From: Pegea sp. RAD2-039
Taxonomy: Eukaryota > Chordata > Thaliacea > Salpida > Salpidae
Assembly: GCA_034620365.1 (NCBI GenBank)
Contig: JAQGEQ010000296.1
Location: forward strand, 62,001-126,000
DNA: 64,000 nt
Reading direction: 5' to 3'
Every line of letters begins with the position of its first letter. Positions within the stretch are counted from its first letter, which is position 1. A program made the position numbers and the translations under genes. Below are positions 1-64,000 of the stretch, piece after piece. The notes under the pieces were generated by a model that did no database searches, was not told the origin of the DNA, and saw nothing but the letters and a program-made list of their open reading frames with translations.

Positions 1-3000
1 TGACGTCATCTAACGGTCACCTTTCGTAGATAGTTGTGATTTGACTATTAAGATCAAGTCTTTCAGGAGCTAATGAGCTGTTGACATCGACGTTCCATTT
101 AATCCAAAATTTTAAAGAAATTTCGTCTTGTGAAGAGACATTACGCTCTTAAAAAAATATTAGAAAAGTTAATCCCCAAAAAAGTTGAAATCTAAAAAGT
201 TGAAATCCAAAAAAGTTAAAACCCAAAAAGTTGAAATCCAAAAAAGTAGAAAGCCAAAAAAGTTGAAACCAAAAAAAGTTGGAACGCAAAAAAGTTTAAA
301 TCTTACTAAAATAATCCTGGAGTTCACTCTTATTATCTTTGTTTTCTGTACTCTTCTTCTTATTCAGTGTTTTCATCTTCTTTTGAGATTTTTCCATCAA
401 AAAATGGAATAAACGATGAATATGTGAGAAAATACTGAGAGGAGTAGGTAGATTTGGACGATAATAATATTCAAGAGCTAATTCATATAATTGCCGTTTC
501 CAAATTCGATCAGAATTTTCAATCAAATTATTAAAAGAATATCTAAATGACAAAAATGGTCGTTTTTTGTTTTGCGCGAAAATTTGAAGTTTTCATTGAA
601 ATTTATTTAATTTTAATTTCATTTATTAATAACTAATTTAGAATAAAAAAAAATCAGATCAATTTCTCACGTAAACATCGCGATCAGAAGATTAAGTAAA
701 AGGATATTGGCGAAAAGAAGATATATTGCTGAGATGACAGGGACAGCCGCTTGCTGCTGAGGACATCTATTAGATCCAGATAAAATTTCAGATTCAATCT
801 CGGAGCAAACAAATTGATCATCATCTTGAAAAAAATTTGGGCCATTTTTGAAAAAGCCATTTTAGTTCTGACTAACTTGGATTATAAATAATCTCATCTA
901 GGAATAATTCTCCGTAAATAGTCCAATAAGGTCGATTAAAGACGCCCAACAAAGCAGTTCCAATCCTATTTTCATCTGGATAAAGAAGAGCTTGCCGGAC
1001 TACACCATATGAAATCAGGAAGACAGCAAGGATGAAAAAGAACAGAAAAAGATCCCTAACCTAAAAGAAACTGAATGTTCACGGCCAGTTTTGTAAGAAG
1101 TCATTTTCGCCGTTTTGATAGATTTTAAATAAAATCTCAAAAATTAAAATTTTTTCGATTTTTAAAATCAATTTTTTGAAAGTACTTTTTGAAAATAATT
1201 CAAAATTTTTTAAACAAACCATTTTTCCGACCATAATAATAATCGGTCCTAAAGTTCGAATTTTAGCAAATATATGCAGTAAACGGATACAATAAATTGA
1301 AAAAGATGTGCACAAGATAATTCTACAAGCATTCATGGAATAAAATCTGTCAAAATACTCGACTGTGATTGGCTGAAATATTAACCAATGAAAATACCTT
1401 AAATTAAAACCAATTAAATATAAGATAAAACCAAAAGCATCTAATTTGTTCCAAAAATTTCCAATCCATATTTGAAATCTTTTTGATAAACTTTTGTCGC
1501 GTTTTCCTTCTAAGATCTACAGATGATTTTAAAATACAGATTCGAGATTTTTTAAAGATATACCTCATTAACTTCATCACTTGCTAAAATGATGATCCAA
1601 ATTAGAAGGATTATTTCAAAGATTGAAAGACTTCTTGGTGATGTTTTTAAGTTAAAGAGAAGAACAATTGAAAAAAGTGATAAAAAAATCTGAAAATTTT
1701 TTGGAATAAATTTTTTGGGGGATTTTTGGGATATAAATCTGACCATATAGAAGAGCGTGTTGAGACCAAATCGAACTAAAGGAGATTTGTAGAACCTGTA
1801 AATCTTACTTTGATGTCTTTTATTTTTTGTTCTTGTAATTCCAGTTTCTTCATCTGAAAAAATAGTAATTTTTAAATTAGAATTTTTCTATTTTTAAATA
1901 ATTTCTGTCAATTTTCATAAATTACAAATGACGTCACAACTTATGACGTCATTACATTCACCCTTAAGATAATTTGGTTTGAAATTGATGATGAAGGGAA
2001 TAAGAGGAGGACTAATAGATGATAGAAAGATGTTAAATGCAAAAGTTTCATCACTAATTTCTCCTCTCCAAATATCCGCAACAACTCTTTGTACTGACGA
2101 ATGAGCAATCAAATCCTAAGATACAAAAATGGCTTTTTAAGAAATGGCTTTTTACGTCAATGGCCTGTTTCATCAATGGATTTTTACAGAAATAATAAGA
2201 AAATATTTACGATGTCTTTTGAGTCGGTGATGAAATTGAGGCAAGTTAGATTTCCCCATTTCCTCAAACTTCTAGTTAACAAACAGCAAGTCTTCTTCTG
2301 ATTTTTATCAAAACACTCATCTAGAAGACCGATTGTCAATTGTTTGTAATGAGAACAATTTTCCGAAGCTGTTTTCTGAATTAAAAAAAAAATCAAATCG
2401 TAAAAGAATTCCAAAAATGAATTTTCTTAGGAAAACATCTGATTTTTTTTGGGGGGATGGGCCAAAACATTCCCGAAGATGAACATTTTTTTCAATTTAT
2501 CATTTTTTTGAAGAAACACCGTAAAAATACTTTTTTTATCTGCAAACTTCAGGGGAAACCCCAAAGATGAAACTTTTGTGATTTTGAAGAAATTAACATT
2601 TTTTTAAAGAAATTTATGGAGTTTTCATCACTCACATCTTCTTCCTGATTCCGGAAATTAGAGATCGATTTTAAGACCCGAAAAGCAGCCGCTGAAGCTG
2701 AAACTTTATCTGGAACCATCTTCCAGATCACTAAAGACATTTTCATCCGATTGAAGATCAAAGAAAGGAAGAAAAGCTCAATAAAAGTGTTGAACTAAAA
2801 AAGTTTCAAATTATGATTTTAAAACGATTTTTTTTTTGTATTTTTTGGAACTTTTAATTTTAATAAATTATATTTTCAATTATCTTTTAAAACTTGTCTA
2901 GTTTAAACAAATTTTCCAACAAACACTTACAAATATCACAAATATATTTTATATCTCAAAAAATTGCTTATAAAAATTGTGTTAAATAGTTTTCAGTTTG

Positions 3001-6000
3001 TATATAATAAAAAAATAATTATAATTAATTATTCTCTGGAATCAAGATAATTTTTTTAAGATTTATCTCAATTGTGATTTCTACAAATTGCTAATATAAA
3101 ATATTTTTAAAGTTTTTAATTTGATAAAAATTATCGCTGCTAGATGGCGCTAAAAACGATAAAAGTTTTGAATTTAATAATAGAAAAAAAATTAAATTGT
3201 TATTTTAACTTATGCAGTTTTTCTATTATTTTCATGTCAATTAAATTGGAAGACATAAAAACATGTTTCATAAAAGCAATAGCTAAAAGAATTTGCTAGC
3301 TAAAGCCATTAGTTGAATAAAATAAATAAAAAGTAGACAAAGAAATTCAAAATTAATTTAATAGAAATTTGAAATAACTTACATTTTGAGATTTATTTAT
3401 TTCTTCCGTAAATTCTTTTGGATAATTTGATAAAAAAGCTCTTCCTAGCAACTTCTTCTTAATTCTATTAAATATTCAAAATCTCTTTCTCAAAAATATT
3501 CTAAACTTACCGAATTAAATGAGGAATCCTAATCTCATCATTATCTTTTAAACCAGATAATTTATTAAAAAATGTTTTGTCTTCTACGAGATTAAGAATC
3601 TTATTATAAATCTCTAAAAGATCTTTATAACTTAATGAAAATGGAACTCGATAATCTAGAAATAATTCTACAAACTCATGTTGATCCTACAAATAAATAA
3701 TTGAATCAAATAAAAAGTTTTAAACTTTTGTATATTTACTTTAATAAATGCATCAACTAAATGTTTCTGTAAAGAATCCCAACTTGGAAATCTATCTTCT
3801 TCAAAGATGTATTTGCGAGCAATATCTCCTCGGTTCCAAGCAAGACACAGCTTCAGTTGCTCTTCGACATGAAAATCATCTTTAAAATTAAACAATTATA
3901 ATTAATTTTTATTTCTTACAAATGATTTTAAAGAAAATTTTAAGTTTGTTTATTCAAAGAGCTTTTTATTTGACAATTGAGTTTTCTTTTGAATATTTTC
4001 ATTTTATTGTGAAGAAAATTCTGTTTTCTTATATTTAAGGTTAGGACAACTTTCTTTCCTATTTTTAATGATTTAAACAAAAGTATAAACTTCGTTTTTT
4101 GCCAGACTAACAAGACCATTCTACCCGGTTTTTATGGACTTTTCCATTCGCAAATATGTGTCCACCTGGGCTCGAACCCGGGAACTTTAGGGTGGTAGGC
4201 GGATGTGACAAACATACGGACAACTTGGGTTGTGACAACGATTACATCAAATGTATCAGACGAGTAAAAACTCCTCGACTAAAAACCAGTTTAAGGTGCG
4301 AAGGACACTAACTTGTTAAAATTGATTTAAGAATAGAAGAGTCAAGATCTTCATCTTCATCAGCTTGAAAGATTGTCATCCTGTTCTTCATCAAGACACA
4401 CTCTCTCGCCATATTTGTAAGATAAGAGAGTTTTTGAGGATTAATTACTTCAAGACGTTGTGGAGTCATCTTCTGTTCTATAAGATTACCAGATTTGGAT
4501 CATAAATCTTTTGAAACTTCAAACTATAAATAAAGATTACCATCCATCAAATCAGAGATTAGTTCTTCTGTAAGATGATTTTTATGATAAATAGAAGCTA
4601 ATATAGAAGCCCAACCACCAGATGAAGCAAATACAACAACTGGTATTGACTTTTTCAACATCAAATAAATCGTCTAAAAAATGGATTGTTTAAATTTCAG
4701 CAAATATTTACTAAAATCAATTTCTACCTCTAAGGACTTTTCACCACCTTGTAATAATAAACCAACATTAAAGGATTTTTCGTCTCTTTGTTCATTTCCT
4801 GAAATTAATTTTCAGTAAAAAATATGATTTAGTTAATATTTTCAACAAATGATGTACAACAACTACCATTTCTTCATTTATTTTGTCATTCATCCACAAC
4901 TTCAGTTTTATTTTCACCTCTGCAGTGTTATTATTACTTAAGACCTTTTCATTATCTTTCTGCTCATATAGTTTTGCCTACAGTTATTTGTTGAATAAAT
5001 ACAAAGTTTTTTTATAAGCCAACTTTCTTTGCAGTTTTATTTGGTTTTTATGTTTCAAGTTGGCAATTTGCACCAACTGGCTATTAAAATTAAACTTAAT
5101 ATTTCTGGTTTAAGTAAAACTTGTTTTTGTTCGCTATAAGAGCTGTAAATTCATCATCTTCAGTCGTATTTTGAATAAAATAAAGAAATGTGTAAATGAA
5201 GAATTTTAGGACTTTTTCAAAACTTGTTTTAATAGAATTCCAATACCCATAACCCAAAATGACCCTCAACCACCTCTGAGACAAAAATGCGGCCCTCAAC
5301 CATCTCTGAAATAGAAATACAGCCCTCAACCATCTCTGAGACAGAAATGCAGCTCTCAAACACCTCTGAGACAGAAATGCATCCCTCAACCATCTCTGAG
5401 ACAAAAATGCGGCGCTCAACCATCTCTGAGACAAAAATGCGGCGCTCAACCATCTCTGAGACAGAAATGCTGCCCTCAACCATCTCTGAGACAGAAATGC
5501 TGCCCTCAACCATCTCTGAGACAGAAATGCAGCTCTCAAACACCTCTGAGACAGAAATGCATCCCTCAACCATCTCTGAGACAAAAATGCGGCGCTCAAC
5601 CACCTCTGAGACAGAAATGCTGCCCTCAACCACCTCTGAGACTGAAATAAGGACCTCAACCATCTCTGAGACAGAAATGCAGCCCTCAACCACTTCTGGG
5701 ACTGAAATAAGGACCTCAATTTTTATATTCAGGAACTCAAAATTGAGATTTCGAAAATCTATATTTTCCAATTTACTTATTTTCTGTAAATTTTCAGTTT
5801 TTTTGTATAAATAAAAATTTATAATTTTATAATTATCATTAATTAAATTTTTATCTAAAATAAATTTTCAAATTACCGATAAAAGCTTCTAGACTTGCTC
5901 GAAAACTGATTTCTTTTCCAAAACTTCCTTTTGATCCGTCATCCACAAGAATGAAATGAGAGTGATCCTTATTAAGAAGAGCTGATCCTATAGGAGGTTT

Positions 6001-7337
6001 CTCCATTGGATACTGAGCATTCTGAATTATGCAAATTAGTTTAAAGTGACTAAAATGGCGTTTTTTGAAAATGGCCTAATTACTGCGTTAAATTTATCTC
6101 GTGAAGTTATAAGAAGTTTGTGGCGATTATGAAGCGTTCCCCAAGTTGCTATGCCAACAGCGATTATCTGCAAAATTATTTTTTTTGTCAAATTTTTAAT
6201 TTTAATCAGAAAATTTTTTTTTATCAGTATGTTGAGTTTTTGTCTAATTTGAAAACCTTTTGGATGCTGTTAATCATCCTGAAGATCTTTGGATGTTGAT
6301 CTTAAAGACTTTTTAAAGATCTTCATTCAAAAGATCAATCATCTTAAAATTTATCAAAAATTTCTAAAATCTTTCACTACTTTTTGAGATTTATTATTGA
6401 CATGAGAATATTCATTAACAGCTCTTCCGACGTGATACATAACTCCACTATCAGTTCCTCCGGATAGAATCCAAGATCCTAAAAGCAGATGACGTCATCG
6501 ATCAACTAAATGACGTCACAAATCTCACCTGTACTTTGAGCTGCTTTAATAAGATTTTTACTAAAAGATCTCATTAGATTGTCGTTCATATTAAAATTAG
6601 CGGCGCTTCCGGTCACAGAGATGATTAACTTCGGTGTTCGAAGTCCCCATTCCTCTCTCATATACCGGAAGACGAGTTCCGGTTCAGTTTTACTACCAAT
6701 ACGAATATACTGAAAGAAAAATTGAAAATTTATTAAAGAATTTTGACTATTTCTTTGATAGCACGGTGGTTAAGCGGTAGGAATTTTGTCTGCTGCGTTG
6801 GAGGTTCGGGTTCGATTCCCGACTGATGCAAGGTATTTTTTAAGCAAAAGTTTGATGAAAATAAATTGTTGAAAACTACTAAGCAAATAATTTTAGTAAA
6901 TTATTAATTAGTCATTCAATATTATTACCTGAAAACTTTATGTATTTATATATGAGTGTTTGTTGAGAGAAAATATTTAAAGCTAAGCATAAAAGAACAA
7001 AACATTTTGATCTGGATTTAAAATATTTAAACAATTTTTCAAGCTTTTCAAAATACCAAAAGAACAAAACAAAAACTTTTTGACCAAAAATGAAATAAAA
7101 GTAATATGCAATTAGAATAAAGGGAACTTCTTTTGATCTATAATTTTAAGTTTCAAATAGATATAATAAATTTGAAGGTTTTGATTTATCAATTTTATAA
7201 TTATTGATCCAAAAATCATTTTATAAAATTTTATAAAAACTAACTTTGGAAACACTTTTTTTTGATCCGACAAACTCAACTTGTCCATAAGCATCAGTTG
7301 GAGTCACGCCATCAGATAGCTTGATTTCAGACTCCAT
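1..7337 (-). CDS. TRPM2: TRPM2-like cation channel, copy A (3' end outside window)
   Basis: Melastatin-type TRP channel, a plasma-membrane Ca2+-permeable cation channel. I read it as many exons on the minus strand. The first exon starts at ATG 7337 ([10 protein letters not shown]). The N-terminal SLOG/MHR region follows (about 6712-6530 with [16 protein letters not shown], 6478-6387 with [13 protein letters not shown], 6020-5877 with [16 protein letters not shown], 4700-4540 with [12 protein letters not shown]). Then come MHR3/4 (3880-3515, [16 protein letters not shown] and [14 protein letters not shown]; 2790-2215, [15 protein letters not shown]). The transmembrane part spans about 2110-690, with pore segment [15 protein letters not shown] (about 1062-890) and TM6 [16 protein letters not shown] (about 820-690). 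The TRP-helix exon (about 545-310, [17 protein letters not shown]) and one further exon (148-32) are the last in the window. The visible exons look open. An acceptor (…CTGTAG|GAGG) lies 17 nt before the ATG. Its introns hold minisatellites and a tRNA-like element. It is about 17 kb from its near-identical copy B. Confidence 0.88.
172..305. repeat. Short-period repeat (AAAAAAGTTGAAATCC) in TRPM2-A intron
   Basis: About eight imperfect copies of a 15-16 bp unit, CCAAAAAAGTTGAAAT. On the gene strand this is a run of T-tracts just 3' of an exon. Related arrays lie at 16490-16590 and 16985-17105 in copy B. Confidence 0.85.
4031..4320 (-). repeat. Intronic repeat with tRNA-type B box
   Basis: Block in a TRPM2-A intron, also at 13020-13310 and 21035-21315 (minus) and 38268-38490 (plus). 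On the minus strand it contains CCCGGGTTCGAGCCCAGGT, a T-arm-like hairpin with a good pol III B box (GGTTCGAGCCC). No full cloverleaf is visible. It could be a tRNA-derived SINE remnant. All four copies travel with the adjacent TRPM exon, so independent transposition is not shown. Confidence 0.5.
5262..5725. repeat. 30-bp minisatellite, locus 1 (TRPM2-A intron)
   Basis: About 15 tandem 30-bp units of the form CCCTCAACCACCTCTGAGAC + AGAAATGC.G. The long open frames across it on both strands come from the repeat having a period divisible by three and are not genes. On the host-gene strand each unit reads …TTTCTGTCTCAG|AGGTGGTTGAGG, which resembles a 3' splice site. Confidence 0.95.
6759..6832 (+). 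tRNA. tRNA-like sequence antisense in TRPM2-A intron (probable pseudo-tRNA)
   Basis: Contains an A-box-like TGGTTAAGCGG and a perfect B box GGTTCGATTCC in the right order, about 30-40 nt apart. The T-arm CGGGTTCGATTCCCG folds well, but the acceptor ends pair poorly and I cannot assign an anticodon arm. An almost identical copy lies at 23797-23870. Best read as a tRNA pseudogene or the head of a tRNA-derived SINE. Confidence 0.5.
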
Positions 7338-9419
7338 GATTCAAATGATACCTCCTACAGATACCTAAAACGCTTTCATTTAAACCATTTGATATTTACC
7401 AACTTTAAAATAATAATTTATCATCATTCAACAAATTTCTATTTAATGTTTCCAAACAATTAAACAAATTTATATTTTTCACATTTAATTTTTTTTAAAA
7501 CATCGCTGCGAGTAACAAATTCTAGATCCTAAATATCACAATAAAACTTCATAAACAAAATAAATAAGCAAAAAGGCGTAATTAATAACAAGTTATAAAT
7601 TGAAAACAAAATAAGAGAAGAAAATTAAGAAACTTGTCAAAAAAACTCAATTTTCAAATAAAAATCTGAAAAGAGTTGATAGGATTTAATGAAGTTTGAA
7701 AGATAATTCCTTCTACTCCTTAAAAAAATATTTTTGAACCGCTGAAGACGGATGAACAACTTTTAAGGAAGTCATTGAAGCAAAATTAGGAACTATCTTT
7801 TTGTAAAAAAATTTTTAATTACGATAAAAACTAAAATTACATGTAAATATCTAACATCATTTCTCATTTTAATAATTTTGATAGAAAACAACTAGTTTCG
7901 AAGATTTATTTGTTCTTTTTTATTAAGTTATTCTGGTAAGCAGCTTCTTTTGGAAACAATCAAATTTCTACCATTTAAAGTTCCTTATAATTCAAAATTC
8001 GTCTAAAAATAACTTCTAAGACTTTTTATAGAACAAAAATGTCTATAAGCAAAACATAATTAAAAATCTAATTAAATTTTTTCTAAAAATACTCGACTGT
8101 GATTGGCTGAAATATTAACCAATGAAAATACCTTAAATTAAAACCAATTAAATATAAGATCAAACCAAAAGCATCTAATTTGTTCCAAAAATTTTCAATC
8201 CATATTTGAAATCTTTTTGATAAACTTTTGTCGCGTTTTCGTTCTAAGATCTACAGATGATTTTAAAATACGGATTCGAGATTTTTTAAAGATATACCTC
8301 ATTAACTTCATCACTTGCTAAAATGATGATCCAAATTAGAAGGATTATTTCAAAGATTGAAAGACTTCTTGGTGATGTTTTTAAGTTAAAGAGAAGAACA
8401 ATTGAAAAAAGTGATAAAAAAATCTGAAAATTTTTTGGAATAAATTTTTTGGGGGATTTTTGGGATATAAATCTGACCATATAGAAAAACGTGTTGAGAC
8501 CAAATCGAACTAAAGGAGATGTGTAGAAGTTGTAAACTTACTTCGATGTCTTTCATCTCTTGTAATTCCATTTTCTTCATCTGAAAAAAAAGTAATTTTT
8601 AAATTACAATTTTCCTATTTTTAAATATTTTCATTTAATTTTCAAAAATTACAAATGACGTCACAAGTTATGACGTCATTACATTCACCATGATGATCAT
8701 TTGGTTTAAAGTTGAGGATGAAGGGAATAAGAGGAGGACATATAGATGATAGAAAGATGTTAAATGAAAGTTACATCATGAACTTGAAAATTTTTAAAGA
8801 AGTCATTGAAGCAAAAATAGGAACTATCTTTTTGTAAAAAAATTTTAATTAGGATAAAAACTAAAATTACATGTAAATATCTAACATCATTTCTCGTTTT
8901 AATAATTTTTCTACAATTCTGCGCAAAATATTTGCATGATAAATTTTTAAAAAGAATTTAGAATTACAGGTTAAAAGCTACTTAAGATTAAAATATGTAA
9001 AACATAAGCTATATAAAAATATAATAGTAATAATAAGATGATATTATAATATACAAGTGAAAAGATTTCTCCAAAATTAATTACTCATCTTTTAAAGAAT
9101 AACTTACAATTGAACACATCAATAAACATTAGTTGATTATATTGTAAAAACGATAAATTTGAAAAAGTTTCAACTTAATAAGTCTTTTTATGGCTTCTGC
9201 CAAAAACGAACAAACTATAAAGCTCGAGGAGATATTATAAAAAGCATTTGTTGCCCATGCAGCAGAATTCAGATCTTAATATGACCATTTTATCTCACCT
9301 AACACTTTGTTTACTAATTATCGATTTTTTTCAAATAAAATTCAATTTTTTATTTATTTTTTATTTCTGACTTTAATTGTGAAGCAGAAATAGTTTTTAT
9401 CAATTTTAAAAGATTCTAA
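7338..9419. other. Duplication-scar region between TRPM2-A and the aquaporin
   Basis: No intact gene. It holds the putative promoter side of copy A (7338-7640, matching 24375-24670), a direct repeat (7770-7885 and 8797-8910), a copy of the sequence 3' of TRPM2-B (7955-8085), the TRPM fragment 8090-8790, and a flank shared with 24890-25340. Confidence 0.75.
8090..8790 (-). pseudogene. TRPM2-like exon fragment (transmembrane exons only)
   Basis: Copies about 1355-1860 and 1915-2050 of copy A (and 18165-18845 of copy B) with few changes. It includes the helix exon reading [20 protein letters not shown] and part of the upstream IAHSS…-type exon, which then breaks off near 8780. No start, pore or C-terminus is present, so it cannot encode a channel. 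The flank 7955-8085 matches 14640-14770, the region just 3' of copy B, so the fragment looks like what remains of a collapsed extra gene copy. Confidence 0.85.
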
Positions 9420-11446
9420 TTATATTTGAGAATCTAGATTTTCATCACTGGAATCTTGATGAGTTCTTGATTTGTAGTTGGAGGAAAATTCTCTCATCTC
9501 TCTAAAGAAGTTCAAAATAGAAGTTTTAGAAGCAAAATAATTGAATAAAAATTAATCAAATAACTGATTTTAAGAAACAAAAAAATCTTTCAGAAAAGAG
9601 TAAATAAAATTTTTACTTTATTAATATAAAATTTATCTCTACTAAAATTAACTTTTAAATCTTCAGATCTTTTGTTTAAAGATCAGCATCCAAAAAAATG
9701 AAGCAGCAAAAAAAAAAGCCATAATTTTCAAATAAAAGAAAAATCGATAAAAAAACAAGAAAACGTAAAACTCACATTTCATTCCTATTATTAGTGATCA
9801 AAATATCTTCATCAAGATAAAGACCAACAAGAATCATGTAAATGATGCTCCCAAAAACAGCTCCGATCACAGGAGCAACTATCGGGACCCAAAACCAATA
9901 ATTCCCGAAACTAAAAACTAAACAAAAATTTAAAATGAAAATATTTTAGATAATTATCAACCTAAACACTTCAGGTCCATATCCGGCCACCCAAGTAAAA
10001 AAACGCGGTCCAAAGTCCCTGGCTGGATTGATGGCGTATCCACAATTGAAACCAAATGATAAACCTATAGATAAAAACTTTGAAAATTGAATATTTAGTA
10101 TTTAATTCATTTATTTATTATAAAAACGCGAAGGAGGGTCCCTGAAGAGAGTACCTCTCGCTAATACATTCTTACAAATAACATCTATTAAGTTAGAAAT
10201 ATAGAAAGTAAAAGATGTAACACGTGACATTTCAGTAGTCCTTAAAGCATATAACATAGAATGTTGATAATAAAAAATAAGGAAAATTTACAGTTTAGAT
10301 ATGACAATGTTGACAATATTATAACGGTTCAACTTCTTTTTAAACAATTATAAATAAAATATAAAAACAAATAAATAAATTATAATAAAACTAACCAATC
10401 ACAAGTACGAGTAACCCAATCCACAAAGGCGTCAATCCATCAGTGATTTTATTGTTCTTGTCATCAGTTATTGCGAGAGTTACTCCAGATAACAAAGCTG
10501 TACCAACTACCTATTCAAATTAATAAAATTTAAGTTTAAAAAACTGAAATTATTTAATTAACAAAACAATTTTTACGAAAAAAAAAATTAAAGCATATTT
10601 AGGAAAATATTTTTTATTTTATTCATAAAAAGCTCCTAAAACTTTAATTAAATTAAACAGTTTATCTACTTTTAAACTTTTAAGGTAAAATATATTTAAA
10701 ATTTAATTATGAAAGTTAAAAAGAGTTTTTTGATCTTCTTAGCATGTCAGATTATGAGAATTAAATGTTTACTTGATCAATAAAACCGCTTGAAATTGAA
10801 AGATGTTCAGCTGGATATGTAGCAAAAATTCCAGCTGTTGAATAAGGACCAGAAACCATTCTAGTTCAATTATCGAATTTATTCAAAGCATCTGAACCAA
10901 ATGGAAAAAATATATAAAATTATTTGATATTATCAAAGATTTAATCTTAAAAATGTAAACATTAACCGAAATAAACACTATAAACAAGACCAGCTGATAC
11001 AAAACTTGTGCTAAAATATAAAACAGAAGTTTCCAAAAAGGTAATTTCCCCCAAAGTGAAAACATAATAGACATGGCAAGGTTAATATGAGCTCCTTAAC
11101 GATAATTACATCGTTTTTTATACATCATTTGAAAAATTATAAAATGATCTAACCTGATATATTTCCAGCAATATATACAGCCATAGTGACGCCTAAATCA
11201 TAAGCAACATTAATTGATAGAAAACTACCATTCTCTTTATGACTTAAAACACTTTGAGCAACAGGCCCATTTCCAAATGTCTTTAAAAGGCTTTAAATTT
11301 GTTTAGAAGTTAGTAAAAGTGTTTTTGAGCTCACCACTAAAACAAATATTCCGAGAAATTCTGCCAAAATCTCTTTTAATATTCCAGATTTTATTCGTAA
11401 AGATGAAGAGATTTTCTTCGAGAGCTTTTCTGTTTTTAATTGAAGA
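9420..11446 (-). pseudogene. Aquaglyceroporin (AQP3/7/9/10-type), probably inactivated
   Basis: Eight recognisable exons on the minus strand: 11446-11335, 11280-11154, 11094-10967, 10891-10773, 10510-10396, 10064-9962, 9910-9776 and 9501-9420 (stop TAA 9420-9422). Family signatures are clear: ILAEFLGIFVLV, FGNGPVAQSVLS, GPYSTAGIFATYPAEHL and the second pore motif in [20 protein letters not shown] is typical of glycerol-conducting members. Three defects stand out. The first NPA motif reads HINLAMS (NLA). After YILAQ (about 11000) the conserved frame is lost, and the expected VSAGLVYSVYF lies one frame over, with about 3-4 residues missing. An in-frame TGA sits at 10866-10868. Frame and splice phases are otherwise consistent, so decay looks recent. 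The N-terminal exon was not located. A retroelement 3' end sits in the intron at 10110-10345. A stop-codon or sequencing artefact is the alternative. Confidence 0.82.
10110..10345 (-). mobile_element. 3' end of a non-LTR retrotransposon in an aquaporin intron
   Basis: Matches the 3' UTR and last codons of the retroelement at 53160-53440 (shared GCGAAGGAGGGT…CCTGAA and GACAATGTTGACAATATTAT). It is 5'-truncated, as usual for LINE insertions. Confidence 0.8.
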
Positions 11447-13012
11447 CTTTTTTTATTTATTCAACGTCTCTTATAGTGAACAAAATCAAATATTACGAAC
11501 AATTATCTAATGACAAAAGAAGAGATGGAAGATATCAGAATGAACAGATGTAAATCTGGTACTAGTGGTTAGAGAGTTTGAAGATCAGAATAACTAGAAG
11601 AAGAAGTCATATTTTGATCTTAATGAGATGGAAGATATCAGAACAAACAGATGTAACTCTGATACAAGTTGTTAGAGAGTTTGAAGATCAGAAGAATTAA
11701 AAGAATCATATTTTGATCTTTAAAAGAAGAGATGAGAAGACATCAGAACGAACTGATGTAACTCTAGAGTTTGAAGAATAATTGGAAGATGAAATCATGT
11801 TTTGATCTTCAAAAGAAGAGATAACGAGTGACTGTTATTAAAGTCAACAGCTCTTATACCAAACCAAATCTTGTCAGCAAAGAGATAATTGAAAAGTTAG
11901 AAGCTTTAAAATTTAAAGTTAATATAGAAACACTATAGCAGTAGAAATTAAAATAGAGATAAAAATGTACTATATAGAAAATAGGAAAAATAATTGATCA
12001 AATTTGTATCTCTTTTATCAGACTCTAATGAAGTGAATGAAGGTTCTACTTTTAATTTAAAAAGATATAAGAAGACAAACCTTGTTTGCTTTTTGCCATT
12101 TCATAGATTTTCAAAGAATCTCCCTTTCTAGATGTTCTTTAAATACAGATTAATATAAATAAATAAGACATATTACTTAAATTATTATATAAACTATTTA
12201 TTAACTTATTAAAATATAATCAAAAGTGAATATTAGGTTATTATCTGAAATACAGTAACATATATTACAGATCATTTTTGCTTTTTGTAAAAAGCAGTTT
12301 TTAGCAAATTTTAAATCAAATAAACATTTTGATGAAAAACTTTTTATTAAAATTAAAAACGTGAAAAAAAAAACGATTTATTTATTTTACATCACACTTC
12401 AAAATGTTTATCAAGTTGGAAATATGAAAACAAAATAAGTTTTTTGTAATTTTCTAAAGCGGATTAACAAAACTGAAATTACTTATCAATTGTAAACCTT
12501 CTTTCTAAACAGCTGCAATATAAACTTTTTTTGTATTTATTATATTTAAACTTTATACATTAATTAAATTATTGATAAATTAATATTCGAAATAAAAGAA
12601 ATAAATTATTTTGTAAAATAAACAGATTGTTTTAATAAATAAAAGTTTTTTCTACTTTGTATAAGCAACCAAATTTATTTAGGTTAAAAATTGATTAGTT
12701 AAGTTAACATTTTGTGATTTGTTAATAATAGTTTAACTTTTCAGATTTGATAATTTTTAAGATAAATTAAGTGAATAGAAAACATAAATGAAATTCTGGT
12801 AAAATTTTTGTAGGTAAATTTTAAGTTGAAATTTTCGTCAATATTTAAATGTTTTAAAGAAATCCTTTGGAATCAAATCTTTTATTTTCTTTTTTATTTT
12901 TGAAACATTTTTAATTTTTTAATATCTTTTTAAACTTAAAATTGATAATGAAGTTTATATTATGCATCATAAAAGGTTTCTTTTAAAATCAGTAAGATAT
13001 TTGAAAAAAAGG
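11447..13012. other. Region upstream of the aquaporin, with a 100-bp repeat
   Basis: No gene supported. Three imperfect ~100-bp direct repeats lie at 11517-11820 (units contain AGAGATGGAAGATATCAGAA and AGAGTTTGAAGATCAGAA); a further copy in inverse orientation is near 41130-41230. The missing aquaporin N-terminal exon may lie here. The rest, about 12100-13012, is AT-rich with no recognisable signal. Confidence 0.65.
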
Positions 13013-14602
13013 GCGTCATAGGGTTAGGACAACTTTCTGTTCTCTTTTTAATGATTTAAACAAAAATATAAACTTCGTTTTTTGCCAGACTAACAAGACC
13101 CTTCTACACGGGGTTTATGGACTTTTCCATTCGCAAGTATGTGTCTACCTGGGCTCGAACCCGGGACCTTTAGAGTGGTAGGCGGATGTAACAAACACAC
13201 AGATAATTTGGGTTGTGACAACGATTACATCAAATGTATCAGACGAGTAAAAACTCCTCATCTAAAAACCAGTTTAAAGTGCGAAGGACACTAACTTGTT
13301 AAAATTGATTTAAGAATAGAAGAGTCAAGATCTTCATCTTCATCAGATTGAAAGATTGTCATCCTGTTCTTCATCAAGACACACTCTCTCACCATATTTG
13401 TAAGATAAGAGAGTTTTTGAGGATTAATTACTTCAGGACGTTGTGGAGTCATCTTCTGTTCTATAAGATTACCAGATTTGGATCATAAATCTTTTGAAAC
13501 TTCAAACTATAAATAAAGATTACCATCCATCAAATCAGAAATTAGTTCTTCTGTAAGATGATTTTTATGATAAATAGAAGCTAATATAGAAGCCCAACCA
13601 CCAGATGAAGCAAATATAACAACTGGTATTGACTTTTTCAACATCAAATAAATCGTCTAAAAAATGGATAATTTAAATTTCAGCAAATATTTACTAAAAT
13701 CAATTTCTACCTTTAAGGACTTTTCACCACCTTGTAATAATAAACCAACATTTAAGGATTTTTCGTCTCTTTGTTCATTTCCTGAAATTAATTTTCAGTA
13801 AAAAATATGATTTAGTTAATATTTTCAACAAATAATGTACAACAACTACCATTTCTTCATTTATTTTGTCATTCATCCACAACTTCAGTTTTATTTTCAC
13901 CTCTGCAGTGTTATTATTACTTAAGACCTTTTCATTATCTTTCTGCTCATATAGTTTTGCCTACAGTTATTTGTTGAATAAATACAAAGTTTTTTTATAA
14001 GCCAACTTTCTTTGCAGTTTTATTTGGTTTTTATATTTCAAGTTGGCAATTTGAACCAACTGGCTATTAAAATTAAACTTAATATTTCTGGTTTAAGTAA
14101 AACTTGTTTTTGTTCGCTATAAGAGCTGTAAATTCATCATCTTCAGTCGTATTTTGAATAAAATAAAGAAATGTGTAAATGAAGAATTTTAGGACTTTTT
14201 CAAAACTTGTTTTTATAGAATTCCAATACCCATAACCCAAAATGACCCTCAACCAACTCTGAGACAGAAATGCGGCCCTCAACCACCTCTGAGACAGAAA
14301 TAAGTACCTGAACCAACTCTGAGACAGAAATGCAGCCCTCAACCACTTTTTGGACTAAAATAAGGACCCCAACCACCTCTGAGACAGAAACGCGACCCTC
14401 AACCACTTCTGAGACTGAAATAAGGACCTCAATTTTTATATTCAAAAACTCAAAATTGAGATTTCGAAAATCTATATTTTCCAATTTACTTATTTTCTGT
14501 AAATTTTCAGATTTTTTTATAGATAAAAATTTATAATTCTATAATTATCATTAATTACATTTTTATCTAAAATAACTTTTCAAATTATCCATGAAAGCTT
14601 TT
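13013..14602 (-). pseudogene. Partial duplicate of TRPM2-like intron/exon block
   Basis: Near-identical to 4020-5895 of copy A and 21030-22925 of copy B. It contains the exon with IEQKMTPQR (about 13470-13315), the exon with [12 protein letters not shown] (about 13660-13520), the B-box-bearing repeat at 13020-13310 and a short form of the 30-bp minisatellite (about 6 units against 15-16 in the full copies). It stops abruptly inside the LEAFIG exon at about 14602. Lacking the rest of the gene, it is a duplicated fragment. It lies just 3' of copy B. Confidence 0.85.
14245..14435. repeat. 30-bp minisatellite, locus 2 (short)
   Basis: About six degenerate units of the same 30-bp repeat, inside the partial TRPM duplicate. 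Shorter than its counterparts at 5262-5725 and 22265-22755, which shows rapid copy-number change. Confidence 0.92.
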
Positions 14603-14950
14603 AAGATTTAAAATTCAAAAGATTCATTAAGATTCAAGATTCAAATTTCTACCATTTAAAATTCTTTATAATTCAAAATTCGTCTAAAAATAACTTCTAA
14701 AACCTTTTATAAAACAAAAATGGTTAGAAGCAAAACAAAATTAAAAAGTTTAATCAAATCTTTTCGAAAAAACTTTTCTAAAATCAATTTTAATTACATG
14801 AAAAATGTAAACAAAATTTTCAAAAAGATCCATTTAAAAACAATTTAGTTGTTTCAATTTATTTACAATATAAAATAAAACATCATTATATAAAATCTGA
14901 AAAAATTTCAATTTTTCAAATCTCGATATAATTGCAATAAGTAGAATCTT

Positions 14951-17900
14951 CTAGAAGTAAGCATTGTGTCTTTCAGCAACCAAACTGAGATATTCTTGAT
15001 GACTTGCAAATAACTTCAGTTTTCTTTCAACTCTCTTCCATTCAGCTTTACAAGCACCTTCACCAGGCTAAAAATAAAAAGATTGATTTTGTAAACTAAA
15101 AGTTTATCGTCAAGCAATCTGTTTCCATGACAACTCCGTAGATTAGAATCAAATATCAGAAAAGTTTTTGCCGCATATGTAATTGTGTTTTCAACTTTTG
15201 TGGAAATTTTATTTTTATTTTTTTTGGAGATTATTTAGTTTTCGACTAATCATTAATTCGTGGATTTTCTGCGAGTCAAGGTGCTAAATAAAATCGCGTT
15301 TTATCATTTGAGGCTTGTAATAAAGTAACTTTTCTTCAAACCAAAACTTTAAAAACTTTTTATCATCATCTAACGGAAAGTTTTAAAATTTTTGCCGTTT
15401 TTTGAATCGAAAATATTTTTGTGAAAATCGAAAAACTAGGAAGACCTCTAATAAGATGTTTTCAAAGATTGTTCCGTCTCCATCATGATAATTCATCACT
15501 AGAGTCTCTACCCATGATAAATCTGTGTTTCGGAAATCATCACAATATCCTCTAAAAATCTGTAAGAAGATAAGATCAGAAGAAGATCAGATCTCATCAA
15601 AATTACCTCAACTCCTTCAAATTTCAGAAAAAATTTCACTTTTTGCATCATTTCATTTTCATCTTGATTATTTCTACTTTTAATTTTCACTTCTTCAACA
15701 AATTTGTTTCTTAAAGTCTCTGATATACTCTGTCCTGGGTTCACCATTCCCTAAAAAAAAAAAAAATAATATTTTGATTTAATTAATAATTATTATAAAT
15801 TCTACAAAAATTAAAATTTTTAAACAAAATGGTCGATTTCAAATATGGCCCACCCCAGGAATGGCCCAATCATTACTACTACTTCTCAAAATGGCCACAA
15901 ACTCCAAAACTGGTTTTTCCTCGATGTGGACCACCTTTCCACCTTCGTCCCGTTCCCATCTGGTCACAATCGGGTCAGCAGCGTGGTTTGGACCATATCG
16001 TCCCAGCAAACCACGACCAGTTAGTCCAGTCCGTCCACGCGGGTTTCTGTTGATCAAATCTGTTTACTTTGGTCCTAAAATAGTGGACACTAACCTGGGC
16101 AGGAAATCGACAATTTGATATTTGCCCAAGTGACTGGTCCGGTCCACATTAAATCGATAGTCAAAGTTGTTGAAAATCAGTGACACTTGTCTGGCTTTGG
16201 TAGAAGTGGACAGCTCTGTATCGGCCCATTCGTTGTTTTGTAAGATAATTTGGTCAGTGTAGTAAGGTGGTTGGTAGGTGGGCCACGGCACCTGTCCACT
16301 AAACATCAAAACGCGATTTAATGACGTCATCATCTTACCGTCCATGAGACTAGATGGTCAGGAACTTGGAGACGATGTTGGGTTTCTCCAGGGTAAGGAC
16401 TTGTCCGTGATTTGATATGAACTGAAACAAGTAAAAAGTTTTGAAAGAAAAAATTGAATTGTGAAGTTTAAAAAAAAAAGTTAAAAAATGTTGAAATCCA
16501 AAAAAGTTGAAATCCAAAAAAGTTGGAATCCAAAAAAGTTGGAATCCAAAAAAGTTAAAAACCAAAAAAGTTAAAAACCAAAAAGGTATGAAATTTTATA
16601 AAGATTATCACTTGGGTTTGGAGATATTTTAGGAATTGTAGAATTATCTCGAAGAGCTGAAATAATCCACTGAACAGCCTCAGAATTGATCTTCAAATTT
16701 TCTTCAATATTTTTCATTTTTTTTTTCATCTTTTTTTTATCTTCTTTTATCTTTTTCTGAATCGAATCTAACGATCTCATGATCATGTCCAATCTACAAA
16801 AATGTCGTCATCACATCTACAATGACGTCATCTAACGGTCACCTTTTGTCGATTGTGATTTGTATATTAAGATCGAGTCTTTCAGGAGCTAATGAGTTGT
16901 AGACATCGACATTCCATTTAATCCAAAGTTTTAAAGAAGTTTCGTCTTCGGGAAAGACATTACGCTCTTAATGAAAAGATTACAAAAGTTAAAACCCAAA
17001 AAAGTTAAAACCCAAAAAAGTTAAAACCCCAAAAAATTTAAATCCAAAATAGTTGAAACCTAAAAAAGTTAAAACCAAAAAAAGTTGAAACCCAAAAAAG
17101 CTAAAATCTTACTAAAATCATCGTAGATTACTCTACTCCTCATCGGATTGAGTCTTCTCATCTTCCGGTATTGTTTCCGCGATTTTTTCATCAAAAAACG
17201 GATGAAACGATGAATATGTGAGAAAATACTGAGAGGAGTAGGTAGAGTTGGACGATAATAATATTCAAGAGCTAATTCATATAATTGCCGTTTCCAAATT
17301 CGATCAGAATTTTCAATTAAATTATCAAAAGAATATCTAAATGACAAAAATGGTCGTTTTCAGTTTTGCGCGAAAATTTGAAGTTTTCATTGAAATTTAT
17401 TTAATTTTAATTTCATTTATTAATAACTAATTTAGAATAAAAAAAAATCAGATCAATTTCTCACGTAAACATCGCGATCAGAAGATTAAGTAAAAGGATA
17501 TTGGCGAAAAGAAGATATATTGCTGAGATGACGGGGACAGCCGCTTGCTGCTGAGGACATCTATTAGATCCAGATAAAATTTCAGATTCAATCTCGGAGC
17601 AAACAAATTGATCATCATCTTGAAAAAAATTTGGGCCATTTTTGAAAAAGCCATTTTAGTTCTGACTAACTTGGATTATAAATAATCTCATCTAGGAATA
17701 ATTCTCCGTAAATAGTCCAATAAGGTCGATTAAAGACGCCCATCAAAGCAGTTCCAATCCTATTTTCATCTGGATAAAGAAGAGCTTGCCGGACTACACC
17801 ATATGAAATCAGGAAGACAGCAAGGATGAAAAAGAACAGAAAAAGATCCCTAACCTAAAAGAAACTGAATGTTCACGGCCAGTTTTGTAAGAAGTCATTT

Positions 17901-20900
17901 TCGTCGTTTCGATAGATTTTAACTTAAATTTTAAAATTTTAAATTTTTTCGATTTTTTAAAATCAATTTTTTGAAAGTACTTTTTGGAAATAATTCAAAA
18001 TTTTTTAAACAAACCATTTTTCCGACCATAATAATAGTCGGTCCTAAAGTTCGAATTTTTGCGAATATATGCAGTAAACGGATACAATAAATTGAAAAAG
18101 ATGTACACAAGATAATTCTACAAGCATTCATGGAATAAAATCTGTCAAAATACACGACTGTGATTGGCTGAAATATTAACCAATGAAAATACCTTAAAAT
18201 AAAACCAATTAAATATAAGATCAAACCAAAAGCATCTAATTTATTCCAAGAATTTCTAATCCATATTTGAAATCTTTTTGATAAACTTTTGTCGCGTTTT
18301 CGTTCTAAGATCTACAGATGATTTTAAAATACAGATTCGAGATTTTTTAAAGATATACCTCATTAACTTCATCACTTGCTAAAATGATGATCCAAATTAG
18401 AAGGATTATTTCAAAGATTGAAAGACTTCTTGGTGATGTTTTTAAGTTAAAGAGAAGAACAATTGAAAAAAGTGATAAAAAAATCTGAAAATTTTTTGAA
18501 ATAAATTTTTTTGGGGGATTTTTGGGATATAAATCTGACCATATAGAAAAACGTGTTGAGACCAAATCGAACTAAAGGAGATGTGTAGAAGTTGTAAATC
18601 TTACTTCGATAACTTTCATCTCTTCTTCTTGTAATTCCATTTTCTTCATCTGAAAAAAAAGTAATTTTTAAATTACAATTTTTAAATAATTCCATTTAAA
18701 ATTCAAAAATTACAAATGACGTCACAAGTTATGACGTCATCACATTCACCATGATGATCATTTGGTTTGAAATTGATGATGAAGGGAATAAAAGGAGGAC
18801 ATATAGATGATAGAAAGATGTTAAATGCAAAAGTTTCATCACTGATAGGTCCTCTCCAAATATCCGCAACAACTCTTTGTACTGACGAATGAGCAATCAA
18901 ATCCTAAGATACAAAAATGTATTTTTACGATAATGGTGTTTTACGATATTGGCTTTTTATAAAAATGTTTTTTTTTATAAAAATTGATTTTTACAAAATT
19001 GATTTTTACAAAAACGGCTTTTTACGATAATGGCTTTCTACTAAAATGGCTCGTTTCATCAATGAATTTTTACAGAAATAATAAGAAAATATTTACGATG
19101 TCTTTTGAGTCGGTGATGAAATTGAGGCAAGTTAGATTTCCCCATTTCCTCAAACTTCTAGTTAATAAACAGCAAGTCTTCTTCTCATCTTTATCAAAAC
19201 ACTCATCTAGAAGACCGATTGTCAATTGTTTGTAATGAGAACAATTTTCCGAAGCTGTTTTCTGAATTAAAAAAAAATCGAAAAAGAATTCCAAAAATGA
19301 ATTTTTTTAGGAAAACATCTGATTTTTTTTTGGGGGGGGGGGGCCAAAATAATGTCTATTTATGGATTTTATGAAAAGTGAAAGTTTTCTTTAATTGATA
19401 AAAAGTATTTTTTTAATTTAAAAACAAAACTTATTTCCCGAAACATTTTCCGAAAAGGGAATTTCCCGAAGATGAACATTTTTTTCAATTTTTCATTTTT
19501 TGGGGAAACACCGAAAAAATACTTTTTTTATCTGCAAACTTCAGGGGAAACCCCAGATATGAAATTTTTGCGATTTTGCAAAAATTAATATCTTTTTTTG
19601 GAAATTTATTGAGTTTTCATCACTCACATCTTCTTCCTGATTCCGGAACTTAGAGATCGATTTTAAGATCCGAAAAGCAGCTGCTGAAGCTGAAACTTGA
19701 TCTGGAACCATCTTCCAGATTACTAAAGACATTTTCATCCGATTGAAGATCAAAGAAAGGAAGAAAAGCTCAATGAAAGTGTTGAACTAAAAAAGTTTCA
19801 AATTATGATTTTAAAACGATTTTTTTTGTATTTTTTGGAACTTTTAATTTTAATAAATTATATTTTCAATTATCTTTTAAAACTTGTCTATTTTAAACAA
19901 AAACTTTCCAACAAACACTTACAAATACCACAAATATATTTTATATCTCAAAAAATTGCTTATAAAAATTGTGTTAAAGAGTTTTCAGTTTGTATATAAT
20001 AAAAAAATAATTATAATTAATTATTCTCTAAAATCAAGATAATTTTTTTAAGATTTATCTCAATTGTGATTGCTACAAATTGCTAATATAAAATATTTTT
20101 AAAGTTTAAAATTTATAAAAATTATCGCTGCTAGATGGCGCTAGAAACGATAAAAGTTTTGAATTAAATAATAAAAAAATAATTAAATTTCTATTTTAAC
20201 TTATACAGTTTTTCTATTCTTTTCATATCAATTAAATTAGAAGACATAAAAACATGTTTCATAAAAGCAATAGCTAAAAGAATTTGCTAGCTAAAGCCAT
20301 TAGTTGAATAAAATAACTACAAAGTAGAAAAAGAAATTTAAAATTAATTTAATAGAAATTTGAAATAACTTACATTTTGTGAATTATTTATTTCTTCGTT
20401 ATATTCTGCTAAAACTGGATAATTTGATATAAAAGCTCTTCCTAGCAACTTCTTCTTAATTCTATTAAATATTCAAAATCTCCTTCTCAAAAATATTCTA
20501 AACTTACCGAATTAAATGAGTAATCCTAATCTCTTCATCATCATTTAAACCAGATAAATGATTAAAAAATGTTGTGTCTTCTACGAGATTAAGAATCTTT
20601 GTATAAATCTCTAAAAGATTATTATAACTTAATGAAAATTGAACTTGATAATCTAGAAATAATTCTACAAACTCATGTTGATCCTACAAATAAATAATAG
20701 AATCAAATAAAAAGTTTTAAACTTTTGTATATTTACTTCAATAAATGCATCAACTAAATGTTTCTGTAAAGAATCCCAACTCGGAAATCTATCTTCTTCA
20801 AAGATGTATTTGCGAGCAATATCTCCTCGGTTCCAAGCAAGACACAGCTTCAGTTGCTCTTCGACAAGAGAATCATCTTTAAAATTAAACAATTAAAATT

Positions 20901-23900
20901 AATTTTTATTTCTTACAAATTTTTTTAAAGAAAATTTTGGGTTTGTTTATTCAAAGAGCTTTTTATTTGACAATTGAGTTTTCTTTTGAATATTTTCATT
21001 TTATTGTGAAGAAAATTCTGTTTTCTTATATTTAAGGTTAGGACAACTTTCTTTCCTATTTTTAATGATTTAAACAAAAGTATAAACTTCGTTTTTTGCC
21101 AGACTAACAAGACCCTTCTACCCGGTTTTTATGAACTTTTCCATTCGCAAATATGTGTCCACCTGGGCTCGAACCCGGGACCTTTAGGGTGGTAGGCGTA
21201 TGTGACAAACAGACGGACAACTTAGGGTTGTGACAATTTGATTACATCAAATGTATCAGACGAGTAAAAACTCCTCGACTAAAAACCAGTTTAAGGTGCT
21301 GAAGGACACTAACTTGTTAAAATTGATTTAAGAATAGAAGAGTCAAGATCTTCATCTTCATCAGCTTGAAAGATTGTCATCCTATTCTTCATCAAGACAC
21401 ACTCTCTCACCATATTTGTAAGATAAGAGAGTTTTTGAGGATTAATAACTTCAGGACGTTGTGGAGTCATCTTCTGTTCTATAAGATTACCAGATTTGGA
21501 TCATAAATCTTTTGAAACTTCAAACTATAAATAAAGATTACCATCCATCAAATCAGAGATTAGTTCTTCTGTAAGATGATTTTTATGATAAATAGAAGCT
21601 AATATAGAAGCCCAACCACCAGATGAAGCAAATACAACAACTGGTATTGACTTTTTCAACATCAAATAAATCGTCTAAAAAATGGATTGTTTAAATTTCA
21701 GCAAATATTTACTAAAATCAATTTCTACCTCTAAGGACTTTTCACCACCTTGTAATAATAAACCAACATTTAAGGATTTTATGCCTCTTCGTGAACGTTG
21801 ATTTCCTGAAATTAATTTTCAGTAAAAAATATGATTTAGTTAATATTTTCAACAATTGATGTACAACAACTACCATTTCTTCATATATTTTGTCATTCAT
21901 CCACAACTTCAGTTTTATTTTCACCTCTGCAGTGTTATTATTACTTAAGACCTTTTCATTATCTTTCTGCTCATATAGTTTTGTCTACAGTTATTTGTTG
22001 AATAAATACAAAGTTATTTTATAAGCCAACTTTCTTTGTATTTTTATTTGGTTTTTATATTTCAAGTTGGCAATTTGAACCAACTGGCTATTAAAATTAA
22101 TTATAATATTTCTGGTTTAAGTAAAACTTGTTTTTGTTCGCTATAAGAGCTGTAAATTCATCATTTTCAGTCGTATTTTGAATAAAATAAAGAAATGTGT
22201 AAATGAAGAATTTTAGGACTTTTTCAAAACTTGTTTTAATAGAATTCCAATACCCATAACCCAAAATGACCCTCAACCATCTCTCAGACAGAAATGCGGC
22301 CCTCAACCACCTCTGAAACATAAATGTAGCCCTGGACCACCTCTGAGACGGAAATGCGGCCCTCAACCACCTCTGAAACATAAATGCAGCCCTCAACCAC
22401 CTTTAGGACAGAAATGTGGCCCTGGACCACATCTGACAGAAATAAGGAACTCAACCACCTGTAAGACAGAAATAAGGACCTCAACCACCTCTAAGACATA
22501 AATGTGGCCCTCAACAACCTCTGAGACAGAAATGCTGCCTTGAACCACCTCTGAGACAGAAATTCGATCCTCAACCACCTCTGAGACAGAAATAAGGACC
22601 TCAACCACCTCTGAAAAATAAATGTGGCCCTCAACCACCTCTGAGACAGAAATGCTGCCCTCAACCACCTCTGAGACTGAAATAAGGACCTCAGCCACCT
22701 CTGAAACATAAATGTGACCCTTGACCACCTCTGAGACTGAAATAAGGACCTCAATTTTTATATTCAGAAACTCAAAATTGAGATTTCAAAAATCTATATT
22801 TTCCAGTTTACTTATTTTCTGTAAATTTTCAGTTTTTTTGTATAAATAAAAATTTATAATTCTATAATTATCATTAATTACATTTTTATCTAAAATAAAT
22901 TTTCAAATTACCGATAAAAGCTTCTAGACTTGCTCGAAAACTGATCTCTTTTCCAAAACTTCCTTCCGATCCATCGTCCACAAGAATGAAATGAGAGTGA
23001 TCCTTATTAAGAAGAGCTGATCCTATAGGAGGTTTCTCCATTGGATACTGAGCATTCTGAATTATGCAAATTAGTTTGAAGTGACTAAAATGGCGTTTTC
23101 TGAAAATGGCCTACTTACCGCGTTTATATCATTTCGTGAAGTTATAAGAAGTTTGTGGCGATTATGAAGCGTTCCCCAAGTTGCTATGCCAACAGCGATT
23201 ATCTGCAAAATTATTTTTTTTTGTCAAATTTTTAATTTTAATCAGAAAATTTTTTTTTATCAGTATGTTGAGTTTTTGTCTAATTTGAAAAACTTTTGGA
23301 TGCTGTTAATCATCCTGAAGATCTTTGGATGTTGATCTTAAAGACTTTTTAAAGATCTTCATTCAAAAGATCAATCATCTTAAAATTTATCAAAAATATC
23401 CAAAAACTTTCACTACTTTTTGAGATTCATTATTGACATGAGAATATTCATTAACAGCTCTTCCGACGTGATACATAACTCCACTATCAGTTCCTCCGGA
23501 TAGAATCCAAGATCCTAAGAGCAGATGACGTCATCGATCAACTAAATGACGTCACAAAACTCACCTGTACTTTGAGCTGCTTTAATAAGATTTTTACTAA
23601 AAGATCTCATTAGATTGTCGTTCATATTAAAATTAGCGGCGCTTCCGGTCACAGAGATGATTAACTTCGGTGTTCGAAGTCCCCATTTCTCTCTCATATA
23701 CCGGAAGACGAGTTCCGGTTCAGTTTTACTACCAATACGAATATACTGAAAAAAAATTTGAAAATTTATTAAAGAATTTTGACTATTTCTCTGATAGCAC
23801 GATGGTTAAGCGGTAGGAATTTTGTCTGCTGCGTTGGAGGTTCGGGTTCGATTCCCGACTGATGCAAGGTATTTTTTAAGCAAAAATTTGATGAAAATAA

Positions 23901-24374
23901 ATTGTTGAAAACTACTAAGCAAATAATTTTAGTAAATTATTAATTAGTCATTCAATATTATTACCTGAAAACTTTATGTATTTTTATATGAGTGTTTGTT
24001 GAGAGAAAATATTTAAAGCTGAGCATAAAAGAACAAAACATTTTGATCTGGATTTAAAATATTTAAACAATTTTTCAAGCTTTTCAAAATACCAAAAGAA
24101 CAAAACAAAAACTTTTTGGCCAAAAATGAAATAAAAGTAATATGCAATTAGAATAAAGGGAACTTCTTTTGATCTATAATTTTAAGTTTCAAATAGATAT
24201 AATAAATTTGAAGGTTTTGATTTATCAATTTTATAATTATTGATCCAAAAAATTATTTTATAAAATTTTATAAAAACTAACTTTGGAAACACTTTCTTTT
24301 GATCCGACAAACTGAACTTGTCCATAAGCATTAGTTGGAGTCACGCCATCAGATAGCTTGATTTCAGACTCCAT
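14951..24374 (-). CDS. TRPM2: TRPM2-like cation channel with NUDT9-type Nudix domain, copy B (complete)
   Basis: Complete minus-strand gene of about 27 exons, ATG at 24374 and TAG at 14951. Exon order matches copy A: SLOG/MHR region (about 23746-21540), MHR3/4 (20878-19100), transmembrane region (18900-17480), TRP helix (about 17340-17115). Copy B also shows the C-terminus. A lysine-rich coiled-coil exon (about 16795-16605) ends in [12 protein letters not shown], like the TRPM2 C-terminal coiled coil. A NUDT9-H domain follows: SRTSPYPGE (about 16420), [12 protein letters not shown] (about 16285), [20 protein letters not shown] (about 16055), DWAIPG (about 15850), the Nudix box (about 15750-15690), [20 protein letters not shown] (about 15540) and [19 protein letters not shown] before the stop. 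In TRPM2 this domain binds ADP-ribose to open the channel. It resembles soluble NUDT9 more than human TRPM2 does. The Nudix box REFxEE is NKFVEE here. The SL-type acceptor lies at 24391, 17 nt before the ATG. Function is inferred from family. Confidence 0.92.
16490..17105. repeat. Two short-period repeat arrays in TRPM2-B introns
   Basis: Arrays of CCAAAAAAGTTGAAAT-type units at 16490-16590 and 16985-17105, separated by the coiled-coil exon and the exon at about 16975-16840. Only the second has a counterpart inside the window in copy A (172-305). Confidence 0.82.
18905..19060. repeat. Short repeat array (ATGGCTTTTTACGAT) in TRPM2-B intron
   Basis: About eight imperfect units around TGGCTTTTTACGATAA. 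The copy A counterpart (2115-2180) has only two or three, so the array expanded after duplication. Confidence 0.8.
22265..22755. repeat. 30-bp minisatellite, locus 3 (TRPM2-B intron)
   Basis: About 16 units of the same repeat at the position equivalent to locus 1. Unit variants differ from locus 1 (more CATAAATGTGG-type units), so the two arrays have diverged or been partly rewritten since the gene duplication. Confidence 0.94.
23797..23870 (+). tRNA. tRNA-like sequence antisense in TRPM2-B intron (probable pseudo-tRNA)
   Basis: Duplicate of the element at 6759-6832. A and B boxes are both unchanged (one change just outside the A box), consistent with copying as part of the segmental duplication. 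Confidence 0.5.
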
Positions 24375-25800
24375 GATTCAAATGATACCTCCTACAGATA
24401 CCTAAAACGCTTTCATTTAAACCATTTAATATTTACCAACTTTAAAATAATAATTTATCATCATTCAACAAATTTCTATTTAATGTTTCCAAACAATTAA
24501 ACAAATTTATATTTTTCACATTTAATTTTTTTTAAAACATCGCTGCGAGTAACAAATTCTAGATCCTAAATATCACAATAAAACTTCATAAACAAAATAA
24601 ATAAGCAAAAAGGCGTAATTAATAACAAGTTATAAATTGAAAACAAAATAAGAGAAGAAAATTAAGAAACTTGTCAAAAAAAACAAAATTTTCAAAAAAA
24701 TTCATTTAAAAACAATTTAGTTGTTTCAATTTATTTACAATACAAAATAAAACATCAATTATATAAAATTTGAAAAATTTTCAAGGTATGAGGAAGAAGT
24801 GAAAAAAAATAAAAATTTAAAACATTTCAATGATAAAAGCATGCAAAATAAGCTTAATCATATCACCATGGTCGTAGCGAGGTAATGGCTTTTTTACAAT
24901 TCTGCGCAAAATATTTGCATGATAAATTTTTAAAAAGAATTTAGAATTACAGGTTAAAAGCTACTTAAGATTAAAATATGTAAAACATAAGCTATATAAA
25001 AATATAATAGTAATAATAAGATGATATTATAATATACAAGTGAAAAGATTTCTCCAAAATTAATTACTCATCTTTTAAAGAATAACTTACAATTGAACAC
25101 ATCAATAAACATTAGTTGATTATATTGTAAAAACGATAAATTTGAAAAAGTTTCAACTTAATAAGTCTTTTTATGGCTTCTGCCAAAAACGAACAAACTA
25201 TAAAGCTCGAGGAGATATTATAAAAAGCATTTGTTGCCCATGCAGAAGAATTTCGATCTTAATATGACCATTTTATCTCACCTAGCACTTTGTTTACTAA
25301 TTATCTATTTTTTTCAATTAAAATTCAATTTTTCATTTATTTTAGTAAGATATTTGAACCATAAAAGGTTTCAAGCATTTTGTTTCATAAAAAATGAATT
25401 AAAAACTTGTTGATATCAATAAAGCAATATTTTATTTTCTACTAACCATTTTGCGATATATTGATGTAGATTTATATGAACAAAATTACCATTTTTTTAC
25501 AAATTGTTGCTTACTTGTTCCTTTACTAATTTAAACTTCATTATCAGATGAATTGATTCAAATGGGAGATTTCTGATCAAAAATATTGGAAAAAAGCCAA
25601 TTTATCTCACTTAATAACTAACTTTCTTTACTAAACATCTATTTTTTCAATAAAAACTGAATTTTTTATTTCTTTTTAAATAAAACTTTAAATAATTTCA
25701 ATGGTTTAAAATTTGGAAAAGTTAGAAAATAAAAGATAGAATAAATATTTTAGTTATTATACTTTTATTGAACCAAAATATAATTAGGTTTTTAAATATA
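24375..25800. other. 5' flank of TRPM2-B
   Basis: No gene seen. Contains the leader of TRPM2-B, a copy of its own 3' flank (24690-24790), and the block 24890-25340 shared with 8910-9350. The rest is AT-rich. Confidence 0.7.
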
Positions 25801-25809
25801 AATCATTTA

Positions 25810-26150
25810 TTTTATTAGAGAAAAAACGACGACTTTTTGTAACAGAAAGGATCCAGAAAAGAAATGAATTTAGTAACATTACTTTTTAGTAATGAACAGC
25901 TTAGGCCGAGAACTGACATGTTGTAAGCCAGGGCAGAAACCACAGAGATCCAGTTGTTGCCCATGCAGCAGGATTCCACTCTCCACGCCAACAAGGTTAC
26001 GTAGCGGAACAGAAGGACTGATGCAGCTACACCTGATGACGTCACAGAAGCTTCTAGAACGACACTGAGTACAGTGACAAACTGTCTCCGATTCCGGATT
26101 TAGATTCAGAATCTTCTGTCTTTTAAAGATTTGTGATTTTACCAGATTCA
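25810..26150 (-). CDS. Unidentified cysteine-rich coding fragment
   Basis: Minus-strand open frame of about 90 codons with higher GC than its surroundings. It contains CHCTQCRSRSF, LVGVESGILLHGQQLDLC and GFCPGLQHVS, then a stop near 25879. A diverged partial copy at 38515-38650 retains NLVGVESGIL but has stops upstream. A GTGACGTCATCAG block inside the frame could be a short intron, as in other genes here. I do not recognise the family. It may be a terminal exon of a secreted or zinc-binding protein or a relic. No start or upstream exon was found. Confidence 0.35.
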
Positions 26151-26247
26151 CAGGTTAACTCTTCTAACTGGTTTTTATATTTTAGCAGATACATGTTAAT
26201 TGTGATTTTTTGGAAGATTAAAATCCTTATTAACTTTTTAGTAAAAT

Positions 26248-26400
26248 CGCCCTCAACCACCTCTGATTTAAAAATGCGGTCCTCGACCCCATCTGAGATT
26301 GAAATGAGGCCCTCGACCATCTCTGATATAGAAATGAGTCCCTCGACCACTTCTGAAAGATGTGGTCCTCAACCACCTCTGAGACTAAAATGTGGTCCAA
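26248..26400. repeat. 30-bp minisatellite, locus 4
   Basis: About five degenerate units (CCCTC(A/G)ACCACCTCTGA) between the cysteine-rich fragment and ZCCHC7. Confidence 0.85.
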
Positions 26401-26706
26401 ATAGTAAACATTTTTGTGTTAAACTGAAACTTGTTATTGTTTTGTTATTGTTAATGTCATTGTTGTTGTTTTTCAACTTGTTATTCAACAAAAACAACTG
26501 TTTATTTTTTTCAAGAAATTTTATTTCAACAAAATATTCAATCGTTAGTCTTACAGCGAAATAAAAGATTTAATTTTTTGAGTTTGTTTCAATTAAACAA
26601 AAAAAAGATTTTCATCATCAAAGTCAAAACAGAAGATTTAATGGGTCCAGCGAGGACGCGGGCCACTTCATCGGTCCAAGGGGAGGGCCAACAAGGGAGG
26701 GGGTCG
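26401..26706. other. 3' flank of ZCCHC7
   Basis: No gene seen. 26401-26640 is AT-rich. 26640-26705 is a conspicuous GC-rich patch directly after the ZCCHC7 stop, presumably 3' UTR. A short plus-strand open frame crossing it has no recognisable product. Confidence 0.5.
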
Positions 26707-27639
26707 TCACTTTTTATTCATTTTTTTCTTCTTAAATTTCTTTCCGACTCCGGAAATATCCGAAGATTTCTCAGAATCATTTTGTCGATTTATCTTCTTC
26801 TTCTTCTTCTTACTTATCTTTCCATTGACAAATTTACCAGCAGAGATTTTCTCACTAACTTTTGTGTACTTATCGTAAACACGAACCAATTGAGAAGCAA
26901 CAATTCGATTAAACATGGTCCTTTGACGACATTGATGTCCAAAATGGGTCGTAGCCCCACAATTAAAGCAGTTTCGGCGCTTTGAAAGCCTTCGATTAGC
27001 ATCTGGTTGCTTAATTTTGCCATGTTTAGTAGTTTTTCGATATTGTCGCCAAATTTCTGGACAGTCCTCATAAGTGTGTCCACGTCCGGTACATCTGATA
27101 CATTCAATATTGTACTTGGTCCTGGGCCGGGGAATATTGAAGGGGCACGAACGTATTTGGTGGTCACGACTGGCACAGTTAAGGCAGGGCCATTTTCTGG
27201 GTGGTTTGGGGCACTGGCGGGCAATGTGTCCTTGCTCGTCACAATTTTTACATTGTCTTCGGTCTTCGGTGAAAAATCGATTTAAAGGACGCGATGGCGT
27301 CGATGACGTCACAGGTGATGACTTCACTGGTGGTGGTGACGTCACATTCAACTCGATCTTTTCATCGATTTTATATTCGTCGAAGACCATCTGCCAGTTA
27401 TAAACTTGCTCCGATTCAGACTCGGAATCTTCAATCAAGATGACGTCATTATCGCTGGCGGTGTCTGAATCATCGATCACTATGACGTCATCAATAGTTG
27501 AAACGGCGGTTTTTGATTGGTTGATGACGTCATCAGTGACGTGGGAGCGTTTTACGAGAGTTTTAGAAAGATTGGATGAGTAATGGACGCGGGAGTAAAG
27601 CTCAAATTCGGTTTCTGAATCGATATCTGAATCCGACAT
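26707..27639 (-). CDS. ZCCHC7: ZCCHC7/Air1-2-like zinc-knuckle protein
   Basis: Intronless 310-residue protein. Four CCHC zinc knuckles are visible at about residues 130-143 (CKNCDEQGHIARQC), 152-165 (CLNCASRDHQIRSC), 180-193 (CIRCTGRGHTYEDC) and 224-237 (CFNCGATTHFGHQC), with the family motif WRQYRKTT after the third. The N-terminal 80 residues are acidic with three DDVI/NDVI segments. The C-terminus is very lysine-rich (about 274-310). Homologues (yeast Air1/2, human ZCCHC7) are the RNA-binding subunit of the nuclear TRAMP polyadenylation complex that feeds RNA to the exosome. The ATG at 27639 lies only 16 bp after the GTF2H5 stop, with no splice acceptor in the gap; the nearest acceptor-like site is inside the GTF2H5 frame (27673). 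Probably a downstream cistron. Human ZCCHC7 is longer. Confidence 0.85.
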   Translation of the reverse strand: MSDSDIDSETEFELYSRVHYSSNLSKTLVKRSHVTDDVINQSKTAVSTIDDVIVIDDSDTASDNDVILIEDSESESEQVYNWQMVFDEYKIDEKIELNVTSPPPVKSSPVTSSTPSRPLNRFFTEDRRQCKNCDEQGHIARQCPKPPRKWPCLNCASRDHQIRSCPFNIPRPRTKYNIECIRCTGRGHTYEDCPEIWRQYRKTTKHGKIKQPDANRRLSKRRNCFNCGATTHFGHQCRQRTMFNRIVASQLVRVYDKYTKVSEKISAGKFVNGKISKKKKKKINRQNDSEKSSDISGVGKKFKKKKMNKK

Positions 27640-27655
27640 TGTGATTGGACGATTT

Positions 27656-27877
27656 TTATTGTTGTTGTTGTCCTAATGCAAATGAATTGGTGTCCATCAA
27701 TTGGTCGATCCGGTCTTGGATTTGCTCGATAAACTCACCGAGAATGAATAGATGCGTTTCGTCGAGGTCTTGAAGTATAAAACGTTGTCCAAGTAGATTT
27801 TTTTGATCGAGATGTAGCAGGTATTGTTTCATCGGCGGGTCACACTTTAGTAGAACACCTTTCACCACGTTCACCAT
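27656..27877 (-). CDS. GTF2H5: TFIIH subunit 5 (TTDA/TFB5)
   Basis: Intronless protein of 73 residues starting [14 protein letters not shown], the size and start of GTF2H5 (about 71 residues in human). Matching blocks include [25 protein letters not shown] and a C-terminal [14 protein letters not shown]2H5 is the smallest core TFIIH subunit; it stabilises the complex and stimulates XPB in nucleotide excision repair and transcription. The ATG at 27877 was chosen because the next upstream in-frame start is only TTG and because of the MVNV start. An acceptor (TTTTTCTGCAG|GG) lies 14 nt before the ATG. First gene of a probable dicistronic unit with ZCCHC7. Its C-terminal poly-Gln (QQQQ) is not in the human protein. 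Confidence 0.93.
27665..27690 (-). promoter_or_regulatory. Candidate trans-splice acceptor for ZCCHC7, inside GTF2H5
   Basis: The gene strand reads ATTTGCATTAG|GAC, ending at 27673, 33 nt before the ZCCHC7 ATG. That spacing matches the 14-37 nt seen for the other genes. Use of this site would cut off the last codons of GTF2H5. Inferred from spacing only. Confidence 0.4.
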
Positions 27878-28069
27878 TATCAATTAAAACCCTGCAGAAA
27901 AATTGGAATTTTAAATCCAAACGGACAATTTGGACGATTGCAAATTTGGTTTTAGTCTACATTATGGTCGTTTTCGAAAATGCTTCAGAATAAAAAAATG
28001 CTTTTTGAACAGAGAAAATATTAAAAAAACTATTTTGGATAATTAAGAATATTAAAATATTTAAAGTGG

Positions 28070-28175
28070 GCCACAAACTTGGGTAGTAAGAAAAGAGCCA
28101 CAAACTTAGACAGAAAAAAAGGGCCACAAACTTGTGTAGAAAGAAAAGGGCCACAAACTTGGGCACAAGTAGTGG
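28070..28175. repeat. Short tandem repeat (GGCCACAAACTTGGG) upstream of GTF2H5
   Basis: Four imperfect ~28-bp units containing GGCCACAAACTTG, in the 519-bp gap between GTPBP4 and GTF2H5. The rest of that gap (27900-28396) shows nothing else. Confidence 0.8.
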
Positions 28176-28396
28176 ACCACATAATATTAACTTATAAATT
28201 TCTAGAATAATTTAAAAAGAAATTTTTCAGCAAAATATAAAAAAATGAAATCTAACCTGATTAAATATCAGAATATTGCAATTCATGAAATTATTCAAAT
28301 TAAACCTAAATAAGATCTGTAACAAACACAAAATTCATTATTTAACAAGCTGAAAAAGATTCTACACAATCACACAACAACAACAAAATGTTCTTT

Positions 28397-30349
28397 TTAT
28401 CGCCATTGTGTTTTTCCAACTCCTCGTTTTCCAGTAAATAAATGTTTTGGTTTTAAAGTACCGATATGACGATCAGATTCCCCACATTTTCCTAATTGAA
28501 TCATCGGACGTTGTGCGATCTTTGCTAATTTTCGCGCTTTATCAATCATTGCTTGATCTCGAAGACCACTTTCGGATCGCGGTCTTGATTGACTTCGAGC
28601 GCGAGATTTCGATCTTGCTGCTACGTCAGTGATGTCTGACGTCATCTTGCGTTTACGCGCGCGACGAGTAACACTTCGTGACCGGAAGTGTGAATTCTCA
28701 TCAGCTTCACTCAAATCAACTCCCAATTTGCCGAGATCTTTCACCATATCGTCAGGACGCTTTTCTTCGCGACTACTTTTCCCTGGCAACGTCGCTTTCT
28801 TCACTTTTCTTCTCAAATGACTTTCAATCAACCTTATCGCGCGCGTATCGCGGATCTTCTTCGCCAATTTACTGATCTCAATCGACTCTTCAGTCTCTTC
28901 TTCTTCGTCGTCGTCATAGAAACCAGCAGCTTCTTTCAATCCTTCTTGTTCTTCTAATTCATCCAACTTTTCATTGATATCTGCATCAACGAAATCTGCG
29001 ATGTTATGACCGTTCCAAAACTCCGGAAGTGTGTCTTGCTTCTCTTCCGGATTCCGAAGATCCCACCACTTTTGAAGATCAAGGCGATACTCATCATCCA
29101 TCTCGATCTCAAGATCGCGTTCTGTTCTCACAGCCGTCACCTCCATTTCCATCTCATCGCTTTTAACAATCGCTTTTTCGCGCGCTTTTTTCTCCAGAAA
29201 CTTCTGAGGGATGCAAGCGGGTCGCGACTTCTGATCACGTGGTGTTGGAAGCCCGACGTGGATACGGTTCTTGTTTTGGGTTAGCCGAGACGCGTTTTTC
29301 GCGTTTAATTTCTTCTCGACACGCTCGATAAGTAACTTATCACAAGCAGCTTCGCGAAGTTCCATAATTCCCTCGCCTGTGAAAGTACTTGTCCAATAAA
29401 CTGGGATATTCTTTTCTTCAAAGTATTTAAAGACTTCTAACTGCTCCTCACTTAATTCATCTTTTGTAACCACATCAGTTTTGTTGGCCATCACGAACAA
29501 TGGACGCGATTCGAAGACAGGTTCGATGTTTTTAAAGAGCTGTAATTGCGATTCTAAAGACTCATTACATTGCTCTGAAACATCCATGACGTAGATGACG
29601 CACGCGTTGATGTGGATTAAAGCGCTGACTGACAACATCTCGCTTTCGTTTCGCTCTTCATTTGGACGATCGAGAATTCCGGGGGTATCGATGACTTGCC
29701 AAGGAAGATATCGATAGTTCATATGCCCAACGAAAAGTGATTTAGTTGTGAAAGCGTAAGGTTGAACATCTACCTCAGCACGAGTGATTTTGTTCATTAA
29801 ACTCGATTTACCGACGTTCGGAAACCCTGAAAGTATTAAGGTTCGCGCGTTTGGGTCGATAGATGGTAGACGGGAAAGATGTTGACGGACATCTTCTAGA
29901 TATTTGAGAGTTGTTGCTTGCCGCTTCATCATTGTACACATCCGACCTAAAGCTGCTTTCTTCATCATCTTACAACGATATAAAGAATCGGCGTTTTTCA
30001 TCGCACGTGTGTATTCACGACCAATTTGGTCGATTACATTTCTAGCCATGTTCATATGCCCCAAAGCGATCTTATAGTGATCTTTATTGTACATGATGTT
30101 GCAAAGATCAGCATGAAATGGATGAAGGTCATCTAGCTTAGGGAACTCGCTAATGATCTTACTTAAACGCTCATTATAATTTTGTTGAGTAAATTTAACT
30201 TTTCTCATATAAAAACCTCTTATTCGTGAAATTGCATAACTTTTATGGATTACTGTTGGTGTTTTTCGTTGAGTTTTTGAGAGAATTAAATCAATAAAGT
30301 CCTTAGCTGATGGCACAACTGTTATTCGTTTGAAGTTGTAATCTGCCAT
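28397..30349 (-). CDS. GTPBP4: Nucleolar GTP-binding protein 1 (NOG1/GTPBP4)
   Basis: Intronless 650-residue Obg/TRAFAC-family GTPase that acts in nucleolar 60S ribosomal subunit assembly. The N-terminus MADYNFKRITVVPSAKDFID matches the family. G1 is GFPNVGKS (175-182), G3 DTPG (221-224), G4 NKTD (289-292). The C-terminus ends in a basic GKRGVGKTQWR. Length is close to human (634). The middle of the C-terminal part carries an acidic stretch (EDDDDEEEE-like, about 470-485) and an RS-rich stretch (about 570-600). The start fits: an acceptor (TCTGTTTTTAG|GTAG) lies 25 nt upstream. Codons are noticeably more GC-rich than the surroundings, as expected for a highly expressed gene. Confidence 0.96.
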   Translation of the reverse strand: MADYNFKRITVVPSAKDFIDLILSKTQRKTPTVIHKSYAISRIRGFYMRKVKFTQQNYNERLSKIISEFPKLDDLHPFHADLCNIMYNKDHYKIALGHMNMARNVIDQIGREYTRAMKNADSLYRCKMMKKAALGRMCTMMKRQATTLKYLEDVRQHLSRLPSIDPNARTLILSGFPNVGKSSLMNKITRAEVDVQPYAFTTKSLFVGHMNYRYLPWQVIDTPGILDRPNEERNESEMLSVSALIHINACVIYVMDVSEQCNESLESQLQLFKNIEPVFESRPLFVMANKTDVVTKDELSEEQLEVFKYFEEKNIPVYWTSTFTGEGIMELREAACDKLLIERVEKKLNAKNASRLTQNKNRIHVGLPTPRDQKSRPACIPQKFLEKKAREKAIVKSDEMEMEVTAVRTERDLEIEMDDEYRLDLQKWWDLRNPEEKQDTLPEFWNGHNIADFVDADINEKLDELEEQEGLKEAAGFYDDDEEEETEESIEISKLAKKIRDTRAIRLIESHLRRKVKKATLPGKSSREEKRPDDMVKDLGKLGVDLSEADENSHFRSRSVTRRARKRKMTSDITDVAARSKSRARSQSRPRSESGLRDQAMIDKARKLAKIAQRPMIQLGKCGESDRHIGTLKPKHLFTGKRGVGKTQWR

Positions 30350-33300
30350 CTTTATAATAAATTAAATATTCTACCTAAAAACAGAAATATGTGTTTAGTT
30401 TAAAGTATAAAAGATCAAAAAATAGTTATATATATTATAAATGAAGGTAGGAATAATAAAGAAAATTAAATATATATATAATAGACAAATAATTACATAA
30501 TATAAATAAATATTATTAATAAAGATTATAATTGCTAGAAAAGAAATAAGAGAAATCAATTAATTTTATTCAATATAAGGTTTTAGATGACAAATTCTAA
30601 AGCTAATATAACAAACACAAAACATTATGAAATATAATGATAATGCCTTTAGTTTCAGAATTATATTATATAACTGATTATATAACTAAGTATATTATAC
30701 TTTAATATAAATGTATGAATTATGATTCTAGAAAATATCAATAAAATTATAAAGAAATTAGATTATGAATAAAAAATAGGAACTATCAAAACATAATTAA
30801 ATATAAATCAATAAATCAAAATCAATTGAATATTGATATAACTGGCATGTGCTAACAAAATCACTTAAATAAGATTCTTTAAAAAATCTTTTAAGAAATG
30901 GTTTTGCTAAAGCTCTACAAATTTTAGAATATTAATAAAATTCATGCTTTCTATGAAACAACAAGTTTAATATAAAAGTTATTCTACCAACTCAACTAGA
31001 GTTTAGTGAAAATAAAACCATCATAAGTAATTTAAAACCAACTAAATAAAAAATGTTATCAAAAGTATATAATCTATAAAATAATAAGTTGTTATCAAAG
31101 AAAATTTTCTGGCTTTAACAAATAGATAAAATTATAAAAAAGTTTAATAAGTTTATAAAGTTAAATAGTTTGAAATATACTAATTGATAATTGTTGTCAA
31201 AAAACTGTTGTTAAAAATTTTAAATTTTTAAAGCAAAAATAAAGTAATATATATGTGAATATAGATCAAAAAAATTTATAATTTAATAAATAACCAATGA
31301 TATTAAATATAAAATAAAATGTAAAATAAATAAAAATAAAAATAAAAAGGATTAGGAATAAAAAAGATTTAAAAGTGGTTTTTATTTAAACTAAAAATGA
31401 AATGAATAATAAATAAACCTTTGCATAATTAAATACAAAATTGATAATAAAAAAGTTCTTATATAATATTCACTACTAACATTCTATCAAAAATTATATT
31501 AAAGTTATAAAATGCAAGAAAACAAAAGAGATAGAATATATATTTTTGCAAATTATAAATATATTCAGAAAACAAATTTTAATTAAACATTAGTTCAATA
31601 AAAACAAACTTTATTTCTAAAGAATTTTGAACAGTTTAAAATTATAAGAACTAAAAGTTTAAACTATAAAGTTATTTCAGTAAAATGACAATTTTAAAGC
31701 AAATTCAATAAAAAAAATTATCTAGTTGTAACTATCTACAATATAAAAGCTCGAAATAAGAAACTCACCGAAAAATACAATTTTTTAAATTAAAAGATTA
31801 AAAATGATAAATTCTCTGGCACTATAGGCTAAAAAAAATTAAATTTGATTAATAAAAAATCAATAAATACTTCATTCACAGATTGAAAACCAAAAATTCA
31901 AAACAGGCCCTGACACTGGCCTGGCTAGGTTCTGACATACGACGTGCACGATGATGACGTAAGTGTTTCCAAAGCTAAAATTTATAAAATATTTAATAAT
32001 AATTTCTATTAAAAAGAAGTATTTTATTCAACTATCAGATCACTTTAAAGCTAATTATTTTGGTTTTATATTCTATATTAGACCTTTTTCAAAGATAAAG
32101 TAAATAAAACTCTCTTTAAAAAATGTTAAACTAAGTTAAGTGTAAACAAAATTATTTTAAATATAGAACAATTTTTCATAAGAAACTCAAAAATACTGGA
32201 TATAAACTTTAAGAATTTTGAAATGAATTAAAACTATTTGATTATATCAACTTTGTAAATTATTGAGTACACTAAATTAAATGATTTTTTTTTACTACAT
32301 AAAAGAGCATTAAACAATATTAGTTTACTTTTTTAGTTTACTTTAGGATTATTTGGCAAGCATTTTATCAAAACTTTACTATACTAAAAAATATATGTAT
32401 TTTGTAGAAATTTATATATGTATATTTATTTATTTATTTATTACAATAAATGTGAAGGAGGGTGCCTAAAGAGAGCATATATATATATATATATATAATA
32501 TATATATATCTTATTATTCAACTGAATAAATCTAATCCTTAGTATTAGAATTAATTTTTATAAAAAATATGTTTTAAATTAAAGAGTATAAATTAATGAA
32601 TATATGTTATAAATGAAAATAAAAATGAACTAAAAGTAATCATACAAATGAATTACAAATGTAAAGATATTACTTTATAAAATTCTCAAATTATCTTCTT
32701 CTGTTTTTCAATTTTTGCAATAACAAACAATTATAGCTACTTCGTTATTTCAGAAAATTATAATTAGCAACTTGCAGTAGGTCACAATTACAAAATTACA
32801 AACAAACAAAAATTTATTTATATAATCAGTTTTATAGGCCTTCATACTTGCTCATATATTAAACGACAAATTCTTTTACGCTTTGTATAAGAGTTTGTTT
32901 TCAAGATTCTAACTATACATTTGGTTTCATCAAATAAATTAACGTTTGTAACTTCAGTTTATTTTACCCACCATTAACAAGCATCAGGTATCAGTTGGTT
33001 AATAATAGATATGCCCACGATCTAATATTGTTGCTAACTTTCACTGTCTAATGTTATCCACAACCTATACATCGTATTCCAGCCAAACCTTTACTGCTTT
33101 TAAATATTTTCATCTTTCTTTTTTCTTAGTTTATGGTAACTGCTTGTAATTCACTCTTTACTTCCAGGGGTGTATTTATGTGCCTGTGGGCTTAAGTTAG
33201 CTTGCTGGTGAAGCAGATTCTATGATTGACAAATCAAAGTACTTTTGTGAGCGAGTCTCAGTTACCTAGTTGGTGATTTTTGAGAAATAAATTAATCAAA

Positions 33301-33686
33301 GTTATAATTTTAATAATAGTATATTTTATAAATATTTATTTTATGACATGTTTTTTATAAATGTAAAAACACTGTTTTTCGCAGAATCTCATTTTATAGT
33401 TGATATATTCTTTAAAAGCTCATAGTAGGCAAAAAAGCTTTTATAGACTCAACAGAACTAATAGTTTAATAATCTTTTATTATTATACTTTTAATATATT
33501 TTATATTATTTAGCTTTATTATATTATATTGTTCAGATTGTAGAATTTGTCACCCGCAGCCACGCGTTGAATAAAATAACATTTTAAATGAAAAATTAGA
33601 CAAATTTTTGAAAACTTTTTCAAATTTAGTTGATTTTATTGAAAACATGAAAATATATTTGCTAAAAAATTAGACGAAGATAATCT
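30350..33686. other. AT-rich intergenic region between GTPBP4 and ICMT
   Basis: No gene supported. Very AT-rich. Contains a short relic of the retroelement 3' end (about 32420-32480, TGTGAAGGAGGGTGCC) running into a TA microsatellite (32478-32510), and one short GC-richer island at 31905-31965 ending in a donor-like GATGAC|GTAAGTG on the plus strand. Confidence 0.6.
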
Positions 33687-36264
33687 CTAGGAAGACTTTT
33701 GTAATTTCGATGGAATATCGGGCCCTGTAACAAACGGTAGTCCGGAAAATGTCACTCGTTTCCGGTAAGCTTCGTAATCATCCCCGAAGAAGTAAAGAAG
33801 CAAAACTTCTTCATTATTAATTCTCTTGCTTAAAAAAGTCCAAGAAGCAGAGAGAAATATAAGGAAAGAAACCGGATTCATCAACATAATCTGCAGATGA
33901 AGATGAAGAACATGGTTTAGTTGGTTGTTACAGGAGTTATTGAACAACTAAAACAAAAATTGAAGTAAATGATGAAATAATAGAATGCATCAACCTATTA
34001 AAATATTCAAAAATTCCCCAAAGTGGCCCTCGACCACCTCTAAGACAGAAATGCGGCCCACGACCACCTCTGGGACGAAAATGCAGTTCCAACCACCTCT
34101 GAGACAAAAATGTAGCCCTCAGCTACCTCTGAGACAAAAATGTAGCCCTCAGCTACCTCTGAGACAAAAATGTAGCCCTCAGCTACCTCTGAGACTAAAG
34201 TGCGGCCTTCGACCAGCTTTGAGACTAGAATGCAGCCCTCAACCACCTTTGAGATAGAAACACGGCCCTCAACCACCTCTGAAACAAAAATGCGGCCCTC
34301 AACCACCTCTGAGACAAAAATACGGCCCTCAACCACCTCTGAGACTAAAGTGCGGCCCTCAACCACCTCTGAGACAAAAATGCGGCCCTCAACCACCTCT
34401 GAGACAAAAATGCGGCCCTCAACCACCTCTGAGACAAAAATGCGGCCCTCAACCACCTCTGAGACAAAAATGCGGCCCTCAACTACCTCTGAGACTAAAG
34501 TGCGGCCCTTAACCACCTCTGAGACTAAAATGCGGCCCTCAACCACCTCTGAGACAAAAATGCGGCCCTCAACCACCTTTGAGACTAAAGTGCGGCCCTC
34601 GACCAACTTTGAGACTAGAATGCAGCCCTCAACCACCTTTGAGATAGAAACACGGCCCTCAACCACCTCTGAAACAAAAATGTGGCCCTCGACCACCTTT
34701 CTCTAATATCTCTTTAAGTACTTCTAAACAAATATCTGAAACTTTGCAAGAATGAAGTTATAAAAACCTGAGTGGAAACACTCCAAAGAAACCAACCACA
34801 ATAAGAAGGATGTCTGATGAAAGAGTAGATCCCATTGGTGATGAGGACATGATCTTTGCGCTTGATGAACCGGATGTAGTGAGAGAAGTTTTCACCTGAT
34901 CAAATATTTTATTGATAATTTTGTGAATTTAATAGAAATTTAAAGTTTGAAAATTTCTTAAAATCTAAATTTGAAACTTTAAATTTCTAAAAACTTTTTA
35001 GATTTAGAAATTATTAAAAGTTATTAATATGTATATATATATAATATATATAATATATATATATATATATAAGATATATAATAATTTTAAGATTATAAAT
35101 TTAAATGTTTTATTTTATGGATGAAATTTGAAAACTTTAAAAGAAATATTCAATTTCTAAATAATTAAAGTTAAAAATTTTTTTGTTAAATGTTAAATGA
35201 AAATACTTTGAAGTTTAAAAAAGTTTAAAGAAATAAAAGTATAAAAGAAGGAAATAAAAAATTATAAGAAGAATTATTTGATTATTTTTAAGTTTCTGAA
35301 AATAAACTTAAAATGAAACTACCTGCAGTTGCCATTGCTAATTTTCTGATAAAGTCTCCAAGCAAACTCATAAATAGTCCAAAATAAATCAAAATATTAT
35401 TCAATTTCCATTCTAAACATAAAAATACTCAAACAAAAGTTGATTAAACATCAAATATTTACCTGGGAAGTAATATATAGTGAGAAAATACTCAAAAAAT
35501 GAGAAGAACATTGCCAAGTTATACTCCCAGCTATGGTTTATCAAAAATGATGAAATATCTAAAGTAGATGGCTGGAAAAGTGATGTACAGAAATATTCAC
35601 CAAAATGAAATAAAGAAATTAAACAAATGTGAAATCCAATAGGCTTATAAAATCCATTTTTAATTGTAGTGATGTAAAACCCAATATGAAAAAGTAAACT
35701 TAAAATATAAGCTCTTGTGGCTACCTATAAATAAATATTTATTATTATTATAAATTATTAATTAGCTTAGTTATTATAAATGTAATGAAATAAATAATTA
35801 AATACATAATTTTATAAAATAAAATTTTCAAATATTTTAATAAATTTAAAAAGATTTACCCAAATAAAATATTAAATTAAAATACATTTAGAAATGAAAA
35901 ACAAATTTATCAATTTAAATATATATATTTAAAAATAATAAACATTCTGAATATCTGAATTATTATAAACATTTTTAATATTTAATTAATAAGTCAATAA
36001 GTTAACTTTGAAAAACATTAAAATTATTGTTTCAATTTGTAAGTATTCATTAAATTAAATTTATATAAAATGATAAAAATACAAACTTACAGGAAATAGA
36101 TTATTATTCTTTGTGATTGAGAATAATTTCCCATGAATGACGAGGATAAAAAATAGATAGATGAGAATTGGAAAAAAATGTTTAAAAGTGAATAAAAAAG
36201 ATTCTAAGGCTACAAGTGTAACAGCTAACAAAGAAAACAAACAAACTTTTGAATTTGCTTTCAT
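33687..36264 (-). CDS. ICMT: Protein-S-isoprenylcysteine O-methyltransferase
   Basis: Five exons, 36264-36091, 35724-35463, 35412-35323, 34895-34768 and 33890-33687, joined in consistent phase to give 285 residues (human 284). ICMT methylates the C-terminal prenylcysteine of CaaX proteins in the ER membrane. Visible family blocks: LFHFGEYFCTSLFQP, FLINHSWEYNLA, GENFSHYIRF, GIYSFIRHPSYCGWF (the SAM-site RHPxYxGW motif) and the C-terminal FFGDDYEAYRKRV followed by GLPFVTG. Several hydrophobic segments fit the polytopic fold. An acceptor (TTCTTTTACAG|AATT) lies 18 nt before the ATG. Intron 4 is filled by a 30-bp minisatellite. Confidence 0.95.
34023..34700. repeat. 30-bp minisatellite, locus 5 (ICMT intron 4)
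   Basis: About 22 tandem units, the largest and most regular array of this family (consensus GGCCCTCAACCACCTCTGAG + ACAAAAATGC). It makes up most of the 877-bp intron. Long frames on both strands are repeat artefacts. Confidence 0.95.
35030..35075. repeat. TA microsatellite in ICMT intron 3
   Basis: Runs of TATATATA with an interrupted structure; a similar tract is at 32478-32510. Confidence 0.85.
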
Positions 36265-38079
36265 TATATAAGATTTTAAATTCTGTAAAAGAAAAATTGT
36301 TCAATTTAATTACAAAATAGTAATTCCAAAATTATTATTAATTTAATTAATAATGAAGTTAGTAAAATAAACAGTTTAATTAAATTTGAAATAATTAGGC
36401 CGTAGAAGAATAAACATTAATAAATGTTGTACAAAAAAATAGATAAGTTGAATATTCTTAAAAATTATAGACTTTAATTATTTTTAATCTTAATTTAAAA
36501 AACTTTTATTTTAATAAATTAAACTAAACAAAGTGACAACTATAACATTTTTTAAGAACAAAAGTAAATAGTTCGACTAAATTGTCTTTTTGACTTTTGT
36601 TTTTAGTTTATTTAAATTATTATTAAGAACTTATAAAAGTAATTTTATAAAATTACTTAAAGTCTAATAATTTAAAATAATAAATATATTTGTCGGAATA
36701 CAAAGATATATTAGTCTAAATAGTTCGTTGTAAATTAACTTAATTTGACTGTTTCCTTGGTCAAATCTAAAAAAAATAATGCTTAATATGACATTTAACT
36801 AACAAAAGTTTACCTGAACTTTTTATAAACATATATACTTTTTGAAAATAATCTTATATAGAAAGCAAAACAATTAGTTTAAAAATTTATAATTGAATGA
36901 ATAAGATAACATTGTTGTTATTAATACTTTTCTTAATAAGCAAGATTAGATAAAAACAACTTTTAATACTTTTAATAAGAAAAATTCATCTCAAAAAAAT
37001 GGATTCTTATAAGATAATTATGTAATCCCTAAAAAGTTTCAAAAAGATTTTTGAAATAAAATAAATAAGTTTCAAAATGTGTCAACTTTTTCTATTTTTA
37101 AATGAAAGTAAGATTACTTAACTCATTAGTAATAAGAAATTATGCTTTTAAGTTTGGTAAATATAATTTGTTGATGACATTGAATTTATAGTTGAAAAGA
37201 ATCCATCTTTAATCTTTTAATTAATCTCTCAAAAAATAGAATCCAGTCTTATAGTATCTTTTTCCTTCAAAAGTTTAACTTTAGAAAAACAGCTTACTGT
37301 TAATATACACCTTTTCTAACCTTCTTAAATCGTAAAGTCTCAAGATTTTTTTAAACTTAAAATTTCTAATTATTTTTTTACTTTTTTATTTAATTCGATT
37401 CATTAAAAATTTCTTACAAAAAATTGATGCAAATTTAAAGTTCTGATTTTATAGCAATTCTTGTAAAACTAGATTTAAATAAATGCTACAAATAATATTG
37501 GTTTAAGATAAATAATTTAAGATGTATAAAAGATTTTTCTAATTTCAACTGAAAGTTTGGTTGCCATACAAGTCCTTAAGGGATCTTTAATTTAATTATT
37601 ATTTTCTAGTATAGCTCCTAAGGTAGCAAGAATTTAAGTTTGTAAATAAAGTAATAAACAAAGAAAAATGTAGAAATAAAAATACCATGAAGCACATATA
37701 TAAAAGAGTTTTCTTAAACTCACAAAAAACTGTCTTAAGGATAAAAATATTTCAATAATCTAATTAACATCTAATTTAATAAGTGGACGGTATAATTATC
37801 TTATATTATTTAAATAAATCTAATATATTAAACCTAAAATCAGAATTATATATTACAATTTTTTTTAATTTTTTAAAATATTTTCTTTTTAATATTTATC
37901 TATTTCTAGTTTAGAAATTTGTATTCACTAATATTTATTAATTGTAAATTTCCTTGTGTAGTGCTTACCACACCTATATTTTCACTACTAAATTAAATTT
38001 TTGCTAATAAAAGATTAATAAAAAATTTGTAATATTAAAAAATAATTTTTTGAAGCTAGATAAAAGATGTCCGAATGAT
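36265..38079. other. AT-rich intergenic region upstream of ICMT
   Basis: Apart from the ICMT leader (acceptor at 36283) I see no gene, RNA or ordered repeat. Confidence 0.6.
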
Positions 38080-38500
38080 TTATGATCCAAATCTTTTAAT
38101 CTTATAGAACAGAAAATGACTCCACAACGTCCTGAAGTAATTCATCCTTATAAACTCTCTTATCTTACAAATATGGCGAGAGAGTGTGCCTTGATGAAGA
38201 ATAGGATGACAATCTTTCAAGCTGATGAAGATGAAGATCTTGACTCTTCTATTCTTAAATCAATTTTAACAAGTTAGTGTCCTTCGCACCTTAAACTGGT
38301 TTTTAGTCGAGGAAATTTTACTCGTCTGATACATTTGATGTAATCAAATTGTCACAACCCAAGTTGTCCGTATGTTTGTCACATCCGCCTACCAACCTAA
38401 AGATCCCGGGTTCGAGCCCAGGTAGACACATACTTGCGAATGGAAAAGTCCATAGAGCCCGGGTAGAAGGGTCTTGTTAGTCTGGTAAATGACAAATCTT
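38080..38500 (+). pseudogene. Inverted TRPM2-like exon fragment with its B-box repeat
   Basis: Plus-strand copy of the exon that reads [20 protein letters not shown] and [16 protein letters not shown] (compare 4510-4310 and 21510-21310 on the minus strand), followed by the same intronic repeat with GGGTTCGAGCCCAGG at about 38408-38422. It is in the opposite orientation and at least 13 kb from the nearest other copy. Only one exon and part of an intron are present, so it is a dispersed remnant. Confidence 0.82.
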
Positions 38501-38514
38501 CTAGAAAACGCAAA

Positions 38515-38650
38515 ACTTTGAATTTAAATCTGGAGTTAGAGATCCGTTGATAGTTTGTACTCAGTGTCGTCCTGACAGCTCCTGTGACGTCATCAGTCCG
38601 TCTGTTCCGCTGCAAACCTTGTTGGCGTGGAGAGTGGAATCCTGGATAAT
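38515..38650 (+). pseudogene. Second copy of the cysteine-rich fragment
   Basis: Similar to about 25960-26110 in reverse complement, sharing TGTTCCGCTGC/TACG…AACCTTGTTGGCGTGGAG. It lies directly beside the TRPM fragment at 38080-38500, so pieces of the 13-26 kb region were moved here together. In-frame stops are present on the homologous frame. Confidence 0.45.
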
Positions 38651-38911
38651 CTTTATACGATTATTTGTCTTCTTCTCAAATTCAGTATTTCCCAACTAAT
38701 TAATTTCAATTTCAAACAAAAGCAATAAAAGAAAAATTAAAGTTTTTAATTAAATCGAAAAAAATAATAATTTTTACAGTGAAAAGGTTTTTGTTTAAAG
38801 TAGAAAAGATACTTTACATAATATAAAAGGATTTAAAAAATATATATTTTGTATTTATTATATTTATATATTGAGGCTAACAATTTGTTTCAAATCGTTC
38901 TAAAAGTTAAA

Positions 38912-38956
38912 GTCTTCAGTCTGACGCTCTCTCGACTGAGCTATCAAGACCACAAG
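38912..38956 (-). tRNA. tRNA-Phe 5'-half pseudogene
   Basis: The minus strand reads TCTTGATAGCTCAGTCGAGA and continues through the D arm and anticodon stem to GACTGAAGA, matching the 5' half of the tRNA-Phe at 41713. It ends there, with no T arm. Confidence 0.75.
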
Positions 38957-39685
38957 AGTTTTCGAAAAATTTAATGTAAATTAATCCATTAAATTTTAAA
39001 TAAATCAATAAATATTTCTAAATTAAAAAAAAAATAAAATCTAAGTTTTTAAAGTTTTAAAAAGTTAATTTATAAAATCATTGTAATTATTTTGATTATT
39101 TTATTATTTTAGTTTTAATTTCGCATTTTGATTTTTCTGAACTTTAAATGATAATTATTTAATTCTTTAAAACGTTTTGTGATTAAATTCAGGAAAAATA
39201 ATATTAACATAATTTTTTCAAACTATTCCGAATACGTTTGTTCTTTTAAATAATATATTGTAAAATACAAACAATATTTAAGTGATTTGCTATAATTTGG
39301 AAACGTCTTTATAAACAGCAAAAACAATATGCAAATAATAATCTTTATCTAAGTTATTTTCACAAGAATTCTGAATAAAGTTATTTTATATAAATAATTT
39401 GAAAATATTTTCATAACAGAAATGTTTTCTAATTTATTCTTTAAAAAATTTAAGTTGAATGAAAGAAGTATTTGTAGTTTTTTGATAACAAATAACTTTA
39501 AATACTTTAAATTAAATATTTTCAAATTGATTTTAATATTCCTATACATAATTTTTATCTGATACAATTTATAAAATAAAAAATTTTATAACGAGTTATT
39601 TGTATTAATTTAAATAATTTTCATTCATTTATTTTAAAAAAGAAAAAGTTTTAAAAAATGATAATTTAACTCAAAAGGCTTATAA
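38957..39685. other. AT-rich spacer before the tRNA genes
   Basis: No feature seen; a short minus-strand frame here has low-complexity composition. Confidence 0.55.
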
Positions 39686-39758
39686 GCCCGGTTAGCTCAG
39701 TCGGTAGAGCGTTGGACTTTTAATCCAACGGTCGCGGGTTCAAGTCCCTCATCGGGCG
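39686..39758 (+). tRNA. tRNA-Lys (TTT)
   Basis: 73-nt cloverleaf. Acceptor GCCCGGT pairs with ATCGGGC, D arm AGCTCAGTCGGTAGAGC, anticodon loop CTTTTAA giving TTT, T arm CGGGTTCAAGTCCCT. A and B boxes are intact, and a T-run terminator follows at 39761. Confidence 0.97.
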
Positions 39759-40203
39759 GCTTTTTTTTCATTTTTGAAAAAAAATTTTGAAATCAAATAA
39801 TCTAAAAATAAAATTGTGATTTCATTTTTAATAGAAAAAGCTTTTGATGATATTAATGAAACCTGTCGATGACGTCACTTAATTTGAGTATCTCAGATGC
39901 TTAAACCTGATGATGACGTCAGTTTTAAGCTTCAAAATTTTTCTGCAAAATTTGTATATTTATCAATTTTCAAAAATATGGAAATTTTAAATTACATTTT
40001 TAGATGTTATGACGTCACGATAGAGCATCGTATTCCAACTGTCGAAACTTGTTGAAGTCGGATGAATATTTTGGAACAAGAAGGAATATAAGACGGTCAT
40101 CGATCACCAAGGAGGTAGAAGAGAGTTTAAAAGTAAATAACAAAATTATAAAAATTGGTTTTGGATTAAATTTGGATTAATCAAAAATATTGAAAAAGAT
40201 TTA

Positions 40204-40285
40204 TGGCAGCGGTGGGATTCGAACCCACGCCATCGAAATGACTGGTGCCTTAAACCAGCGCCTTAGACCGCTCGGCCACGCTACC
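40204..40285 (-). tRNA. tRNA-Leu (AAG)
   Basis: 82-nt class II tRNA. Acceptor GGTAGCG pairs with CGCTGCC, D arm has GGCCGAGCGGTCTAAGG, anticodon stem CTGGT/ACCAG with loop TTAAGGC (AAG), a long variable arm, and T arm GTGGGTTCGAATCCCAC. Confidence 0.96.
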
Positions 40286-40643
40286 GATGAGCGCTAATAA
40301 ATTTATGGAGTTTTTCTAAAACTTACATTATCTTTATTTAAAATGTTATCCAAAATAAATTATTTTTGAAGATATTTTATTTTAGATTTTATTTTATAAA
40401 CTTTAGATTAAAATGTTTTCTGATTTATAAAAATAAATAATTGATTTGTAGCAAAACTTTTTTTCATTATTTCAATTCATTAGTTTGATGTCATCATCTT
40501 TATTAGCATTGAAAATTATAAATATGAAAATTTGAAGACCTCTTTGACACTAATAAACGAGCTAAAAAAAATTTTTGAAAAATCTTTTAATTTAAATTAT
40601 TTAGTTTCGTTTTAATTATAAATAACTTATTTAGAAAAAAAGC

Positions 40644-40716
40644 CGCCCGATGAGGGACTTGAACCCGCGACCGTTGGATTAAAAGTCCAACGCTCTACCG
40701 ACTGAGCTAACCGGGC
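40644..40716 (-). tRNA. tRNA-Lys (TTT), inverted copy
   Basis: Identical over the 73 nt to the plus-strand gene at 39686-39758 but in the opposite orientation, about 0.9 kb away, with the Leu tRNA between them. Confidence 0.97.
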
Positions 40717-41712
40717 TTACATTAGTATTAAGAATTAAGTACTTTATATTATTAGAGTGATGCAAAAACTTTTTTGATAAATTATCATAAATAAGTTTTA
40801 TTAAAAAAATTAAATAGTTTAAAATATCAGCTTTAAAAATGTTTTATCTAAAATAAATTTTTGTTTTAATTTTGCACTCCTAAAACTTTTTAATAATTTA
40901 TGAATAACACCTGTATTATCAGAAGTAACTATATGGGATATATAAATAAATAAATTTAATAAAATGCTGTTTTCAATTCATAAATTTGTATTGCTGAAAT
41001 TCTAATAAAATAAATTCTTAATTATTCTATTTTACTTCTTAAATTGAATTTTCAAATTTAAAAAAAAAAAGATGAAAATTTCTTCTTCTTAATTTTGTTG
41101 TCTATGAATAAGTTTTAAAAATAAATCAGTTCTTTCTGATATCTTCCCATCTCTTCTTCTAAAGATGCAAACATGACTTCATCTTCTAATTATTCTGATC
41201 TTCAAACTCTCTAACAACTTGTATCTTTTCTCATTTTTTTCAAGATTCAATATTTTTTCTGGTATTTCTTTTTTTGTATCTTCATTATGTTTTATAAAGA
41301 AATAATTTTATTTAAGATTTATTCATCTTTATATTTTGCTTTTGAATTAAAATCTAGTAAATCCAGTTACTATTATTATTATAGAAAACCATTTTTTGCT
41401 GAAAGAATTATAATAACAAAAGTTTCACAAAAATTTGAATTATTTTAAGAAGAATAATTTTAATTTTCGATTTTTATCTTTATTTCAAACGTTTAGATTT
41501 TAATAAAATAAAGTTTTGAACCAAAGGCTGACTAAAATACTTTTAAAACAATTCTTATCTAAATTTTTAATTACTTGGAAGCCACTAAAAAGTTTAAAAA
41601 GTAAATTTGTTAACTCATAATATTCCAAATAAAATTTTTTTAACTTAAACTTGTGGTTTTTATTGAGTAATACGTATAATATTTTTATTATAAACTTTTG
41701 ATCGACCCACAG

Positions 41713-41729
41713 GCCTTGATAGCTCAGTC

Positions 41730-41768
<39 letters not shown>

Positions 41769-41785
41769 AATCCCGGGTCGAGGCA
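41713..41785 (+). tRNA. tRNA-Phe (GAA)
   Basis: 73 nt. Acceptor GCCTTGA pairs with TCGAGGC, anticodon loop CTGAAGA gives GAA, T arm CTGGTTCAATCCCGG, followed by a T-run. The initial G-C and A-box elements are intact. Confidence 0.96.
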
Positions 41786-41939
41786 CTTTTTTTATTTTAA
41801 TTTTTTAACTTTTAGAGCGATTTGAAACAAATGATTTTTTCGATTGTGAGTTTAAGGTTGTTTGTTTTTAGAATATTTTTAGAAAACTTTTATAAATTAA
41901 GAGCTTTAAAAATTAAATGATTATTTATTTATTGCAAAG

Positions 41940-41985
41940 GACAGTCGATAGATTGTTGGACTCTAATTCCTTATCAGGCGGCTTT
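41940..41985 (+). tRNA. Decayed tRNA-Lys fragment
   Basis: CAGTCGATAGATTGTTGGACTC…TTATCAGGCGGC resembles the D arm, anticodon stem and 3' end of the Lys tRNA with the T arm missing. Confidence 0.55.
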
Positions 41986-42279
41986 TTTTAGCTTAAAGTT
42001 TTTAATTCATTATACAATTTCTTTATAAACAGAAAATAAAATCGATTATAACTTTGAAATATTGATACAACAAAAAATAATTTTGAAAATTCTTAGCTTT
42101 TTATATCTATAAAAGATTTTACTGAGTTTATAAATTAACACTAACAAATTAATTTATGATTCTTAATAATTGTACAAAAAGATTCAAATTTCGAATCGCT
42201 CCATAAAATTACGCCATATTGTCGAGATCGTTTCGCTTAAGTGATTTCCTGTTGAAAACCAACGAACACAAAACTTCAT

Positions 42280-42375
42280 ATAAAGTATATAAACACTTGG
42301 TTAGAAGAGAAGATAGTTCGAGCAGACTACCACTTAAAATCGTCACATTTTGAAGTCTGCTTTTTAGCAGGCAAA
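42280..42375 (+). ncRNA. Possible small pol III transcript
   Basis: TATA-like CATATAAAGTATATAAAC at about 42278-42295 is followed after about 25 nt by a segment that can form a hairpin (AGCAGACT at about 42318 with AGTCTGCT at about 42354) and a TTTTT run. The block is more GC-rich than its surroundings. I do not recognise the RNA. The minus strand also has an Sm-like AATTTTTGC followed by a small hairpin, so the orientation is uncertain. Confidence 0.2.
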
Positions 42376-42399
42376 AATTAATCAAACGAAAATTCCTAA

Positions 42400-44248
42400 T
42401 ATGGAAATGCTTCGACTGATAATCTATTGTGGGTTACATGCGTTGATCTAAATTTTCCATTGTTGTCATAGGTTTTACTTGCGCTATATATATACTACTT
42501 ATTTAGTGTTAAATATATCTTCATTGTATAGATATTTATATAATGTTTAAATGATATAATTTATTATTTAAGATAATAGATTTTCATTATTTTTAAGTCT
42601 AAAAAATAAATAATTTGCTGATAAACAAATTTATTTTAATTTTTATTTAATATTATCAAGTTTTATTTAAAAAAAGCTGAAATAATAATTTAATTAGAAA
42701 AATTAAATTTGTTTTTAGGCCAATTCAACAAAACTCCATATTTACGAATTTGTTGTCTATTTGTACAAGTCCAAAAATTCTGTAAAGAAATTTTTAGCTA
42801 AATTGTTTAAAAACAATTTCCTTAATGCTATTTAACCATAAAAGTTATATTAATGTTTTTAAAAATTGTATATTATATTTGTTTGTACTTTTTATTCTAT
42901 AACTGTTGCTGTAACTTTAGATTTGTATTACAATTATTATTTTACTACTAAAATACTGAATAAAATTACTAGTTTACCAATATTTGATTAATTAACTATA
43001 TAATTAATTTTAAAATAATCAAAATAAATACTTTTTATGAAAAGTTGTGTAAAATAAAATGGTGTGAAATATAAAGATTAGAACAAATATTTTTATTAAA
43101 AAGGTTTGTTAGATCTTTAAATATCTACAAAACAGTTTCAGTAATATCTAAAATCTTATCAGTAGCTTTTTCTCATCTAGTATACCTCAGAAACAAACAA
43201 CTAAAAATGAACCCAGAAAGTTGATTCTCTGATAAAATATTTCAACTTTTCTTAACTCAAAGTCAAGATCTCAACCAACTAATAGTTTTTAAAAGTTTTA
43301 AGTTCGATTTTTGTTTATTTGTTGATGTCAGTTTTGATTATTTGGAAAGGTTAATGGGTCAAAGAATTGTATTTAAATAACAAATGTTCAATTTGCAAAT
43401 AATTTCAAACTGTTTAGTTAAGAAGTTTACTTCTAGACTTTCTATCTGTAAAGACCTCATATTTGGCAACCTACCAAGAAGCTTGTTGAAAGTAGAAACA
43501 TCTGAAAACCCCCGAAAAATTGGAGTAAAAATTTTAGAATCTTTTGTAAAAGAAATAGATGAAGCTTTATCTAATTATTTAAAAAATTAACTTCAAGATC
43601 TAGTGACTAATCATAAACAGTTGTGAATTTTTTAAAATCAAATTGTCATCAGCAGCAACTTCCATCAATTCTTTTATTTCAATCAAACTATTTCTCAAAC
43701 TTAAAACTCAGAGAACAAAAAATATTCCCAACAAAAAAACTTCACTTTTAGTGATCCTAAAGACATTGAAATTTGATGAAACTCAGATATACAAATGAGT
43801 TTTAATCAAATGTGAACTAGATGAACAAATTATTTGTTATTTATTGATGACATGTATTAGCTGAATAAATAAGTCAGCTCACAAAAAGTTCCTGTTAAAG
43901 TTTTAACTACAAATTTATCTACCTCTAATACTAACAAGAATAATAATGTATAAAAAATAAAAAAAACAAAAACAAAATATCGAAGTAGGTGAAGACTACA
44001 CCAGCGGTTTTCCAGTTATTGTACCTATGGTTCTATAAAACTATCCAATTATTGAACAGTTAATAAAATATACAAGTTTAGATGTTACCACCACGTGTAT
44101 AGCAACTTCCATTTTGATAACACCAAGCATATGGTGTATGAATGAAAGTACTATCAGTTTATTATTTCAATTGCTAGAAGGTTGTTGCTGTATAAATTTG
44201 AGGGGTTTGAATTAAACAAGATGAAACTGGATGAGAAAGAAGATGAAA
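42400..44248. other. AT-rich region between tRNA genes and 14-3-3
   Basis: No gene supported. A 68-codon plus-strand frame at 43384-43590 is slightly more complex than background but has no recognisable family and no splice context. Confidence 0.5.
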
Positions 44249-46057
44249 TTATGCTTCATTATCATCAACATCTTCTAGTTGTTGTGCTGGTGGTTGATCA
44301 GTAGGAGCGTTTGCGTTTCCTGTTAATATTTGATTAGACTGAGTGGATCAAATTAGGGGAATTACCTTCTTCAGGTTGAATATCAGAAGTCCAAAGAGTT
44401 AGATTATCTCGAAGAAGTTGCATGATCAAAGTCGAATCTTTATAAGAGTCCTCGCTCAAGTTATCCAGCTCAGCAATCGCGTCATCGAACGCTTGTTTAG
44501 CTAATCGGCATGCTTTATCAGGAGAGTTCAAAATCTCGTAATAAAACACCGAAAAGTTCAAAGCCAAACCTAAAACGCGCGCCTATGACGTCATCATGAA
44601 TTTATACAAGTAATTGACAAACCAAGACGAATTGGATGAGTAGACTGTAGAGAGTTTTGAGCATTTGTGCAAGCTTGTTTGTAAGCAACAAGGCTGCTCT
44701 CAGCTGCTTCTTTACGGGCTTGTCCGGTTGCAAACTCCGCCAAATAACGATGATAATCGCCCTTCCTGTAAACAGCAATTAATTCGATGATGACGTCATT
44801 AACGCGAGTTGTTTTACGAACATCTTGTAGTAGAAGACCTTCGATTCGCCTTTATCAGAACTTTGGAGCAAATGTTTATCGATTAAATTTAGAATATCTT
44901 GACAAATTGTGGTCAGTTCATCTTCAACCTTTAATGATAAATATTTTGGTCACTAGGTGACGTAATTGAGTCGAGTTTCGAACCTTTTTACGACTTTTTT
45001 CGGCGAGTTTAGTTGGGTTATCAGTATCATTGCTTTTTTGTTCGATACTACTTAAAATTCTCCAAGAAGCTCTTCGCGCGCCAATCACATTCTTGTAAGC
45101 AACTGAAAGAAGATTTCGCTCTTCTACGGTTAGCTCGACATCCAACTGAGCAATCTTCTTCATCGCTTCCACCATTTCTGATGACGTCATCATTAATTAG
45201 TGGAAAGTTTTGAAAGAATTTTGAAAAAGTTTATTTTGGAAATATTTAAAAAAAAGATTAAAAAGAAAATATAAATAAATTGTAAAAATAATAAGTATAC
45301 AAAATATCAGAAATTTATAAAAATATAAATAAATTGTAAAGATATTTTAAAAAAGAAAATATTTGAATAAGAATAGAGTCAGAAATTTATAAAAATATAA
45401 ATCCAAATTGATTTATAGATACAAATAATATATAAGCAAGTATAAATATAAATAATTTATTTATATTATTATGAAATTATAAACTTTCAACTTGATACAA
45501 AAATAGAAAAAGTTATTGAAAATCTATTTTTAAAGAAAATGCCAAAATTGATTTTATTTTTATAAACAGAATAAAATAGTTTTTAGACTTTAAATAAAAT
45601 TTATATTAAAAAAAAGATTTAAATTCATGAAATAAAGGTTTTGAAATATTTATAACAGTTAAAAAAGTTTAATGAAAATATAATATAATTTATATATTTT
45701 AGGAAAATCAAAATTAGTTAATATAAAAAAGTTTAAAATTATTTCTTAGTTGAAATATATAAATATTAAAATAAATTTATGAAAAAATTAAACTTGTTTA
45801 AAAATTCATAATTTTATTACTTTAGAAGCTAATATATTAACTTCAATGACATTTTAAAGACAAATATTTCAACTAAAATTTTTCTATTTGACATTTTAGC
45901 AAATTAGAATAAATTTAAATATCTTTTTTAAATAATATTCAATAAAACATCAAAAAAAATATATAAAAAAAAATAACAAACCATCATAACGTTCAGCTTG
46001 TTCAGCGAGCTTAGCACTAAAGACAATATTTTCACGGTTTTCTACTTTAACTTCCAT
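44249..46057 (-). CDS. 14-3-3 protein
   Basis: Six exons, 46057-45982, 45177-44984, 44928-44822, 44765-44623, 44569-44366 and 44319-44249, in consistent phase, giving 264 residues. 14-3-3 dimers bind phosphoserine motifs on many cytosolic partners. Diagnostic blocks: [20 protein letters not shown] (with the binding-groove Lys and Arg), [18 protein letters not shown] (Arg-Tyr of the triad), [12 protein letters not shown] and DNLTLWTSD. The acidic tail extends to [10 protein letters not shown]. Several introns contain TGACGTCA, and intron 1 ends …GATGACGTCATCAG|exon. Donors are weak (GTTCGA, GTTCGT, GTTTGT). An acceptor (CATTTTGCAG|TTTA) lies 36 nt before the ATG. I cannot assign the isoform. 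Confidence 0.96.
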
Positions 46058-46093
46058 TTCAAGGTATCTTAAAGACTATAAGTTGATAATAAA

Positions 46094-48179
46094 CTGCAAA
46101 ATGAGAAACAAAAACGTAAGTCAGAATGAGACAAGTTAGATTCTGTAAAGTTTGTAGAAGTGCCGCGGGTTGGAATTGTGAGACAAATTTCAAGCTCTAT
46201 TGAGCGCTCTAATAAATTCTCTCCGCTTTTATAAAACATTTAAAATTATTAAAAACACAAATAAAAATATAAATTTTATCTGCTAGTTAGTAGTTTAAAC
46301 CTTAAAAAAAATTTTACGGCTTGATTAAGAAGGATAAAAATAAAGAAATAGGTGTAAGTGCAGACCGCGTATGAATATCTAGATAGTTTAACTGAAGTTT
46401 AACCGCATGTTATTCTCACTTCGATTCGTGCAAATTTAAATATATTAGTTGAAAATCAAAAATTTAAATTAAAAATAGCATTAGTTAAATATATAAAATA
46501 AAAACTTAAAAGAATTATCATATAAAATTTTCAAATTAGTTTATGTTCATCTTTTTATTAGGAAAAATAAATTTTCAAGGCTAAAACAAAGTATAGAAAA
46601 TTAAATTTCGATTCGCTTTTTGTACATAATTTACAACTAAATGAAAACATATTAGAACTAGTTAGACTAAGCACTATAAGCAATAATTTGAATTTACCTT
46701 TTACCTATTTAGTGATAATATCAATGGTATAAAATGAATTTTATACATGACTTAAAAAACATACACTGAGCTTTCAAAAACCCGTTTTTTAGTCAACTAT
46801 AATCAAATACAACTAAAATAAGTTTAACAGTAACTAAGAAAATACCATTGAAAAATATAATTAGTTTTTGAATATAAGATATGCTACAGGACATTTTTGA
46901 AGATAAGAAAAGCGTTTTATAACAGTTTTCATTAAAACATGATTTCGAAAAAAGCTTCTTTGGTTAGGGCAATCTAATCCGAAAATCAAAAAATTTGTTT
47001 TGAAAGATCATAAAAAATTTAAAACAAAAGCTTTCAATTGATTTATAGCAGACTTTTACATTTGAAAACACTAATGGCTTTTAGCATTAAAAAAAAATTG
47101 TTTTTCTTAAAAATGAATTTTATAATATGTAATAAATAAAGTAATTTTATATTGAACTAATCACATTTTTTTTCTGATAATTTTATAGATAGTCCAGTTT
47201 TGTCAGTTTTTCGAAATTGTGAAAGTTTGTTGAAAATGGTTTGATACAAAACAAATAACTTTGTATAAATATTTATTTTTGATGCCTGTTTAGAATTGTT
47301 TATTTAGGTTAATCAATAAACTGTAATATATCAAATAAATAAATAAATGAAAATTTAATAAAATGATTTTTTTAACTAGAAGATCAAATTTTCAAAAATA
47401 ATATTTTTTGTTTGTGATACAGATAAAATCTAAACATTTATATCGAGTTACAAAAAGAATCCTAAAACTAAAATCTTAGATTTTATTAGAAAAAATATAA
47501 ATTCAACAATTAGTTTTATTGTTTTTTAATTTTGTTTCACATCAGATTATTATTATCTAATTTTTCATCATTAGAAACTTAATTTCTGCGTCATCTAAAC
47601 ACTTTTCTCCTTCAACAACATTTGCTAGCTTTTATTTTATGAATGAGAAGTTTAACTGAAACGCTTTTCTCCTATTTAAAGTTTGATTTAGAATTAGGAG
47701 AAATAAACATTTATTTATTTAGTATAAATTGTTTTCAAAGTTTTTTTTTGATATTAAAAATATATCATTACGTAATTGTAGATGTTTAAAAATTCATATT
47801 TTTATTATCGAACAGCTTAATTTTATAAATCTTTTTTGAGTTGAAATTTTCTGTCAGTTAAAAAAGTTTTTTTTTCGATTTTCTGGAAAATCCTCATAAA
47901 ATTGTTTACAATATTAGAAAAGATGTTTTTAAAAAAACCATTAATTATTCATTTTGTAAAAAATCGAATTTAAATTGACCATTATTAAACATATCGACTT
48001 ATTTCAAATTAACCAAATCTAAATTCTCTAAAAACTTAATTAAATTCAATTTAGAAAAACGGCCAAATTCGTCATCAACAAACAAACACTAACAAAATCG
48101 ATTTTTGATGACGTCATCAAATCTAAAAGCTCTCTAGTACAATCGAGTAGTTGAAATTGAAAGTTTTATTTTGAAAATA
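46094..48179. other. Intergenic region between 14-3-3 and TPI
   Basis: No gene seen. Upstream of 14-3-3 (46100-46220) is a slightly GC-richer stretch that may be its promoter; the rest is AT-rich. Confidence 0.55.
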
Positions 48180-51348
<3,169 letters not shown>

Positions 51349-51376
51349 TTTGAGATATAAATTTTTGATTTAATTT

Positions 51377-53139
51377 CTATAAATAATCTGATAAAAATAT
51401 AAAATTTTATGAAATGAACAAAATATTAAATAATTTAGCTAGATAATTTTTTAGTTTATTTTAAGAATTATTAATAGTTACAAGTAATAGTAGACTAAAT
51501 AGTTTAAAATAATTTATTTATTAACAAACAAAAATAAAACAAAAAATGAAGATAAAAAAAGTAAAAACTGATTTAGAAATAATTATTATCTAAAAATCTT
51601 TAATATTTAAAAAATGTAAAACATATAAATAAATTAAATGATTTATAAAGTAAATAATTACAAGATCTTAAACATTTAATTTAGTTTTAAAATATATCAA
51701 AAATGTATGAATTAAAAAATTAAAAAAAGAGAAAATTAAAAATATATTCCAGCTTTTTTATTAAAATTTTAAATTAAATTATTATTATTTTATTAAAAAG
51801 TTAAAATTAATTTTAATTAATATAAACATTTTCAAATATTCAAAATTTAATAGAATAAATCAAAAATATAAAAATTATCAACTTAATTTATTAAATTAAA
51901 ACTTATTAATATTAAATATGAAAGAAATAACTAAAAATTAAACTAAGAAAAGCAAATCAGATACTATTTCAACAAATAATTTATTATTAAGTCTAAAATA
52001 ATTTAAAAATAAATTTTTGTTAATAATTACTTTTGACAGTAGATTATAATTTAACATCTGATCTTTAAAAAAGTGAAAAAAAGAAATGCAATTTGTGCAA
52101 ATAATAATCTGAACTTCGTCCTTGACTATTTGACTTTAAAAAGTTGAAGATCAAAATTGAGTTTTTGAAATGTAAATATTCGTTATTCGGTTTCAAAAAA
52201 AAAAAATTCTAAAATAAAACTAAGATAATAAATAAAATTTATCTCAAAAACATTTATTAATTTTATATCTTTATGTAGTAAGTAAAAAATTATTAGTTAA
52301 AAATTTGTAGCAGTATTTTTATATATTGTATGTATAAAATTACAATATTTGTTTAGTTTTAGATGTCATCTTTTAATTTACACAATAAAAAATACAACAA
52401 TGATAATAGTTTGTAACATTTTTCGTTTATATAAATAATATAAATTATACTTCTAATAAGTGTATAAGATTTTCCTTAGTTTCTTATCTCCGTAAATTTG
52501 GTGATTATAAGATATACAAACAACTATTTAATCGAAAAATATTTTTTTTGAACAAATATAAATATTTGCCACAAACTAATTCAATGGTATACCTTCAACT
52601 TTAATTTTGAAAATTCTTTTAAACTAAAATTGGATGCTTGATGCTGTATTGTATATATTATGTTTTAATTCAGTTAAAAAATATAATAATATCAGATTTT
52701 TCTATTATAAAGCACAATATTTTACTGTACTTATCTAAGTTTTTCTTAAATTTAGACAAAATGAATAATTCGATTATAATACATTTACTTAGTTTTTATT
52801 ATGTTTTATTTTTTATCAAATTGTTGTAGAAAGTAAAGAAAATAAATTTTACTTAAATTTTTGTTGGTATGATTATAGGATTAAGATTTCTTCCACCAAG
52901 ATTTATCTCTACGAAAAAATGGAACTTTGTTTTATAAACGCAGAAGGTTTTACCAATTTGATTCTACCAAACTAGATTTTAGTGAGTTTTCAACTTGGGA
53001 TTTCAGCCAGAAGTTAAAGATCAGAATTGTCACTATGCTGCTACAAAAGTTCAAATCTGAATAAATTTTGATTTCAGTTAAACAAGTAGTTTTTGCGGGT
53101 TCAATCAAAAAGTAAAGTTTGATGCTAGTAATTATAACA
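51377..53139. other. AT-rich intergenic region upstream of TPI
   Basis: No gene firmly supported. A GC-richer stretch at about 52870-53065 has an open plus-strand frame of about 59 codons ending at a TAA near 53062 (includes GTLFYKRRRFYQFDSTKLDF), preceded by an acceptor-like AG. I do not recognise it. Confidence 0.45.
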
Positions 53140-54460
53140 GATTAAATTATTATATTGAGTATGAAATTTACGTTTATATTTATTTATTTCAATAAATGCG
53201 AATAAATGCGAAGGAGGGTGCCTGAAAAGAGCTCCTCCCGTTAACACACATTCTTACAAATAATATTTATTAAGTTAGAAATATAGAAAGCAAAAGATGT
53301 AACATTTGCCATTTCAGTAGACCTCAAAGCATATAACAGTGAACAATTATATAGAATGTTAATAATATTAAAAAGTGAAAAAGAATCACAGTTTAGAAAT
53401 GACAATGTTGACAATATTATAACGGTTCAACTTCTGCTTGAACAACGCGAGCGACTTCGACATGGCAATGTCTGATGGCAGCTGGTTCCATGTATTAATT
53501 GTGCGGTATGAGAAAATATTCAATCTGATTAATGTATCAGGTAATATAGGCTCATTAAGATGTAACGTGTGTCGTCTGAGCTGATATAACTTGAGGAAAG
53601 GACTAATGGAAAAGAAATTATCGAATTGAAGGTCGATTAAATTGTGGATAATTTTTTAAATAAGAATTAAGTCGTATTTAATCCGTCAGATTTCCAAAGT
53701 ATCTAAATTGAAGAGACTGAGACGATGTTTATAACTATCATATCTAATATTAAGTTTCCTACATACTAATCTTGCAAATGTGGCCTGAACAGACTCGATT
53801 TTTTTGATATCACTAACTTGATATGGCATCCATGCACTGACATTGTATTCAAGAATTGGACGTACGTACAATTTGAAAAGATTGATAAAAAAGCATGGGT
53901 CCTTAGAATTAAAGGTCTTTATAATAGGGAAGACAAGGTTGATTAATTTTCCAAAGATTTTGGAAACATAATTGTGCCATTTAAAGTCAGATGATAGGGC
54001 AATGCCAACGTCTAGGACCGAAGATACTCGTTGAATAAAAAATCTATTGATGCAGTATTGGTTCAAGGAATTTGCAGCTGGTATACGAGAAAAAGTTATA
54101 AGTTCAGACTTTGTGGGCTGGATTCTGAGCTGCCAGTTCATAGACCAGTTTTCTACAGTGTGTAGTGCAGTTTGAAGTTTTGAAGGATTACAAGATAATA
54201 GCTTGATATCATCTGCATACACAAACACACTGACATCATCTACTGCTTCTGATGAGGTCTTCAATGTTCAAGGTTATGTGACTAGAAGTAGATAAAGATC
54301 TCTCTACACGAGTTTGTTGGGTTCTACCTGATAGGTAATCTTCAATCCAATGTAGGATAAACCTGTTGATTTTTAAGTTTTTTAATACAGTAATGAGCAG
54401 ATTGTGTGGGACAGAACCAACGCTTTAGCAAAATCGAGGTATATGATGTCATATGATCAG
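53140..54460 (-). mobile_element. Decayed non-LTR retrotransposon (reverse transcriptase and 3' UTR)
   Basis: The minus strand encodes part of a LINE-type reverse transcriptase: DIIYLDFAKA (about 54445), VPHNLLITVLKNLKINRFIL and WIEDYLSGRTQQTR (about 54400-54310), then after a frameshift and a missing segment the catalytic FVYADDIKLLS (about 54220), SSDFKWHNYVSKIFGKLINL and YVRPILEYNVSAWMPY (53850). The open part is 53686-54264. The 3' end (53160-53450) recurs at 10110-10345, 32420-32480 and 63100-63600 and ends in an A/T-rich TTTATTTATT tail. Broken frames and the missing N-terminal part mean it is inactive. Jockey/CR1-like order is an inference from motif style. Confidence 0.9.
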
Positions 54461-56747
54461 CTTGATTTTTTAACGCTTCCCAAAAAAAAGCACCGAGTTT
54501 GGTTATAAATAGGTAGACGATAAAGTATTTATTGTCTGCTTGGTTTGTTTTTGATATCTGGTTTTATTTAATCTTTATTAATTTTGAAATATTTCGATAA
54601 TTACCGACTTATAAAATTACTTTTTTTGTTATAGAAAGTTTGAAACAGATGACAGAAAAAGTATTAAAACAACATTTAGATTATTAAACTTATTAAAGTT
54701 ATTAATAAATATTAAAGTTCTAGTTTTTCCACAATTTTAGTAGCATACATTTTATAAAGGAAATCTAACAAATAGAAGTATTTAAAATTTATTTATGTAT
54801 TTTGTAAATTTTAAACTTAACTATTATGTAATTATATTTTTGTAAATGTTAAAAATATTACACGTATTTAACTAAGTACAAATAAATTCTAGTAAAATAT
54901 TTAGTGAAGTTTGTGGTTTTGAAAAACAAAGGAATATTTGCCGTCTGTTTAAATTATTTCTACTTTTAAAATAATTATAAGAGCTATCTGTAACAAACTA
55001 GTTTGTCATCAAAAAGACATTTTTGTCATTTATTTATAAAGTCACATTAATAGATATTTTGATATCGATAATAATATCAATACGTCATGGGCTGAATTAT
55101 TGAATTTTTTTGTTTATATTACTTTTAACTTTTTAAATAAGGATATTTACAGCTTTTTACTTTCATTTAAAATTATTTTGATTTTAGTTTGTATTTGTAA
55201 TATTAATTAAACTATTTAAACAAATTATTTAAATATTTTTTTAGCGTATTTTACTATATTTATGTTTTAAATATTAAAATTGCTATTAATAATTTTTTAT
55301 TTTGTAATACAACTACTAAAATAAATAAATTCTAAATAAATAAATAAATAAAATGATGTATTTTGATTCTTTATTTGTTTTGAAATTTATACTGAAATTA
55401 TTATTATTTCTATAATATAATATTATTCTATTTATAATATTATTGAAATTTATGTTTAATTATTTCCCATGAATAAATGCTTTTTATGAAAATTAAATTT
55501 TAAATTTGGTTTTTGTTGGAAGTTTTTACTTTTAAATTTGTAAATTTTGATGAAGTTATTTAATTTATATATTATTTTACTAAAATATTTATATTTTTGT
55601 TTTTATGTCGATTGTAAAACTGTTTTATTTATTTATCAACTTTTTAAATATTTAGTTAAAGTAACAATAAATTATTACATTTTTTTGTTTCAACAAACTT
55701 AATTTTGAAAATAAATTTTTTGTTTTTAATTTTCTGGAATTTTAAAGTTGTTTTAAAGATTAAAATCAAAAAGAATTCAGAGGTATTTAAATTTATATAA
55801 ATTTCATCTAAATAGAATAATTGTTTATACTACACTAGTCCATTTGAAATATTTTTATTTTTATAACTAATTTCTATATTGTTACAAAATAATTTTATAA
55901 TTCTATTTATGATTTAATTAATTTGTTTGTTTTGAATTTATTATATATATACAATTTTAATAATAACTGACCATTTTATATCTAAATTATTTATTTAAAA
56001 ACTAAATAATTTTCAATTTTATGTTTTTTTATAAAACTGTTTTTAATTATTACTTTTTAAAGATAACTTTTTAAATTAATAAATTAAAATAATTTTATAA
56101 TATTTTTTATCAAGTAAGAAATAAACTTTAGAACTTTTTATCATTTAGTAGATTTATTAAAAATATTTTTTTGTGTATAAACATTTATATATTTGACTTA
56201 TAAAGAAAATATTTTATATAAAATTTTAATATTTATCTAGATATAGCTTTAATATATTATAATTTTTGTTGTCTATAGTATTCTTAATAGAAATAAGTTT
56301 TTCTTTTAGTTTTTTTTTATAATTTTATCCAAATGTTCAAGTGGTATTTATACTTTAGGAATATTGATTAAAAAAATAAATCAATAAGTGAAATTTGAAA
56401 AGGTTTTTTTATAATTCAATTTTGATTTTTATTATTTTTATTTACTTTTTGTTTAAATTATTTTCAGACAGTTTGTTTTGTTTGTTATTTTATTGCCCAA
56501 TAACTCTAAACCCTTTAATATATTTTAAGCTTCATAAATATATTCTAAACCCAAAAATTATGTTCTGAACCACTTGAATAATCTTTATGAATAACTTATT
56601 ATAATTCTACTTTGAACAAGTTTTTAATTTTTTTCTAATTTTAAATATTTTTTTAGTTAATTTTGTAGAAAAAAATATTTAGTCTTCAAAGAAAATCAAA
56701 TTTATTAAATTATTATTTTTAGAATAAATTTTATTTCATTTTTACAG
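54461..56747. other. AT-rich intergenic region before SIRT4
   Basis: No gene, RNA or ordered repeat seen over about 2.3 kb of extremely AT-rich DNA. Confidence 0.6.
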
Positions 56748-56784
56748 ATTTAAAAATAAAATTAACAAAATTAAAACCTGAAAA

Positions 56785-57690
56785 ATGTTTTTTCGTTCAT
56801 TATCTCGATACTGGCTTCTGATTGGTCGAAATTATTCACAATTCACTCCAAAACACACATCACCTACAGATCTTCAACTGGAGCAACTGCAGAATTTCAT
56901 CGACACCAAAAACAAGATCTTCATCCTTTCAGGGGCGGGTTTATCAACAGAATCAGGGTTACCAGATTACAGATCTAAAGATGTAGGGCTTTATGATCGT
57001 TCAAACCATCAACCGATCCAACATCATCAGTTTGTGTCTTCAGACTTCCACAGGAAGAGATATTGGGCTAGGAATTATTCAGGATGGGACTCTTATGAAG
57101 AATTCCAACCAAATTCAGCTCATTATTGGTTAAAAGAATTAGAAGATAGTGGGAAGGTGATTAGTCACGTGACGCAGAATGTTGATGGTTTATCTCGTAA
57201 AGCTGGAATTAAACACTTAATAGAACTTCATGGTTCTATGTTTCAAGTGAAATGTCTTGATTGTGATGACGTCACATCACGTCATCAATTCCAGAAGAGA
57301 TTAAAACTTCAAAATGTTGATTGGAAAAGTGAGGTATTAGATTGGAGACCGGATGCTGATGTAGATGTCTCAGATGAGGATTGTTTGAAGTTTCAAGTTC
57401 CTCCATGTGATGTTTGTGGTGGAAGATTGAAACCAAATGTTGTTTTCTTTGGTGATTCAGTTGATAGACATTTAGTTGAAGATTTATATCGTAAAGTTGA
57501 ATCAAGTGATGGTTTATTAGTTTGTGGATCATCTTTATATGTCTGGTCAGGTTATCGATTCGTGCGACACGCGCAAGAGAATCAAGTTCCAATTTTTATT
57601 ATTAATATCGGTGAAACTCGCGCTGATTCTATTTGTACTTTTAAAATTCAATCTTCTATTTCTCAAACATTAAATCAAATTTACATCTGA
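56785..57690 (+). CDS. SIRT4: Sirtuin 4, NAD-dependent deacylase (mitochondrial type)
   Basis: Intronless 301-residue class II sirtuin. Motifs: GAGLSTESGLPDYRS (50-64, NAD site), RYWARNYSGW (92-101), TQNVDGL (130-136), catalytic His in ELHG (149), zinc cysteines at 157/160 and 208/211, KPNVVFFGD (216-224), CGSSL (247-251) and NIGETRAD. The block KDVGLYDR…RPIQHH-like and RYWARN is specific to the SIRT4 type, which removes acyl groups or ADP-ribosylates in mitochondria. The N-terminus (MFFRSLSRYWLLIGRNYS) is Arg-rich without acidic residues, fitting a mitochondrial presequence. An acceptor (TTTTTACAG|ATTT) lies 37 nt upstream of the ATG at 56785. Confidence 0.96.
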   Translation: MFFRSLSRYWLLIGRNYSQFTPKHTSPTDLQLEQLQNFIDTKNKIFILSGAGLSTESGLPDYRSKDVGLYDRSNHQPIQHHQFVSSDFHRKRYWARNYSGWDSYEEFQPNSAHYWLKELEDSGKVISHVTQNVDGLSRKAGIKHLIELHGSMFQVKCLDCDDVTSRHQFQKRLKLQNVDWKSEVLDWRPDADVDVSDEDCLKFQVPPCDVCGGRLKPNVVFFGDSVDRHLVEDLYRKVESSDGLLVCGSSLYVWSGYRFVRHAQENQVPIFIINIGETRADSICTFKIQSSISQTLNQIYI

Positions 57691-57845
57691 TGACGTCATC
57701 GTTCTTACAGATGACGTCATCCTTTTTTTTAATTTTAATGACGTCATCAGCTGTTTATTTGACTTTTATCTCAACAATTTTTTTCATTTTAGGGACTTTT
57801 TAGGTTTTAAAATATTAAGGATCTCAAAAATTTGTTACAAAACAA
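57691..57845. other. SIRT4 3' flank with three TGACGTCATC copies
   Basis: Three TGACGTCATC(A/G/C) palindromes lie within 60 bp directly after the stop codon (57691-57750). Nothing else is recognised. Confidence 0.6.
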
Positions 57846-57849
57846 AATC

Positions 57850-58510
57850 TTTATGATAAAGAGGATGTCTTTAAGATTAAGAAGATATTTTTAAGATGAA
57901 GAAGATGTCTTTAAGATAAATAAGATGTCTATAAGATAAAGAAGATATTTTTTAAGATGAAGAAGATGTCTATAAGATAAAGAAGATATTTTTTAAGATG
58001 AAGAAGATGTCTATAAGATAAAGAAGATATTTTTTAAGATGAAAAAGATGTCTTTAGGATAAAAAAGATATCTTTAAGATGAAGAAGATGTCTTTAAGAT
58101 AAAGAAGATGTCTTTAAGATAAAGAAGATTTCTTTAAAATAAAGAAGATGTCTTTAAGATGAAGAAGATGTCTTTAAGATGAAGAAGATGTCTTTAAGAT
58201 GAAGAAGATGTCTTTAAGATGAAGAAGATGTCTTTAAGATAAAGAAGATATCTTTAAGATGAAGAAGATGTCTTTAAGATGAAGAAGATGTCTTTAAGAT
58301 GAAGAAGATGTCTTTAAGATGAAGAAGATGTCTTTAAGATAAAGAAGATATCTTTAAGATGAAGAAGATGTCTTTAAGATGAAGAAGATGTCTTTAAGAT
58401 GAAGAAGATGTCTTTAAGATAAAGAAGATATCTTTAAGATAAAGAAGATATTTTTAAGATGAAGAATATGTCTTAAAGATAAGGAAGATGTCTTTAAGAT
58501 GAAGAAGAAA
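57850..58510. repeat. 20-bp minisatellite (GAAGAAGATGTCTTTAAGAT) 3' of SIRT4
   Basis: About 32 tandem units with variants (AAGAAGATATTTTTAAGATG and so on). Purine-rich on the plus strand. The inner part (58090-58440) is the most regular. Confidence 0.94.
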
Positions 58511-58763
58511 ATAAGATCACATCATCCTCATATTAACTTTATTTTGACTTTCATCAGTATTATATTTATAATTAATTATTTATGATTATATATACTGAAA
58601 TAGCTTCAGTAGGTAGTTTGAAAAGTGCCAAAAATGGCTTTTTACTTTTATGGAATCCAAATAACAATTTTCTTATTTTGAGTGTTTGAACTTCAACTCA
58701 ACTAATTATAATTACTAAAATATTTATTAATTTTTCTTGATATAAATCATCAATAATTCCAAG

Positions 58764-58892
58764 TTTAATCACGTGACCAACTTTGAATCACGTGACCAGC
58801 TTTGAATCACGTGACCAGCTTTGAACCACGTGATCAACTTTGAATCACGTGGCCAGCTTTGAACCACCTGATCAACTTTGAATCACGTGATC
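58764..58892. repeat. 19-bp repeat with CACGTG E-boxes upstream of LARP6
   Basis: About seven units of AATCACGTGACCAGCTTTG, most with an intact CACGTGAC. It ends about 255 bp before the LARP6 ATG. It could act as a cluster of E-boxes for bHLH factors or simply be another minisatellite. Confidence 0.85.
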
Positions 58893-59146
58893 ATCTTCTA
58901 CTTCTTCTACTTCTAATTTTTATTAATTTTCCTCAATAATGTTCAAAATATTAAAAAAAAACTTTTTTTTCAGATTTTAGTTGTTTTTTTTTGGGAATTT
59001 GTTTCCGAAATTTAGTAAACAGGAAAAAGAAAACCAAATTAGAAAAAAGTAAATTTCCACATTAACTAATTTCCTAATATTTTCAGCAACAATTTTTTGT
59101 ATTTTTTTACAGATTATCTTTTATATAAATTAATCTTTTTATTAAT

Positions 59147-61730
59147 ATGAGCTTATCAACAACTGACCAACCAGAAGCTCAGTTGGCTGTCGATTCAGCC
59201 AATAAATCTCCAATTAAACCAACTCCAGTAAGTAAAAAAGGTGAATTAAGGTGCTGAGGAGTTTTTGATTCTTTTTTTTTAGGTGATCAAAATTCAGAAT
59301 GAGTCTTTATTTACACCTGTCAGTAGCGGAGCAGAAGATGAAGACGTAAGTTGCTATTTCATTACAAAAATACGATTTGATGACGTCACAAACAGGTGAA
59401 ACCTTTCTCACAAGTTTTAAAAGAAGATCCAACGTGGAGGGAACCTTCAGAAGATCTTTGTGAGAAGATAAGAGATCTTTTAGAGATGTACTTTTCAGAT
59501 GAAAATCTCGCAAAAGTAGTTGATAATTTCTGGGCCATTTCCGAAAACGACAATTTTGTTTCTCAGGACAAATTCTTGTTGAAACATGTCAGGCGGAATT
59601 CTGTTGGATTTGTTTCAGTGAAATTATTGACAAGTTTTAAAAAGTTGAAATCTTTAACAAAAGCTGATTGGAAATTAACAGCTTATTCGATTACCAAATC
59701 ATCTGTCTTACAACTTCATAAATCGGTTCGTATGTGACGTCATCAGTTCGTATGTGACGTCATCAGTTCATGTGTGACATCATCAGCTCGTGTGTGAAGT
59801 CATCAGTTCATGTGTGACGTCATCAGTTCGTATGTGACGTCATCAGTTCATGTGTGATGTCATCAGTTCATGTGTGACGTCATCAGTTCATGTGTAATGT
59901 CATCAGTTCATGTGTGACGTCATGAGTTCATGTGTGACGTCATCAGTTCATGTGTGACATCATCACCTCGTGTGTGAAGTCATCAGTTCATGTGCGACGT
60001 CATCAGTTCGTATGTGACGTCATCAGTTCATGTGTGATGTCATCAGTTCGTGTGTGATATCATCAGTTCATGTGTGACGTCATCAGTTCATGTGTGATGT
60101 CATCAGTTCGTGTGTGACGTCATCAGTTTATGTGTGATGTCATCAGTTCATGTGTGACATCATCAGTTCATGTGTGAAGTCATCAGTTCGTGTGTGACGT
60201 CATCAGTTCGTATGTGACGTCATCAGTTCGTATGTGACGTCATCAGTTCGTATGTGACGTCATCAGTTCATGTGTGACGTCATCAGTTCGTATGTGACGT
60301 CATCAGTTCATGTGTGACGTCATCAGTTCGTATGTGACGTCATCAGTTCATGTGTGATGTCATCAGTTCGTGTGTGATATCATCAGTTCATGTGTGACGT
60401 CATCAGTTCATGTGTGATGTCATCAGTTCGTGTGTGACGTCATCAGTTTATGTGTGATGTCATCAGTTCATGTGTGACATCATCAGTTCATGTGTGAAGT
60501 CATCAGTTCGTGTGTGACGTCATCAGTTCGTATGTGACGTCATCAGTTCGTATGTGACGTCATCAGTTCGTCTTTAAACTTCTTTTTTCGGTTTAGGGCG
60601 AGAAAGTTCGTCGCGTCAAGCCTCTTCCTGAAATTGATCTTCCTGTGACGTCAGTGAAGACGATCCTCTTCAAACCAACATCCGATGTTGAAATGGATGA
60701 GGTTTGAACAAAACCACCCACCTTGTCACTTTTCTCATTCAATGACGTCATCAGCTGACAAGTCGCTTCTCGGTGTTCGGGAAGTTGGCGACGATCCGGA
60801 AAGTTCCTACAAATAAAGAAGTTCCTCTGGATTTAAGGAATCATGTGATCAAGCATCCTGAGTTAGGAACAACTCTTTGTGTCATTGTTGAATACGAAAA
60901 GAGTGAAGATGCGCAGGTGATGACGTCATCGCTTCGATATATGATGTCATTGCTTCGAGACATTTCAGATGGCGCAGCGGATGTTGACGAAAGAAGCAAA
61001 ATTGAAGCCAGTTGAAGAAGTCTTTAGTTTGTTGGGATCTGGACGAAATCCCAGGAAACAAGCTGCTAAGCAACTAGTTCGTAATCGTGATGGTTGCTAT
61101 GATAACAGTGCTGATGAGTCATCACCATGTGTTAGGTGACGTCATCATTTCAGCTTAATGACGTCACTAAGCGGTTGTTATGGTTACAGCTCTCGAGAAG
61201 GAAGTCCGATGTTGAGGCGAAAGAATAATTTTTATTCACCAAAATCGAGGAGTCGAAACGGAAGTCGTGACGTCAGTCCGGAAAGCGGTTTGTTTTTATG
61301 ACGTCATATGTAGTAGTGATGACGTCATCACTTTTCAGGTCGTTTCGCTGTTCGCGCTAACAACAAGTTTAATGTCATAAAGTCTACGTCACCGCTGGTT
61401 ACTACGCATGTAAATGACGTCATCATTTGAGAGATTCGGTTTGTGTGACGTCATCATTTTGTATAGTTAAGTCCCGATGGAGGAGGATCTGGAAGATCGA
61501 CTCCTCGCATGTCAAGTCCTTGGATGTCAAGAAGATACGCTTCTGCTGATGCATCGCCAGTTTCGACTCCGGGTTCAAGTCCAGCATTTGGCCGGAAAAA
61601 TCCAGCTGGAATCCCGCAGGGAGTTGTGCGATTACCCGATGGTCCACCAAGTGGCAAAATTAAAGGATTTCAATTTCCACGTCGCTTCCAACTCCATAGC
61701 GCCGCTAGTGGTGACGCAACCACCGAATGA
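59147..61730 (+). CDS. LARP6: La-related protein 6
   Basis: Nine exons (59147-59227, 59283-59345, 59396-59725, 60597-60701, 60755-60916, 60969-61135, 61190-61287, 61339-61409, 61467-61730) in consistent phase, 446 residues (human 491). LARP6 binds structured 5' UTRs such as collagen mRNAs and links them to translation. The La motif spans about residues 60-155 (LEMYFSDENLAKVV, DKFLLKHVRRNSVGFVSVKL, LTSFKKLKSLT). An RRM-like part with SVKTILF, SVFGKLATIRK and LCVIVEYE follows. The C-terminus has the SUZ-C-type VVRLPDGPPSGKIKGFQF. An Asp/Leu insertion (KVVDNFWAISENDNFVSQ) interrupts the usual spacing before DKFLLKH. Most introns are 49-57 nt and contain TGACGTCA; intron 3 is expanded to 871 nt by a 20-bp minisatellite. 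An acceptor (TTTTTTTACAG|ATTA) lies 34 nt before the ATG. Confidence 0.95.
59726..60575. repeat. 20-bp minisatellite (TTCGTATGTGACGTCATCAG) filling LARP6 intron 3
   Basis: About 42 near-perfect units beginning at the donor itself (…AAATCG|GTTCGTATGTGACG) and running to about 20 bp before the acceptor. Variation is confined to a few positions: CGTATG/CATGTG, GACGTC/GATGTC/GACATC. A long block around 60000-60210 recurs around 60320-60530, so there is a higher-order repeat of about 320 bp. Confidence 0.96.
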
Positions 61731-63040
61731 CGTCATCACTTTTACTAACTATTTATCTAACCTTTTAACACTTTTAGCAGCTTTTTCTAACGCTTTGCTT
61801 GCTTACGTCATTCTGTGACGTCATCAGCTGCTCTTAGATACATGATGACGTCATCGTTTTGCATACGTAATTTAATAGTGACGTCATCGTTTTTTCGACC
61901 AATTAGAGTGCTTCAAAAGATATTCAAGTGATAATCAAAGCAATAAAATCTTGTGACGTCATCAGCAAGTCGATGTTTTAATGATGACGTCATCAACAAA
62001 CTTTTTCTCGAATTAATTTCAAACTGTTTCAAATAAATTTTTAAAAAGTTAAAAAATTTTCAAAAATATTTTTTGTTCTTTTTGTTGAAATTGAAATCTT
62101 ACAAAAAATTTCAAATCTTTTGAAACTTGATCTTTGGATTTATCTCTAAATGGGTCCTGGTTGTTGAAGTTTTTTGGGTCTGAAAAATGCACCAAATTTA
62201 TGAAATATTAAAAAATAAAAAATTTCTCAATTTCTTGGGATGTTAATAAAGTTGTTGTTTAAAATGTCGAACCTTTAAGGACATCTTGAGATCCTTAAAG
62301 AAGTCCTTGAAGATGAAGAAAACTTTAGTTTCAATCAAGCTCTTTTTTAATTGTTTTTCGTTTCAGTAAACCAGATTTTTTCTTTAGTAACTTTTGATTG
62401 TTAAAAATGAACAATTTATTTCTTGTAATTTAAATTGATATCAACTCTTATTGACTTATTTATTAGTAACTTTTGAACAACAATAATTTCATTTATTTAT
62501 CTGTTAGCAACTTTGAAAAAAAAGTATTTTTAGTTTGAAACCGATATGTTTTATTAATAATCATTTTCGAATCGTTTAATATCGAAAAAATATAAAAGTT
62601 AATATTTAATTTTGCTACGAAAAAGTTACAAAATGCAAATTAGTGTAATATTAACATCAAAATATTTGCAGTCATCTATTTACCTTTACTTGAAACTATC
62701 GTTAGATGAACACTTAAAGCAACTATCCGATATTTGCAAAAGAAGTTAAACTTGAAGATGAAATGCATCAAATATAAAAAGCAAACAGTCTAACTTGTTT
62801 AAAAGTTACAAAAAATGGTGACAATTTGTACTTTTAATGACTACATATAATAATAAGGGGCAACTTCGGCCAAGCAAGATGTACTCTGAGTGATGATGTT
62901 AAAAACACAAAGCAAGACACAGAGAAATGGAATAAAACATTTTTTTCAAACTCTTCTGTAGGTAAAAAAGATATTTTTCAAAATTCAGAATAATAAAAGT
63001 CACAAGACGAAAACTACGACAAAGCAGAATAATAAGAAGA
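61731..63040. other. LARP6 3' flank
   Basis: About five TGACGTCATC(A/G) copies lie at 61728-61990. After that there is only AT-rich sequence with no gene. Confidence 0.6.
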
Positions 63041-63049
63041 TTACGAATT

Positions 63050-63660
63050 AAATACAACTTAATTCTTATTTTTGAAATTATCCACAATTTAATTGACCGT
63101 AAATTCGATACTTTCATTTCCATTAGTCCTTCCCTCAAGTTATATAAACTCAGACGACACACATTACACCTTAATAAGCCCATATCACCTAGTACATTGG
63201 TCAGAGCAAATTTTTTCTCATACCATACAATTAATACATGGAACCAGCTGCTATCAGACATTGTCATGTCGAAGTCACTCGCGTTGTTCAAAAAGAAGTT
63301 GAACCGTTATAATATTGCCAACATTGTCACTTCTAAGCCATTTTTCTTAATATTACTATAATTCTGTAAATTATTTACTTATCTTATATTTATATTTTAT
63401 TAAATTTATAATAATTAACTAAGTATTATTATTAACATTCTATGTAATTATTCACTGTTATATGCTTTGAGGACTACTGAAATGCCATGTGTTACATCTT
63501 TTTCATTCTATATTTTTAACTTAATAGTTTTCATTAATTTCATTCTATGCCATCAGACATTTGTCATCTCGGAGTCGCTCGCGCTGTTCAAAAAGAAGTT
63601 GAATCGTTATAATTATCCTAATACTGAGTAGTTTTAGTCGAGTAGTTTTGTGAGTAATCA
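63050..63660 (+). mobile_element. 3' part of a non-LTR retrotransposon, two nested or tandem 3' ends
   Basis: The plus strand reads the C-terminal end of the same element as at 53140-54460: frame pieces ISPSLKLYKLRRHTLHLNK and FKKKLNRYNIANIVTS (about 63110-63330), then the 3' UTR. A second, shorter piece (TCTCGGAGTCGCTCGCGCTG, KKKLNRY again) is at 63555-63625. 5'-truncated and broken. Confidence 0.82.
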
Positions 63661-63879
63661 CAATGGAAGTAAAAAAGAGGTTAGAACAAGTTCAATTAAG
63701 CAAATAAACGTTGCGTTCCCAATTTGAATTTCAGCTCCTTGATTTTTCTATGATTCATAAATAAATTCGAAATTATAAGTTGCCAAAACAAACTCCCCGT
63801 CGGACCGTCTTGCTCCTTATTTATTCTGTTTTTTATTAATAAGATTATTCCAATTTGTTTTTAAAATTTAATTGAAATC

Positions 63880-64000
63880 ATTGAATTATTATCAATAATT
63901 ATAAACATCGTCTCAGCTTCTTCAATTTAAATACTTTGGAAATTCGACGGATTTAATTCTTATTTTTAAAATTATCCACGATTTAATTGACATTCAATTC
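63880..64000 (+). mobile_element. Start of a further retrotransposon fragment at window end
   Basis: The plus strand reads YKHRLSFFNLNTLEI-like sequence, matching the end of the open frame at 53686-54264. It continues past the window. Confidence 0.7.

Follow-up and report, generated by a model that had tools for sequence, protein, structure and literature searches.

The question raised by this locus is how a single intron of a LARP6-like gene came to consist almost wholly of one 20-bp unit, and what the short sequence at the heart of that unit is doing there. The gene lies in the window, i.e., the whole stretch of 64,000 nucleotides that was analyzed, and was modeled from PDB matches, the La domain, and the reading frame. 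The top two PDB matches of its product are La-related protein 6, and the La domain is found in the spliced 429-aa frame with an E value of 2.6e-17. The features of the gene, with intron lengths in the order of this model and with the occurrences of the octamer TGACGTCA, the core of the repeated unit, are as follows:

59147..61730, + strand: LARP6-like gene, 10 exons, 9 introns, 429 aa
59228..59282, + strand: intron 1, 55 nt, without TGACGTCA
59346..59395, + strand: intron 2, 50 nt, one TGACGTCA
59516..59566, + strand: intron 3, 51 nt, open in frame, without TGACGTCA
59726..60596, + strand: intron 4 (the array intron), 871 nt, phase 0, TCG/GTTCGT ... GGTTTAG/GGC (slashes mark junctions)
59726..60565, + strand: array of 42 x 20 bp, majority unit GTTCATGTGTGACGTCATCA
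60566..60596, + strand: 3′ tail of 31 nt, with six repeat-like nt, then a pyrimidine-rich stretch and the acceptor
60702..60754, + strand: intron 5, 53 nt, one TGACGTCA, 3′ end TGACGTCATCAG
60917..60968, + strand: intron 6, 52 nt, one TGACGTCA, 5′ start GTGATGACGTCATC
61136..61189, + strand: intron 7, 54 nt, two TGACGTCA, 5′ start GTGACGTCATCA
61288..61338, + strand: intron 8, 51 nt, two TGACGTCA
61410..61466, + strand: intron 9, 57 nt, two TGACGTCA

The array intron had been called intron 3 in a sequence-only reading of this DNA. It is the fourth, because the in-frame intron of 51 nt at 59516–59566 had been missed. The 17 residues that this intron would add are absent from the PDB LARP6 chains, and the La domain scores 62.9 bits in the full model without them versus 48.2 bits in an earlier partial model that had them. 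For intron 9, an acceptor at 61471 was found to break the reading frame, and the one at 61466 was taken. A TGACGTCATCA copy begins with the stop codon of the gene, TGA at 61728, and TGACGTCA is also seen, by eye, inside the coding sequence of LARP6 and of a SIR2-family gene. Elsewhere in the window, inverted transposon-like copies at 53268–53686 and 63043–63526 are 76% identical and look reverse-transcriptase-like by eye; Rfam, at its thresholds, gave four tRNAs and no other match. Neither a COX1 search nor one with a bdelloid spliced-leader pattern had any match.

The ends of the array intron are set by a PDB La-related protein 6 alignment that crosses the junction and by the 429-aa reading frame. 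Within these ends, the earlier description of about 42 repeats of a 20-bp unit proves accurate: the array has 42 units, each exactly 20 bp, with 89% matches, and its first base is the first base of the intron, so the repeat does start at the donor. As a tandem array of a 10–100 bp unit inside an intron, it is an intronic minisatellite. One unit plus the 31-nt tail makes 51 nt, as does 871 nt minus 41 units. The other eight LARP6 introns range from 50 to 57 nt, and the length peak of reliable local introns is at 45–54 nt (79 of 187). The window contains 108 copies of TGACGTCATCA at up to one mismatch, versus 0.65 by chance; many of the copies are in the array. Variation among the units lies mainly at CpG. 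The central CpG is lost in 18 of the 42, and position 5, also in a CpG, has A in place of G in 23 of the 42; position 7 has 31 G and 11 A. An identical run of 256 nt is repeated in the array at a lag of 320 bp, as expected either from unequal exchange or from a choice made in assembly.

We suggest, with a probability of roughly three in four, that the array arose by local tandem duplication in an existing short intron, and that its core is a genome-wide DNA word, likely a maintained bZIP site. The starting state would have been an ordinary short intron of ~51 nt in which TGACGTCATCA was already present. A local stretch of 20 nt would then have been duplicated in tandem, up to 42 copies, by replication slippage or unequal exchange, and the repeated TGACGTCA words may have assisted as short homology. 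The outermost donor and acceptor would have remained in use, so that growth between them would be nearly neutral. Other introns would have undergone the same process independently, with a different linker in each case. As for the core, it would be a sharply defined, double-stranded, genome-wide DNA word rather than a splicing or intron element, concentrated in the non-coding parts of gene-rich DNA.

Arrays of this kind recur in the genome. Exact TGACGTCATCA triples at 20-bp steps gave 85 matches, falling by our own count into 15 places; when gaps of 1–30 between copies were allowed, TGACGTCATCA-type triples gave 774 matches, of which 85 make two 20-bp steps. The proposal that single-copy introns and array introns are stages of one process is likely, and the pattern recurs at these 15 places and in the 774 triples. 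We dropped 20 bp as the sole array period: among the matches listed of the all-spacing search are 23 places with periods of 13–40 bp, four of them pure 20-bp, and 20 is the commonest by little. No linker is exactly shared among the 15 places; on average 3.2 of 9 letters are common, with a maximum of 7. At least six linker pairs among the 15 places are alike at 7 of 9 letters, so that the independence of the arrays may be incomplete; by our reading, this likeness is partly that of donor letters.

Flanks were read at 13 of the 15 places, with intron boundaries set by hand at 10 and the acceptor in view at nine. The donor-to-array distances in the 10 array introns are 0, 0, 0, 1, 4, 4, 5, 6, 7, and 16 nt, and the array ends 7–26 nt before the acceptor in eight of the nine and 117 nt before it in the other. 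Collapsed to one unit, the nine measure 51, 50, 51, 49, 47, 64, 34, 31, and 157 nt, where for the short arrays the count could be set one unit higher or lower; the 157-nt case is the array intron of locus L038. Among array introns of the gene finder, 7 of 23 collapse to 40–65 nt (rounded), and 135 of 237 array-free introns are that long. Some finder boundaries are wrong, including those of the LARP6 array intron, and weight is therefore placed on the ten hand-set introns. Gene identities at the array places come from Pfam for an M17 peptidase, a guanylate cyclase, and a kinase, and from the frames read for the rest. A dynein at one place has a Pfam MT stalk match just under the cut-off; the dynein heavy chains here are presumably axonemal, a kind that Caenorhabditis is not known to have.

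Tandem arrays of other kinds are also present. Two 20-bp arrays in the window have a consensus without TGACGTCA; one is near a TPI-like gene (by eye), and the other is in the stretch from the SIR2-family gene to LARP6:

48792–49507: 35 copies of a 20-bp unit
57848–58508: 33 copies of a 20-bp unit

A 30-bp minisatellite unit, CCCTCAACCACCTCTGAGACAGAAATGCGG, is common, with variants, to six places in the window, unlike the linkers of the TGACGTCA arrays, which differ:

5263–5708, + strand: 30-bp minisatellite
14246–14432, + strand: 30-bp minisatellite
22270–22754, + strand: 30-bp minisatellite
26249–26398, + strand: 30-bp minisatellite
34025–34698, + strand: 30-bp minisatellite
50711–50968, − strand: 30-bp minisatellite

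Very long minisatellites lie in higher-GC stretches of two sampled loci, L011 (4752–6808, 103 x 20 bp) and L027 (4631–7074, 174 x 14 bp).

The core is a far more general feature than the array. In the 105.7-Mb assembly, TGACGTCA occurs 27,792 times, or at about 263 per Mb, versus 969 for the reversed-word control. Counted on both strands genome-wide, TGACGTCATCA occurs 16,229 times versus 79, and TGATGACGTCATCA is found at 1,972 places versus none. An array-free sample of 251 kb has 175 TGACGTCA sites versus 1.75 expected, i.e., 100x, in a sample where 4 of the 20 loci come from a motif-rich stretch and five further loci were chosen for arrays. That is, TGACGTCA is a palindromic octamer far above genome-wide chance, as HIP-like words are. 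The next palindromic octamer with more than 10 copies in the 251 kb, TCACGTGA, reaches 12.6-fold. A literature search, mostly outside subscription journals, found no report of comparable TGACGTCA abundance in an animal.

The word is sharply bounded. Genome-wide, the three one-letter neighbors pooled as TGBCGTCA number 3,680 versus 3,379, or 1.09x control. In the 251 kb, seven of the 12 one-letter neighbor classes stand at 0.0–1.1x expectation and five at 1.9–7.4x, as follows: CGACGTCA (7.4x, 8 sites), TTACGTCA (4.0x, 25 sites), TGATGTCA, a CpG-decay product (3.5x, 37 sites), TGGCGTCA (2.2x, 3 sites), and TGAAGTCA (1.9x, 26 sites). A decaying repeat family should leave neighbors of every kind, G-to-A included, and the G-to-A neighbor TAACGTCA is found 6 times versus 6.3 in the same 251 kb. 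In the sample, the summed neighbor excess is about one-third of the number of exact sites, so that a recently spread set of copies, now decaying, is possible. In 132 of 174 sites an A precedes TGACGTCA, which gives its commonest extended form. Between paralogous copies in the window, differences are found at 758 of 14,308 columns that lie outside the core and at 0 of 80 inside it; as these copies overlap one another and contain few sites, we treat the comparison as weak support. The tandem gene copies themselves, at window positions 1–9360 versus 16823–25343, and 13019–14432, have 91–98% identity; the TGACGTCA sites common to them are identical, and the remainder differs at 5.3%.

Outside arrays, the second palindrome, TCACGTGA, has the 12.6-fold excess given above; CACGTG occurs in 19–20-bp arrays, in one case sharing its units with TGACGTCA. 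The places are as follows:

Window 58759–58897: second-palindrome place
L012 8778–9144: second-palindrome place
L015 8339–8514: second-palindrome place
L052 267–559: second-palindrome place

Where does the core lie? Reliable short introns have 51 TGACGTCA sites in 10.7 kb, distributed over 37 of 169 introns, one of which is a 4-site array intron. With arrays masked, there are 91 sites in 71.7 kb of all predicted introns, 57 in 65.0 kb of predicted exons, and 27 in 114.8 kb of predicted intergenic DNA, classes that were drawn by a home-made two-strand gene finder, in which some genes are still merged, and by our own reading. This version, with arrays masked, replaced a finder that had fused genes on opposite strands and taken arrays for exons. 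One cluster in the window shows the core outside introns:

57688..57749, no strand assigned: three TGACGTCA sites directly after the SIR2-family gene

In 223 introns, the sense-oriented flanks of TGACGTCA divide 28 versus 26. They are strand-symmetric, which suggests that any action of the word would be that of double-stranded DNA. Pairs of TGACGTCA 12–42 bp apart number 5,745, a mean of 185 per spacing. Spacing 20 has 466 pairs, some of them from arrays, and spacings 17 and 18 together have 351. For six local pairs outside arrays at 20 bp, the mean number of flank letters in common is 8.8 of 24, versus 7.5 in random pairs; the 95th percentile (12 letters) is reached by two of the six and missed by four. 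The excess of 20-bp spacing, together with the unlike flanks of four of the six pairs, is unexplained by plain duplication.

By sequence, the core is a putative bZIP site: TGACGTCA is the published CRE consensus (PMC551538) and thus of CRE/ATF type, and our guess is that its abundance comes from a maintained site of this type. In fission yeast, M26 sites, ATGACGT, are bound by Atf1-Pcr1 and stimulate meiotic recombination (PMC6827382), and this heptamer is contained in the commonest extended form of TGACGTCA. The available portions of these CRE and M26 sources mention neither such abundance nor intron-filling arrays (PMC551538, PMC6827382). One alternative is that the array as a whole has a function at the DNA level, its bZIP sites being densely clustered and kept by selection as an intronic enhancer, an insulator, or a meiotic hotspot. 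The identity of the core with the CRE consensus, the excess of the octamer over chance while seven of 12 one-letter neighbor classes show none, and the excess of 20-bp spacing would all agree with this. We nevertheless consider it improbable, as the central CpG is gone from the 18 array units noted above, and as, in loci not picked for arrays, TGACGTCA is present at 4 of 55 array places and absent from 51.

A more specific proposal came with the sequence-only reading, namely, that introns are seeded by a short unit that brings a donor and an acceptor with it and then expands, much as an introner would. It was based on GTATGT as a donor-like sequence in every unit and CATCAG as an acceptor-like sequence at every unit's end. 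GTATGT is present 11 times in the 42 units. CATCAG fares better, with 40 occurrences. Scored against 155 local introns, the donor actually used, TCG/GTTCGT at 59726, is at the 41st percentile. The GTATGT at 59730 is at the 1st percentile among the 155 local donors and, by reading, out of frame with the acceptor; the inner donors TCA/GTTCGT (16 units) and TCA/GTTCAT (20 units) are at the 15th and about the 0 percentile. Retention of one unit in the reading frame leads to a stop codon. The commonest unit-end acceptor is fair, at the 21st percentile, and three splice sites of LARP6, the acceptor at 60754 and the donors at 60917 and 61136, overlap or abut the motif; some link to splicing is therefore possible. 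The neighboring intron at 60702–60754, intron 5 here, ends TGACGTCATCAG/CTG exactly as described, and the single core copies ascribed to the other introns of the gene are borne out for six of the eight, with one or two TGACGTCA each, but not for the two that have none.

Seeding would accommodate the fair acceptors, the 37 of 169 reliable short introns that contain the core, the introns that begin G/TGACGTCA or finish TGACGTCATCAG/, and the 7 of 9 letters common to some linkers. However, no exact linker is common to any two of the 15 places, predicted exons and intergenic DNA carry the core too, the core is strand-symmetric in introns (28 versus 26), the inner donors are weak, and the array intron minus 41 units has the usual length. 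Several arrays without TGACGTCA, with periods of 11–33 bp, lie inside introns as well. Introners have in common a long consensus that includes the splice sites. A repeated sequence within many introns is a point of likeness; what is common here is 8–14 bp, and the linkers differ. We therefore regard seeding by a splice-competent unit as very improbable for these arrays; that an intron originated long ago from such a unit is possible.

That the palindromic copies pair in the pre-mRNA and join donor to acceptor, such that expansion aids splicing, is scarcely credible to us: the intron is predicted to fold at −284.9 kcal/mol versus −260.5 in 20 shuffles (z −4.8), and the minimum-energy fold pairs base 4 with base 845 of 871, which would bring the intron ends together, but good folding is expected of any palindrome array, in the centroid base 10 is joined to base 117 and no pair spans more than 525, bridging is needless in the many core-bearing introns of about 50 nt, and the flanks have no strand bias.

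Local tandem duplication around a genome-wide word can be set beside known systems. Intronic minisatellites in general have short tandem units, a local origin, and a length that is expected to vary. The present case differs in that some units hold a genome-wide octamer and in that the array nearly fills its intron. Among described structures, the closest is the amphioxus "mirage" minisatellite of the Adh3 and globin genes, where, as here, tandem repeats are found at intron ends (PMC3087553). Many mirage units contain splice signals, regular splicing is said to be undisturbed, crossing-over is invoked, and a model of intron gain is proposed (PMC3087553). Mirages span the exon–intron boundary (PMC3087553), whereas in our ten arrays the repeat match continues into the exon over 0 nt in LARP6 and 0–2 nt in the other nine, and a junction-spanning reading of the arrays was rejected for that reason; at L036, the exon end TCACAT is similar, by eye, to the usual unit. 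The available part of the mirage source mentions no genome-wide word (PMC3087553), and the arrays here have TGACGTCA. The satellite probe Ca_SR8 of Caenorhabditis auriculariae contains TGACGTCATCAG, possibly by coincidence (PMC13370393).

The nearest statistical relative of TGACGTCA is HIP1, the highly iterated palindrome GCGATCGC of cyanobacteria, which has been linked to methyltransferases; HIP1 one-off sequences are said to be common in many genomes (PMC4390886). Both are 8-bp palindromes far above genome-wide expectation. HIP1, however, is bacterial, whereas TGACGTCA belongs to an animal genome, is densest in introns, and has 7 of its 12 neighbor classes at background. By analogy with M26, stimulation of recombination would be a speculative route for the word to amplify itself. 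Along these lines, we tentatively propose, as something we would not yet wager on, that selection or biased repair may keep the exact octamer at its almost 28,000 places, as a eukaryotic counterpart of HIP1, and that the octamer may promote its own local amplification, repeatedly turning short introns into arrays of the word.

By itself, the LARP6 case is that of a very short intron filled by a minisatellite, for which 51 nt serves as an internal yardstick of growth. The core is more surprising than the array; one must ask what could keep tens of thousands of short sites uniform in an animal. It also raises the question of whether DNA-binding sites can drive the birth of minisatellites. Both the uniformity of the sites and minisatellite birth are testable in this genome, because single copies, pairs, and arrays are found in it side by side.
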